From Tetradesmus obliquus (lineage: Eukaryota > Chlorophyta > Chlorophyceae > Sphaeropleales > Scenedesmaceae): a stretch of 64,000 nt of DNA. The DNA lies in assembly GCA_030272155.1 (NCBI GenBank), contig CP126191.1:9756501-9820500 (forward strand), read 5' to 3'. A model generated the notes under the pieces. That model had not been told where the DNA came from. It searched no databases and worked only from the letters and a program-made list of their open reading frames with translations. A program made the translations under genes and the position numbers. Of this stretch, positions 1 through 64,000 are shown piece after piece (position 1 is the first letter of the stretch; the number at the start of each line of letters is the position of its first letter).

Positions 1-1331
1 TGGACTGCACGGGCTGTGGCTGCAGGCAAGTGAAGCATGCGCATGGCACGCGCTTGCGTTGAGCTGCATGTTGGTCAGCTTTCAGCTTGCAGCTTGCTGT
101 TGTGCTCAAGTGACAGCTTATCTCATGCACAGAGAGTGCTGAATGACAGTGCTGGCGTCTGCCGCAAGCAGCAGTTCATGCACGTGGCTGGGTTTGTCAG
201 AAGCACAACCAATTGAAGAGAGTTGGCTGCAGGCTGGTACAATGGCACGCTTACTCTGCAGCTGCATGTCAGGAGCTGCAAGTGTTGTCCGTATTGGCCA
301 TGTAAGCACCTCCTGCACACGCCCTCTGCAGCTGCAGAAGCTCCAGCACGTGTACAGGCGTTTGTCTGTTTTGCAGTTGAGGGAGCATCATCTGCATTCC
401 TGTGTATAGTGGATGCTTGTGCTCTAAAGTGGCATGCAATAGCAGGAAAGTGTGCTTTCAGCGTATGGCATGCACATCGAGTGAACTGTTGATGAAGTGC
501 CTCTGGGCAAGGACAGTGCATGGCAGTTGCACCACTACGGACGTCATTTGGTATGAGATACTGTGATCTGTGCTCAGGATATGTTAACATGGGTAGCACT
601 ATGAGTGGTCAATAAGCAGCACGCATCTTCCTGCAAGAATAGGGTGTGGGCAACAGCAGGTCTCTGAAGCTCTTCCACACTTGCAGTGCTGCAGGGGTGT
701 GAGCAGCGCAGGTTCACATGGCAGTATGCATACACTGCAGCGGGAGTTCACATATCAATCATCAACCACGTGCACACTCCTGGCCTGCCTGCTTCGTACA
801 CAGCAGGCAAGGTATCGGCTCAGCAGTGTGAGCTTGCAGCCTGCGCCCCGTGCCTGATGCACATGACTCTGTGGTTGGCTAAACCTCCTGCAAGCATAGT
901 TGCCTGCACCCAGCTGAATCACATAAAATGCAGAACACAAGAAATACGGTAGCCTCCAGTGCACGTGATACCGTGCTGCGTGCTGCACTGAAGTGAAATC
1001 CCTCTGCCTGGCAGTGCCATGGGGCCAGGGGCATGTTACTGTCTGCCCTCTGCCAGCCAGGTTGAACCTTGGCCTAGCATAAACTCTGTGGCCTTGATTT
1101 GTGATGATATTAAACCGCACCCGAACGTTTTCATGTTAACCGGGACACCTTTTCGTTTGTTGGAACATTGCTCACCATCAAGCTCACACAGCAGCATCGT
1201 GCACATGGTGCATAATGCCTTATCACAATGATTGTTGCTGTGTTTGCGAGTCCATACGCTCCGCTGGCGAGGCATGATGTTCTAAGCTGAACAGCAGCAG
1301 CTGGAAGCTCTGCCATACCAGCACTGCTGTC
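1..1331. other. 5' flank of the DOA10-like gene, no gene recognised
   Basis: Only short open frames without family resemblance are visible on either strand. The last few hundred bases presumably hold the promoter and 5' UTR of the gene starting at 1332. I see no convincing TATA box, RNA gene or repeat. Confidence 0.4.
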
Positions 1332-4300
1332 ATGGCCGATCCGCAGCTGCAGCACCTGGCAGACATGCAGTCCGACGACGATGAAAACGAAGACGTTTGC
1401 CGAATTTGCCGCTGCCCAGGAGAGCCAGACAATGACTTGTTCTACCCTTGCAAGTAGGTGCAGCAACTTGCAGCATGGCGCACAGGGCATGTTCATGGCC
1501 CCAGCAGCACTGAAGCGGCCATGTGTGTTCGTGATCATCCTGCAGGTGCAGTGGCAGCATCAAGTACGTGCACCAGAGCTGCCTGCAGGCCTGGCTGGAG
1601 CACTCTGGCAGCACAGGGCACTGTGAGGTAAGCGCACATGCTGCTGCTGCTAGCTGCGTGCATGGTTCATCAGGTCAACAAGTAGCAAACACAGTAGCTG
1701 GGCTGCTGTTTCAACCTGCAGAGCTGGCAGGCACTGCTGTGGCCGTAAACCTTTGTGCATTGGCTGTTCCTGCAAGCAGCCCCTGGCAGTGCCGCTGGCA
1801 CAGCCGCTCGTCCTGCAGCCTCAGCTGGGCTGCCAAGCTTACGTGCATATGTTCCTGCAGGTGTGCAAGCACAAGTTTGAGTTCACGCCTCTGTACGCAA
1901 AGGACACACCCACAACGCTGCCGTGGCATGAGCTGGTGTTTGGGCTGCTGAAGAAGGCAGTGCAGGGCGTGAGGCTGGCGCACAGAGTGAGTCTGCTGCT
2001 CCATGCATGCTGTCGTGCTGAAGCAGCAACAACAGCAGCACAGCAAGACAGCAGCGGTGGTGAACTGTCTGTTGTTGTGAGTACGCGTTGCGTGGCTTAT
2101 GCTTCTGCACGTCAGGGTTATAGACAGGAAGTTGGACATGCACAGGAACACACACACACAGGCTCGCAAAGGCCCATGCCTGCAAGAGTTCCCTTGCAGG
2201 AACTGTCCTGCAAGCATGCACTGCAGCTGCAATGAGGCATCAGGCGCTTACAGTGCTGCTGCTCACGCTGCTGCCGTACATTCCCTGCAGGTGTGGGTGG
2301 TATCCAGCGTGTGGCTGATTGTGGTGCCTTGGCTGACCTGCCTGGCTTGGAGGCTGGCCTTCGTGCGGGGCTTCCACGAGGTGCGGGGGTGACGATGCAG
2401 ATGTTCTTGTAAGATGTCAAGCGTATGAGGGTCTGGCGCTGAGCTGGGGAGGCGCATGGCCGCAGCGTGCATGTTCAGGTGTCTTTTGACACAGAAATTG
2501 CATCAATTGCATGCAAGCAGGCTATTGAAGCATCCAATCTATTTGTCTGTGTGTGGCAGCACTGCTGATGAGCATGCCTTATGACAAGCAACTGCATGAG
2601 CAGCATGGTATGAATGCACAGCTGGGGGCTCAGCTGAGCAGAGGCACAACCGGTCTAGTGCATGTGCAGGTGTATGTGCATGGCAGCACTGCTGATGAGC
2701 ATGCCTTATGACAGGCAAAAAAAAAACCGCATGGCTTCCCGCGGCGTGAGCATCTGCTGATGCTGCATCGCCGCGCTGTTGTCTGTTTCTGGCCACCTGC
2801 AGGTGCCACGGCTGCTGCGTGAGCGCTGCAACGTGCTGGCAGTGGCCACGGACTGCATCCAGGGCTCGCTGCTGTCCATTGGCATAGTGTTTCTGAACGT
2901 AGCAGTGACCAGCTTGAAGGAGCAGCTCAAGTCAGCAGTAGCGAGCCTGGAGCACCAGCTGCTGCGGGACACCACACGGCAGCAGGCAGCTGCAGGGCAG
3001 GCAGCAGGTCCGCCAGCAGCAGCAGCGGCAGCAGCAGCTAGAGTAGAGCTTCCTGCAGCAGATGACGTGCAGGATGCTGCGGCTCGAGCAGAGCTAGTTG
3101 CAGCGCGAGCAGAGGCTGCAGAGGCAGCACTGCAGCTGCCTGAGGCTGAGGCAGGTGCACCAGCATACGCAGCAGCTGCGGTAGGAGCAGCGCCAGCAGC
3201 CAGGGCATCAGCAGATGATGGCACTGCTGCTGCCTCTGGCAGTGGAGCTGCTGATCAGCCTGCAGTAGAGCAGGGTGCGGCCGCAGCTAGCAGCAGTAGT
3301 GGCAGCAGCAGCGCCAGTAGTGGTGGCTCACAGCAGCAGTCAGCTGTGGCCAGCAGCCAGCAGCAGCCGCCGCTGGCACCGCCACCACCAGCGCTGCAGC
3401 CACTGCAGCAGCAGGAACCGCAGCCGCCGCAGCCGCTGCAGCAGCAGCAAGAGGCCCCGCAGCAACCGCCCGAGCAGCAGCAGCAGGAACAGCAGCAGCA
3501 GCATGCCCTTGATGATGGTGGTGCAATGCCTGCTGCTGCTGCTGCTGCTGACCTGGCGGAGCTGCCGGAGCTTGATGAGCTGGCGGATCATGGCCGGGAG
3601 GAGGCTGATGCATGGGGTGATGTGCCTTTTGAGGAGCTGCTGGGCCTGCAGGTGGGGGCTTGCGTGCTGCGCACAGCATGCAGTTGAGATGTTGCCGTGT
3701 ACTATGGAAGGGTCAGGCGTGATGTGAACAACATGTCAAGTGCAAGCACTGCTGATTCAAGGTGTTGCAGCTGCCGTGGTGTTGCAGTATGGAGGCCTTG
3801 CCCTGCGGCAGTACAGCTGTGTGCTGAATGAGAAGGTGGACTCGCTGCAAGTTGCCAAAGCGCCTCAAGCCTCTAGCACCTGCTTCCTCAATATGTGCTC
3901 CGCTGCTGCTGTGTCACATCGTGTCCTGCTGATGCATTGCATGCTTGCAGGGCCCCTGGCTCAACTTCTTGGAGACCATCGTGCTGGTCATCATCGGCAA
4001 TGCATTCTTCATGCTGGTGGCAGTGTACACTCCACTCAACATCGGACGGCTGCTGCTGGCAGCTGCCAAGCGCGCCTGCGCAGCAATGACGCAGGAGCAG
4101 CAGCTGCTGCTGCAGCAGGCGCTCGGCCGGCACGCGCGGCTGCCGTTTGCCCGGGAGCTGTCCAGTGCGGTGCTGGCGCTGCTGACGAGCCTGCCGCTGA
4201 CAGCAGAAGAAGCAGCAGCTGCTGCTGCAGCAGCGGCGGGCGCAGCAGCAGTGGCTGGTGTTGAAGCAGCAGCAGTGGCAGCAGGGGCTGCGGTCAATGC

Positions 4301-7300
4301 AACTGCAGCAGGTGCTGCCAATGTGTCGGCTCTAGCGACTGGCGCCGCGACAGCAGCAGCAGGAGGAGCAGCAGCAGCAGCAGCAGCTGCTGGTGCAATG
4401 CTTCACAACGTCACATCCATTGGCGCTGCTGCATTCGTCGCTGCTGTCGGCAGCAGCACAGCGGATCCTGCTGCTGCTGAGGCTGCGTACCCTGCAGCAG
4501 CACTTTTAGAGGCTGCAGAGCCGTTGCCACTGATGCCAGGTCTCAGTTTTGACCAGGTTTTAAAGGAGCTGCATGCGCAGCTGGAGCTTCCTGCAAGGGC
4601 AGACTTTGTAGCGCTGAGCATTGGGCATTCGCTGCTGGCCGCGCTGGTGCTGGTTGCGCTGTGGCTGTATGCCAGCGTGCGGCTGTGGCGGGCGGCCAGC
4701 AGGCGCGTGCGCAGGGCGGGCGCGGGCCGGCGGCCGCTGCTGCAGGTACGTGAACACGCAGCAGCGAAGCTGACGGCAATATGCACAGTCATACAGAAGT
4801 GTGCACGGCTGCGCTGAGGATTAAACAACGCAGTGCATCGAGTGGTTTCTCATGTGTATGTGTGTATCGCCACATCACGGCAACCTTTCAGCGCTGCAAC
4901 TCTGCTGCTGCTGCTGCTGCTGCTGCTGTCCCCTGCAGGTGCTGCGGTCCACTGCCAGCTGGCTGCTGTCAGCCGCCTCCCTCGTAGCCAAGGGCGCCAA
5001 GCTACTGCTGCTGCTGCTCCTCGAGCTCGGTGCATTCCCTCTCGCCGCCGGCCTGTGGCTGGACGTGTGTGCGCTGCCCCTCACATCAGCCAGCTTAGAG
5101 CAGCGCAGCGAGCTGCTGGCTCGCTCTCCGCTGATCGCAGGCTTCATGCACTGGGTTTTAGGAGTGGGGTTCTTGCTAGGGCTCACTTTCCTGGTGTGTG
5201 TGGTGAGGGAGGTGCTGCGGCCCGGGGCGCTGCCGTTTCTACGCGATCCTGCAAACCCGGAGCGTAATCCGATCCGGGAGATGATGCAGCGGCCGCTGCT
5301 GGAGCACCTGGCGCGTGTGGCGCTGGCGTGGCTGGCGTATGCAGGTGTGTGGAGCGCCCAACCAGAATCTGGGATGGCATAGTATGGTGTAATGTGCTGC
5401 TGCTTGCGCATGTTTGACCACATGATGGAGTGGGTGTGATGTGTAGGCCCAACAGCCAGCAGGTCGGGGGAAGTCGGTTACGGACTATGTGCTATCATGT
5501 GCACCAGCTCACAATGCTCGAGCCCGCACTTCTTTGTACTGAAGGCAGGTGTACTGCCGGCTGCTGCTGCTGCTGCAGGGGTGTGTGTGGTGCTGGTGCA
5601 CCTGCCGGCGCTGCTGGCACAGGCGCTGGTGCCGTCGCTGTATCCATTGCGGGTGGCCATGTTTGACCCCCTCACACAGGTGGGGCTGCTGGCACCACAG
5701 TGCAGCGCAAGGCAGCGAAGCAGGGGCAGCGGCAGTGATATGCAGAAGCTGCAGGATATGCAGCAGCTGCTTGCGTTTGTTACATCATGTGTGCACAGCT
5801 GATGTTCTTGACTTGTTGGAGCCGCAAGGCAGAGGATGCTGACCGTCAGTCTTGGTCGCATATGCCGGACCGAGTCTGCACATTTGTACACACATGACTC
5901 ACTGCATTGCTGCACCTGCTGCTGCTGTCCGTGCAGATACCTGCGGACATGCTGCTGCTGCACATCTTCATCCCTTTCACTGTGGAGCATGTGCGTGTGA
6001 AGGGTGCAGTGCGCGCAGTCGTGCAGTGGTGGCTGCAGTGGGCGGGCAGGTGAGCCAGGCTGCTGGTGAGGCTGCTACGTGTTTGATACAGCTGGGCTGG
6101 CACGGAGGCAGCACTACAGCATGGTAAGCCGGGCTGCTGATGTGGCTGCTGGCTGTTTTTGAGAGAGGAAGTTACATGTGGGTTCTGGCACCATCCCAGC
6201 TCATGAGCCACAACATGATGAACACATGGTGTGAGACCAGAAAGAGATTGAACGCAACAGAGCAGATGCACACTCTTGCACGATGTGGCACAGCTGGACT
6301 GGCATGGAGGCAGCATTACAGCGTGGCAGTTGGCGGCATCTTAGCTGCAGCTCCAGCAGCAGCCAACAGCTGCATTGCTGACCAGCAGTGTGCAGCTCAC
6401 AGCTGTGTAAAGCCGCCTTGCAATGCTGCCTGCTTGTCTCCGATTGCTGTCATCCTTCTGTCATTGCTTTGGCTCTCTTTCGTGCAGGCTGCTGGGGTGG
6501 AGTGACTACCTGCTGCCATCTCCTGAGCAACCAGAGGCGCCAGCAGCAGCGGCAGCAGCAGCAGCAGCAGTGGCAGCGGTGCCACAGGAGTTGGAAGCAG
6601 CAGCACAGCCTCAGCAGCAGCAGCAGCAGGAGAGCGACCCTCATACAGATGGGGTGGCACGCGCCGGGTCACATGTACATCAGAGTGTAACTGAACAAGC
6701 AGTAGAGTCATTAGCGGCGGCAGCACCAGAGGCAGGGCCATCCAGCAGTGCACAAGCTGCTGTAGGCTGCTCCTCTGCAGCAGCTGCTACACCTGCTGCT
6801 GCTGCTGTTGAATTGCGGAGAGCCAGCAATGACAATGTAGCCGCTGCGCCAGCTGCACTTGATCTGCAGCCAGCGGCAGCTGTGGGAGCATTGACAGCGG
6901 CTGAGCTAGAAACAAACAGCAGTGGCAGCCAGCAGCAGCAGCAGGAAGTGCAGCCCCTGCAAATGCAGGGTGGCACGGGCTTCGGCAGCTTGCGGCTGCC
7001 CCTACCAGGCTGGCTGCTACAGCGGCAGCAGCAGCAGCAGCAGCACCGGCCGGTGCAGTGGTATGAGCAGCAGCCCAGCTACAGCCGCAAGCTGCTGCTG
7101 CTGGGGCTGGGCTGGCTGGGCACGATGGTGCTGCTCAACTGCCTGCTGCTGACTGTACCTGTGGGGCTGGGCCGCGCACTGTTCCAGGCACTGGCCCTGC
7201 CTTGGAAGAATGATCTCTTCACAGGGGCAGTCGGGCTGCTGGCATTGTGGGGCGGCTATAGTTTGGCAGCTGGCGTCGCAGCGTCTGCGAATGTGCGCAA

Positions 7301-8422
7301 CATGCGCAGCGCGCTCGCGGCGGCGTGGCGCTGGCTGCTGCTGGCGATGCAGTGTGCGGTGCTGCTGGTGCTGTGGCTAGGTGTGGTGGCCACTATGCTG
7401 GGCATGCTGTGCGAGCTGGTGCTGCTGCCGCTGCGGCTGCCGCCCAATCAGACAGCGCTCATCTACCTGTATCAGGTGAGCCCAGCAGTTGTGCTTGGCA
7501 GTGCTTGCACATGTACACCGTTCAGCTTGTGCTTTGCTAGTGCTGGCGCTGCACACTGGCTCTGGCAACTGCCAGCACACACCGCTTCTTGCGTGCACTT
7601 CTATCTGCTTGCAGCCGTCTGGCGTGGCAACGAGGGCGTGCTAGCCAACAGTAGCTGCACCCGCACTTGCTGCCTGTTGCTTTGCTTGCTGGCTCCCCTG
7701 ACTGCTCACTGCTTCTCTGCCTGATGTCTGCCTCCCGCCTTTCTCTTCTGCCGCTGCAGGACTGGACCATGGGCGTGCTCGCACTCAAGCTATGGCACCT
7801 GCTGGTCATGGTGGCACCCCGCAGAGATGGAGCAGCAGCGCCAGACACCTGGCAAGCGCACTTTGACGCGCTACAAGCTGGGGGCTTGCGCAACTTGGAC
7901 TTCCACCGTGCCCTGACAAAGATCGTGCTGCCAGTGCTGCTGAACCTCGCCACGAGCCTTGCGGTGCCGTACGTTGTGACGCGCGCGGTGCTGCCGCTGC
8001 TGCAGCTGCCGGCGTCTGTGCTGGGGTACGCAAACCTGTACGCGTACCAGGTGTATCACGGCGTGTATGTTGCGTGGCTGGGGGGCCGGCGGCTGCATGC
8101 GCTGGCTGTGCAGCTGCATAATGCAATTAGGGATGACAGGTACCTGGTGGGCAGGCAGCTTAACAACTTTGAGCTGCGGCAGCAGCAGCAGCAGCGGGAG
8201 CAGGAGGAGCGGGAGCAGCAGCAGCGCAAGCAGGATAGAGAGCAGCAGCAGCGAGAGCAGGCGGAGAGGGACCAGCTGGACGGGCAGCAGCAGCAGCAGC
8301 AGAGTGAGGCAGGTGCTGCAAGCACTGCTGCTGCAGTTGCAGTCAGCAGCAGCACCAGCAGCAGCAGCGACACCGTTGGTGTTATGGTGGCTACGGCTGA
8401 AGCATTGGCTGCCACTGTGTGA
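1332..8422 (+). CDS. DOA10: DOA10/MARCH6-type RING-CH E3 ubiquitin ligase of the ER membrane
   Basis: Polytopic E3 ligase of ER-associated degradation; plant members are SUD1/CER9. Coding exons: 1332-1453, 1546-1627, 1861-1986, 2291-2380, 2803-3651, 3951-4745, 4939-5344, 5579-5679, 5937-6049, 6488-7475, 7760-8422; all phases agree, giving about 1444 aa. The RING-CH domain has the full C4HC3 set (C24, C27, C41, C43, H51, C54, C68, C71) and is followed by the family signature HKFEFTPLY. Exons 4-6 hold four membrane segments around Ala/Gln-rich loops. Exon 7 carries the conserved TD region (REVLRPGALPFLRDP, then NPIREM). Exons 8-11 match the rest of the MARCH6 membrane domain. The C-terminal element YLVGRQLNNFE near residue 1355 retains the Asn needed for substrate degradation in yeast and human, but unusually is followed by about 80 Gln/Glu/Arg-rich residues. 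The first ATG lies in gtcATGGcc. Family assignment is secure; exon edges are by eye. Confidence 0.93.
2549..2716 (+). repeat. Intronic 36-bp direct repeat, 125 bp apart
   Basis: Within the intron before DOA10 exon 5, the segment from ggcagcactgctgatgagca to the following gcaa occurs twice, near 2552 and 2677, with about one difference. The spacing equals that of the splice-junction duplications elsewhere in the window. Confidence 0.7.
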
Positions 8423-8957
8423 GTGCATCGAGTGCCCTTGATGCCAGCATTCACGAAGATGCTGCTGCTGCTGGCATTTTTTGCATTGCACTTGTTATGT
8501 AACGCCGTCACACGCCGCACGGTGCAGCATTGTCATTGAATGCCAGTTTTCTCTCGTTGCCCACAGACTTTCGGACAGTGGTGAATTCACCAGTGGTGCT
8601 AGCTCCAGATGGATGCATGCATGTCGATGTCGAGGCTTGCACGTGTGGGGATGCCTGCACATCCTCAGGGTGTAAATGCTACAAGACCTATATGAAGCCA
8701 GGGATATTGGCGGGTGCCTTTGCATGTGATGCATTGCCTTGGCATATTGTGCTCGCAAAAGCTGGCGTTTCTTTGCGCAGTCTAGCTTGCACTAGTAGCC
8801 TGGGCATATTCAAGTACAAGTAACAACCTGTTGCTTCCAGCTGAGCTGGAACCGTACACATGTGTCAATCCCCAAGGCATTTGTGTGCTGGTGACAAGCT
8901 AGAAAAGCAGCCTGGAGACTGCTCACAGACCCCACCTTGTCAGACCACAGCCCTGTG
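8423..8957. other. DOA10 3' UTR and flank of the LTR element
   Basis: No coding signal. It holds the probable DOA10 3' UTR and ends at the TGTG (8954-8957) that may be one copy of the LTR element's target-site duplication. Confidence 0.4.
8498..8502 (+). promoter_or_regulatory. Candidate polyadenylation signal TGTAA
   Basis: TGTAA, the usual chlorophyte poly(A) signal, lies 76 bp after the DOA10 stop; another copy is at 8671-8675. Which one is used cannot be told from sequence. Confidence 0.4.
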
Positions 8958-10774
8958 TGTCATGCGGAAATGGGGTACACTGCCGAGAAAGGGACACAGG
9001 CAGGTGTTGCACTGGACTGATGGGGTAAGGATCAGGCGCACTGGATTGGACGCAGTGGCCGCCTTTGGGGCTCAACACAATCCTAGCAGCAGTGAGGGTT
9101 ATACAGGCAGAATGCAGCAATGCAAGATTGCACTGACTGGTTAGTAACAGAATAACATAACACACAGACAAGGCGGGACAAGGAGCTATACTGTAGACAA
9201 GAACAAGAGGTAGAGACTGCCAGATTCAAATAACAACTGACAGCACAGCAGCAGACACAGCAGCTGTACTCTACCAGCAACAGTGCAGATCAAGTGGAGC
9301 TGCACTGCACACTGGGGCAGGGTGTTATGATCAAGCAGTAAAATGCAGGGGGCTCTGACTGCACGTTACCACTCTAGCAAGGCGACACACTGCAGCAGAT
9401 CGACTGTAGAGATCTGCCGCAGTACCTGACACTGACACTGACACTGTAGAACAAACAAGACAGACGCAGCACTGTCACACCAACCGTGGAGAGAACCAGA
9501 CAAGAAGAACCAGTGGATGGAAGGACCAGAAGACCAGACAAGCCAGACACCACTGAGCACTGCGTGCAGCAGACAACAGTGATGTCAGTAACACACAGAG
9601 GGAGAGATCTACTCAGCACAGCACAGAACAGGCTGCATGCAGCACAGCAGAAGATAATCTGCTGCACTCAAGACAAGACAATGCAACTAAGCAGGTTTAG
9701 ACGGTGCTGTGCCTGCAAGCTGGCCTACACAGGGAAGGTATTACGAGCAACCTGTGTGGCAGTAAGATGGTGTGAAGATCTGACAGTGCTGGGTCTGGAT
9801 TCAGCCCAAATTGAGAGAGACAAGTTGAGAAACAACAGCTGTGCACTTGCTGACCAAACAGTACGGATAGAAGCGTCTGCTGGCTGGCAGTCTGGCTCAG
9901 AATAGGCCCTTTTGACAGGGAGGTATTACGAATAACCTGTTGACTGCCGATACAGCTGATGCGAGAGAAATCAAGCTGCACAGCAAGGGCTGTCGAGCTG
10001 CTGGGCACTGACCGAATTGGACAGTGGGGCTGAAGTCGCGGGCCGGGCCTTGTTTGTAGGACGTTACACTGCTGATAAAGAAGGCAATGTGTCACAACAA
10101 TACTAGAGCACACGAGCATCAACGCGAGCCGGCGACAAGCAGGGCTCGCGGACCATTTGAGCAGTCGACAAACCACCAACAGGACCAACAGGTCTGTCGG
10201 AGAATGGGACTGCTTCCTGAAAACAAGGCACGACGGCAGCAAACCAGGCTCAATCTACTAACAACCAACTAATAATTCTGCCCGGACAAAGCAATAGACC
10301 AATTCTCGCCTGCGTGAGGGTGTCAACCACGCAACCCGCCTTGCATCGCAAGGCGGCAACTGGCGACTTGACCAACAAGCAGGATGACACATGCCATATC
10401 AAGAGCAAAGGTGCACGAGAAGATAGCACGTAGCATTAAAACACTTGCTGAGCACTTGAGACAGCTGCTTGGCTGTGCACGGTGCTGCAATACGCAAGTG
10501 TGAAGCAGAAGCAGACAATCACCGACAAGCAGCGAGGTGATAAAAATCCCTCGTGCATTTTATTTAATACAAACAACGTTCTCGTGCAGGCATACGGCTG
10601 GATGCAGCTGCCAACACAGCAAACCACTGCAGATGCATAGTTCACTGTGCACTTCACAGCTGCCTAGCTGCAGCTGCGCAGTTTGAAGTCAGCGCATAAC
10701 CGGCCGTTGCTGCTACACACAGCTGATTGCAAAAGTAACACATGTTCGGCAAAGCACTCATGTTCGGCATGACA
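8958..10774. repeat. Left long terminal repeat (complete)
   Basis: It begins TGTCATGC and ends GCATGACA. The 1757 bp from 9018 are shared with the right copy. Open frames inside it have no recognisable product. Confidence 0.75.
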
Positions 10775-10776
10775 GC

Positions 10777-10836
10777 TGTCATGCGGAAATGGGGTACACT
10801 GCCGAGAAAGGGACACAGGCAGGTGTTGCACTGGAC
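10777..10836. repeat. Displaced copy of the first 60 bp of the LTR
   Basis: Identical to 8958-9017 over 60 bp, and separated from the end of the left LTR by only two bases (gc). The sequence beyond is unrelated to the LTR until the LTR resumes at 16056. Confidence 0.8.
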
Positions 10837-11748
10837 TACCCCCCTCAACTTTTCAGCACAGCTGCAAAGTTGACAAAAGGTGCACAACTGCTGGTGTCAA
10901 TCAGCACTGCAATGAACACCCCCCCATATACCATCTTGTACAAAAACACTGCTGATGATGCTGTACGCCTACCACGGCTCGTCGGCTACTACCACATCAC
11001 GTGAATGCACTTGCACTCAATGCTACTGGGCAGGCATCCCTAGTCAACCAGTTCTACAGCTGATGCTGCCGCATAGTAACAATCTCACACACACGCACAT
11101 ACAATGAACACACACATACCAGCGCCAGATAAGAGACCTTCTAGGCAACAATGCAATCTGCCTTTGACAACAATCCAGCTCTTCGTTGCTGCAGCAGGAC
11201 TGCTGTTCAGCTAGGAGCTTGGCCTGCATTGACTGCGCTTGCTGCGACACAAAGGCCAATGCAGGACTGGTGTTAACCACACAATACTGCACCAACAGCA
11301 CCAGCACAGCATGCAGGACACTCAGCAGGCGGTGCAGTGGCACTGCTGCGCGCTTACGTGGGGCAGTCTGGGCACGTCTTGGGGCGTAGACAGGTGCAGG
11401 AAGCGCAGCAAAATGTGCCATCCAGAACTCATCATCATGAACACTCACACAACAGTAACAGGCTCAGGTGGATGGGACAGCATGTCGAAGCGGTAAATAG
11501 GACTGAAGCAAATGGGAAGCTGGTCTGAAACTGCGAAGCACTCGGCATAACCACGCGCACACACACGGCCGTCAACAAATGAAGCCTTGACCTTACTTGC
11601 ACAGGTCGCTGTGAAGGAGGCCCCCAGAGATAACAGTGCAGGGTAGTTGTCGGTAGGTGTACAGGTAGGTGATGAGACTGAGAAGCCAAAAGGCGGAAGC
11701 GAAAACGGTGGAGCCAAGGTTGTGATGTTTGAAGACCGCCGTGGGAGA

Positions 11749-14532
11749 TTACCAGTTGGCGGGAAATGGAGGGCGTGGAAAGGAGCTAGATGGCGGCACA
11801 AGCGGCACCCCCCAGGGCGCGGTTGGCACGTTGTGGGCTGGTAGGCCGGGCATGCTGGCTTGGATGCTGGCCAGCACGGTGAAGAGCTGATGCAGCTGCT
11901 GCTGCTGCTGCTGCTGCATCTCAAACAGGTACTGCATGGGGTGCTGCACGGGCGAGGGCACGGGCTGCTGCACAGGCTGCTGAATGGGCTGCACAGGTTG
12001 CGGCACAGGCGGCTGCACAGGCTGCTGTACAGGCGGCTGCACAGGTGGCGGCACAGGCGGCTGCACAGGCTGCTGCACAGGCTGCTGCACAGGCTGCACA
12101 GGCGGCGCAGCAGGGCTGGCAGGAGGCTTAGGCACCACTCTCAGCTGCTGTTTGCCAGCCAGGCCCAATAAAGCCTTGAGAACTGCTGCAGCAGCGTCAG
12201 GGCTGCTGCACTCACTTGAGCTGCGGCTGCAGCTGGCGTGACGGTGGTTGATGGTTGGCTTGGGAGAGGGAGGTGACGCCACAGATTTGTTGCCAGGGCT
12301 GGAGTTGGAAGATGGCGTAGTGAAGGTGGAGGTAAAGCCAGTAGACTTGTTGGCGCTGGTGGTGGCGATGCGAAGGCCGTTGCTTGAACTGGAGCCGCGC
12401 GCCTTGAGAGTGGCGTAGCACCCAATGCCAGTGTCAGAGTAGGCGGGAGCGTTCTCTGCGTTGGAGGATCGGGACATCACGTTGCATGCGGTGCGACCAG
12501 TCACACGGTCGGCGCATGCTGCCACAACCAATGGGTGCAGGGGATGAAGGTAGTCGGTTGTGGTTGCAGGGTTGCCGCGCAGGTGGCTGGCGCAGGTGGC
12601 AGCATCCATGAGGGTGCCATTTACTTGGTGGCACAGGTGGGACTGCACAACCAAACCACATGTTTTGCAGCCTGTGATGTTGGGCAGGCACTGGTAAAAA
12701 GTACCATCTAATTTAAGGTCCAGCCACGTGCCGGCAGCAGTGTAGACCCAGGCTGGAGCGGAGAGCAAGCCGTCCACACTTGACGCGATAAGTCGTTTGT
12801 ACCACAGGTGAATGGCTTCGCCACCAAACTGCTGGTGCAGCGCGCCAGTCACGCTGAACACAGTGCTGATGCACATGAGGAAGATGCCAGCAATGATGTT
12901 GGCCATGCTGCGGCTGAGGGTTGTGTCAGCAGTAAAGGGCACCATGACTCCCAGGCAGATGACTGCAATGCTCAGCAGAGTGTGCACCATTGTGCACAGC
13001 AGGCCAAAGAAGAAGTGGCAGATGGAGGAGGTTGAGCTGTCCCCAAGAACAGCGCGGAGATCGGCGGCGGCCTCAGAGACGGTGGTGAAGGATGGCGCGC
13101 CATTGGGCCCATCGTAGCCCGGCAGGCCGGCCTGCCCTGGACGACCAGTGAACTGGATAGGCCCCGCAACAGCGGCGCTGTAAGACGTGGTAGTCATGGT
13201 GGCCTTGCAGATGAAGGTAGGTTCGGCTGACTCCCAGAAGGCGAGGTCGGTGGCAACGGGGGCTAGCAACGTCGGTGGTAGATGATGATGATGATGGTGG
13301 TGATGGTACGGCCGACTGAACAGCAGAGGTGCCAGGGGCAAAGGTAACAGGGCCTTTGGATGTAGAGGGACCAGGGTTGGAAGAGGTGCTAGGCTGCTTG
13401 AGGGCTGAGGGTAGAATGGAGGCAGTAGCCGGGGCTGGGCTCTGCTGAGCAGCTTGGTGACGGGTGGTGACGCCATTGCAGGTAGTTGCTGACTCAACAG
13501 CCTTGCGGAAGCCAACAGGCATTTGACCAGAGTACTTAGCGGCAAATGCTTGCAAGGCAGCAGCATCACCAGCAGCTGTACCGATGACACAGCCAGGGCC
13601 TTGGCTGGGGCAGCGCCAAACAGGCTCACCATACTGCTCGTGTGATGAGTTGATGACGAGGTCACAGGGCTGACCACACTCGCACTGCAGGGCGGCGGCT
13701 GGTGTAGATGGTGACGATGAAGCGGTTGTGGAGGTGGTGGAGGTAGCCATGCTGCACATAGTGGTGCCAGGTGTATCGCCAGTGGGGCTGCTGTGCACAG
13801 CAACGTAGGGCGTGTAGTTTCCAACCAGGACGCAGTAGTTGCTGGCACCATGGTCACGGCGAGGCAGCAGCGCGTCTGCACCAGCAGGCTTGGGAAGCAC
13901 AGGTAGGTTGATGTTGTGTGCCTGACAGTTTGACTCCAGCAAGGCAGGGAGTGGTGGCGACAAAGTATCAGCAAAAGAGGCCAAGTGTTGAGTGCTCTTG
14001 CAGATTTCAGGAAACAGCACCCAACACTCGTTGGTATGGTGGCCCATTGACTTGCAGCAGCCACACGGCTGGCGCCCACGGTAAGGACTTTGATGACGGC
14101 GATCTGATAGGTGGTCACGGGTGAAGCCATTGTGGGGACGCTGCAGGCCAGAGGAGCGGTTGTCATACCTGCCTTGCGTTGCAAGAGCAGTAGTGCCCAT
14201 TTCCACAGACTGGTATTGAGGGAGCATGAGTGAATCCAATTTTGAAGACAGGGAGTTGATGGCTGACTGCTGAATGGCACACAGGCGGTCCAGGTGGAGG
14301 TGCAGGTCGGATGTGGTTGAAGAAGAGGCAGCTGACTGGTCAGGGCAACTGTCGGTGGTGATGGTGGCGTTGACGTTGGCACGGTGTTGGTGTTGATGGG
14401 CAGGACGGGGCTTGGACTGCTGAGAGCTGCGCAAGGGACACTCAGACCAAGTGTGCAGCATACGGTGATCTGCGACTGTACACAAACCTTTGGGTGCAAT
14501 GATGGCCATGACTTGAACACGCTGAGCATCAT
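11749..14532 (-). CDS. Second long open frame of the LTR element, with hydrophobic segments
   Basis: A frame of about 927 residues overlapping the Gag-like frame in another register. Its middle has two strongly hydrophobic stretches (around 12850-13030) and a short Cys-rich patch (GCKTCGLVV). Its C-terminal part is a Pro/Gln/Val repeat tract (PVQQPVQPPV type, around 11940-12110) followed by poly-Gln. No protease, RT or integrase motif is seen. Whether it is translated, and how, is unknown. The hydrophobic pair could suggest a membrane or envelope-like protein, but that is weak. Confidence 0.4.
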   Translation of the reverse strand: MMLSVFKSWPSLHPKVCVQSQITVCCTLGLSVPCAALSSPSPVLPINTNTVPTSTPPSPPTVALTSQLPLLQPHPTCTSTWTACVPFSSQPSTPCLQNWIHSCSLNTSLWKWALLLLQRKAGMTTAPLACSVPTMASPVTTYQIAVIKVLTVGASRVAAASQWATIPTSVGCCFLKSARALNTWPLLLILCRHHSLPCWSQTVRHTTSTYLCFPSLLVQTRCCLAVTMVPATTASWLETTRPTLLCTAAPLAIHLAPLCAAWLPPPPPQPLHRHHLHQPPPCSASVVSPVTSSSTHHTSSMVSLFGAAPAKALAVSSVQLLVMLLPCKHLPLSTLVKCLLASARLLSQQLPAMASPPVTKLLSRAQPRLLPPFYPQPSSSLAPLPTLVPLHPKALLPLPLAPLLFSRPYHHHHHHHHLPPTLLAPVATDLAFWESAEPTFICKATMTTTSYSAAVAGPIQFTGRPGQAGLPGYDGPNGAPSFTTVSEAAADLRAVLGDSSTSSICHFFFGLLCTMVHTLLSIAVICLGVMVPFTADTTLSRSMANIIAGIFLMCISTVFSVTGALHQQFGGEAIHLWYKRLIASSVDGLLSAPAWVYTAAGTWLDLKLDGTFYQCLPNITGCKTCGLVVQSHLCHQVNGTLMDAATCASHLRGNPATTTDYLHPLHPLVVAACADRVTGRTACNVMSRSSNAENAPAYSDTGIGCYATLKARGSSSSNGLRIATTSANKSTGFTSTFTTPSSNSSPGNKSVASPPSPKPTINHRHASCSRSSSECSSPDAAAAVLKALLGLAGKQQLRVVPKPPASPAAPPVQPVQQPVQQPVQPPVPPPVQPPVQQPVQPPVPQPVQPIQQPVQQPVPSPVQHPMQYLFEMQQQQQQQLHQLFTVLASIQASMPGLPAHNVPTAPWGVPLVPPSSSFPRPPFPANW

Positions 14533-15820
14533 CCAGGTGATCCAGGTTTAAGCCAGAGGTGGAGGTGTTAGATAGGATGGTATTGGAAGCAGGTTGCGGA
14601 GCAAGCAATGCACCATGAGCGGTTGGAGCAGGTAGGAGGAACTGCTGTTGAGCAGGCAGGCCAAACACGGAACCACCAGCATTCATGAATGCTGCAGCAT
14701 CAGTATCGTGCTCCATAGCCATTCTCTCAAGCTCATTGTTCAAGTTGACGAAACTGTAGTTGCCTCCGTTGACAGCAACACCATTGGGAAGGGCTGGCAC
14801 GGATTGAAGAGCAGCATGAAGGCCGTTGGCGACGTTGGCAAGGGAGCAGCATTGGAGCTTGTACAGCAGGCGGCGTACTGCGGCGTCTTCTGGAGGAATG
14901 GCTTGAACATTGGTTAGGGTGTAGAGCGCGCGAAGCTTGATGACAAGGCTGCGCACGGCGTTGATGTCAGGGCAGGACGTCTGCAGGAGAGTGTAGAGCT
15001 CAGCCTGGGTGGCCTTGCAGAAGGTGGCGCGGTAGTCGTTAATGGCAGCTTGCCACAGCTGGTCAGCAGCCTGGTGAGCATGGTTCCTGGCAGCTGTAGT
15101 GTTGAGAGGACCCGAGTTGTCGATTTGTGTGAGGATGGGATTCACCTTGTCCAGCGCCCAGTTGTGGAAGCGGGAACCAGCGTTGGCGTAGGAGTCGGCA
15201 AACGCTTGGAGCTGACTTTGTAGACGGGACAGCTGGTCGGTGGAGCCAGGCAGCATGGAGCGTTGGAACTTGAAGAACTGCTGCAGATGCTCTTCAGCTG
15301 CCAAACCAGTTGCATAACCATCAAACTTGGACTCAAAACGATACATGCTTGCGGAGACACACACTACAATGGATGAAGGATCAACGTCAGCAGGTGCTGC
15401 AACAGGCTGCGGCACAGCAAATGGATTGAAGCCAAGCTGACCAACAACAGCAGCAAAGGGATTGCAACTGCTCACAGGCGACTCAGCACCAGTATCAGAG
15501 CCCTCACTGACAGCAGCAGCGGAGCTCTTGACAGGTGAATCAAGTGAAAGATCACTGGCTGTGGGACTGCCGTACACACTACTAAATGACAATCGACAAG
15601 CAGCGCTGGGCCTGCCCACTACGATGCGCTCAGACCAGACAGGATTACTAGTAAAACGTGCAAACTGCACCGGTGATGCAGCAGGCGCAAATGGGTCAAA
15701 CCTGGACACCGGTGAGCTGCTGTTACTGCCAGCAGACTCCGCGTAGCGCTGAAATGAACCAACAGCACTAAGTGACAATCCAAGGCTAGGCGCGCCAAGA
15801 GGCGAGCCTGGCCCTGTCAT
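13073..15820 (-). CDS. Gag-like open frame of the LTR element
   Basis: A frame of about 915 residues. The first 150 residues are Ser/Pro-rich; a helical, capsid-like stretch follows. A retroviral-type zinc knuckle of exact spacing C-x2-C-x4-H-x4-C (CGCCKSMGHHTNEC) lies near residue 585. Near residues 710-745 there is a second Cys cluster, CECGQPC followed by WRCPSQGPGC, resembling a GRF-type zinc finger. The knuckle is the main ground for calling it Gag; capsid homology is inferred only from position and helix-rich composition. Confidence 0.6.
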   Translation of the reverse strand: MTGPGSPLGAPSLGLSLSAVGSFQRYAESAGSNSSSPVSRFDPFAPAASPVQFARFTSNPVWSERIVVGRPSAACRLSFSSVYGSPTASDLSLDSPVKSSAAAVSEGSDTGAESPVSSCNPFAAVVGQLGFNPFAVPQPVAAPADVDPSSIVVCVSASMYRFESKFDGYATGLAAEEHLQQFFKFQRSMLPGSTDQLSRLQSQLQAFADSYANAGSRFHNWALDKVNPILTQIDNSGPLNTTAARNHAHQAADQLWQAAINDYRATFCKATQAELYTLLQTSCPDINAVRSLVIKLRALYTLTNVQAIPPEDAAVRRLLYKLQCCSLANVANGLHAALQSVPALPNGVAVNGGNYSFVNLNNELERMAMEHDTDAAAFMNAGGSVFGLPAQQQFLLPAPTAHGALLAPQPASNTILSNTSTSGLNLDHLDDAQRVQVMAIIAPKGLCTVADHRMLHTWSECPLRSSQQSKPRPAHQHQHRANVNATITTDSCPDQSAASSSTTSDLHLHLDRLCAIQQSAINSLSSKLDSLMLPQYQSVEMGTTALATQGRYDNRSSGLQRPHNGFTRDHLSDRRHQSPYRGRQPCGCCKSMGHHTNECWVLFPEICKSTQHLASFADTLSPPLPALLESNCQAHNINLPVLPKPAGADALLPRRDHGASNYCVLVGNYTPYVAVHSSPTGDTPGTTMCSMATSTTSTTASSSPSTPAAALQCECGQPCDLVINSSHEQYGEPVWRCPSQGPGCVIGTAAGDAAALQAFAAKYSGQMPVGFRKAVESATTCNGVTTRHQAAQQSPAPATASILPSALKQPSTSSNPGPSTSKGPVTFAPGTSAVQSAVPSPPSSSSSTTDVASPRCHRPRLLGVSRTYLHLQGHHDYHVLQRRCCGAYPVHWSSRAGRPAGLRWAQWRAILHHRL

Positions 15821-16055
15821 GCATCAATGCAGTATGCATACAAACACCCTTACATACTAACACACCATGCACGCTGCACAGCAGCTACATAATATGCCAC
15901 ATCTCACACGATACCAACAACAACAAGGATGCAGAACCACACCAAGCCTGACCCTACTGTGCTGGATGTGTTGAATGCCTGTGCCACTGATTCAGCGCAC
16001 TCACTGTGAAGAGAAAAACCACACAGTGGGTGTAGAACACAGGGGCTCGCGTTGA

Positions 16056-17812
16056 TGATGGGGTAAGGATCAGGCGCACTGGATTGGACGCAGTGGCCGC
16101 CTTTGGGGCTCAACACAATCCTAGCAGCAGTGAGGGTTATACAGGCAGAATGCAGCAATGCAAGATTGCACTGACTGGTTAGTAACAGAATAACATAACA
16201 CACAGACAAGGCGGGACAAGGAGCTATACTGTAGACAAGAACAAGAGGTAGAGACTGCCAGATTCAAATAACAACTGACAGCACAGCAGCAGACACAGCA
16301 GCTGTACTCTACCAGCAACAGCGCAGATCAAGTGGAGCTGCACTGCACACTGGGGCAGGGTGTTATGATCAAGCAGTAAAATGCAGGGGGCTCTGACTGC
16401 ACGTTACCACTCTAGCAAGGCGACACACTGCAGCAGATCGACTGTAGAGATCTGCCGCAGTACCTGACACTGACACTGACACTGTAGAACAAACAAGACA
16501 GACGCAGCACTGTCACACCAACCGTGGAGAGAACCAGACAAGAAGAACCAGTGGATGGAAGGACCAGAAGACCAGACAAGCCAGACACCACTGAGCACTG
16601 CGTGCAGCAGACAACAATGATGTCAGTAACACACAGAGGGAGAGATCTACTCAGCACAGCACAGAACAGGCTGCATGCAGCACAGCAGAAGATAATCTGC
16701 TGCACTCAAGACAAGACAATGCAACTAAGCAGGTTTAGACGGTGCTGTGCCTGCAAGCTGGCCTACACAGGGAAGGTATTACGAGCAACCTGTGTGGCAG
16801 TAAGATGGTGTGAAGATCTGACAGTGCTGGGTCTGGATTCAGCCCAAATTGAGAGAGACAAGTTGAGAAACAACAGCTGTGCACTTGCTGACCAAACAGT
16901 ACGGATAGAAGCGTCTGCTGGCTGGCAGTCTGGCTCAGAATAGGCCCTTTTGACAGGGAGGTATTACGAATAACCTGTTGACTGCCGATACAGCTGATGC
17001 GAGAGAAATCAAGCTGCACAGCAAGGGCTGTCGAGCTGCTGGGCACTGACCGAATTGGACAGTGGGGCTGAAGTCGCGGGCCGGGCCTTGTTTGTAGGAC
17101 GTTACACTGCTGATAAAGAAGGCAATGTGTCACAACAATACTAGAGCACACGAGCATCAACGCGAGCCGGCGACAAGCAGGGCTCGCGGACCATTTGAGC
17201 AGTCGACAAACCACCAACAGGACCAACAGGTCTGTCGGAGAATGGGACTGCTTCCTGAAAACAAGGCACGACGGCAGCAAACCAGGCTCAATCTACTAAC
17301 AACCAACTAATAATTCTGCCCGGACAAAGCAATAGACCAATTCTCGCCTGCGTGAGGGTGTCAACCACGCAACCCGCCTTGCATCGCAAGGCGGCAACTG
17401 GCGACTTGACCAACAAGCAGGATGACACATGCCATATCAAGAGCAAAGGTGCACGAGAAGATAGCACGTAGCATTAAAACACTTGCTGAGCACTTGAGAC
17501 AGCTGCTTGGCTGTGCACGGTGCTGCAATACGCAAGTGTGAAGCAGAAGCAGACAATCACCGACAAGCAGCGAGGTGATAAAAATCCCTCGTGCATTTTA
17601 TTTAATACAAACAACGTTCTCGTGCAGGCATACGGCTGGATGCAGCTGCCAACACAGCAAACCACTGCAGATGCATAGTTCACTGTGCACTTCACAGCTG
17701 CCTAGCTGCAGCTGCGCAGTTTGAAGTCAGCGCATAACCGGCCGTTGCTGCTACACACAGCTGATTGCAAAAGTAACACATGTTCGGCAAAGCACTCATG
17801 TTCGGCATGACA
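16056..17812. repeat. Right long terminal repeat (without its first 60 bp)
   Basis: Collinear with 9018-10774, of the same length (1757 bp) and nearly identical. It is followed by TGTG. Confidence 0.85.
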
Positions 17813-18528
17813 TGTGACACACGCGGCTCAACCGGTGGAGCGACTCCAAGCAGTGTGACACGTGTCCCACAGCTGCCCACAGCCTGCGTCTGCCGTGAGA
17901 CCTGAGCCTCGGACGGCAGAAACAGATTGTACCTTGAACACACACCGCCTTCACAAAAGCTGTACAACTTTTGTTTCATTTGCAGCCTGCACACGGTGTA
18001 TACCACGCCACTCCCATTGGGACAAGACCAGCTGTGACAGACAGCACTATGTGTGTGCAGGCAGTGCCACTGCAAGTTGCCTGTTTCCAAGGATTGCTTC
18101 ACACACACCTGAAAGCACTGGCTTCACACACACTTGAAAGCACTAGTGCTTCCAGTACTGCTCTCCCACCCGATCTATACGCTGCAACATCACAAAAACA
18201 CCTGTTTGCAGTACTGTTCGGCAGTAAACCGGCGGCAGCCACTGCAACGCCGCCAGACTGACCACTACTCTGACTGCTCCTGCATACCTTCTTCAAGATC
18301 TTAGATGTGACACCTGCCACTCCATGCATGCCACACAGATGACAGCTATCACTCCAGCTGCGTGTTACGGATGAATCCTGCCACTGCATGTGCTTGAGCC
18401 ACATACACTGCAAGGGCTGATAAGTGCATTGTAAGTAATGCCTGCGCTGAAGCTGCCCAGCAGCAGTTCTCTCTTGAAGTGCTGTTTCGACAAAACTGTT
18501 CAGCCGCACCCGCTGGCTGGTACACATT
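17813..18528. other. Flank between the LTR element and the CRAL-TRIO gene
   Basis: No gene recognised. It should contain the 3' UTR of the minus-strand gene ending at 18529. A short tandem repeat (cttcacacacac ... gaaagcact, twice) lies near 18098-18146. Confidence 0.35.
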
Positions 18529-18530
18529 TC

Positions 18531-18562
<32 letters not shown>

Positions 18563-21555
18563 CCCTCGTTCAGCTTCTTGGCGAACGCCAGCATGCGTTG
18601 GTGTGCAGGGTACTCGTGGAAGGGCGTGGTGTTGCTGCCGCCCCACGCCTGTGGCACGTTGTGCATGCCGCCCAGGTGGTGTGCTAGCACTGGCAGGATC
18701 TCCTTGGCATCCGCCACCACCATCACGCGCGACCTGCACCACAACAGGCACAGCAAACCACCAACAGCATGAGCACGTACAGCACAAGCAGCGCATGAAA
18801 CGCTGCAAAGGGAAAATATGCCAGTACTGCGGCAGCAGCAGGATGCGTGTTCAGGCCAGCCGCTGGTCGCAACCTGAGATGCGGCAGCAGTGGGTATGTC
18901 TGAGCCCTAGTGACCACATGCTAGCCTAGCAACAGCAGACATGCACAGCCTGCTTCAAGATTCGCATCCAGAGCAACTAATGCTGCTCTGGTTTGAAGAA
19001 AACATATTCATGACACACACGACCGCTTCTGCTTGTAGGAAGAATAGCCAGCCTGGCAGGCTGCGGCTCACTTGGTGTTGGCGTCCAGGAAGGACGACAG
19101 CAGCTTCCAGGGCGTGGCAAACCAGCGCGGCGCGTTGATGACAAACGCGGCATGCACGCGCTCCGGGTAGTACTGCACAAAGCGCCCCAGCATCTGGCAG
19201 CAGCAGCGGCAGCAGCAGCAAGGGGATGCAAAGGAAAGCAGCGGGACATCCAGAGCTCAGAGCCGAGCACTGCTGGCCCAGCGGGCTGGCCAGCATGTGC
19301 AGAGCAGCAGCACACCCTGACTGCCGCAACAGCGCAGGCTGTGTGTACAGTAGGTGCTGCAAGGTACACAGCACCAGGCCAACATGCCAGCATGAAGCAT
19401 GCAACAATGCAACCCTGCCACCTGCCGCTCACATGCACAACAGCAGCAAGTAAAGGCTAGCGCAGAGGCACCCAGACGCCATACAGCAGCCATATGACAG
19501 CAGCCACAGCAACGGCAGCACCACAGCACCACAAGCTGCAAATGCCCCTCACCTTGAAGAGCGTGATGAGCTCGCCGTTGACCATGCTCAGCTTGAAGCC
19601 CTCCAGGTCAAAGATCTGCACCTGGCTGCCGCCGGGCAGCGGGCGCGGCGCAGCCACCTGCAGGCAGCAGCACACCAGGTGCATATAGAAGTTGATTTAC
19701 AGGGTCTCCACCTACTATGCGGGCACAGCGCAGCAACCTGCAGGCAGCAGGTGCACACCAGGCACGTTGAACCGTAAGTAACAGATGCACATTCACGCAC
19801 TTGGTGCTATGACACGCAGGGGCGGACTTTGGGGGGACCCCTTTCTACCAACTCTGCTGACAGCAATACAACACGAGTCGTGTAGGGAGATAGCTGCCAA
19901 AAGCGCAATGAGCAGCCTATGAGTTGCTCGTACTACAAGGACTGTTGCCACTGTGCTGTCTCTCAATTGTGGGGGGTGGAACATGCAGTGAACGCTGTAT
20001 TTGCGGCCTACCTTGGTCAGATACTCATTCAGCACTGCCATCGTGTACTCCAAATCCTCCAGCGGCACACCTGCAGTGCCTGGAAGCAGCAGCGGCAGCA
20101 GCAGCAGCAGCCCACCAAACATCGTTACACCAAGATGGCCCCCAGGACTGAACACAGCTGCGGCAGCTTGATGCAAACAAGTAATCGCAGGCGTTGACCT
20201 GTGCAGCCGACCATGCACCGCCGCTTCAAGAGTCAAGCACCGTGGCACAGCTCAGCTGCTAGTAGTATGCCATGTGTTTGCAGTTACAGCAGACACAGGT
20301 GACATCAGCAGTGTTACTCCCTGCTCATTGCTCACCATCTGGAGGGTGGAACACTAGGTTGCACAGGTCCTTGATGCAGCCAACCTGCACTTAGCAACAG
20401 TGGGGGAAGAGATCCACAGCGCACTATGCTCAGTCAAAACTTCTTACATGCCACCTGTACTACACCCTTAGTAAGGGTCACACCAAGGAGGAGGAACATG
20501 ATCTGCATATGCAGTGCTGTCTGTCGGATTTGCACCGAAACGCCTGCACCAATATCTGAGCCGGCGCAGCAGCGTGCCGTGCAGCGTCAGCACAGCTGTC
20601 ATGCGCTGCTGCCCACCTTGGACGTGATGACAGCATGCCTCTCTGGCGACTCATCCATCAGAGTGTATGTGGGGAAGGCAGTTGTCACGGCAGTGTGGTA
20701 AGGAACCGGCCGCTCAAACGCACCATCCACACCAAACTTCTGCCGCCACTCGTGAGCCTGCTGCGCATTCTGCTTTGCGCCGCGCACCGTGAAAGCAGCA
20801 TGCAGGTACCTGGAGTGTATGGGCAGCGGCACCATGTCAACCCCAACTCAAAGTAGCAGTTGCAGCACAGCGGTAGGTAGGCGATGTGCGGAATTCTGTG
20901 CATAAATGCAGTGCAGGAACAAGGTGTACTGCTGATTTTGCACCTGCTTGCTGGGTTCTGCTGACACTGCATCTTCTGTATCCGCGTTGCAGGAGACAAG
21001 CATGCCTAACCATGTTGTGCCTCATTATTTGCAGCCTACCTCTGCTTGATGTCGGGTGTCAGCCAGGCAGGCTCTGGGTCAGAGATGAAGACAGGCAGCT
21101 GCTTTGCCGCGCCTGCTGCTGCATGCGGTGCATGTGGCTGCAGGAAGTGCTCAACTTCCTGTTCTGCTGCTGCTGCTGCTGCTGGCTCCGGGTCTTGATA
21201 GCCGCCAGAGCTGCTGCCCTCCTGGCTTGTCATGCGCTGACACAGCTGCAGCAGCGACTGGTCTGTCCTAGCGATAACCATCTGCATCTGTAGGTAGCGG
21301 CTGGGAGTGGCAACAATGTCAGCCCCAAGCAGCTGCAGCGACCAGCCTACCGTACTGCCTCTATTGCTGCTGCTGCCGCCACCAGGCCGACTGTGGCTGG
21401 TGGCAGTACTAGCTGCCAGCTGATGCTGATGCTGCTCCACTGCTGTCGTGGCTGCCAGAGCTGGCGCTGCTGACCCTGCTGCCACCCTGCTAACCTCTGC
21501 TTCACCTGTTGCGCTGCCATGTATGCTTGTGCAGCTGCTCTCAGCGCTGCCATGC

Positions 21556-21589
<34 letters not shown>

Positions 21590-22091
21590 ACACAATGTGC
21601 GAAGCAGCTGCTGCAACAGCAGCAATCACCACCAGCACTGCAGCTGTCCAGCTGTACATCCCAGCTACTGCTGCAGCTGCTCCTAGTACTGTACACAGCG
21701 CCAGCTGCAATGAGTGTGGGATCAAGCATGCTGCAGCCTGGTCCTTACCAGCTATGCTCTCTCTAGCAGCAGAGCCCGCCCCATTGGGACAAACTCGGCC
21801 GTTGCTATGCCCCCAGGGCTCTGTGGGCACTGTTGATGCTGGTGCAGTCTCTGCTGCTGCAGCTGACAGCTTTCCTGCAAACTGCAGTGTGGTCGTGCGC
21901 GGTTCCACAACCTGACTGTCACATGGCTGGGCCCTGTCCGATGCGCCAATGCTCTGCTGCAAGCTAGGCGCCTGCAGTGGCTGGCTCGCCACAACAGCCA
22001 CCCTGACTGCTGCGTACACCTCTACTGTGTGCCGCACGGGCAGGTGAGTGCACCCCGTACTGGCTTCTTTATCACCTGCTGCTGTGCTAAG

Positions 22092-22144
<53 letters not shown>

Positions 22145-24158
22145 GCAATGTGTCCGCAGCACCACCTGCTTGAGAGGTGAACGATGCTCTGCGGGATGAA
22201 ACTGCTGACACATTTGCCAGGCTGCCGCTGCTGCTGTTGCCCTTCTTGCTGAGCGCTGCCTGCAGTTGAGCAGCAACAGGCAGCTGGCTTGCAATTGTCC
22301 AGCTGAACCCTGCTGGCCTGTGCCTGCTGTGTGCCTCTAAGCCACCAGCAGCTGCTGCAGCTGACACGCTAGTGCTAGACCTTGCAGGAACAGCCAGGAT
22401 CTCCCTGCACTCGCTGCTGAGCAGCGCCGCCCGTACATGCTGTGTCTCTATGGTTGCCTGCGCCAGCCCATAGGGCGTTGTGATGGACAGCTGCAGTGCA
22501 GCAGGGCCCTCAGCAAGTCGGACAGGGCATGACAGGTCGTCCAAGGTTATCTCAGGCTCTGCAGACACTGCAGAACCCCCAAGCTGGCTGCTTGCTGCTG
22601 TTTCGGCTGCTGCCGGTCCTGCACTGCTCCCTGCTGCTTGCAGGAACGCGCCCCACCTTGCAGGAAGTGGCACAGCGCAGCCCCAGCCAGGTGCTACACT
22701 TGCCCACGGCATACAGCCTGCTGGGCTTGCAGGAACAGCTGCCAGCGCTGCTGCTGCACCTGCTGATGACTTGCTGCTGCTGCCGCCGCCTTGCTGGCTT
22801 GCTGCATGGCCAGCCTCAGTGCCACAGGCATCTGCAGGAGGGCTTCCACCCCAGCTTGTGACGTAGCAACTGCCATTACTGCTGCTGCCACCGCTGCTGG
22901 TTGCTTTGCTGCAGCTGTACCCTGCCGCTGATGCTGTGCGCCGGCGGGTTTCCTGCAAGGGCACAGCCTGGCAGCTGACTGGCTCACAGCGGAACCCGGC
23001 ATGCAGGCCCTGGCTCAGCCACTGCTGCGCTGCTGCGTGCTGAGCACGCTGGAACAGCAGTGCTGCTGCTGCTCTGTGCGCAGCTGTAGCATCCTTGAAT
23101 GACAGCGTGAAGGCCTCGTAGCTGACTTTCAGGGATGTAGGGGCTCCTGCAGGCACAGGCAGGACTGCTGATGCAGCTGCAGCTGCAGCTGGGGAACTTC
23201 TGCTGTTGGTGTCGCTGCTGCCTTCACTAGCGACACTGCCTGCCTCTGACTGGCTGATGCTGGCTGCACAGGTGCTGCTGCCTCCAGCGAGGCTGCTGCC
23301 TGCAGGAACAGAGAGGGTGTGCAGGCTGGTGCTGATCCTTGCCTTGCTGATGCTGCAGCTGTGCTTAATCTTGATGCTGTTGGCGCCAGCCACAGACACC
23401 TCCAGCAGCTGCAACAGTCGGCAGATATGCGGCCGGGTTAAAACAGCAGCAGAAAAGGGTGGAAGTGAACAGGCTGACAGTGGCACAAGCCTTTGTTCGC
23501 TGTGTGTGTGCCTGCAGCCTTATGTTGCTGCCAGTAGACGATATCGTGTTGTGGCTCAAAAGGAAGGGAATGTCAGCAGGTTTATGTGCATGTTTTGACT
23601 CATGCAGTTCACCTCTGAGTATTGTATGTGCCTCAGGACAGCCGCTGCTGCTGTAGTTGCTGTGGCATTGTTGTCCGCATCGCCATTGCTAGCTTGGGTT
23701 GCTTGCAGCACCAGCAAGTCCGTGCCTTGGAGCACCAGCAACGCCTGCCTGACTTTGGGTGCAAGCAGCCTGCAAGGCTTGAAGTCTGCTTCTGCCACAA
23801 ACAAGGGCCTGCATGGCAGGGGTGGTTGAGCAGCACAACTGTCTTGCCAAACCTCCTGGAATACAGTTGCAAGGAGGACCAATGCAGGCGGTGCAAGCCC
23901 AACAGGGTCCCAATAAACATTTATTTGCACTGCTTTGCTGTTTGAAGCAATTGGAGCAGGGGTCAAGCTAACCTGCTGCTACCATCTGAGAGCCAAGCTG
24001 TCTTGTTCCTCGTGTTGACAGCGGCAGCACCGGCCTGCACAGATAAATGATATTAATGGAACCGATTTCGTTAAACAGTCATCAGGTGTGTATAAAGGAC
24101 GCATCAGGCAGCCACTCACAGTTGGGCCAGGCGAGCCCTCTGCTACAGTCTGCTCCAT
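18529..24158 (-). CDS. CRAL-TRIO (Sec14-like) lipid-transfer protein with internal membrane segment and PH-like N-terminus
   Basis: Coding exons in transcript order: 24158-24120, 24034-23976, 23808-23613, 23408-21040, 20809-20617, 20384-20336, 20070-20012, 19657-19553, 19193-19072, 18733-18529; phases agree, about 1131 aa. The last ~250 residues are a Sec14/CRAL-TRIO domain: FERPVPYHTAV, then IFDLEGFKLSMV, FVQYYPERVHAAFVINAPRW and FLDANTKSRVMVV. Such domains bind phosphoinositides, tocopherols or other lipids in a closed pocket. The big exon 4 is mostly Ala/Ser-rich, with a hydrophobic stretch at about residues 660-702 (two short helices or one long one) suggesting membrane anchoring. Residues ~35-200 alternate short beta-like strands (LLVLQGTDLLVLQ, EVSVAGANSIKIKH, YEAFTLSFKDATAAHRAA) in the manner of a split PH domain; this is inference. 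The ATG at 24158 opens a short first exon and is the weakest part of the model. The protein ends in ten Gln. Confidence 0.82.
19645..19765 (-). repeat. Duplicated acceptor edge of a CRAL-TRIO exon
   Basis: The intron/exon border at 19657 (on the plus strand gcgcagccacctgcaggcag...) is echoed at about 19727-19763 (gcgcagcaacctgcaggcag...), roughly 80 bp upstream in the transcript and still with an AG. Confidence 0.65.
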
Positions 24159-24886
24159 AGTCACCCGCGCGCCGCCCTCATTGTATTATTTGCGAGGTAA
24201 CAAGCTACCTGTTCTACTAAGATTGCTTGGTCTGCAACAATGCGTGCAACTGTCCTACTGATGATAATACAAGGGTTTCGGATCCGCGATGCAGGAAGGA
24301 CAACAAGCTCACTAGCTCAGCTAAGCTGCGCAAAAGGATATCAAGAAAAGCCATACTTTTGCAGCACCTTATATGGGGTTTTAAGGTCTTATACACAGTA
24401 TACAGGCAGCCTCTGAGCTTTTGCCACGTGGTGGAGGCTGCTGGTGCACTGTGTGCACAGCTGACCCTGACAATGACTGCAGCACCTAGTACGCCCGGCT
24501 GCACATGTCAAGACAGCACCCACATAAACCGCATGATCGATGTTGAGATCAAGAAACTTTCCAGGGAAGTGCACGATCTTGCATGGAGCGTACCCGCCAC
24601 TATTGCAGAGATTGCAATCACTTCAGGCCCTTGGCATGCATAACTTCTCAGGCACTGGACACACCAACCAACAAGACCGACAAGCATACATTAATAATGT
24701 TACGATAGGGTACCTGAAACGCTTCAGCTCTCAGGGCTATGCCGCACGGTGCTGGGACAAACATGTGTCAGCTGAGCAAGCACAATGGAGCAGTGCTCCT
24801 CCTCCGCCCCCTCGTGCTTTCTCCACTGGGGCACGGGGCGGATGGCGACGTTGCTATGGCTCAAATGGTGACATATTGATGATGTG
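24159..24886. other. Intergenic, between the desaturase-like and CRAL-TRIO genes
   Basis: Both neighbours are on the minus strand, so this should hold the 3' UTR of the upstream gene and the promoter of the CRAL-TRIO gene. No TATA box is seen at a suitable distance on the minus strand, and no gene is recognised. Confidence 0.35.
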
Positions 24887-25453
24887 TCAACTGAGCGGCA
24901 CTTCACGTTTGAACACCCAGCCAAAGCACGCAGCGCGGCCTCTGTCTCGCCTCCTCGCCTTGAGCTTCCCCTCCAGCTGCAGCTCAGACAGCCGCCGCAG
25001 CATAGCTGGCATACTCAGCAGCTGCCGCACAGCTGCACTGCTGGCACTGGCACTGCCGGGCCCTGCTGCGCGTGACACCTGCAGTGCACCAGCATCAACA
25101 CACCACGTTGCACCGAGTCAGTGTGGCGTCCCTAAACATGCTACGCGAGCGCCCTTGTCTCTTTTGTCTCTCTGCAGCCGTTGCTCCATTGTTGCTGAAC
25201 ACAAAGACAAGCACTGAGATCTGCGGGCTCTGACAAAGATCAACAAATAACAACAAGAGAACAAATAACCCTGGGGCCTCACCTGCCAGACTTTGCAGCA
25301 CTGCTCCACAGCTGCCGCCATGTCACTGACAGTCCAGATGCCCAGCGCATCTGCAGCAGCCATGAAATCAACATACAGCTGCGAGCAGCAGCGCGCATCT
25401 GCACTTTGCTCAGGGGCTTGATCCGTGTTCGCTTGTTGCTCCAGGTGCTGTTT

Positions 25454-25493
<40 letters not shown>

Positions 25494-28014
25494 ACTGGCT
25501 GTTGTTGTTCAGCAGGCTCACTGCTGCCTTCCGTGCTGCTGCTGCTGCTGCTGCTGCTGCTGCGTGGCAGTTGTGTGGTATTTCCTGCCTGGTGCCAGCC
25601 GTCATCCATCCTGGCACCTGGCAGCACCACACCCTGCTGCACCACCCCTGCAAGCGCCTGCACTGCTCCAGCAGCATCAGCTGCAAACAGCTTCGACACG
25701 GCAGACACCTGCGGGCATTCAGGATTTGCAGGAGTGCAGTATTACAAGCATGGCAGACCATCTAGGTTCTTACCAAGCGTCACTGACATTCACCTATATC
25801 AGGAGGAAGCTGCAGGACATGACCACGCTGCAAGACATAACGCCACAGCAAGCAGCATGTCAGCGAGCAAACTCTGCAGATGTTTTGACAACAGTCGAAC
25901 CCACTGATCTCAAGCTGCAACAAAACACAACAAGGGCTATAGACAACACCAATCCAATGCCAGCGTCACTCACCAGCGCCACCTCATGCCTCCCCTCGTC
26001 TGTTGCAATCGCAGTCGCCATGCGCGCCAGGTGTGCTGCACCATGGTATGCAGCCACAGCAGCAAGGTTGGTGAACATCACCCGGCTCATGCGCACCTGG
26101 CAGCAACCGCAATAACACAGCAACACCAGCAATCATTAGAAGCAGCATCAACACAGTGTGTTTTCATCAGCAGGTTGCTGAGGTGGACTTGGCACAAGCC
26201 CTTGAGTTGCGCAGACAGCAGCTCCGTTACCTGCCTGCCTCACACTTGGCTGTTAGTGCTGGCAGTAGCTATATAATCTCTGGTAGCCAAGCTGCCTCTG
26301 ATGCACCGCCATCAACGATGGAAGCCACAGCCATGTGCAGTAAGCCTCGAACTTGCAGTGCCCTGTGTGCTGCTAGCCCCAAACCTGTCCTACCCTACTT
26401 CTCAACGGCTTGCCTCATTCCCACCTGCATGGCGTTGTGCATCAGCTGCTGGTAGGGTAGCCGGCTGCCACTGTCGCAGCCCGCGCCAATCGCAGCCTGC
26501 ACCGTGACGTCCAGCGCCCTGCCGTCGATGCAGCCGCACAGGTAGCAGTAGGACAGCAGCAGCTGCCGCTGCTTGTTGCGCTCTGCTGTCCAGCTGCGGC
26601 GCCACCTGCGCCGACAGCAACACAGCAAAAAGACACTCATTGGGCACCTGTAACGCAGTGTGTGCCAGCATGCTGCCGCACCTTGTCACTGTCACTTACA
26701 AGGTGCCGCAGCACCAAGTCATATTCATACCATCCAGAAAGGTGCCAGGACCCACATGTAACTATCCTCTCTCATATTGTTCAGCAGGTTGCTGCATCTC
26801 GCTACCCATCCATTGCAAGCAAGCCCCTTCCCAGCTGCTGCTACACAATACTTTCCCTCTGACCTGTTGACATTGAACTCTGTCGACTGCCTCACCTAGC
26901 CCACGGCTGTGTTGCGATGTCATCCGCGCCACTCTCATCCCGCAGCGCTGCTGTGCCGCACCACTGGGACAGCTGGTTGGGGGCGGTGGAGGCCACAACT
27001 GTCAAGCCAGCCTGCAGCAGAAGCACAGTGGCAGCAGCAGCAGCAACAGCGGCAGCTGCTGGATGGCGTGCCACGGTGGGAAGCGCCATGCATCGCGCTG
27101 GCATCTGTTTCAACCAGCCGACAACCAATGCAGCTGCTGCCACACATACTATAACAGCCATAGCGAGGGTGTTGCTGTTGCGCTGCGTTGCTCACCAGCA
27201 CCACCAGCACCTCACTGTGCAGGGTCTGTGCCTCCTCCCGCAGCTCAGCCAGCTGCACAGCAGGCACAGCAGCCGCAACAGCCACAACGTCAGCATATGC
27301 TACCAGAAGAGATGCTTATCAAATGTATTCTAGTAACACTTGAGTTGGGTGCCGTGTGCTGCATGTACTGCGTTGGCTCTGTCAACTTAGCACGCCCTGC
27401 TCCTTCTGCTGGATGTGCAAGCTGAACTAAAGGCTCCTAAATCAAAGCAGGCATGCCCAGCAGTGAAGGTAAACAAAGCACAGCCACCAGCCGTGCAGAA
27501 ACAAACACATGCAACCAGCAGCGAATGACGTAGGCAAAAGGCCCAAACAATCACCTGCTGCAGGTATGCGTCGCCGCTGGGGTCTGGCAGCAAGTCTGAC
27601 GGCTGCCACTGCTGCTGGCCAGGCAGCACATAGCGCGGCAGCTCCACAGCTGCCCAGGAAGTGAGCCCCTGTCGAGTTACAAAGCATCAGCATGTTTAGC
27701 TTTTGCTAGTATGCTGAACATGCCGAGCCAATAGTGTGCTTGCAGCTGCTGCAGTACAGCACGAATGCTTGCATATGGCTCACCTGAACCACTGCGACCT
27801 GCTTATCAAGCTGCTCCTGTACATAAGCAGCAGGATCGCTTGCTGTGCTGTCGTCCTGCTGCTGCTGGCCTCGGCGTCTCGGTTTCGTCCAGGTTGCTGC
27901 TGCTGTGCCGCTGGCTGCTGCTGCTGACCGCCTACGCGTGTTGTTGCACGAGGAGCTGCTAGCAAATCCAATATTATATGTACTGGCGGGTGTGGCTACA
28001 CATGTGGCCAGCAT
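24887..28014 (-). CDS. Diverged acyl-ACP desaturase homologue, probable pseudoenzyme
   Basis: Coding exons in transcript order: 28014-27784, 27668-27555, 27252-27196, 27011-26896, 26605-26425, 26096-25974, 25708-25283, 25078-24887; phases agree, about 479 aa. The N-terminus (Ser/Ala/Arg-rich, few acids) looks like a plastid transit peptide. Collinear with plant FAB2/stearoyl-ACP desaturase: WQPSDLLPDPSGDAY (WQPQDFLPDPASDGF), ELREEAQ, RDESG, WRRSWTAERNKQRQLL (WTRAWTAEENRHGDLL), ATDEGRHE (AADEKRHE), ALGIWTVSD (RLGVYTAKD). Of the six castor iron ligands only E229 and H232 remain (E267, H270). E105 aligns with A141, E143 with R182, H146 with Q185 and E196 with V234. The diiron site therefore should not form and desaturation is unlikely. 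A ~60-residue Ser/Gln insert sits in exon 7. Frames and splice sites are intact, so it does not look like a decaying pseudogene. Confidence 0.9.
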
Positions 28015-29049
28015 GGCTGGTAGATACTCGGAGAGTTGCTGTCAGGACGACACCTGCTTCGGCAGCAAGCACGGGCTCGTGATCACCTTCTGCACCTAGA
28101 ACATGGTGCGACGGTTCCCGTGCTCGACAAGCTTGCGCCAACCTTGAGTGTGGATGCGCTTGTGATGCCTGACAGGCAATGTCATTCATCCAAGCCCTAA
28201 CAGTCACTTGCAGCGAAATCACCACGCTTCGCTGCGTCAAGCGATGCATGTGCAAAATTTCCAAACTATTTATTCAACGTACAGAAAACTCATTTTGTTA
28301 AAGGCATGCACATGCAGGAGAGCCAGAAGTTCAATGCTCAACGCTGGGCTGGATATCCTGCCCTGAACTGTGTCACAGAACAATCATCGCGTGAGGGTCA
28401 CTTTGCAGTGATTCACGATCAATGAAAGTTGTGTCAACACACCTGGCACGCGTCACCCGTACAATCTGTGCAGCACCACCAACACCCCACCAAGTTGGGC
28501 ACAAATGGCCACTGCACTGAGGTCAGCAGCCCCACGCACAATCATCATATGCAGTGCATAATTGATGGACAGGTATTTTGTGCAACTGGCAGCGTAACAC
28601 CACTCTGTCAGCATATACAGTGCTATCGTCGTGTGCCAGTCCTAGCACACACAGCTGTGCCAGCAACATTGGACGTACGCGAAGAGCTGCGCAAGCCGCT
28701 TGCAACAGGCTGCTGAACACTACTGCGCTACAGCGTGCGTCGGCTGATCACTTTCGTGTAAGGCATGCCAGACGGCCTGCACAAGTACAGCAGCAAGAAG
28801 TGACAGGGCAGTGTCAGCAAAGCGTGCGCTAATAAGTGAGATAGACCGTTTGCGCAATTGCTGCCATAATAGCAGTCGCCAGTCGGCTGCAGCAGTGTGT
28901 TGTCAGCAGCGCAATGCAACTCATACGGCCATACACAGCTATGCAGCATCCAGCAAACCTCATGCAAGGCCCTGCCTGCCTGTGCAGCTGCAGCCACAGC
29001 TTTAGTCCTCCGCTTGCATGTTCAATGAAAACTGATGTAACCTCCATGT
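28015..29049. other. Intergenic, between M14 peptidase and desaturase-like genes
   Basis: Holds the promoter and 5' UTR of the desaturase-like gene and the 3' UTR of the peptidase gene. No further gene or repeat recognised. Confidence 0.35.
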
Positions 29050-32000
29050 CTATACCTGCACCCACCGTGTGACGATGTACATCAGCACTCCCATGCCGCC
29101 AAGCCCCAGCAGCAGCGGCACCAGCCGGTTGCTGTGCAGCAGCACCCAGGCAGCGCTGCCATCCTCTTCATCATTGGCTCTATAGATCCGCTTTATCCGA
29201 ATCTCTTCTTCAGTCGTGTTGTCTGCTGCCTGCTGCTGCTGCTGCTGCAGCAGCTCCTCGGCCTGCCTGTCTGTGTCCTCTTCTTCTTCTACTTCTACTG
29301 CTGGCTCCTGCGTGTCTGAAGCAGCAGGCAGTGGCGGCACTGCTGCTGCTTCTGCATTGCTAGCAGAAGCCGGTGCTTTCGACACCCGGTCTCCCGCTTG
29401 CTGCTGCTGCTGCTGCTTCTGCTTCTCCTCCTCATCCTTCTGCGGTGACTCCTCCTGCTGCTTGGAATCCTGCGGCTCTTGCTGTGCTGCTGCTGCAGGA
29501 GGCGCTGCCTTCGCTGCCACTGGCAGTGCTGCTGCGCCACCCTCAGCCTCCGCCTCAGCTGCGGCTGCTGCAGCAGCACCAGCAGCATCCTCCTTTGCCA
29601 GCGGCACGTTGCGGAAGACCGGCGCCGTCGCGGGGTGCGTTGGCAGCAGCTCAAACAGCAGCAGCAGCGCCTTGACCCACATGCCCACCACCTCGTCAAA
29701 CTGCTGCTGCCCCAGCGGGTTGAACATGCGGAAGCAGTCCTCAAAGGTGGCCTTTTCATCGCCGTAGATCTCCCAGGTGAAGGACATGGGCACGCCCAGC
29801 ACCTCGTACATGTAGTCGGTGCCGGTGCCGTGCGCCAGGTACCTGCGTTCCGGGCGGTGCAGGGTGGTTGTGAGGTGTGTGAAAACACTGTACATGTAGT
29901 CAGTGCCGGTGCCGTGCGCCAGGTACCTGCGTTCCGGGCGGTGCAGGGTGGTTGTGAGGTGTGTGAAAACACTGTACATGTAGTCGGTGCCGGTGCCGTG
30001 CGCCAGGTACCTGCGTTCCGGGCGGTGCAGGGTGGTTGTGAGGTGTGTGAAAACACTGTACATGTAGTCGGTGCCGGTGCCGTGCGCCAGGTACCTGCGT
30101 TCCGGGCGGTGCAGGGTGGTTGTGAGGTGTGTGAAAACACTGTACATGTAGTCGGTGCCGGTGCCGTGCGCCAGGAACCTGCATTCCGGGCAGTGCAGGG
30201 TGGTTGTGAGGTGTGCGAAATCACTGTATGTGTAGTCGGCGCCGGTGCCAAGTGCTAGGCACCTGGGTGGCGGGTGGTGTTTGAGAATGTATGTTGTTGG
30301 AAAATTGAAAAGATGGGTAAGTGCAGGGGTGTCGAAACATTATTACGACACCTCTGTGTGCCTATACATGTACCCGGAGCCGGCGCCATGAGCCACGCAG
30401 GTGTGTAGCAAATCATGGGTGCAGTTTGACATCAGCAGGATGCAGCATCACGACACCAGACTCGTGTACAGCTGCCTATGCTCTGGCAGTTTGTCTGCCC
30501 ACAACATGTGCCAGCAAGCACACACAACATGAGCCGCCACACGCACCCGACAGAGTGCCCGCCTGAGCCCACCACACACTGCGTGCATGCCAGCTCCTTT
30601 ATGCGCTGCAGGATGCGCGTCGCTGCGCGTGCATCGCTGGTGTTGGGCACGATCGCCTTGTGGTCGTAGGGCGTGAACAGCGCGTACATGCCGCTGTGCA
30701 CGTTGAGCCAGGTGTGAGGCTTGAGCTCCTTGGCCAGCGCCAGCAGGATCTGCACCTCAGGCTCGCTGCAGGGGGCAGCAGCGGCAGCAGCAGCAGCAGC
30801 GAACCATGTGTTGAATACCATGTCTCAATTCAGATTGGAACAGCCAGTACAGAAGCTTATGGCTTTTTGCACCAAAGCAGCCTGCTGTGCTGTGCGGCTG
30901 CACACACATCTACACCCAGCACAGCGTGAGCTGCCATACCTGCAGCAAGGCAGCCACGCATCTTGCCCAGCACAACGCAGCACAGCTCATCCCAGAGCCA
31001 GCCACACATGCATTCATGACGCCTGGCAGGGGGACTCCTCTGCCGGGCTGTAGTCCTTGTCCAGCTGCGCTGTGCATCACTTTAAACGGCACAGGCCCAA
31101 CCAGCAGCACACCTGTGCAGCGCCTTGCCCGGGTATACCATTGCCGGCTGCAGTCCTTCTCCTGCTGTTCCCATACCACTGCTGCGCTGTGCAGAATACA
31201 CAACTCAAAACCCGGCACACTCCACACTAAGCAGCAGCGCACCTGTGCGGCGCCTTGCCCGGGTACTCCTCTGCCGGGTTGTAGTCCTTCTCCTTCTTGC
31301 CCCAACCATTGCAGGTACTAAAGCAACATGCACACGTAATACACCCAGCACACGCAAAATCCACCAGCCCACCTGTGCGGCGCCTTGCCTGGGTACTCCT
31401 CTGCCGGGTTGTAGTCCTTCTCCTTCTTGCCCCAGTCGATGCCCCAGTTTCGGTTGGTATCCACGCCGCGCCCGTTCTTGCGCTCACACAGCTGCCCAGC
31501 CTCAACCAGCTCCCGCCCATTCGTGTTCTCCATGGGCAGGATCTGCAGGGGTTGGAAGATGGAACCATGAGGTGCAGCCCGGCGCGTGTGCCGCAACCTC
31601 GTGCCAAGCTTGTACACATGCAGTGTGGAACATGTGCAGCAACCTGCCATGTCTCTGCAGATGCTGCACCCGGATGTGGCACCATGTCAGCCAAGTGCTG
31701 CAAGGCTGGTCAGGTGCCGAAGGGCGCAGCACAACAAGCCAGCTGCTGCGGTGTCCATGCTGAAGCCGTCATGAGCGACGACCGCCGGGATGCTGTGAGG
31801 ACATTGGAGCAGCAGCACAAGCCAGCCCCCCATCACAACAGCACAGCAGGCGCACCTTGAGCACCGTCTGCTGCAGGATGGCGGTGAGCCGCTCCACGCG
31901 CTGCCCCGGCCCCGTGATGTTGCGCAGCTGCTGCGGGTCTGCCAGCACCTGCAGCAGCCGCAGCCCCACCTCGCTGCTGATGAACTCGCGCCCGTGCTCG

Positions 32001-33363
32001 CCAAAGTCCTGCAAGCAGCCAAGAGGCAGTGACAGCGGCAGCAGCGACACATCGAAACACTACAAGTTTAAACTGTGCTTGTGCAAACTTGTACTTGTTT
32101 GTGTTGTTTTGTCCTGGCTGCAGGGCCAGGAGTGCAGCAGTGCGGCTGATGTGCAGTGTGGTGCACTGGTCATGACGGCATGAGAGGCAGAGGCATCATC
32201 CTGTTTGCTTTGCTGCAAGGACCGCTGGCTTTTGGAACTGCTGCTGATGCTGAGGGAGTCTGAGTGGCGCACATGCTGCCGCTGCCCGGCTGAGCTGCTG
32301 CTGGTTTGGTAGAAGCACACAACACACGCCACCCCCCCTGAGCAATTGCTGCTGCTGCTGCTGCTGCTGCGGCCGTCTGTGCAGCTGCTGCTTACTATGA
32401 GCACCCGGGCTTTGGTGGAGTGTGCGGGGGTGAGCCCCCCAAGCTCCACAGTGACCACCTGCAGCATCAAACACGCAAGAAGCACTGCAGCTGGGTGCGA
32501 ATTCACACACCTAAGCATACAGAAGCAGCACCAGTACACACAGAAGCGAACTGTCCGACTGCTGGTTGTGTTGCAAGCTATAGCCACCACATGCTTAAGC
32601 GCTGCTTGAGGGCTGCTGCATGCGGCACAGTGCTGTGCCAGGACTGCTTGGCTGCGCGATGCTGTTGCAGTACTGCTGCTGCTGCTGCTGCTGCTTTGCT
32701 TGCGTTGCACCATCCTGCACAGAAGCATGTCAGTAGCGCCAATTGCATGCGAGCTTGCCCCAGGTGCCGGCTGGCAACCTCAAATGCTAGCATGTGCAAG
32801 CATACCCCTCCTGTGTGGCCCGACCATTCGCCCTGCCCTTTCAGACTGGAGCACTGTGCCAACTGCTTTTGCCTTCTCACTATTGCTGTGATGCTGTAAG
32901 CTGACAGAAGTCATGACAGCTTTTGGCCCATGCATCAAGTCACAAGTCACATAGCTGCTGTAAAGCTGAAAGCCCTCATGGAATAGCTGCTCGTGTGCTT
33001 TGGTCAGTACTGCCACACACTGCGATATGTATCTCAGAACACCGTGCAAGCTGCATACCTGTATATCTGCCCTGTAATCCCCGTCCTGTGCATGCCGTAT
33101 CTCCATCTTCATTATGTCTGGGTTGGCGGCAACCAACCGCTCAACCTTCTTCAGCAGGTCATTCCTGCAGGAGCATGCAACTGTCAGCTGCTGAGCACTG
33201 CTGACCTGCAGCATACTGCTGTGCTTGACTCTGCTCACTTCTTGAGGTATATACTGTAGTCGGGTTTTGCCAGGTCCGCTGCATTCCCAGCTGAGGTCTG
33301 CAGTAGGCTAGCTGCAACAAACAGGGACAGCAGTAGCAGCTGCATGCAGCCGCGCTGCCCCAT
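29050..33363 (-). CDS. M14 zinc carboxypeptidase with signal peptide and C-terminal membrane anchor
   Basis: Coding exons in transcript order: 33363-33239, 33164-33059, 32458-32396, 32008-31856, 31542-31373, 30765-30580, 29842-29050; phases agree, about 531 aa in the shortest form. The N-terminus is a signal peptide (MGQRGCMQLLLLSLFVAASL). All M14 landmarks are present: zinc motif FGEHGREFISSE (HxxE), substrate-binding GVDTNRNW, the zinc His in LNVHSG after SEPE, and the catalytic Glu in SFTWEIYGDE. The tail is Ala/Glu/Gln-rich and ends with a single hydrophobic helix (LVPLLLGLGGMGVLMYIVT), so the catalytic domain is probably lumenal or extracellular and membrane-tethered. It should trim C-terminal residues from peptides; substrate class cannot be told. 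The last exon is preceded by a ladder of in-frame 84-bp repeats, each with an acceptor, so longer forms with extra 28-residue repeats are possible. Confidence 0.92.
29811..30314 (-). repeat. 84-bp in-frame tandem repeat over an exon acceptor of the peptidase gene
   Basis: About six units, starting at 29811, 29895, 29979, 30063, 30147 and 30231, exactly 84 bp apart; the outer ones are diverged. Each carries on the minus strand an acceptor (ggaacgcag|gtacctggcg) and the exon start encoding YLAHGTGTDYMY. Because 84 is a multiple of three and no stop intervenes, splicing to an upstream copy adds 28 residues per unit. Confidence 0.9.
31020..31435 (-). repeat. Degenerate copies of a peptidase exon end in the following intron
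   Basis: The end of the GVDTNRNW exon (31373-31435) is repeated at about 31242-31303 (nearly identical, donor kept), 31110-31165 (degenerate) and 31025-31060 (fragment). Confidence 0.8.
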
Positions 33364-33699
33364 GGGGCCTCAGCTGCAGGGCCCTAACCCAGCAGTACTC
33401 TATGACTTGTGAATAGCTTCATACAATGTCAACATCAAGGATGTGCGACCTGGTTATCAGGTTGGCCTGAGGTTGCTGGGCCGAGGCAAGACAGCAACTG
33501 AGCAGCAGAAAACACAGCGGGCGATGTTACTGGGCAGAGCGTTGTACGTGATGAATGTGCAATTTTGTTTACACGAACGCAACGTGCCAGAACGTTCTGC
33601 ACTGCAAAGTGTTCGGAACTCTGAGGAACTGAAGACAACTGCCACTTTCACTTTGGTGTGACACATGCTCGTAACAGTAGTCCAAGGAAACGGGCTTCC
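33364..33699. other. Divergent intergenic region upstream of the M14 gene
   Basis: Lies between the minus-strand peptidase start and the plus-strand small ORF. Contains AGAACGTTCT (33589-33598), a perfect two-unit heat-shock element pattern (nGAAnnTTCn), with GGAAC-like half sites just after. Confidence 0.35.
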
Positions 33700-33975
33700 A
33701 TGAACCGCATTGTTTCTGTGATAGTGGGCGTTCTAGCAGCTGTTCTAGGGCCTCAGGGTACCACCGCACGTCCGCTACCAATGCTTGCCCGCACTGCAGC
33801 CAAAAGAGACTTGCTCGATCGCGTATTTCTCGCCTTTTTGACAGGTAACCTAGTGTTTGCTGGGGTTGCTGTGTTCAAGGAACGCGGAAAGACTATGAGC
33901 GAAGATCAGCTGCTGGCACGCCTGGAAGAAGAGCAGAAACAGGCCCATCAGAGCAAGGAACAGCAGGGCAATTAA
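33700..33975 (+). CDS. Possible small single-pass membrane protein, 91 aa
   Basis: An ATG at 33700 opens 91 codons ending in TAA. The N-terminus is hydrophobic with some basic residues. A second hydrophobic helix (VFLAFLTGNLVFAGVAVF) is followed by a charged coiled-coil-like tail (SEDQLLARLEEEQKQ). Composition is unlike the random frames nearby, which lack such organised segments. I do not recognise a family. It could also be the start of a spliced gene. It sits between the divergent M14 and EHD genes. Confidence 0.35.
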   Translation: MNRIVSVIVGVLAAVLGPQGTTARPLPMLARTAAKRDLLDRVFLAFLTGNLVFAGVAVFKERGKTMSEDQLLARLEEEQKQAHQSKEQQGN

Positions 33976-34489
33976 GCAATAGCCTGGCGACGAGAGGTTC
34001 GCAGCAGGTAAGCTGACAACTGTACTGCATAACTGCTGTCGTGGTTGCAGACAGGACCCAGCTGGCCTCGTTGGAGCTTCTCGGTTGCTCCCCTGCATCT
34101 GCATGTGCAGCCATAATCAACCGCAGTGTGCTAATCTTCATCGATCTGGCACGTACACGTCGCCTGAAGTCTAGCCTGGGCACCGTTGTTGAGTAGGTCA
34201 GGAACTGCTACCACTGCAGCTGCGCTGCTGTGATCCCAGTGCATGCACCTTGCTTCACCTGTTGCTGATATCGAGTGTACAAGGACATCATAACCTCCCT
34301 TTTCCACGGTTACTGCTGCATCATCCCTGCTTGCAGACCTTGAGCCCAGCAACAGCGCGTTGCAGGCAATTTGTGGCAGCGGCAGCAACAGCACTGCATT
34401 AAAGCATTGCAGCACAACAGCGGCAGCAACAGCTCACTTCCACCGGCAGTAGCTGCCGGCAATAGCAAGCAACAGAGCAGTGCAGCATC
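33976..34489. other. 5' flank of the EHD gene
   Basis: Presumed promoter and 5' UTR of the EHD gene. No TATA box, RNA gene or other feature recognised. Confidence 0.35.
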
Positions 34490-35615
34490 ATGAGCGCCAT
34501 TGCCAATGCAGCCACCTATGACAGGTGGTTCAAAGTGGCAGACCAAGACCAAGATGGCCGCGTGACAGGCCCAGATGCAGTCACGTGAGTTATTCTGCGT
34601 GTAATTACTGAGCTTCTTGTGGCTTATGGCTGGTCTAATGCAGTGCAAAACGTATTGTGAATGAGTTCGGCACTTGGTCTCTGGCAGCACAGAGGCAGCA
34701 GAGGCCGGCGGTAGTGCTATGGCCACAGCACTCAGTGTGCATAGGTGTACAATGTGCAGCGAATGACAGCTGACAGAAGCGTGTACACTTGCTTGCCAGC
34801 AGCTTGCTGCGTCAGCATTAGCGGCGGCGCGTTTTGCGCACACAGCAGTTGCACCCATGTTATGCATTGCAATTGGCTGGCACCGCCACATGCATGCGCC
34901 TGTGCTCGAACCCCAAACACACCGCTGCTCCTGCATCATCGCTTTGCACATGCTGATAACGCTGGTGATCCTGATGATGTTGGTGCAATGACGGTGTGGC
35001 CCGTCTTTCCCCCTTTTTTTGAACTCTGAAGCTTCTTCAAGCGCTCAGGTCTGCCAAAGGAGATGCTGGCAAAGGTTTGGGAGCTGGCAAACAGCTCAAG
35101 AGCAGGTGAGCTGCCCGGCTCAATGACACACAGTTGCAGTGTGTCGCATTGCGGTGCGGTGCGTGTCAGGCGTCAGCTGTGCAGATGCCGGTGTAAATTT
35201 GTCCGGCTAGTACCCCCGCCGACGGTCCAGCCCTTGTGTTCAGCACTGCTGCTGTTTGGTTGGCGATGTCTGAGCATGAAACCGCATATGCACGTGCCGT
35301 GCTGCCGCCTTCATGCAGGATTCCTTGACAGACTGGCCTTCCACAAGGCAATGGACCTCATCAGCATTGCACAGTCGGGAACAGACATCACCAGGTGCGG
35401 GGCCGCTGCTGCCGGTGATGCTGCCGTGCTCTGGCTCTTGTACTGAGCACGCACCTGCACATCTGCAGTGTTTGCTGATGCCACCAATGTCCGCAGCGCA
35501 CTGCGCCGCAGACATAGCCTACGCATTACAGCAAACCTGCGCTGCCTTGGCGGCCGCTGTCTGCTCTCGCAGTTGGTGTCACACTGGACATCCCTGACGC
35601 GATTGCTGCCGCCGC

Positions 35616-35651
<36 letters not shown>

Positions 35652-38600
35652 AGGGACAACTACCTGGCAGCGCTGGAAGCAGGCATTGCGCTGCCCCACA
35701 TGGAGGGCCTGGACGGGCTCACAGGTGCAGCACCAGCTGCTTACACTACTGTTGCAGGCTGCATGCCACTCCTGCCAGTGTGTCAGAAGCAGCAGCAGCA
35801 GCAGCAGTGTGCTGGCTCCTTGCCAGCCATTCTTGCTTGGAACTCCATAAGACCTCGCCTCATGTGTCAGCTTCTTCCGATCCCAACAGCAACTGTGCTA
35901 GAATGCGCGAAACTCCCTGCAGTTACTGTTGTGGTGAGTGTGACATCACTGGTGTCCTGTCTTGCACTTGCAGGGTCGTCTGGAGGCGCCTACCCTGCTG
36001 CTGTGCCGGCCTCAAATGGAGGGGCTGCGCCTGCCGGGGCGCCCCGCTCGCCACGCACCACATCTGCAGGCGCCTCCGCTGCAGCAGCAGCCAGCAGCGA
36101 CATGCCGTCGCCCCGCAATAGAGTGAGCGCAGCAGAGTGAAGCAGACGCAGCTGCGGCCGCATGTTTTGCATGCAGCTCGTGTGTTGCTTGCTGTGTATG
36201 TGCCTGCCATCTTTGCACAAATACCTCGCCTGGCTGTCGGTGCGATCAGGACCACGCCAGCCGCATGGCCATTAGCACAGCCCTGATAGCGTTTGATTTT
36301 CCACCTCCCTTCCTGCAAGCTGGCGAGTTGATTTGCTTCTGTTGGTTTGCTTAAGCTGGCGTGCTTTGTGCTTACAGCCCCTGCCGCTGCCTTGTGCCTT
36401 GTGCCTGCAGGCGCCGCCGATGGAGCAGCAGGCAGCGTCGCATGGCGGCGCGCGGATGAGCCTAGGTGGCAAGAGCATGAAGAAGCCGGTGTCTCCCAAG
36501 CTCGTCACATCCATCATTGATGGGCTCAAGCAGATCTACTTCAGCAAGGTGGCTGCCGCTGAATGGCTGGATACCTATGACTTGCTTTTTGGCTTGCCAG
36601 CTCTTGAGCTTGTATTACTTGGCTAAATGACACATGCTCAGACAGCCACGCATTGCCTGCAGACAAACAGCATGAGCTGGTGATGCTGGGTCAGTAAGCT
36701 CCTGCAGCAGCTGCACCTCACGTCACTTTGCAAATTTGTTGTCCAATTGAATGCCTCTGCGCGTCTGGCGCCGCCCCGCAGGTGCGCCCGCTGGAGGACG
36801 CGTTCAAGTTTGGCTCCTTCTTCAGCCTCACGCCACTGCTCTTATGCACTAGTGCAGTACTGTTTCATTGCATCCCTCTGCTCCGCTGGCGCCGCCCAGC
36901 AGGTGCGCCCGCTGGAGGACGCCTTCAAGTTTGGCTCCTTCTTCAGCCCGCTGCTGCACCTCACGCCACTGCTCTAATGCACTGTTTTACTGCGTCCCTC
37001 TGCTCCGCTGGCGCCGCCCCGCAGGTGCGCCCGCTGGAGGACGCGTTCAAGTTTGGGTCCTTCTTCAGCCCGCTGCTGCACGAGAGCGACTTTGAGGCCA
37101 AGCCCAGCGTGCTGCTGCTGGGGCAGTACTCCACGGGTGAGGGCAGCAGAGGGTGCTGTAGGCCTTTGTAGGCCTTCTTGAATTTTCACACACCTGGCTC
37201 AGCGGTTGGGTTTCCCATTCACAGTTTTATTGCTGCTGGGGCAGCATTCCACGGGTGAGGCCCACAGCAGCCTGGCCTGTTGGTATGCTGCTTTCGGTTT
37301 CGTGTGAAATCGCAGCAAAGCGCGCACATGCCTGCCTGGGGCAGTACTCCACGGGTGAGGGCAGCAGCAGCCTTGCCAGCCTAGGCGTATGCTACCTTTT
37401 GTGTCTTGTGTGCACTTGCAGCAAGAAGTGGGGCAGTACTCCACGGGTGAGGGCGGCGCTGCCCATGAACATGCTCAAGCCACTGTGGTCAAGCTGGGGC
37501 AGCGCCTGCGCCCTGACAAGTCTGCTGTGCATGCCTGCGCATCTGCTGCTGTTGGTTGCCTTGTGTACATGCCTGCTCTGCGTGCATGAGCGCGTGCGAG
37601 CCTATTGATGCTATTTCCCTGGCTGTGTGTGTGCAATTGCACAAGGAAGCTGCAGCAGCGCACGTGGCAGCGCGGCTCCGGCAGGCCTCTGCTTTGATTT
37701 GGCCAAGGGAGGGATGTGATCTGCGCCTGGTGTAGCTGGGGTTTTGGGTGAATTGCCAAGCACCCCACACTCCTGTTCAGTAGGTTGAGCTATCTGCTTG
37801 TGCTGTTGAGAACTTACTGACCATGGCGCACGAACCACCCCGCACAGCTGCTGCGCGTATGTTTGGCATATTTTAAGCTGGTGTGCTGTGCTGGCCTGCA
37901 GGCAAGACCACCTTCATTAAATACCTGCTGGGGCGAGACTACCCCGGCTGCCACATAGGGCCCGAGCCAACCACAGACAGGTAATTTGCCTGAGTGTGCA
38001 ATCACTCTGAGCTAAGGAACCAGCTGTCTGTAATTGCTCTCTTCTCAGAGTTGCACTGTGTTAGGTAGGGCGAGACTACCCCGGCTGCCACATAGGGCCC
38101 GAGCCAACCACAGACAGGTGCGCGGGGACACGTTGTTGACCTGCAGCTGGGGGCAAACTGCTGCCCGCTCAGCACGCACTGCTCTAGGGCACGCACTGCT
38201 CGACCAGGAATTGCGCAGCTGTGTGCGGTGCAGTGCTGGCAGCGGCTGCATATAACTTTGCGGAAAATACTCTGCCAAGGTCACATGCGTACGCAACGTT
38301 GCAGCGGGCTGCACGGTCGCAACGAATGCGTGTACATTAAGGACAGCGTACATGTATGTCTCGTGGCTGCCTTGCCACTGACCCTGGCGCCGCAGGTTTG
38401 TGGTGGTTCAGCGCGCCGCTAGGCAGTGCATGTGGCGCGTTGCGATCACCATCTGGCATCTGTATAGGTAGTTTTATCATGTGACTGCCTGTGCGCTGCT
38501 GGCCACAGGTTTGTGGTGGTGCAGGGCGCAGCTAGGCAGTGCATGTGGCGCGTGTGTCTTCAACATTTTGCATGTGTGTATTGCTCATTTGTGACTGCCT

Positions 38601-40968
38601 GTGTGCTGCTGGCCGCAGGTTTGTGGTGGTGCGCCCGTCTACTTTAGTGCAGCGCGCTCACACTGCACCGTGTGTGACCTGTCGATCGGTTCACACCAGC
38701 TTCTTTGTGGCTGCTGCTGACCTAACTCTGCCGCAGGTTTGTGGTGGCGCAGCACGGGCTGGATGAGCATTCACCATCTGGCATCTAACTATGTTTTTTA
38801 TATGTGGCTGCCCCTGTGCTGCTGGCCCCGCAGGTTTGTGGTGGTGCAGCATGGGCTGGAGGAGCGCCGCACGCCCGGCAACACGCTGGCGGTGCAGCCC
38901 GACAAGCCCTACCAGGGCCTCAGCCAGTTCGGCACAGGTGGGGCTGCTGCTGCTGCTGTTTGCTGGTGACGGCTGGCATGTATTTGACAGCAGCACATGA
39001 GGAATGCATGCAAGGCAGCACAGCACAGCATGCACGTGCCTTCGTGGCTTGATGTGCTCGTGGCACTGCCGCATATCAATGTATTCCTTGCCATCCCATG
39101 CACACCCTGCCACATCAACGCCATGTGTGGGTGTTTAATCGTGTGTGTTTCTGCGTGTGTGGCTGTACAAACAACACACAGGCTTCCTGTCGCGCTTTGA
39201 GGGCGCTTCCTGCCCCGCGCCGCTGCTGGACAGCATCACGCTGGTGGACACGCCAGGCGTGCTCAGCGGCGAGAAGCAGCGCATCGAGCGCAACTACCAG
39301 TTCATCGACGTGTGCGAGTGGTTCGCGGTGCGCTCCGACCTCATCCTGCTGCTGTTCGACCCCTACAAGTGAGCTGTGGCGAGACGTGTGGATCAGTACA
39401 GTGCAAGGATGCAGGCTGTAGTGACGGCTGTGAGTGTTGCGTCAGCACCAAGAGTGTGCGCTCCGACCTCATCCTGCTGATGTTCGACCCCTACAGGTGA
39501 GCTGCGCTGGGACCTGAGGATGTTAGGGTTGTACAAGGGTACAGGCTTTGGCGACAGCTGTGAGGCACTGCGTATTGCCTCATCCTGCTGCTGTTCGACC
39601 CCTACAAGTGAGCTGCAATGACTTCTGGGGACGAGTAGAATCCAAGGGCTCAGGCTTGAGTGTCAACTGTTGTGGTGCTGCGTACTACTACACGTGCGCT
39701 GCAATGAGACCTGAGGATGAGTGGTTCAAGGGTTGTACATGAGTTCAGGCTTTAGTGGCAGCTGTGTGGTGCTGCGTATCGCCCAGACCTCATCCTGCTG
39801 CTGTTCGACCCCTACATGTGAGCTGTGCTGAGACACGAGGATGAGTGGTGCAAGGTTTCAGGCTCTAGTGACGTTTGTGAGGCACCTCGTACAACCACGA
39901 GTGTGTTGACATGTGGCACAAGAATTCGAACGGCTGGTCAGCTGATGGCAGACCGCACTGCTGCACTGTCCAAACTCTATGCATTCAATACCAATACCAA
40001 TACCAAAGTATGGAACGGACCCACCTCAGGCACAAGCCCAGCGAGCCGATCTACAGCTCATGAGGGTTCAACAATGGTGCACCTGTCACCAGCAAATTGA
40101 GTTAGCATCCGCACCTCCAAAGTTGCAATTGTACCATGGTGTCATCTCCTGTGCTCACCTGTGCTGTGCATCCTCTGCGTGTGTCATGCACGCTGCCCTG
40201 TGCAGGCTGGAGTTACTCCTGCCCCTGCTGCTGTGCTGTTGCTTGTCAAGCTGATCTTTGTGGTGTGCCCCATCTGTATGCGTGATGTGCATGTGTCGTT
40301 CACCCCTTGCAGGCTGGACATCAGTGATGAGTTCAAGCAGGTCATCAGCACACTGCGGGGGCACGACGATAAGGTGGGAGGCGGCTGCAAACAAACATAC
40401 AATTTCCATGTAGATGCAATTTGCATACAAGCAGAACAGTCAGCCATGGGGGTTGCAGGCAGCCTGCATGGAGTCACACCAGTGATGAGTTCAAGCAGGT
40501 CATCAGCACCCTGCGGGGGCATGATGATAAGGTGGGAGGCGGCTGCACGCAATCATACAAACCTATAGTTTGTTTCAGAGCACAACAGTTAGCCATGCTG
40601 GCAGCAGGGGTTGCAGACAGCCTGCTGAAAACTCCATGTTAACAGCCTGCTTGCAGTCGTGCCATTGACAGCAGCCAGCTGAAGGTTCAGAAAGCAATGG
40701 CTTGCAGATCTTGGACTCCTTCTGGCACTGCGATCAGCATATCGAGGACATAGCTGGGCTGGCTGCTCGAGCAGACCTTGCATTCCTGCTGGCACTGCCA
40801 CTAGCTCGTCACAGCTGGGCTGGCAGCATCCTGAGGTCAAAGCTGGGCTGGCCACTTTAGCAGCTGAAGTGGGGCCTTGTTGGTGGTCAAAATAAAAGTT
40901 TAAGCACGCCGCTGGAGCGCGTGCTGCACCCTGCGTCTGGCTGAACATCAGCACCATACATTGATGTC

Positions 40969-41048
<80 letters not shown>

Positions 41049-41606
41049 GCCACCTGTCTAGGTGCGCATCATCCTGAACAAGTCGGACCAGGTGGACCAG
41101 CAGCAGCTGATGCGCGTTTACGGCGCACTCATGTGGAGCCTGGGCAAGGTCTTCAAGAGCCCTGAGGTCTGCAAGGTGAGCCACCGCAATGCAGCCGTGT
41201 GGGCTGCCCAGCCGCATTTAATCATGTGTACCATCGATGCAGAGCCTGGGCAAATCCTTCAAGAGCCCTGAGGTCTGCAAGGTGAGCGCCACAACTCATG
41301 AACAAAGTGCAGTGGGACAAAACAGCCCAAACACCTGGCAGGTGCCCCCAGCCTGTTTAGGGACACCCTAACAGGACACAGCTGGCAGTAGACGTTGTTA
41401 CTGTCGGTGCTGCCCCCAACCTTTGCCGCCTATCGCCTGCCCTGGCGCGCTATGTCTTCAAGCCACGGAGCACCGCGCCACCCTGCCGTCACCGCTGACT
41501 CATGCTTCATGCTTGCCGCTGCTGCTGCTGCTGCTGCCGCCTGCCAGGTGTACATCGGCAGCTTCAACAGCGAGGGGCCATCAACATGCTTACTTCTTGC
41601 CGCCGC

Positions 41607-41640
<34 letters not shown>

Positions 41641-41739
41641 GCCTGCCAGGTGTACATCGGCAGCTTCAACAGCGAGGCACCCATCAACATGCTTACATCC
41701 TGCTGCTGCTGCTGCTGCTGCTGCTGCCGCTGCTGCTGC

Positions 41740-41773
<34 letters not shown>

Positions 41774-41830
41774 GCCCGCCAGGTGTACATCGGCAGCCTC
41801 AACAGCGAGGCGCCCATCAACATGGTTACA

Positions 41831-41897
<67 letters not shown>

Positions 41898-43035
41898 GCC
41901 CGCCAGGTGTACATCGGCAGCTTCAACAGCGAGGCGCCCATTGACGCAGCCAAGAACCCGCACTGCGTGGAGCTGTTTGAGAAGGAGCAGGCGCAGCTGC
42001 TGCACGACCTGTACGAGATCCCCAGCCGCTCCTGCGACCGCAAGGTGCGATGCTGACAGCTGAATAGCCAGCACATGCGGCTGTGCGGTGTGTTGAAGTC
42101 AGCTGGATGATCACTGGAGGGGCGGGGAGGTAGTGCACGTAGCTGTACTGCATGGCGTGCCTGCCACTCAATTTGACAACCGAATGCAACATGATACTTC
42201 TGTTGCGCGTGGCTGCAAGTGAACGAGTTTGTCAAGCATGTGCGCACATGTGGGTTATCCTCTCTCAACCAAGTGATGCTGACGTCATCACTCGCTGCTT
42301 GCATTGCCTGCGCAGGTGAACGAGTTTGTCAAGCGCGTGCGCGCCTTCCGCATCCACCTGCTCATTATGGGCCACCTGCGCGCCAACATGCCAGCCATGT
42401 TTGGCAAGGATAAGGCGCAGCGCAAGATGCTGGAGCGGCTGCCAGAGATCTTCTTCCAGGTGGGTTAGACGGCAGCCAGCAGCGACGCAGCAACGTGGCA
42501 GCAGCAGCAGAAGGTGTGTGGGTGGGGGGGGGGCAAGCATACAGCGCAAGATGCTGGAGCGGCTGCCAGAGATCTTCTTCCAGGTGGGTGAGCCGGCAGT
42601 CGACAGCAAAGCAACAGCGTGGCAGCAGCATGGCAGCAGCAGCAGCAGCAGGCAGGCATTACAGCAACGCACCAGCAGGGCAGGGAAGACAGAGAGGCAT
42701 GTACCAGCTTGCATGCTTGCCTGCCAGCCTGCCTGCTGTGAATGAGCTGTCACACGTGCTGCCCTGCTCAAATTATCCATCCAACAAGCTTAAAGCTGCT
42801 GCCGCTGCCGCTGCTGCTGCTGCTGCTGCTGCTGCCGCTGCTGCTGCAGGTGCAGCGCGAGCACCACCTGCCTGCGGGCGACTTCCCTGACGTGGTGCGC
42901 TTCCGCGAGATCCTGTCTGCCTTTGACTTCAGCGTGTTCCCCAAGATGGGCAAGAGCATGCTGAAGCAGATCGATGACGTGCTGTCAGTGGATGTGCCCA
43001 ACCTGGTGCGCGCGTTTGACAACCCCTACCAGTGA
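34490..43035 (+). CDS. EHD1: EHD-family dynamin-like ATPase with N-terminal EH domain
   Basis: Membrane-remodelling ATPase of endocytic recycling; plant and algal EHDs carry the EH domain at the N-terminus, as here. Coding exons: 34490-34584, 35032-35105, 35319-35394, 35654-35724, 35974-36122, 36411-36548, 37025-37136, 37902-37980, 38834-38937, 39182-39368, 40313-40373, 41062-41175, 41907-42044, 42316-42459, 42850-43035; phases agree, 575 aa. The EH domain (residues ~8-95) contains an EF-hand loop DQDQDGRVTG and the WxLA-type helix KVWELANSS. A Ser/Ala-rich linker follows. The ATPase has P-loop GQYSTGKTT, TT switch PEPTTDRF, DTPGVLSGEKQR and NKSD. The C-terminal helical part (FPKMGKSMLKQIDDVL) is complete and the protein ends NPYQ. 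Introns around almost every ATPase-domain exon contain tandem copies of the adjoining exon edge, listed separately. Confidence 0.95.
36753..37078 (+). repeat. EHD exon 7 start repeated three times
   Basis: The acceptor and first ~45 bp of exon 7 (cgcag|gtgcgcccgctggagg...) occur with exon-like starts at 36782, 36903 and 37025 (the real one), spaced 121 and 122 bp. All three keep the AG acceptor. Confidence 0.92.
37108..37462 (+). repeat. EHD exon 7 end (P-loop codons) repeated four times
   Basis: The segment ggggcagtactccacg|ggtgagg recurs with donor GT at 37137 (real), 37255, 37355 and 37447. All four keep the donor. Confidence 0.9.
37928..38118 (+). repeat. EHD exon 8 end duplicated
   Basis: About 50 bp of exon 8 from gggcgagactaccccggctg to the donor recur intact in the next intron; donors at 37981 and 38118. 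Confidence 0.92.
38386..38860 (+). repeat. EHD exon 9 start repeated five times
   Basis: The acceptor plus gtttgtggtgg occurs with copy starts at 38396, 38509, 38619, 38736 and 38834 (real), spaced 98-117 bp. All have AG. Intronic sequence between copies is also similar (gcatgtggcgcg, gtgactgcctgtg). Confidence 0.9.
39337..39900 (+). repeat. EHD exon 10 end repeated four times
   Basis: The segment ctcatcctgctgctgttcga through the donor and gagctg recurs, with donors at 39369 (real), 39497, 39608 and 39818. Intervening intron sequence (ggctttagtggcagctgtg type) is repeated too, including one unit without the exon part. Confidence 0.9.
40313..40560 (+). repeat. EHD exon 11 with donor duplicated
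   Basis: Most of exon 11 and ~20 bp of the following intron recur 158 bp downstream (donors 40374 and 40532) with few changes; the copy lacks the acceptor side. Confidence 0.9.
40971..41045 (+). repeat. (CTG)25 microsatellite just before an EHD exon
   Basis: Twenty-five uninterrupted CTG units end 16 bp before the acceptor of exon 12, in the position of the polypyrimidine tract. Confidence 0.95.
41133..41290 (+). repeat. EHD exon 12 end duplicated
   Basis: About 45 bp of exon 12 and its donor recur; donors at 41176 (real) and 41282, with three changes. Confidence 0.9.
41518..41950 (+). repeat. EHD exon 13 start repeated four times, each behind a CTG run
   Basis: The block (CTG)n-gcccgccag|gtgtacatcggcagc...gcccatcaac appears with exon-like starts at 41548, 41650, 41783 and 41907 (real). 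All keep AG. Confidence 0.93.
42205..42592 (+). repeat. EHD exon 14: start and end both duplicated
   Basis: A copy of the exon start (gtgaacgagtttgtcaagc) lies at 42219, 97 bp before the real one, with AA instead of AG. The exon end (cagcgcaagatgctggagcg to the donor) recurs with donors at 42460 (real) and 42584. Confidence 0.9.
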
Positions 43036-43434
43036 CTTGGCCGGCGGCAGGTTACTGCTGCTGCGGTTTTGTGGTGATGGTGCTGCTGCTGCTTTTGCTG
43101 ATGTTGGGATCCGGGGCAGCAGCTTGGAGTTGAGCAAGTTGCTGCTGCGGCATAAATTGCGGGGTTGTGATTTGGCCGGCAGCATGAAGGCGCACTGCTG
43201 TGAGCAGGTATCTGCTGTTGTTGATAAAGAGTCTGCATTTTGCACGTGTTGTGTTGGCTGCAGCACGTGTGCTCAGGGTTTTGTTGTGACTTGGCAGCAG
43301 CCTGATGGTGCAGTGCTATGAGGCGGCAGGTTGCACATGCTGGTGGCAGCTGTTTGATGCAAGTGGGGTCTTCGTGTGTGTGCATGGCGTTGGCTGCCAG
43401 GCCCAATGGAGTGCTGCAACGTGTACACACTTTA

Positions 43435-44105
43435 GGGGGTGTTTACACCTGAGCTTGGTCACTTACAAAGTCACGCCTGCACCAAAACGCGCACTTGAAA
43501 ACGATTTTTATAAGTACAAATATGCGGATTCTGTGTTCAGTTTTGTGTAACGCTGCGTAGCGTGCTGGAACTCCGCCTCCCGAAAACCCAGCACAAACAT
43601 GCCCAAACGCCAACCGGAACCCCCTGTTAAGCATCACCGACCGCAGCGTTAACCAAAACGCACTGTTTCAGATTGTTTGTTACCACAAACTCAACATGTA
43701 TTTGAGAAAACGCAGCTCAACTCGCGTCGTGTACGCCAGGGTGCCGGCTGCCGCGATGCCCCCACCACAGGAGCCAGGCTCATGGCGACGAGCGCAAACG
43801 CAAGGGCAGAAACACCAAATAAACATCGAAAAAGTGCAGGACTAGGTGTTTCTGGTCAGATGGCATGACTGGGATGTTTGCAGTAGCAGTGCAGTAGCAG
43901 TGCAGTAGCAGCAACAGTAGCTGTTACAAGACCCCCCCAGACGCTGCATGATGCCGGACGCAGCTTGAATCGCTTCGAAACCACTGAGTTTTATGTAAAT
44001 TTATGTGTTTACAGCGCGCGTTTAGTATTTCGTCATGTCCGATTTAGGTGTAAACGGGTTGAGCCATCTAGGCCCTGAGTCTTGAGCCCAGGTGTAAACA
44101 CCCCC
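43435..44105. mobile_element. MITE of PIF/Harbinger type
   Basis: A 671-bp segment with terminal inverted repeats gggggtgtttacacctg at both ends (20 of 21 bp match when extended), flanked by TTA at 43432-43434 and 44106-44108. A 3-bp TTA target duplication with G-rich termini is characteristic of PIF/Harbinger elements. A subterminal copy of the motif lies near 44045-44060. It encodes no transposase. It inserted 400 bp after the EHD stop. Confidence 0.8.
43546..43550 (+). promoter_or_regulatory. Candidate polyadenylation signal TGTAA inside the MITE
   Basis: The first TGTAA I find after the EHD stop codon lies within the MITE; another is at 43994-43998. Confidence 0.3.
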
Positions 44106-44108
44106 TTA

Positions 44109-45206
44109 TAGTGGGTGCATATCTCCTCGTCCAGCATTTGTTGCGTAACTATGTCCGGCTGGTACCCCTGCCCACGGTCCAACTCTGCAAGTCCTGGTAA
44201 AGAGATCTTGTGGAAGACGAACCGTCGGCAAGGAAACTTGCATTCCTGGGTTGTGCAGTCTGAAGTTGACGCAGCCATGATGGCCTGGGGAGCCGTCTAG
44301 CTATGTGAGTATGCATGATATTGCATTACGCTTATGCTTGTCATGAATGCAATCAGCAACTTCTTTATATGTGCAGAATCCAGGAGCCGTACATATTCTT
44401 CCTTTTGCATCTGAGGTGCTAGCTGCATGCAGCTGACAACTTGACGTGCTTGGTGCGACAGTGTGGCATATGCCAGAGGCGAAATCATAAAAGGCTGCAA
44501 CGGTGCATCTGCCCGCGAGGAGCTGAGATGCTTGCAGTGACTGTCTGTTGTGAGAACCACACATGCGCGCAGCCAGCGCAAGATACTGCACCGACATCGG
44601 TTATGCTGGCGGAAATAAGTGATCTGGATTCTTCGAATGCCCAGACAACAGCGTTGATTCAGCAGCTTGACGGCGAACAGCACCTGTCACTGCGAGATTT
44701 GGTCCCGGCCGATCCACTTCATGACCCCTCCCGATGCCAACATATCATTTGAAATCTCTTAAATAGCGATTGAAAATTACAGGAGCTTACGAACAAGCAA
44801 GAAACACGCTCGCTCGAAAGCTGTACCTACGATCCCACCACCGACAAGTGCGGACCGAAAGGATGACCAGCAAAAATGTGATCATCACAAGCCCTGATAG
44901 GCAGCTCGACGTGCGTTTCAGCCCTCACTGCTTACATTAAGCAAGTAATAGGCAGCAGGAAAAGCAAAACAAAGATACAGTGCAACGCAGTGTAGAGCCT
45001 TTTGGTCGAACTAGACATCAGACGCTGCAGTATCAGCCTTGTAATCTACGTTAGCTAACTTTCCAAACATAAATTGGCTTCAGTGGCTGAATTCTGAAGG
45101 CGAGCTGGAGTGCAGCTGCTGGACCAACACGCTGCAGCTTGAGCATCCTGCTTGCAACCGCTTTCCAATAAGCGATCCGCCGTCGTCACCTACTTGACAA
45201 GCGGTG
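44109..45206. other. Intergenic, between MITE and SBP-box gene
   Basis: No gene recognised. A minus-strand frame at 44033-44278 is open for 81 residues without family resemblance. Sequence at 44149-44185 resembles 35196-35232 inside an EHD intron. Confidence 0.3.
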
Positions 45207-47731
45207 ATGTCAGCTCGCTGCTGCCAGGTGCGAAAAAGAGCCACGAGCCCCGCGCAGTGCTGCGCAGGCTCCTCTTCAGCAGCCCTATGTCATCGTGCAT
45301 CATAAACAGATAAAGCGTGCCGTAATACTTTCTAGAAGCAGGCTCATAGGCTGCAGCGCGTCGCTATCGCTGTTGCAGCAGCACGTGACCTGCAGGCTGC
45401 TCTAGCACCAAGCCAAGGTGTGGATCAACTGCTCGCAGTAGCACGCATCAGCTTGTGCACTGCAACTGCATCACACGTTTACCATCCAATTGCTACGACA
45501 GGGCTGCATTGCCGTGCTCTTTGTGGTCTGATTATCCACATCCCTGGCCACTGCTGGTCACCACATGTGTCTGCTGCTGCTGCTGCTGCTGCCCAGGCGG
45601 AGGGCTGCACTGAGGATCTGGTAGCTTTAGGAAAGCCCTACTTCCTCAAAAAGAAGATATGCGAGCAGCACATGCGGGTGAGTGCACCTGGGCAGCTGCC
45701 AGCAGCCTGCATGGGACAACTCCGCTATTTAGCTATCTACACCATCACACTGCAGCGGATGCCGTGCAGCAGCCCACCCGCTAGAACCGTACAGTCATAC
45801 CTAGCAATGCAGCTGGCAAAGAAACCTCACAGCTGCTGCTGCTGCTGCTGTATGCAGGCGGAGGAGGTGCACAAGGCTGGCTGTGGTGACAGCCTGTGGC
45901 GGTTCTGCCAGCAGTGCGGCCGGCTGGAGCCACTCAGCAACTTTGACGGCACCAAGAGGTAAGCCGCACAGCTGCAAGATGGCGGGAACGACGGAAAACA
46001 AACTTGGCCAGTGTGCAATGCACACTTACAGCTGCAGCCGTGGTGATTGTGCCCAAGCGTGCGGCTGTTGAGCCGAGCATGCTGCATTGAATTGCACCTC
46101 GACAGGCGCACAGGTGGTGTTAATAGTGCATTGGCATTCGCATGATGCAGCACACTTGCTGGTTTGGCACAACGCATGATGATATGCTCAATGTCTTGAA
46201 TTGCTGCTGCTGCTGCGCAGGAACTGCCGTGCTAGCCTGAGCAGGCGCAAGATCCAGCCGGACTTCCTCAGCAGCCACAGCAGCAGCAGCAAGCTGCGCA
46301 AGCACTGCAGCGATCAGAGCAGCAAGCAGCTGCACAAGCAGAAAAGCTGCACAGCAGCAGAGACACCCGCTGCAACTGAGGATGACACAAACCAGGGCTA
46401 TGAATCATGCTTTGATGCCGCAACAGCTGCAGCGGCTGCAGGCGTTGGCGGCTGCTTGGCAGAGCACCCTGGGGCAGCCATGCAGGCTGAGGTATACAGT
46501 TGCGGCTTAAGCATGGACTACGTGTATGCTCAGATTCAGCAGCAGCAGCAGCAGCAGCTTGAGCAGCAGCTGCACAGCGCGATGACGACATGCGTTGACA
46601 CATGCACAGCAGACTACAACGCATTCTGTGTGGGTGTTGCACAAGGGCAAGGTCCGAGCTGCAGCATATCGCCACCAGCAGCAGGGCCAGTGCCCGTTGA
46701 GCTGTTTGGGCAGCTCAACAGCGCCTGCAGCGTCACCGGAGGTGTAACCGGAGGCGTAACCGGAGGTGTAACCGGAGGCGCAGATGATGCCATGCAGGTG
46801 CATGTGGAGAATGTGATGATGGCAGAGCTGCTGGCAGAGCTCACCAAAGCACGCCAGGAGCAGCAGCAGCAGCAGCAGGGCATCCTGTTACAGCAGGGCT
46901 TCATGCAGCAGCAGCAGCACGCTGGGTATGCATCACTGCTCCCTTCAGAGCCCTGCGACACTGGCAGCAGCAACTTACCAACGCTGGCACCAGCAGCACA
47001 GCTGACGTTGCAGCAGCAGCTGCACCTGCAGGCACTCCAGCAGCAGCAGCAGCAGCAGCCGGCGGCGCTGCTGACAACAAGCTACCACCCTCAGCATGGC
47101 TGCCACAGCTACTGCCGCAGCAGCAGCAGCTGCACTTGCTCGCCTGCTGGGTACGCACCTGCAGCAGTGCCTGCAGCAGGCATGATGGTTGCTGCCAAAC
47201 CTATTGGCAGCATGCACTGCTTTGGGCTTTCTGGCACTCACAATGCAGCTGCAGCACTGCCAGCTGCTGCTGCTGCTGCTGCTGTCCTGCCTGCCACTGT
47301 GACCTACGCTATGGGGCAGCCGAGATTGACCAGCAACACTCCGGTGGGTGCCTGGCAACGCTGGATTTGTGCAGTCGATTGCTGGACTGCATGCAGATGT
47401 GTGATCTCGTGCACACAGAGAAAGTCCACCAGCACTGCTGTTGCACAATCACCATCATCATCACATGTTGCATTGTGGTCTTGAGCTCACCACCTTCACA
47501 CACAGGCCTGCCTGTGACAGCTAAATGAATGAATTCAAGCAGGTATTGTTTTGCCGTCCCACCAACTTGTCCCTGCCCTTTGTGTTGCTGCTGCTGCTGC
47601 TGCAGGGCTGCGCCAGCGCCTGCAACCCTGCAGCCGCGGACCGCCTGCAGGCCCTGACCTCCCAAATGGCTCAGATGCAGGCCATGCTGCTGCAGATGCA
47701 GCAGTCGCTGGAGATTGCACGGCGGCTGTGA
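45207..47731 (+). CDS. SBP-box (SQUAMOSA promoter-binding) transcription factor
   Basis: Plant- and algal-specific zinc-binding DNA-binding factor; the domain reads GTAC cores. Coding exons: 45207-45227, 45597-45677, 45858-45958, 46221-47343, 47606-47731; phases agree, about 483 aa. The SBP domain starts almost at the N-terminus: CQAEGC, ICEQH (first zinc site), RFCQQC, KRNC (second site), then the basic SLSRRK. In the second site the usual His of the RFH motif is a Glu (GRLEPL). The start ATG follows an in-frame TGA 12 bp upstream, supporting it, although an extra 5' exon cannot be excluded. The rest is Gln/Ala/Ser-rich, with a short VTGG repeat (46735-46782), and the last exon encodes a Met/Gln-rich coiled coil (LTSQMAQMQAMLLQMQQSLE) suited to dimerisation. 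Confidence 0.86.
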
Positions 47732-49526
47732 TGCTGCTGCTGCTGCTGCTGCCGCCGCTGCTTGCAGCCCCAGCAACACAACCCTTGCTGCTGCCTGGCC
47801 GAGGCAAGGTGATGTAGTAAGGTCAGGCGCTTGCTGGCCGAGATGTCGTGCGTGCTGGCTATTGCAGCTACTGCGGGCAAAACAGGTTGCTGCCATCAGC
47901 ATGTGGTATGCCGTCTGGATGCCTGCATGACCGTCATGACATGAGTGCAGCAGGAGTGCAGCGGCACACCATAGGTGTGAGCAGGCAGACGCCAACTGTT
48001 ATTTATGTTTTGAGTGTGAATGCTATTTTTATTGATGTATTTACTCTTCTTATCACGCTGACAGCGCGCGAGAGGTGTAGGGCCTGGATGGTGATGTTAC
48101 ATGGGGCTGTGGGGCTTTAGATTACTGCAGAAGACAGAGATGTGGCTGCTGCTGTTGTGATGTTGCCAAAAGGGGATGGAAGCATTGTGTGGATGCGGCT
48201 TGTATGTTGCGCTGCAGGCTAACCGCTGCAGTGATGCTCTGTCCTAGAAGGCTCGGATAAACCTGTGCATGTGGTGCTAGCTGCCTGCTCAATGTTCAAT
48301 GTGGTACTGTTGATCAGCGTGCACTGCATGCGGATGCTACGCCTGCAGCAGCTTTTTGTTCAGATGTGCCTAGAGTGTGTGTGCACGAGGATGGTTTGAT
48401 GTATGTTAGGGCTCTTTGGAAAACCTGCTTTTGGCTTGTGATGCAATGTTTTGCAGGCAGGACAGTCCAGGGCAACGTGCACTAGTAGGGCTATTATGTG
48501 CCACATAGCCGGGCTGCGATAATCAGCAGTTGAGCTGGTGCTGATGTTACGAGTGTTGTTTTATGCATAAGTGGCCGAGGGTGCCAGAGGACGTGCTGTT
48601 ATTTGCACGATTGAAGCATGGCCGCCACACAGTACTACACATTACATAATGTAGGAGGCATGCACCCGTGTGTGTTGCCCTGCTCGGATATGAAGGGGTC
48701 ACGGGACTGCATGACTTGTCTTGTTTTGTGTTTGCTTCTCGTCCCGCGGATGCGTGCGAGATGTTATTGCGCACACACCGCCCCTGGGGAAGGTGTCTTG
48801 CGGTCTCCGATTCCGAGGTTGCATTGCCGAAACAGCGGCGCAGGTGTCCTCTGTGCTGCTCGTGGCACCCCAATAACAGAGCTACAGGACCATCAGCGCG
48901 GAGGTTTGGATAGCAGATGCCGTGCGGACGGGCCAAACATTCCACGCGTCGCAGTGCAGGCCAGAGGCACTTGACTCAAATTTCACTGTGAAAGAAGGCA
49001 TGAGAGGTGGCGGTTTGGTTGGGGCATAACTGGCACATCTGCCAGGTTGGGTTGCTACAGTGAGTTGTGCGTGCACTGGCAATGTCTTCTGTTTGCCACC
49101 TGCTGCCAGACCTGCCAAATACATGTTCAACCTAAGTTAGGTTTGCTTGCACGAGGCGGGCGGATGCTCACACTCACACATGGCAGACGCTGGCCCGTGG
49201 TTTTGTGCTCGGGTACTGTAAGCATAATTGAGCAGCCTACATACATTACATCCTGCCCTTTGAATGCTGTGTGTTGTGGCATGATGTGGTACTGCCATGC
49301 TTGCTGTTGTTTGTGTGGTATGTCAGCCTCTGGTTTCTGCTCCTCCTTGTGCCTACTCCCATGCACAACGTTTTGAGTCCACATAAACTGGTTTGTGATG
49401 CAGAGATGTATGCGCTGTTGCGAGATGAAACATGGTCAATGTCAAGGACTCTTGCTGCTGCTAAGCAGCCATGAGTTACTTGCATTGCACATGCTGATGT
49501 TTGCGTGGCGGCATGCATGCTGCGAC

Positions 49527-49631
49527 AACACACTTCATCACGATGTCGACTCAACAGCATGGCATGGGGGTGATGCAAAAAGCATCACCCCCATGCCATG
49601 CTGTTGAGTCGACATCGTGATGAAGTGTGTT
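49527..49631. repeat. Perfect 50-bp inverted repeat with AAAAA loop
   Basis: Positions 49527-49576 are the exact reverse complement of 49582-49631, separated by five A. The arms contain cgatgtcgactcaacagcat. No flanking target duplication or longer inverted similarity is evident. Confidence 0.95.
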
Positions 49632-49846
49632 TGTGCGGCTGCTTTGATGATATGACTGTTGCGCATACTCCTGTCAGGCTGCTAACACATCTTGTGTGCA
49701 GATGCAGGCGGCTGCTCTGGCTTGCTCGAGCTGTTGCATGCGTGCATTGGCATTGTAATGCAATGCATTGCAGTGTATTGCATTGTGCACGACAGCGTCA
49801 ACTCTGCCCCTCACATGTTCAATGTGCCTTGTTGGGAGCAGGTGCT

Positions 49847-49990
49847 CGTGTTCTGGATCACATGGGCATTCGTGTTCTGGATCACATGGGCATTCGTGTT
49901 CTGGATCACATGGGCATTCGTGTTCTGGATCACATGGGCATTCGTGTTCTGGATCACATGGGCATGTTCTGGATCACATGGGCATTCGTG
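49847..49990. repeat. 24-bp minisatellite, about six units
   Basis: The unit gtgttctggatcacatggg plus cattc is repeated head to tail with one internal deletion. There are no spacers of independent sequence, so it is not a CRISPR array. Confidence 0.9.
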
Positions 49991-50213
49991 TGCATGCTGA
50001 CACAAGGAGCGCAGGCATGCTCTGTGTGGCAGGTATTTCTCTGCTAGGGGCATCATCAGCAGCATTTTCCGGTTCGGCGACAAACTTTTGTTGTGTAATC
50101 TGCCCACTCGTTTCCGCGTGCACGAGTGCCTGCAGCGGTGGCGAGAGCAGGATATTTTTACCAGTAGAAGCGCACCGTCAGTAGATGCACCCCGCGCGCA
50201 GGCTGGCAGGTTG

Positions 50214-50282
50214 AATTTGGGGTGATCAATGCTGTTGTGTTTGTGTTGAATTTGGGGTGATCAATGCTGTTGTGTTTGTGTG
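50214..50282. repeat. Tandem pair of a ~34-bp unit
   Basis: The segment beginning ttgaatttggggtgatcaat occurs twice in direct succession. Confidence 0.85.
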
Positions 50283-52871
50283 TTGTGTTGCTGTCTGCCG
50301 TGTTTGCCAGTCTCACCATACATGGCAGGCGCCCCTCAACCTGCGTAGTCAAGCTGGCACGCAGGAGTCAAAAGCACTGCAGCAGCAGCCACTGGCTTGG
50401 CGTTGTGCACACAGCCTGGTGGATTTCTACCCTCGAGGCTTTGTGATGTGTGACAGCCAACCGCCATGGTGCTGCCATCTGCTGTTCCTGCATCATGCAC
50501 AACATCGATACGCTGACTAGGCGTGTCTTGGTGTCTTGGCTTGCTTTCACAGCTCCTCTCTGCCACAGGTGTATCACACAGGGACAGATGCATTGATCAA
50601 ATAAAGGGAGTTTGCGACAACAGCATTCTACGTCTGTGTTGCGAGCAGAGGTGCGCAGTTCATTCCCACAGCCCTGCTCACAGCCTTATTCCTCTTTTTG
50701 CTATTTGCTCAGCGCAAGGCTCTTTTTTCCTTGGCTGGGGTGCATATGTTTGGCGGCTTTGCAGCACGTGTGTAGCCGCTTGACACTTCTTTTTCGGCTT
50801 GCTTGGCTTGGTACCTTTGCTTCAGTGTTGTCCGTATTTCCTTGCAGCAGCCAGTGAGGTGTTAAAGCTCACCTAGGTTCTCTGCTGCACGATATGGTTT
50901 GATGCTGTGTTGGCCTTGAGGTGTCGTGCATCGTGCACCTGCAGTTTCTGTTTCGTGTGCCCTTAACTGGGTGCGCTTGGTACATGCATGACTTGTGGCA
51001 GCATGCCAAGGGTCTGATGAATCCTGCCTTGCCGAAAACGTGGATGACATATGGATGAATGCTTTCATCTGTTGTGATGCCAGCCATGGCATGTTGAGCT
51101 GGTTGCTGTGACGTGCTTTGCAAATGAAGCACGTGACAGTGGCTGCCAGCGGCTGCAGCGATTCTGACTGCAGTGGCTGCCAGTGGCTGTAGCGATTTGG
51201 CTGCCACATCTCGTGTTTGAACGCCACCAGTTGGCAGCAGCACTGCTGCACAGGCGCGTGCTCAGCACGCGTGCGATGTTGCTGCGCCCTTGCGCCTGCT
51301 GCAGCGCAGCAGGCGAGGGCGTCATGTGGAGGTTCCCAACGGATGCTGCTTGCTTGAGCAAGCAAGTGTGCTGTTATCTGAGCATCGGCTCTGAGTACTA
51401 TGCCTGCTTGCCTCAATCCAAACGGCTTGCGTGCGCTGTCTTGTGGCTTCTATGCTATGCTATGTGAGTGCACCCGCGCTGGCCGCTGATGGTATCAAAC
51501 GTCAGAGCGTCCCAAAATGGGACGGCTGCTGGCCTTGCGCTAATCAAGGTCTCAGCCGAACACCTGCTGTGTTGAGTATGGCAAAAGGCATGCTGTTCTG
51601 AGGTGTGTTTGGGTCGGGTACAGTGATTTCAATATCAGGTACAGTGATTTCAATTTCGGCTGATCGATGTTGACACTGCTGACCAAGGTTGGCAGCTCGC
51701 CTTTACCGGCTTGAAAATCTGCCTTGAGTTGTTTATGTCTCATAGTGGCGGACGTTGTCAGGCCGCTGTTTGTTCAGAACTTGTGCAGAATTGCATGTGC
51801 GTGCACGGCGCAGTGTGTGAGATGTGTTGGTGATTCAGGCTTGCTTGTATGTCCAGAATTGTTTGCCATGAGAAGTGTGCGGCTGCGAGTAATGCTCAGT
51901 GCTGCACTCGCAGCATGCATGTGCCCCTCTCCTGCACCGAATGCCTTGACAACTATTTGCATGGTTCAATGGACCATGATGCCGCAGATGATCATGTCGA
52001 GTGCGCTCAGAAGTGTCGCACAGGTGCGCTGTACATTGTACATGTTGCTGTAGCGGCAAGGTATCCGTCCGCCCCCATGCCCTCAGGGGTACTATCATTG
52101 TGTAGTGCCGCTGCCAACGCATGCCTTCCAATTTCGCATGCCTGGGAGTCATTCCATGTGTTATATATGTCATACCGTATGTGTATGCTTCGCTTTCAAG
52201 GGTGCGCGGCTCAGCATCTGTAGCAGGCGCGAGCAGTGTGTGCTGACTGCTGTGGCCACATCTCTGTGGAGGCATGCACTTGGGCGTGTGTGGCCATGGC
52301 AACACTAATGCCAGCAACACTCTGGCATGCCAAGCCCAGCATGGTGGCAATTGCACAGACTCAGTGGCTCTGCAACTCTGTACACTGACAGGCGCACAGC
52401 CTGCATGCATGCCATCTGCCTTCTCACAATTTCATTTGGCGCTGGCTGTCGCCTGCTGCATGTAACACCTGCATACAAGGATCACGTCTGACATGCCGTG
52501 CTAGCGGAGTACTGCTACGTCAATTTGCAGGGTGCTGCAGGCGCCAGGAGAACATGTGCTCCTGACTGAGCCTGCATCCCGTCCAGGGTTTCAAACCCAG
52601 TCGCCTGGGCAGGTATGAGTATTCATACTACCCCATAAATTCATAAAGGTGATGTGTTGAGCTCCACACGAAACGTCACAGTTGACTCGGACCTGCTGAA
52701 TGCTGGGCCACGTGAACGTCTGCACACGTCTCCGTTCTCTGCATGCACAGTCTTAAAGAAATTTTTGTCAAAACCAAAGCACTTTTTGCCTGCCTAATCA
52801 CGCACTGTATCAGCCTGCACCGAACCTGACACGCCTGATGCAGTTGCTCCGAAGTGCTGCTGTGTCTCAGC

Positions 52872-60310
<7,439 letters not shown>

Positions 60311-60596
60311 TCAACGGGCGCACCGCGTGGGAGGCTGCGAATTGATCAAGGGCCGCACCACGTGGGAGGCTGCGTATCGATCAACGGCTGCACGGCGTAG
60401 GTGGCTGCGTATTGATCAACGGCCGCACCGCGTGGGAGGCTGCGTATTGATCAACGGCCGCACCGCGTGGGAGGCTGCGTATTGATGTTCAACTGACCAG
60501 GGGGCAACAACTTGAAGCCGCAGGAGGCTGGCTTGTTGCCCCGCAGGCGTCATCAAATAGTCCTGTCTGTGTGCTCAGCGCTGCAGGTGACAGTGG

Positions 60597-60604
60597 TATA
60601 AAAG
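60597..60604 (+). promoter_or_regulatory. TATA-box-like TATAAAAG
   Basis: A consensus TATA box, followed at 60613 by an ATG-led frame too short and featureless to call a gene. It may be chance, or part of the DUF4211 3' UTR. Confidence 0.2.
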
Positions 60605-60826
60605 GAGGAATGTATACAGCTCCAGGATCCCGCAGGACCGTGGTAAATGCACAGCTGCGCGACGGCTGCGCATCTTTAAGCAATGCTAATGGTAGTGTTG
60701 CAGTAGGTTTTCTGGTTTGTATTTACAGCGACATGCCTGGCTGGGGTTGCTGTTAACAGGCAGTGGCGCTGTGGCTGGCTGAGCCCCCTGGGCTAGCTGG
60801 AGGTTGCCAGGCCGAGGCCAACAAGC

Positions 60827-60831
60827 TGTAA
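60827..60831 (+). promoter_or_regulatory. Candidate polyadenylation signal TGTAA
   Basis: First TGTAA after the DUF4211 stop (about 520 bp); another is at 60951-60955. Confidence 0.35.
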
Positions 60832-62440
60832 TCTCTTTGTATACATTGTTCTGGCATTTCGGACAATGAGTTGTTCTTTGATGTTTCCTCCCCGTATGAG
60901 CCTCTCGTTGGCTCCTGACTGGGCTTCCCACTCCTCGTCTGAGTGGAGCATGTAATGTGATGTATTTTAATGTATACAGCCTGCAGTTGGGCAAGTTTGG
61001 GCTTCGCCAGCAGGTACTAGTCTTCTACAGAGTTAAACATAAAAAAATACAGAGTTCAACGGTAAGTTGCAGTACCACTGCAGTGCACTGCAGGCGGGTA
61101 AGGTAGGCTGCATCTGCAACACCCTTGAGGCCCTCATGCGGCATGGTTCGGCTGAAAGCAACTGCATGAATTCAAATATGCTGGTCAGCACTGGCCAGTC
61201 ACGATTTGTGTGTTACACGGCGGGAACACAGCCCGTTTTCGAGCCAATGACAGGCTCATCAGTCACTAGCATCTGAGTCCGGCCAGCCCAGCCTCAGGCA
61301 CTACCTCATAGTACGGCACATCTCAGCAGTACTGCTAACGCAGTGACGGTTCCAGTGGTAGATGTATGGTGACTGTCAGCTGACATCAGGTGCACACAGC
61401 GTTGTTGGGCTGAAGCGTAGCACCCGTAGCCGGTAAGGTCAGCAGTAGCAGGGCTGCTTGCCGCAAGGTGGCCGACGTGGAAGGTAACCCAGGAGGTTAC
61501 CCTAGAGGACTAATGATCCCAACGGCTTGAAGCAGTGGTGCGGCCGTCGACAATGTAGACAACGATAAAGGTAGCAGGCGTTTGAGAACGGATGGTTCTG
61601 GCGGTCTTACCGTAAAGCGTGTTTACGCTGCGCCGAGGGATACCAGTCTGGGGCAGGTCTGGGTGGTCATCATCAGCCACCAGCGCAATATGCAATGTCC
61701 TTCCAAATTAGAGCTGCAAAATCTTGACTTGTCTGAAACGATCCGTCTGTATTTGAGGCTAGCGAGTGTTTCATTGACAAGGAGATGACTCCCGTAGCAC
61801 TTATCTTGCGGGTAGGTTAAAACTGGTTGTAATTTGCGAGTTGAATATGTTCAGCATTTGATATGTATATAGGAGCCTTGATACCTCTGTAGAAGCGGTG
61901 CTTCACTCCCTTCATGGTGAGAACCTCGCCAAGGGGGAATGGGACTTTCGTTTGTCGATGACATCACGGCATTCTGAAGAAACACAAACGTGGATAACAG
62001 CTAGTTGTAACAAGAGGTAGAGTCAATACAGCAGGTAGATGTTGTAAAGAGGCGAAATCCTTGAGTGTAATCGACTGGTTGCATCTACCTGCTAGCTTTT
62101 TTGCTTGGAACCATTTAGTGGTTTACAAAACAACAAAATATTAGATTTTGCTTTCTGTCCTGGTCAACAAAACGTAGCAACTGGATTGATATTTTAGGTT
62201 GGCTCGAGTGTTCGTGAACAAGCTCTTCTGTCGCTCACAACAGTCTCTATTCCCAACGAATGTACACACATGCACTTTTAGGCACTTTTACGCTTAGTAA
62301 TGTTGCTGCTGTGATGCCTCCTGAACGGGAGAGTCGGCTAGCAGGCTAATAGGGCCTTCAGCCTTTACATTGGTTTGTATATCACTCCTTGCGGGGATTG
62401 GCAGCTTTGAGCAGCGCTGCCAGCAGCTGCTAGCGGGAGC

Positions 62441-63863
62441 ATGGAGTCCTGGGGCAGCACAGCAGATAATGGGGACGGCCTAAGATCGTTGTTTCTTCAA
62501 GATGTGCGCACTGCGGGCTTTGCGGGGCCCGGCAGGCCCTGCTCTGGCTCCGCTGCGGACAAGCCCGAAGCCCCCCGGGCAGCAGCAAACGCAGGCGCCA
62601 GCTCCAGTGCCAGCCAGTCGGTTGGATGGGGTGGCCTCAACATCCCTTCAGAGCAGCAGAGCGGCCCGCGCTGGTTCGGCCGCAGCAATCGCAGCAAGGT
62701 CCACCGGCAGGCCACAGCGCAGGGCCGGGGCCATGCCAGGGGCCCTGCCGATCTACAAACAGGCGGGGAGCAGCCATGCAGCCAGCCATCAGCGTTTGCA
62801 GGGCCTGCAGGCCGCAGCGCGCAGGAGGATGTGCTGTCTGTGGAGGAGCTGGTGCAGCACATCAAGCGCCTGGGCAGGGCAGAGCCCCTGCCTGAGCGCG
62901 TGTTCCGCGCCCTGCACCACCTGGACAGCAGGGCAGTTGCTCTACTGCTCAAGGACCTCAGCAAGGCTGCACTAGACGGCCGCTCCATAGAGCTGTTTGA
63001 TGCGCTGCGCGCGCTGCCAGAGCGCCACCTGCTGCGCCCGCTGTGCGACGTGTACACCTACACAGCCACCATCAGCCTGTGCATCTACCAGCAGAACGTG
63101 GACCGCGCGATGGAGCTGCTGGGCGAGATGCGGGCACGCGGCGTGGAGCGCAACGTGCACACCTACACAGCACTCATGAACGTGTGCATCAAGTGCGGCA
63201 AGCTCACCACAGCGCTGGACATCTTCCACAACATGAAGGCGGAGGGCTGCACGCCAAACGTGGTGACCTACAACACGCTGATCGACGTGTATGGCAAGCT
63301 GGGGCAGTGGGACAGGGCAGTCAACGTGCTGAAGCTGATGCGCTCAGAGGTGCGCCACAGCAGCAGCAGCAGCAGCAGCAGGAGGGAGGGGGCAGCAGCA
63401 GGGGGCAACAGCAGCCGACATGCATGCTATTGCAGGCATGCCATTGCAATTGCAAGGGATAGCAAGATACAGCAGCTGCAGGAGTGATTATTCTGGAGGA
63501 AAGCAGTCAACAGCAGCAGGCCATGCGCAGCAGTGCCAGTCTGCATGAGTGCAGCAGCAGGGGCAGCAGCAGCGGCAGCAGCAGTATGCTTGGCACTACA
63601 GCCATGTTTGGCAGTATCCTTGCACGCACAGCAATTGATCATGCCCCAGTCAAGTCAAGTAGCATGCATGCACCAGCAGGTGTGGCAGTGCAACCACTGT
63701 GTTGATTACAGCAGCGGTTGCCCAGCAGTCTGTGTTTGTCACAGCATAAGCAGCTGCTTGGCAGTCATCCTGTATGCGGCAATGCTGTAGCTCAAAGCAC
63801 GCTCCTTGCTGTTCTACCCAAACCAGCCACAACTGCCTTTGAGTGCCGCCGCTGACAGTCTCT

Positions 63864-63898
<35 letters not shown>

Positions 63899-64000
63899 CA
63901 ACATCTGCCACCTCCCCCGCACCGCAGGGCGTGCTGCCGGCGCTGCGCACCTTCAACACGCTCATCATCGCGTGCAACATGTGCAACCAGCCGCGCGAGG
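62441..64000 (+). CDS. PPR (pentatricopeptide repeat) protein, 5' part
   Basis: Organelle RNA-binding protein, by family. Coding exon 1 is 62441-63349 (303 codons); exon 2 begins at 63928 and runs off the window. The first ~115 residues are Gly/Ser/Ala/Arg-rich, consistent with an organelle transit region. Residues ~125-200 form a helical lead-in (SVEELVQHIKRLGRAEPLPE). Canonical PPR repeats follow: VYTYTATISLCIYQQN, VHTYTALMNVCIKCGKL and VVTYNTLIDVYGKLGQWDRA. The last is completed across the intron as MRSE|GVLPALRTFNTLI, which confirms the splice. The P-type repeats and soluble lead-in recall rbcL-stability factors such as MRL1, but that identity is a guess. Confidence 0.88.

Follow-up and report, generated by a model that had tools for sequence, protein, structure and literature searches.

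Tandemly repeated exon edges in the introns of a Tetradesmus obliquus EHD gene: probable junction-spanning duplications with preferential retention of the exon half

In the potato RdRp gene, a tandem duplication is reported to lie across an intron-exon boundary, with the upstream exonic copy partly intronic and most splice signals taken from the parent intron (Ma, Lan and Niu 2016, PMC4974935). The locus described here, from the green alga Tetradesmus obliquus, shares with that case a duplication crossing the boundary, an exonic copy partly turned intronic and splice signals mostly inherited from the parent intron. The potato case was a single event, after which the gene had gained an intron and its mRNA an exonic insertion, whereas in T. 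obliquus up to four copies lie at a border, many borders are affected, no new exon was detected and the exon half is preferentially kept. The Rogers AGGT model likewise reuses existing sequence as intron after tandem duplication; T. obliquus differs in having no AGGT preference and in the lengthening of existing introns. Introners are likewise reported to add sequence within genes that is then spliced out (PMC9860276), but in T. obliquus no shared repeat family was found and the pieces searched were single-copy. Small tandem duplications are also described at DNA breaks, with CST-guided Pol alpha (PMC8355091); the likeness lies in the small tandem duplications.

The window analyzed was a stretch of 64,000 nucleotides (contig CP126191.1, forward strand, positions 9,756,501 to 9,820,500), and positions below are those of the window. 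Translation of ten rebuilt coding exons of the EHD gene gave 417 residues with 100% identity to the annotated T. obliquus protein P0001 over the full 417 aa. The full model begins at 35063, and approximately the first 42 residues of P0001 are encoded upstream, outside it. Copies of an exon edge in the adjoining intron (echoes) were detected by self-BLAST and by an ungapped 26-mer probe (20 exonic and 6 intronic nt, at least 18 matches). The features were as follows.

35063-35105, 35319-35394, 35654-35724 and 35974-36122: upstream EHD exons from the gene finder, by eye equal to P0001 except for one residue
36420-43035, + strand: last ten EHD coding exons, from the CDS translation and its identity to P0001
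36420-36548, 37025-37136, 37902-37980, 38834-38937 and 39182-39368, + strand: exons 1-5 of the ten (the 5' end of 36420-36548 is 36411 in the full model)
40313-40373, 41062-41175, 41907-42044, 42316-42459 and 42850-43035, + strand: exons 6-10 of the ten
36782-36827, + strand: acceptor echo 1 of the exon at 37025, exon part 46 nt
36903-36959, + strand: acceptor echo 2 of the exon at 37025, exon part 57 nt
37231-37254, 37336-37354 and 37429-37446, + strand: donor echoes of exon 37025-37136
38068-38117, + strand: donor echo of exon 37902-37980, 52/52 nt identical with the GT included
38396-38412, 38509-38524, 38619-38632 and 38737-38768, + strand: acceptor echoes of the exon at 38834
39456-39496, 39578-39607 and 39786-39817, + strand: donor echoes of exon 39182-39368
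40476-40531, + strand: donor echo covering 56 of the 61 nt of small exon 40313-40373
41242-41281, + strand: donor echo of exon 41062-41175, 40 nt
41548-41579, 41650-41684 and 41783-41817, + strand: acceptor echoes of the exon at 41907, a CTG-rich tract before each
42219-42245, + strand: acceptor echo of the exon at 42316, 27 nt, AG changed to AA
42542-42583, + strand: donor echo of exon 42316-42459, 42 nt
55612-56313, + strand: eight acceptor echoes, 85-109 bp apart, before a predicted exon at 56363 of an uncertain model (52872-63487)

The EHD gene carried 20 exon-edge copies with splice sites at 10 of 26 modelled borders: the acceptor of intron 36549-37024, the donor of 37137-37901, both sides of 37981-38833, the donors of 39369-40312 and 40374-41061, both sides of 41176-41906, the acceptor of 42045-42315 and the donor of 42460-42849. 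The ten echoed borders that the first-pass annotation had reported in this gene were therefore recovered, as were, with the probe, its one to four copies per border and its spacing of 92-210 bp. Exon parts measured 14-57 nt, in keeping with the 20-60 bp given, copying of a small exon was confirmed, and the splice dinucleotide, said to be intact in most echoes, was so in 19/20 (the exception at 42219) and in 27/30 echoes of the second gene described below. The description of echoes throughout the EHD gene held for its 3' part only; of its 13 modelled introns, the 244-bp one and the four nearest the 5' end (213-288 bp) were without an echo. Acceptor echoes lay upstream and donor echoes downstream of the true exon because only the first donor or last acceptor keeps the protein; the probe search was confined to introns, and this placement is therefore no test of mechanism. 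The two acceptor echoes of the exon at 37025 formed units of 121-122 bp with intron halves still homologous. The 87 bp between exon 37902-37980 and its donor echo had no detectable homology to the sequence 3' of the echo and one match in the genome. Near 39693, in the array of exon 39182-39368, an extra unit retained its intron half with no recognizable exon half.

A second echo-rich gene, encoding the splicing factor CWC22, was found in an arbitrarily chosen 40-kb stretch, with 30 echoes at 15/24 borders; no region as rich as either gene was seen in 200 kb elsewhere, where counts are rough because the gene finder merges some neighbouring genes. For the two genes, probes matched their own intron at 25/50 borders, as against 11 of 1200 probe-intron pairs for other introns. 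In a position control for the two genes, copies of exonic 26-mers in the adjoining intron were commoner at the edge (0-10 nt; 47/95) than in the interior (at least 40 nt; 14/91), with a nominal Fisher p of 9e-7 from probes which overlap and are not independent. By position, copies were found for 24/49 probes at the edge, 3/23 at 50 nt inside, 2/13 at 60 nt, 0/11 at 70, 0/10 at 80 and 2/3 at 90. Low-complexity probes were dropped at 52/517 junctions in the wider junction scan, and some also in this position control; in another junction scan 287 junctions were kept after short, edge and low-complexity probes were dropped.

With respect to origin, head-to-tail copies holding both exon and intron sequence were found, as tandem duplication spanning a splice junction requires. 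Across 25 modelled introns of the two genes, intron length was fitted by 313 + 121 x echoes (s.e. 17; r 0.82, Spearman 0.87), although a longer intron can also accommodate more echoes. Neighbouring copies were 64-312 bp apart (median 121.5 bp), and the agreement of this median with the increment of approximately 121 bp per echo points to tandem units spanning the junction. The intron half was still common to neighbouring copies in 21/50 pairs (empirical p<0.01) with homology undetectable in the other 29, and its length was similar where homologous and non-homologous (median 88 for 22 and 84.5 for 28, p 0.25), as if of one origin. Local repeats in 304 kb were direct in 144 cases and inverted in 1 after filtering (at least 38 bits, at most 1000 bp apart, and a complexity step that kept 145/241 rows). 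Six recent tandem duplications had a match over period of -2 to +4 bp, which indicates little or no microhomology. These results support the first-pass interpretation that short junction-crossing windows underwent tandem duplication and stayed behind in the intron; its further proposal, that duplication of an AGGT-bearing exonic segment created introns as in the Rogers model, is very improbable here. A GT did follow some echoed acceptors, but AG|GT was not enriched at echoed borders (AG before the donor in 10/13 echoed and 11/12 other; GT after the acceptor in 5/12 and 4/13), the copied unit includes pre-existing intron, and the fitted zero-echo length of 313 bp is ordinary, near the 288 bp median of 259 other modelled introns, so that introns were lengthened and not made. 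The same acceptor counts led to rejection of recursive-splicing ratchet points.

The outer splice sites appear to be those in use. Annotated protein P0001 corresponds to the echo-free EHD coding sequence, and protein P0124, 607 aa read as a single unbroken frame from contigs no longer than 3,224 bp, was seen by eye to span 12/12 modelled CWC22 junctions without an echo; with 7,503 bp of intron in the genome across those junctions, P0124 must come from spliced RNA. Four EHD echoes were called as exons by our gene finder, and an echo of CWC22 intron 7 forms part of the translation of annotated protein P0121; in practice, echoes can mislead gene models.

The two halves of an echo were unequally preserved, a difference which the first-pass annotation had not noticed. 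Identity over 20 exonic versus 30 intronic nt was 0.92 versus 0.59 between real site and echo (50 pairs) and 0.895 versus 0.62 between echoes (37 pairs), the unrelated baseline being 0.49. Where intron halves were homologous, echo-echo p-distance was smaller in the exon than in the intron in 11/12 arrays with one tie (mean 0.069 versus 0.189, p 0.001). Of 5 additional arrays in which the intron halves of the echoes were homologous to one another, 4 had the smaller distance in the exon; in the eight-copy array at 55612-56313 the order was reversed (0.133 for the exon, 0.067 for the intron), and one C9 array was near parity (0.174 and 0.185). Plain neutral tandem duplication with survivorship, perhaps in fast-changing introns, would duplicate windows of about 121 bp anywhere and leave those at junctions wherever the outer site works, the junction-bound appearance arising because the real exon half is slow to change and intron halves are quickly lost from view. 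Several observations fit this account: the lengths of the exon parts (3-79 nt, obtained by extending without gaps, so that indels are masked) and of the intron halves (43-160 nt, capped at 160) suit random placement that takes in some minimum of intron, near-perfect duplications of recent date are also present outside junctions, and exon distances in pairs with homologous intron halves (0.036 real-echo, 0.063 echo-echo) equalled those of a neutral simulation (0.03-0.06 and 0.03-0.09). Searching with the intron half also found lost exon halves; 41/76 matches were not at a known echo, many of them short or of low complexity, and of matches of at least 28 nt outside the CTG array a hand count gave approximately 6 places without an exon half versus approximately 20 with one. 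The simulation, which used the same detection filter as the data and assumed uniform ages and one mutation rate, nevertheless gave fewer pairs with unrecognizable intron halves than were observed (at most 39% versus 32/47 real-echo pairs; at most 18% versus 18/34 echo-echo pairs), and in such pairs 1.4-4 times more exon divergence (0.08-0.16 versus 0.060 and 0.13-0.22 versus 0.056, respectively). Pairs had an exon part of at least 14 nt and an intron half of at least 25 nt, and 81/87 were kept. Intron distance in homologous pairs was about twice too large (0.20 versus at most 0.11 simulated), so unusually fast intron mutation could account for part of the contrast; an earlier simulation, simpler than the pipeline, had left more room for neutrality. 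Also against neutrality, in 7 arrays whose intron halves were common to the echoes and not detectably to the real site, exon differences over 213 sites were 5 shared versus 14 private (small counts), so that exon-half and intron-half genealogies seem to disagree, and no order effect was found (the nearest echo was the closer one in 6 arrays and the farthest in 5, with 3 ties). We consider neutral duplication possible without favouring it.

Two other readings concern what the echoes are for or where they came from, and a third whether they exist. Selection might preserve echoes because they function as decoy splice sites, perhaps in control of intron retention, and echo sites indeed scored like real ones, even with an intron flank unlike the real one, on a matrix trained only on 205 C2 introns (donors 4.05 for 9 echoes versus background -3.59; acceptors 3.37 for 18 versus -5.21). 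However, GT/AG was not clearly better kept than exon bases generally (46/50 versus 0.86 expected), exon halves were similar beside dead sites too (4 echoes, 0.80-0.95), and selection on the echo alone leaves its third-position agreement with the real exon (224/250) unexplained. Best partner sites were no better than at random places (one-sided p 0.85 for 16 donor echoes, 1.0 for 27 acceptor echoes), so no exon is defined and cassette or poison exons were rejected; protein-level selection on echoes was likewise rejected, since mismatches fell 13/17/26 on codon positions 1/2/3, a bias which was not significant. Selection for decoys is therefore judged unlikely. Slightly less likely again is the insertion of introners or captured filler DNA, which would supply a splice end of their own and duplicate the exon edge as a long target site. 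That would suit the 18/25 neighbour pairs including the real site in which the intron half was not significantly homologous to that of the echo, as well as four donor arrays with changed flank in which the echo outscored the real site. Set against it, intervening pieces formed no repeat family (cross matches numbered just four, all weak and 13-23 nt long), the similar lengths of homologous and non-homologous intron halves speak otherwise, and 5/5 searched pieces had no match but themselves across the 104.7-Mb genome, by a search that skips very common words, so no introner was found and a mobile source was rejected. As for assembly artefact, units of about 121 bp could in principle be mis-assembled, but most copies differ from one another and the CWC22 intron 7 echo also stands in P0121, from a contig of 5,903,853 bp versus 5,902,500 bp; this explanation is scarcely credible.

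Junction-spanning tandem duplication with outer-site survival and intron growth is well supported. The window of each short tandem duplication lay across a splice junction, and a duplication survived only where the outer copy retained a splice site in full working order; with the first donor or last acceptor still in use, the inner copies became intron and the intron grew by about 121 bp per event. Thereafter the intron half would diverge freely, while the exon half would be tied to the real exon, itself held constant by purifying selection. The likeliest tie may be repeated short exchange between copies, whether by conversion-like repair, by template switching or by coupled gain and loss of units, a step suggested by the divergence patterns; exchange needs local sequence identity and would thus become restricted to the exonic part. 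Conversion tracts were not directly visible in the echo arrays. To the whole account, duplication across the junction followed by exon-limited exchange anchored on the real exon, we assign a probability of about 45%. A bolder form is doubtful: that the alga actively rewrites the edges of its exons as tandem copies in introns and that exon-limited exchange, DNA- or even transcript-templated, keeps echoes in step with the live exon, so that constraint on coding sequence extends to non-coding DNA and whole genes are lined with near-perfect spare junctions.

These genes offer a dense natural series of junction-spanning duplications, and with it a way to date intron lengthening. The arrays raise the question of why strong decoy splice sites are tolerated, and provide a test of whether purifying selection on exons, via local exchange, can hold non-coding copies constant.

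The window lies in contig C1 (CP126191.1, 11,144,458 bp) of a 104.7-Mb assembly of 17 contigs. The closest database protein to the product of its echo-rich EHD gene was the Tetradesmus obliquus EHD protein P0001 (100% over 417 aa), followed by that of Scenedesmus sp. NREL 46B-D3 (93%). Coding exons were reconstructed from the sequence, with upstream exons taken from the gene finder, and the echo-free reading of the gene was the annotated P0001. Twenty echoes (intronic copies of an exon edge with its splice site) were spread over ten borders, reproducing the copy numbers, lengths and spacings of the first-pass annotation, and were found in 8 of 13 introns of a model that lacks the gene's first exon(s). 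Trinucleotide runs, CTG among them, were numerous in the window, with further CTG runs within acceptor-echo units. Individual repeats were as follows.

Window 29806-30249, in gene model 18529-32467, minus strand: 84-bp tandem repeat, 5.3 copies, 97%, in-frame within a predicted coding exon as a repeated 28-residue block.
Window 40970-41047 and 41514-41906: extended CTG tracts (26 perfect units).
C9 stretch, local 25559-27976, in gene model 24756-38695: 324-bp tandem repeat, 98-99% near-identical, with repeated exons.

A wider survey of 304 kb (the window, 200 kb of contig C2 and 40 kb of contig C9, the latter pieces picked arbitrarily) was carried out with a self-trained gene finder and local self-comparison. 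This revealed a second echo-rich gene in C9, identified by homology search as the splicing-factor gene CWC22. Its 13 exons were modelled by explicit spliced alignment, the 5' end lying outside the alignment, and 30 echoes were found at 15 of 24 borders, affecting all 12 modelled introns. Probes from EHD and CWC22 borders matched their own introns at 25 of 50 borders; tested against other introns, they hit in 11 of 1200 probe-intron pairs. An earlier 36-nt probe across all gene models gave 22/287 borders versus 7/5630 control searches. Echo-rich genes are thus a minority, since only 20 of 465 tested borders in other gene models were positive, with at most three per model, and some resembled minisatellites with periods of 31-35 bp.

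With respect to which sites are used in CWC22, protein P0124 (607-aa frame) showed no echo by eye at any of the 12 modelled junctions, and reflects spliced RNA because its source contigs (≤3.2 kb) are much too short to include the CWC22 introns, which total 7.5 kb. Annotated P0121 includes one intron 7 echo as coding, and places it in a contig of another size too; as P0123, P0124, P0125 and P0126 do not contain it, this segment is probably a mis-annotation. At exon 7 (L029-L032, C9) the real exon encodes V, whereas the gene finder's echo reading, P0121, P0124 and P0125 have A, so that the ancestral residue may survive in the echo. In P0123, from Scenedesmus sp. NREL 46B-D3, some ten additional residues sit precisely at the exon 9/10 junction; they are absent from the other four CWC22 proteins compared and are possibly a further echo or an annotated exon extension.

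The proposal that segments spanning the junction were tandemly duplicated was borne out. Intron length fitted 313 bp plus 120.8 bp (s.e. 17.4) per echo, with a median echo spacing of 121.5 bp, although longer introns offer more room for echoes and the fit alone is no proof. Intron halves were still homologous in 21 of 50 neighbouring pairs (7/25 with the real site, 14/25 between echoes) and were similar in length whether homologous or not (medians 88 vs 84.5). Intervening pieces compared among themselves formed no family, and five that were searched gave self-matches only. Together these observations argue for tandem duplication, and that such duplications across splice junctions lengthen introns is well supported. 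Six recent near-perfect duplications lying outside a coding repeat had matches whose length was the period -2 to +4 bp, indicating little microhomology. That donor echoes lie downstream and acceptor echoes upstream, the rule given in the first-pass annotation, is a consequence of preserving the protein. Among the titles and abstract openings of the open-access papers matched by literature searches, none described repeated splice-junction echoes; the closest precedent found was the potato RdRp case (PMC4974935).

The main puzzle is the asymmetry of exon and intron at the junction. Copies of exon sequence dropped away from 24/49 at the edge to 0/10 at 80 nt (2/3 at 90 nt). Under junction-spanning duplication, intron within 40 nt must have been copied together with the exon edge, yet only 11 of 101 intron probes there had copies; for deeper probes outside the exon parts of echoes the figure was 114/555. 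Identities and distances are given below.

Divergence of exon and intron halves in pairs of a real site with an echo (real-echo) or of two echoes (echo-echo)
Mean identity, real-echo, 50 pairs: exon 0.92, intron 0.59
Mean identity, echo-echo, 37 pairs: exon 0.895, intron 0.62
Pooled p-distance, homologous intron halves, real-echo, 15 pairs: exon 0.036, intron 0.195
Pooled p-distance, homologous intron halves, echo-echo, 16 pairs: exon 0.063, intron 0.202
Exon p-distance, non-homologous intron halves: 0.060 (real-echo, 32 pairs), 0.056 (echo-echo, 18 pairs)

A neutral simulation with identical filters reproduced the exon distances of homologous pairs, but their simulated intron distances did not exceed 0.11, and non-homologous pairs were fewer, with larger exon distances. 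Hence the contrast stems from refreshed exon halves, from intron change quicker than the simulation assumes, or from both. Selection for splicing might also keep echoes, whose sites score like real ones; we argue against this, as the conservation of splice dinucleotides did not clearly exceed that of other exon bases (46/50 vs 0.86 expected), exon halves remained similar beside four dead sites, and echoes had no partner splice sites beyond those that random intron places offer. At third codon positions, echo and real exon agreed 224 times out of 250, an agreement that selection acting on the echo by itself would not produce.

Refreshment is favoured by the exon halves of seven arrays (a border with its echoes), where 213 sites held 5 shared versus 14 private differences while the intron halves call for a long common stem, and by the absence of an order effect with distance from the real exon (the nearest echo was the more similar one in 6 arrays and the farthest in 5, with 3 ties), although the counts are small. 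Against it, searches begun from the intron half found some units without a recognisable exon half, one C9 array was close to exon/intron parity, and an 8-copy array in gene model 52872-63487 showed the reverse pattern:

Window 55612-56313: eight acceptor echoes at intervals of 85-109 bp; in echo-echo comparison the intron halves are better preserved than the exon halves.

We infer that homogenisation limited to the exon is the best account of how the exon halves have been preserved.
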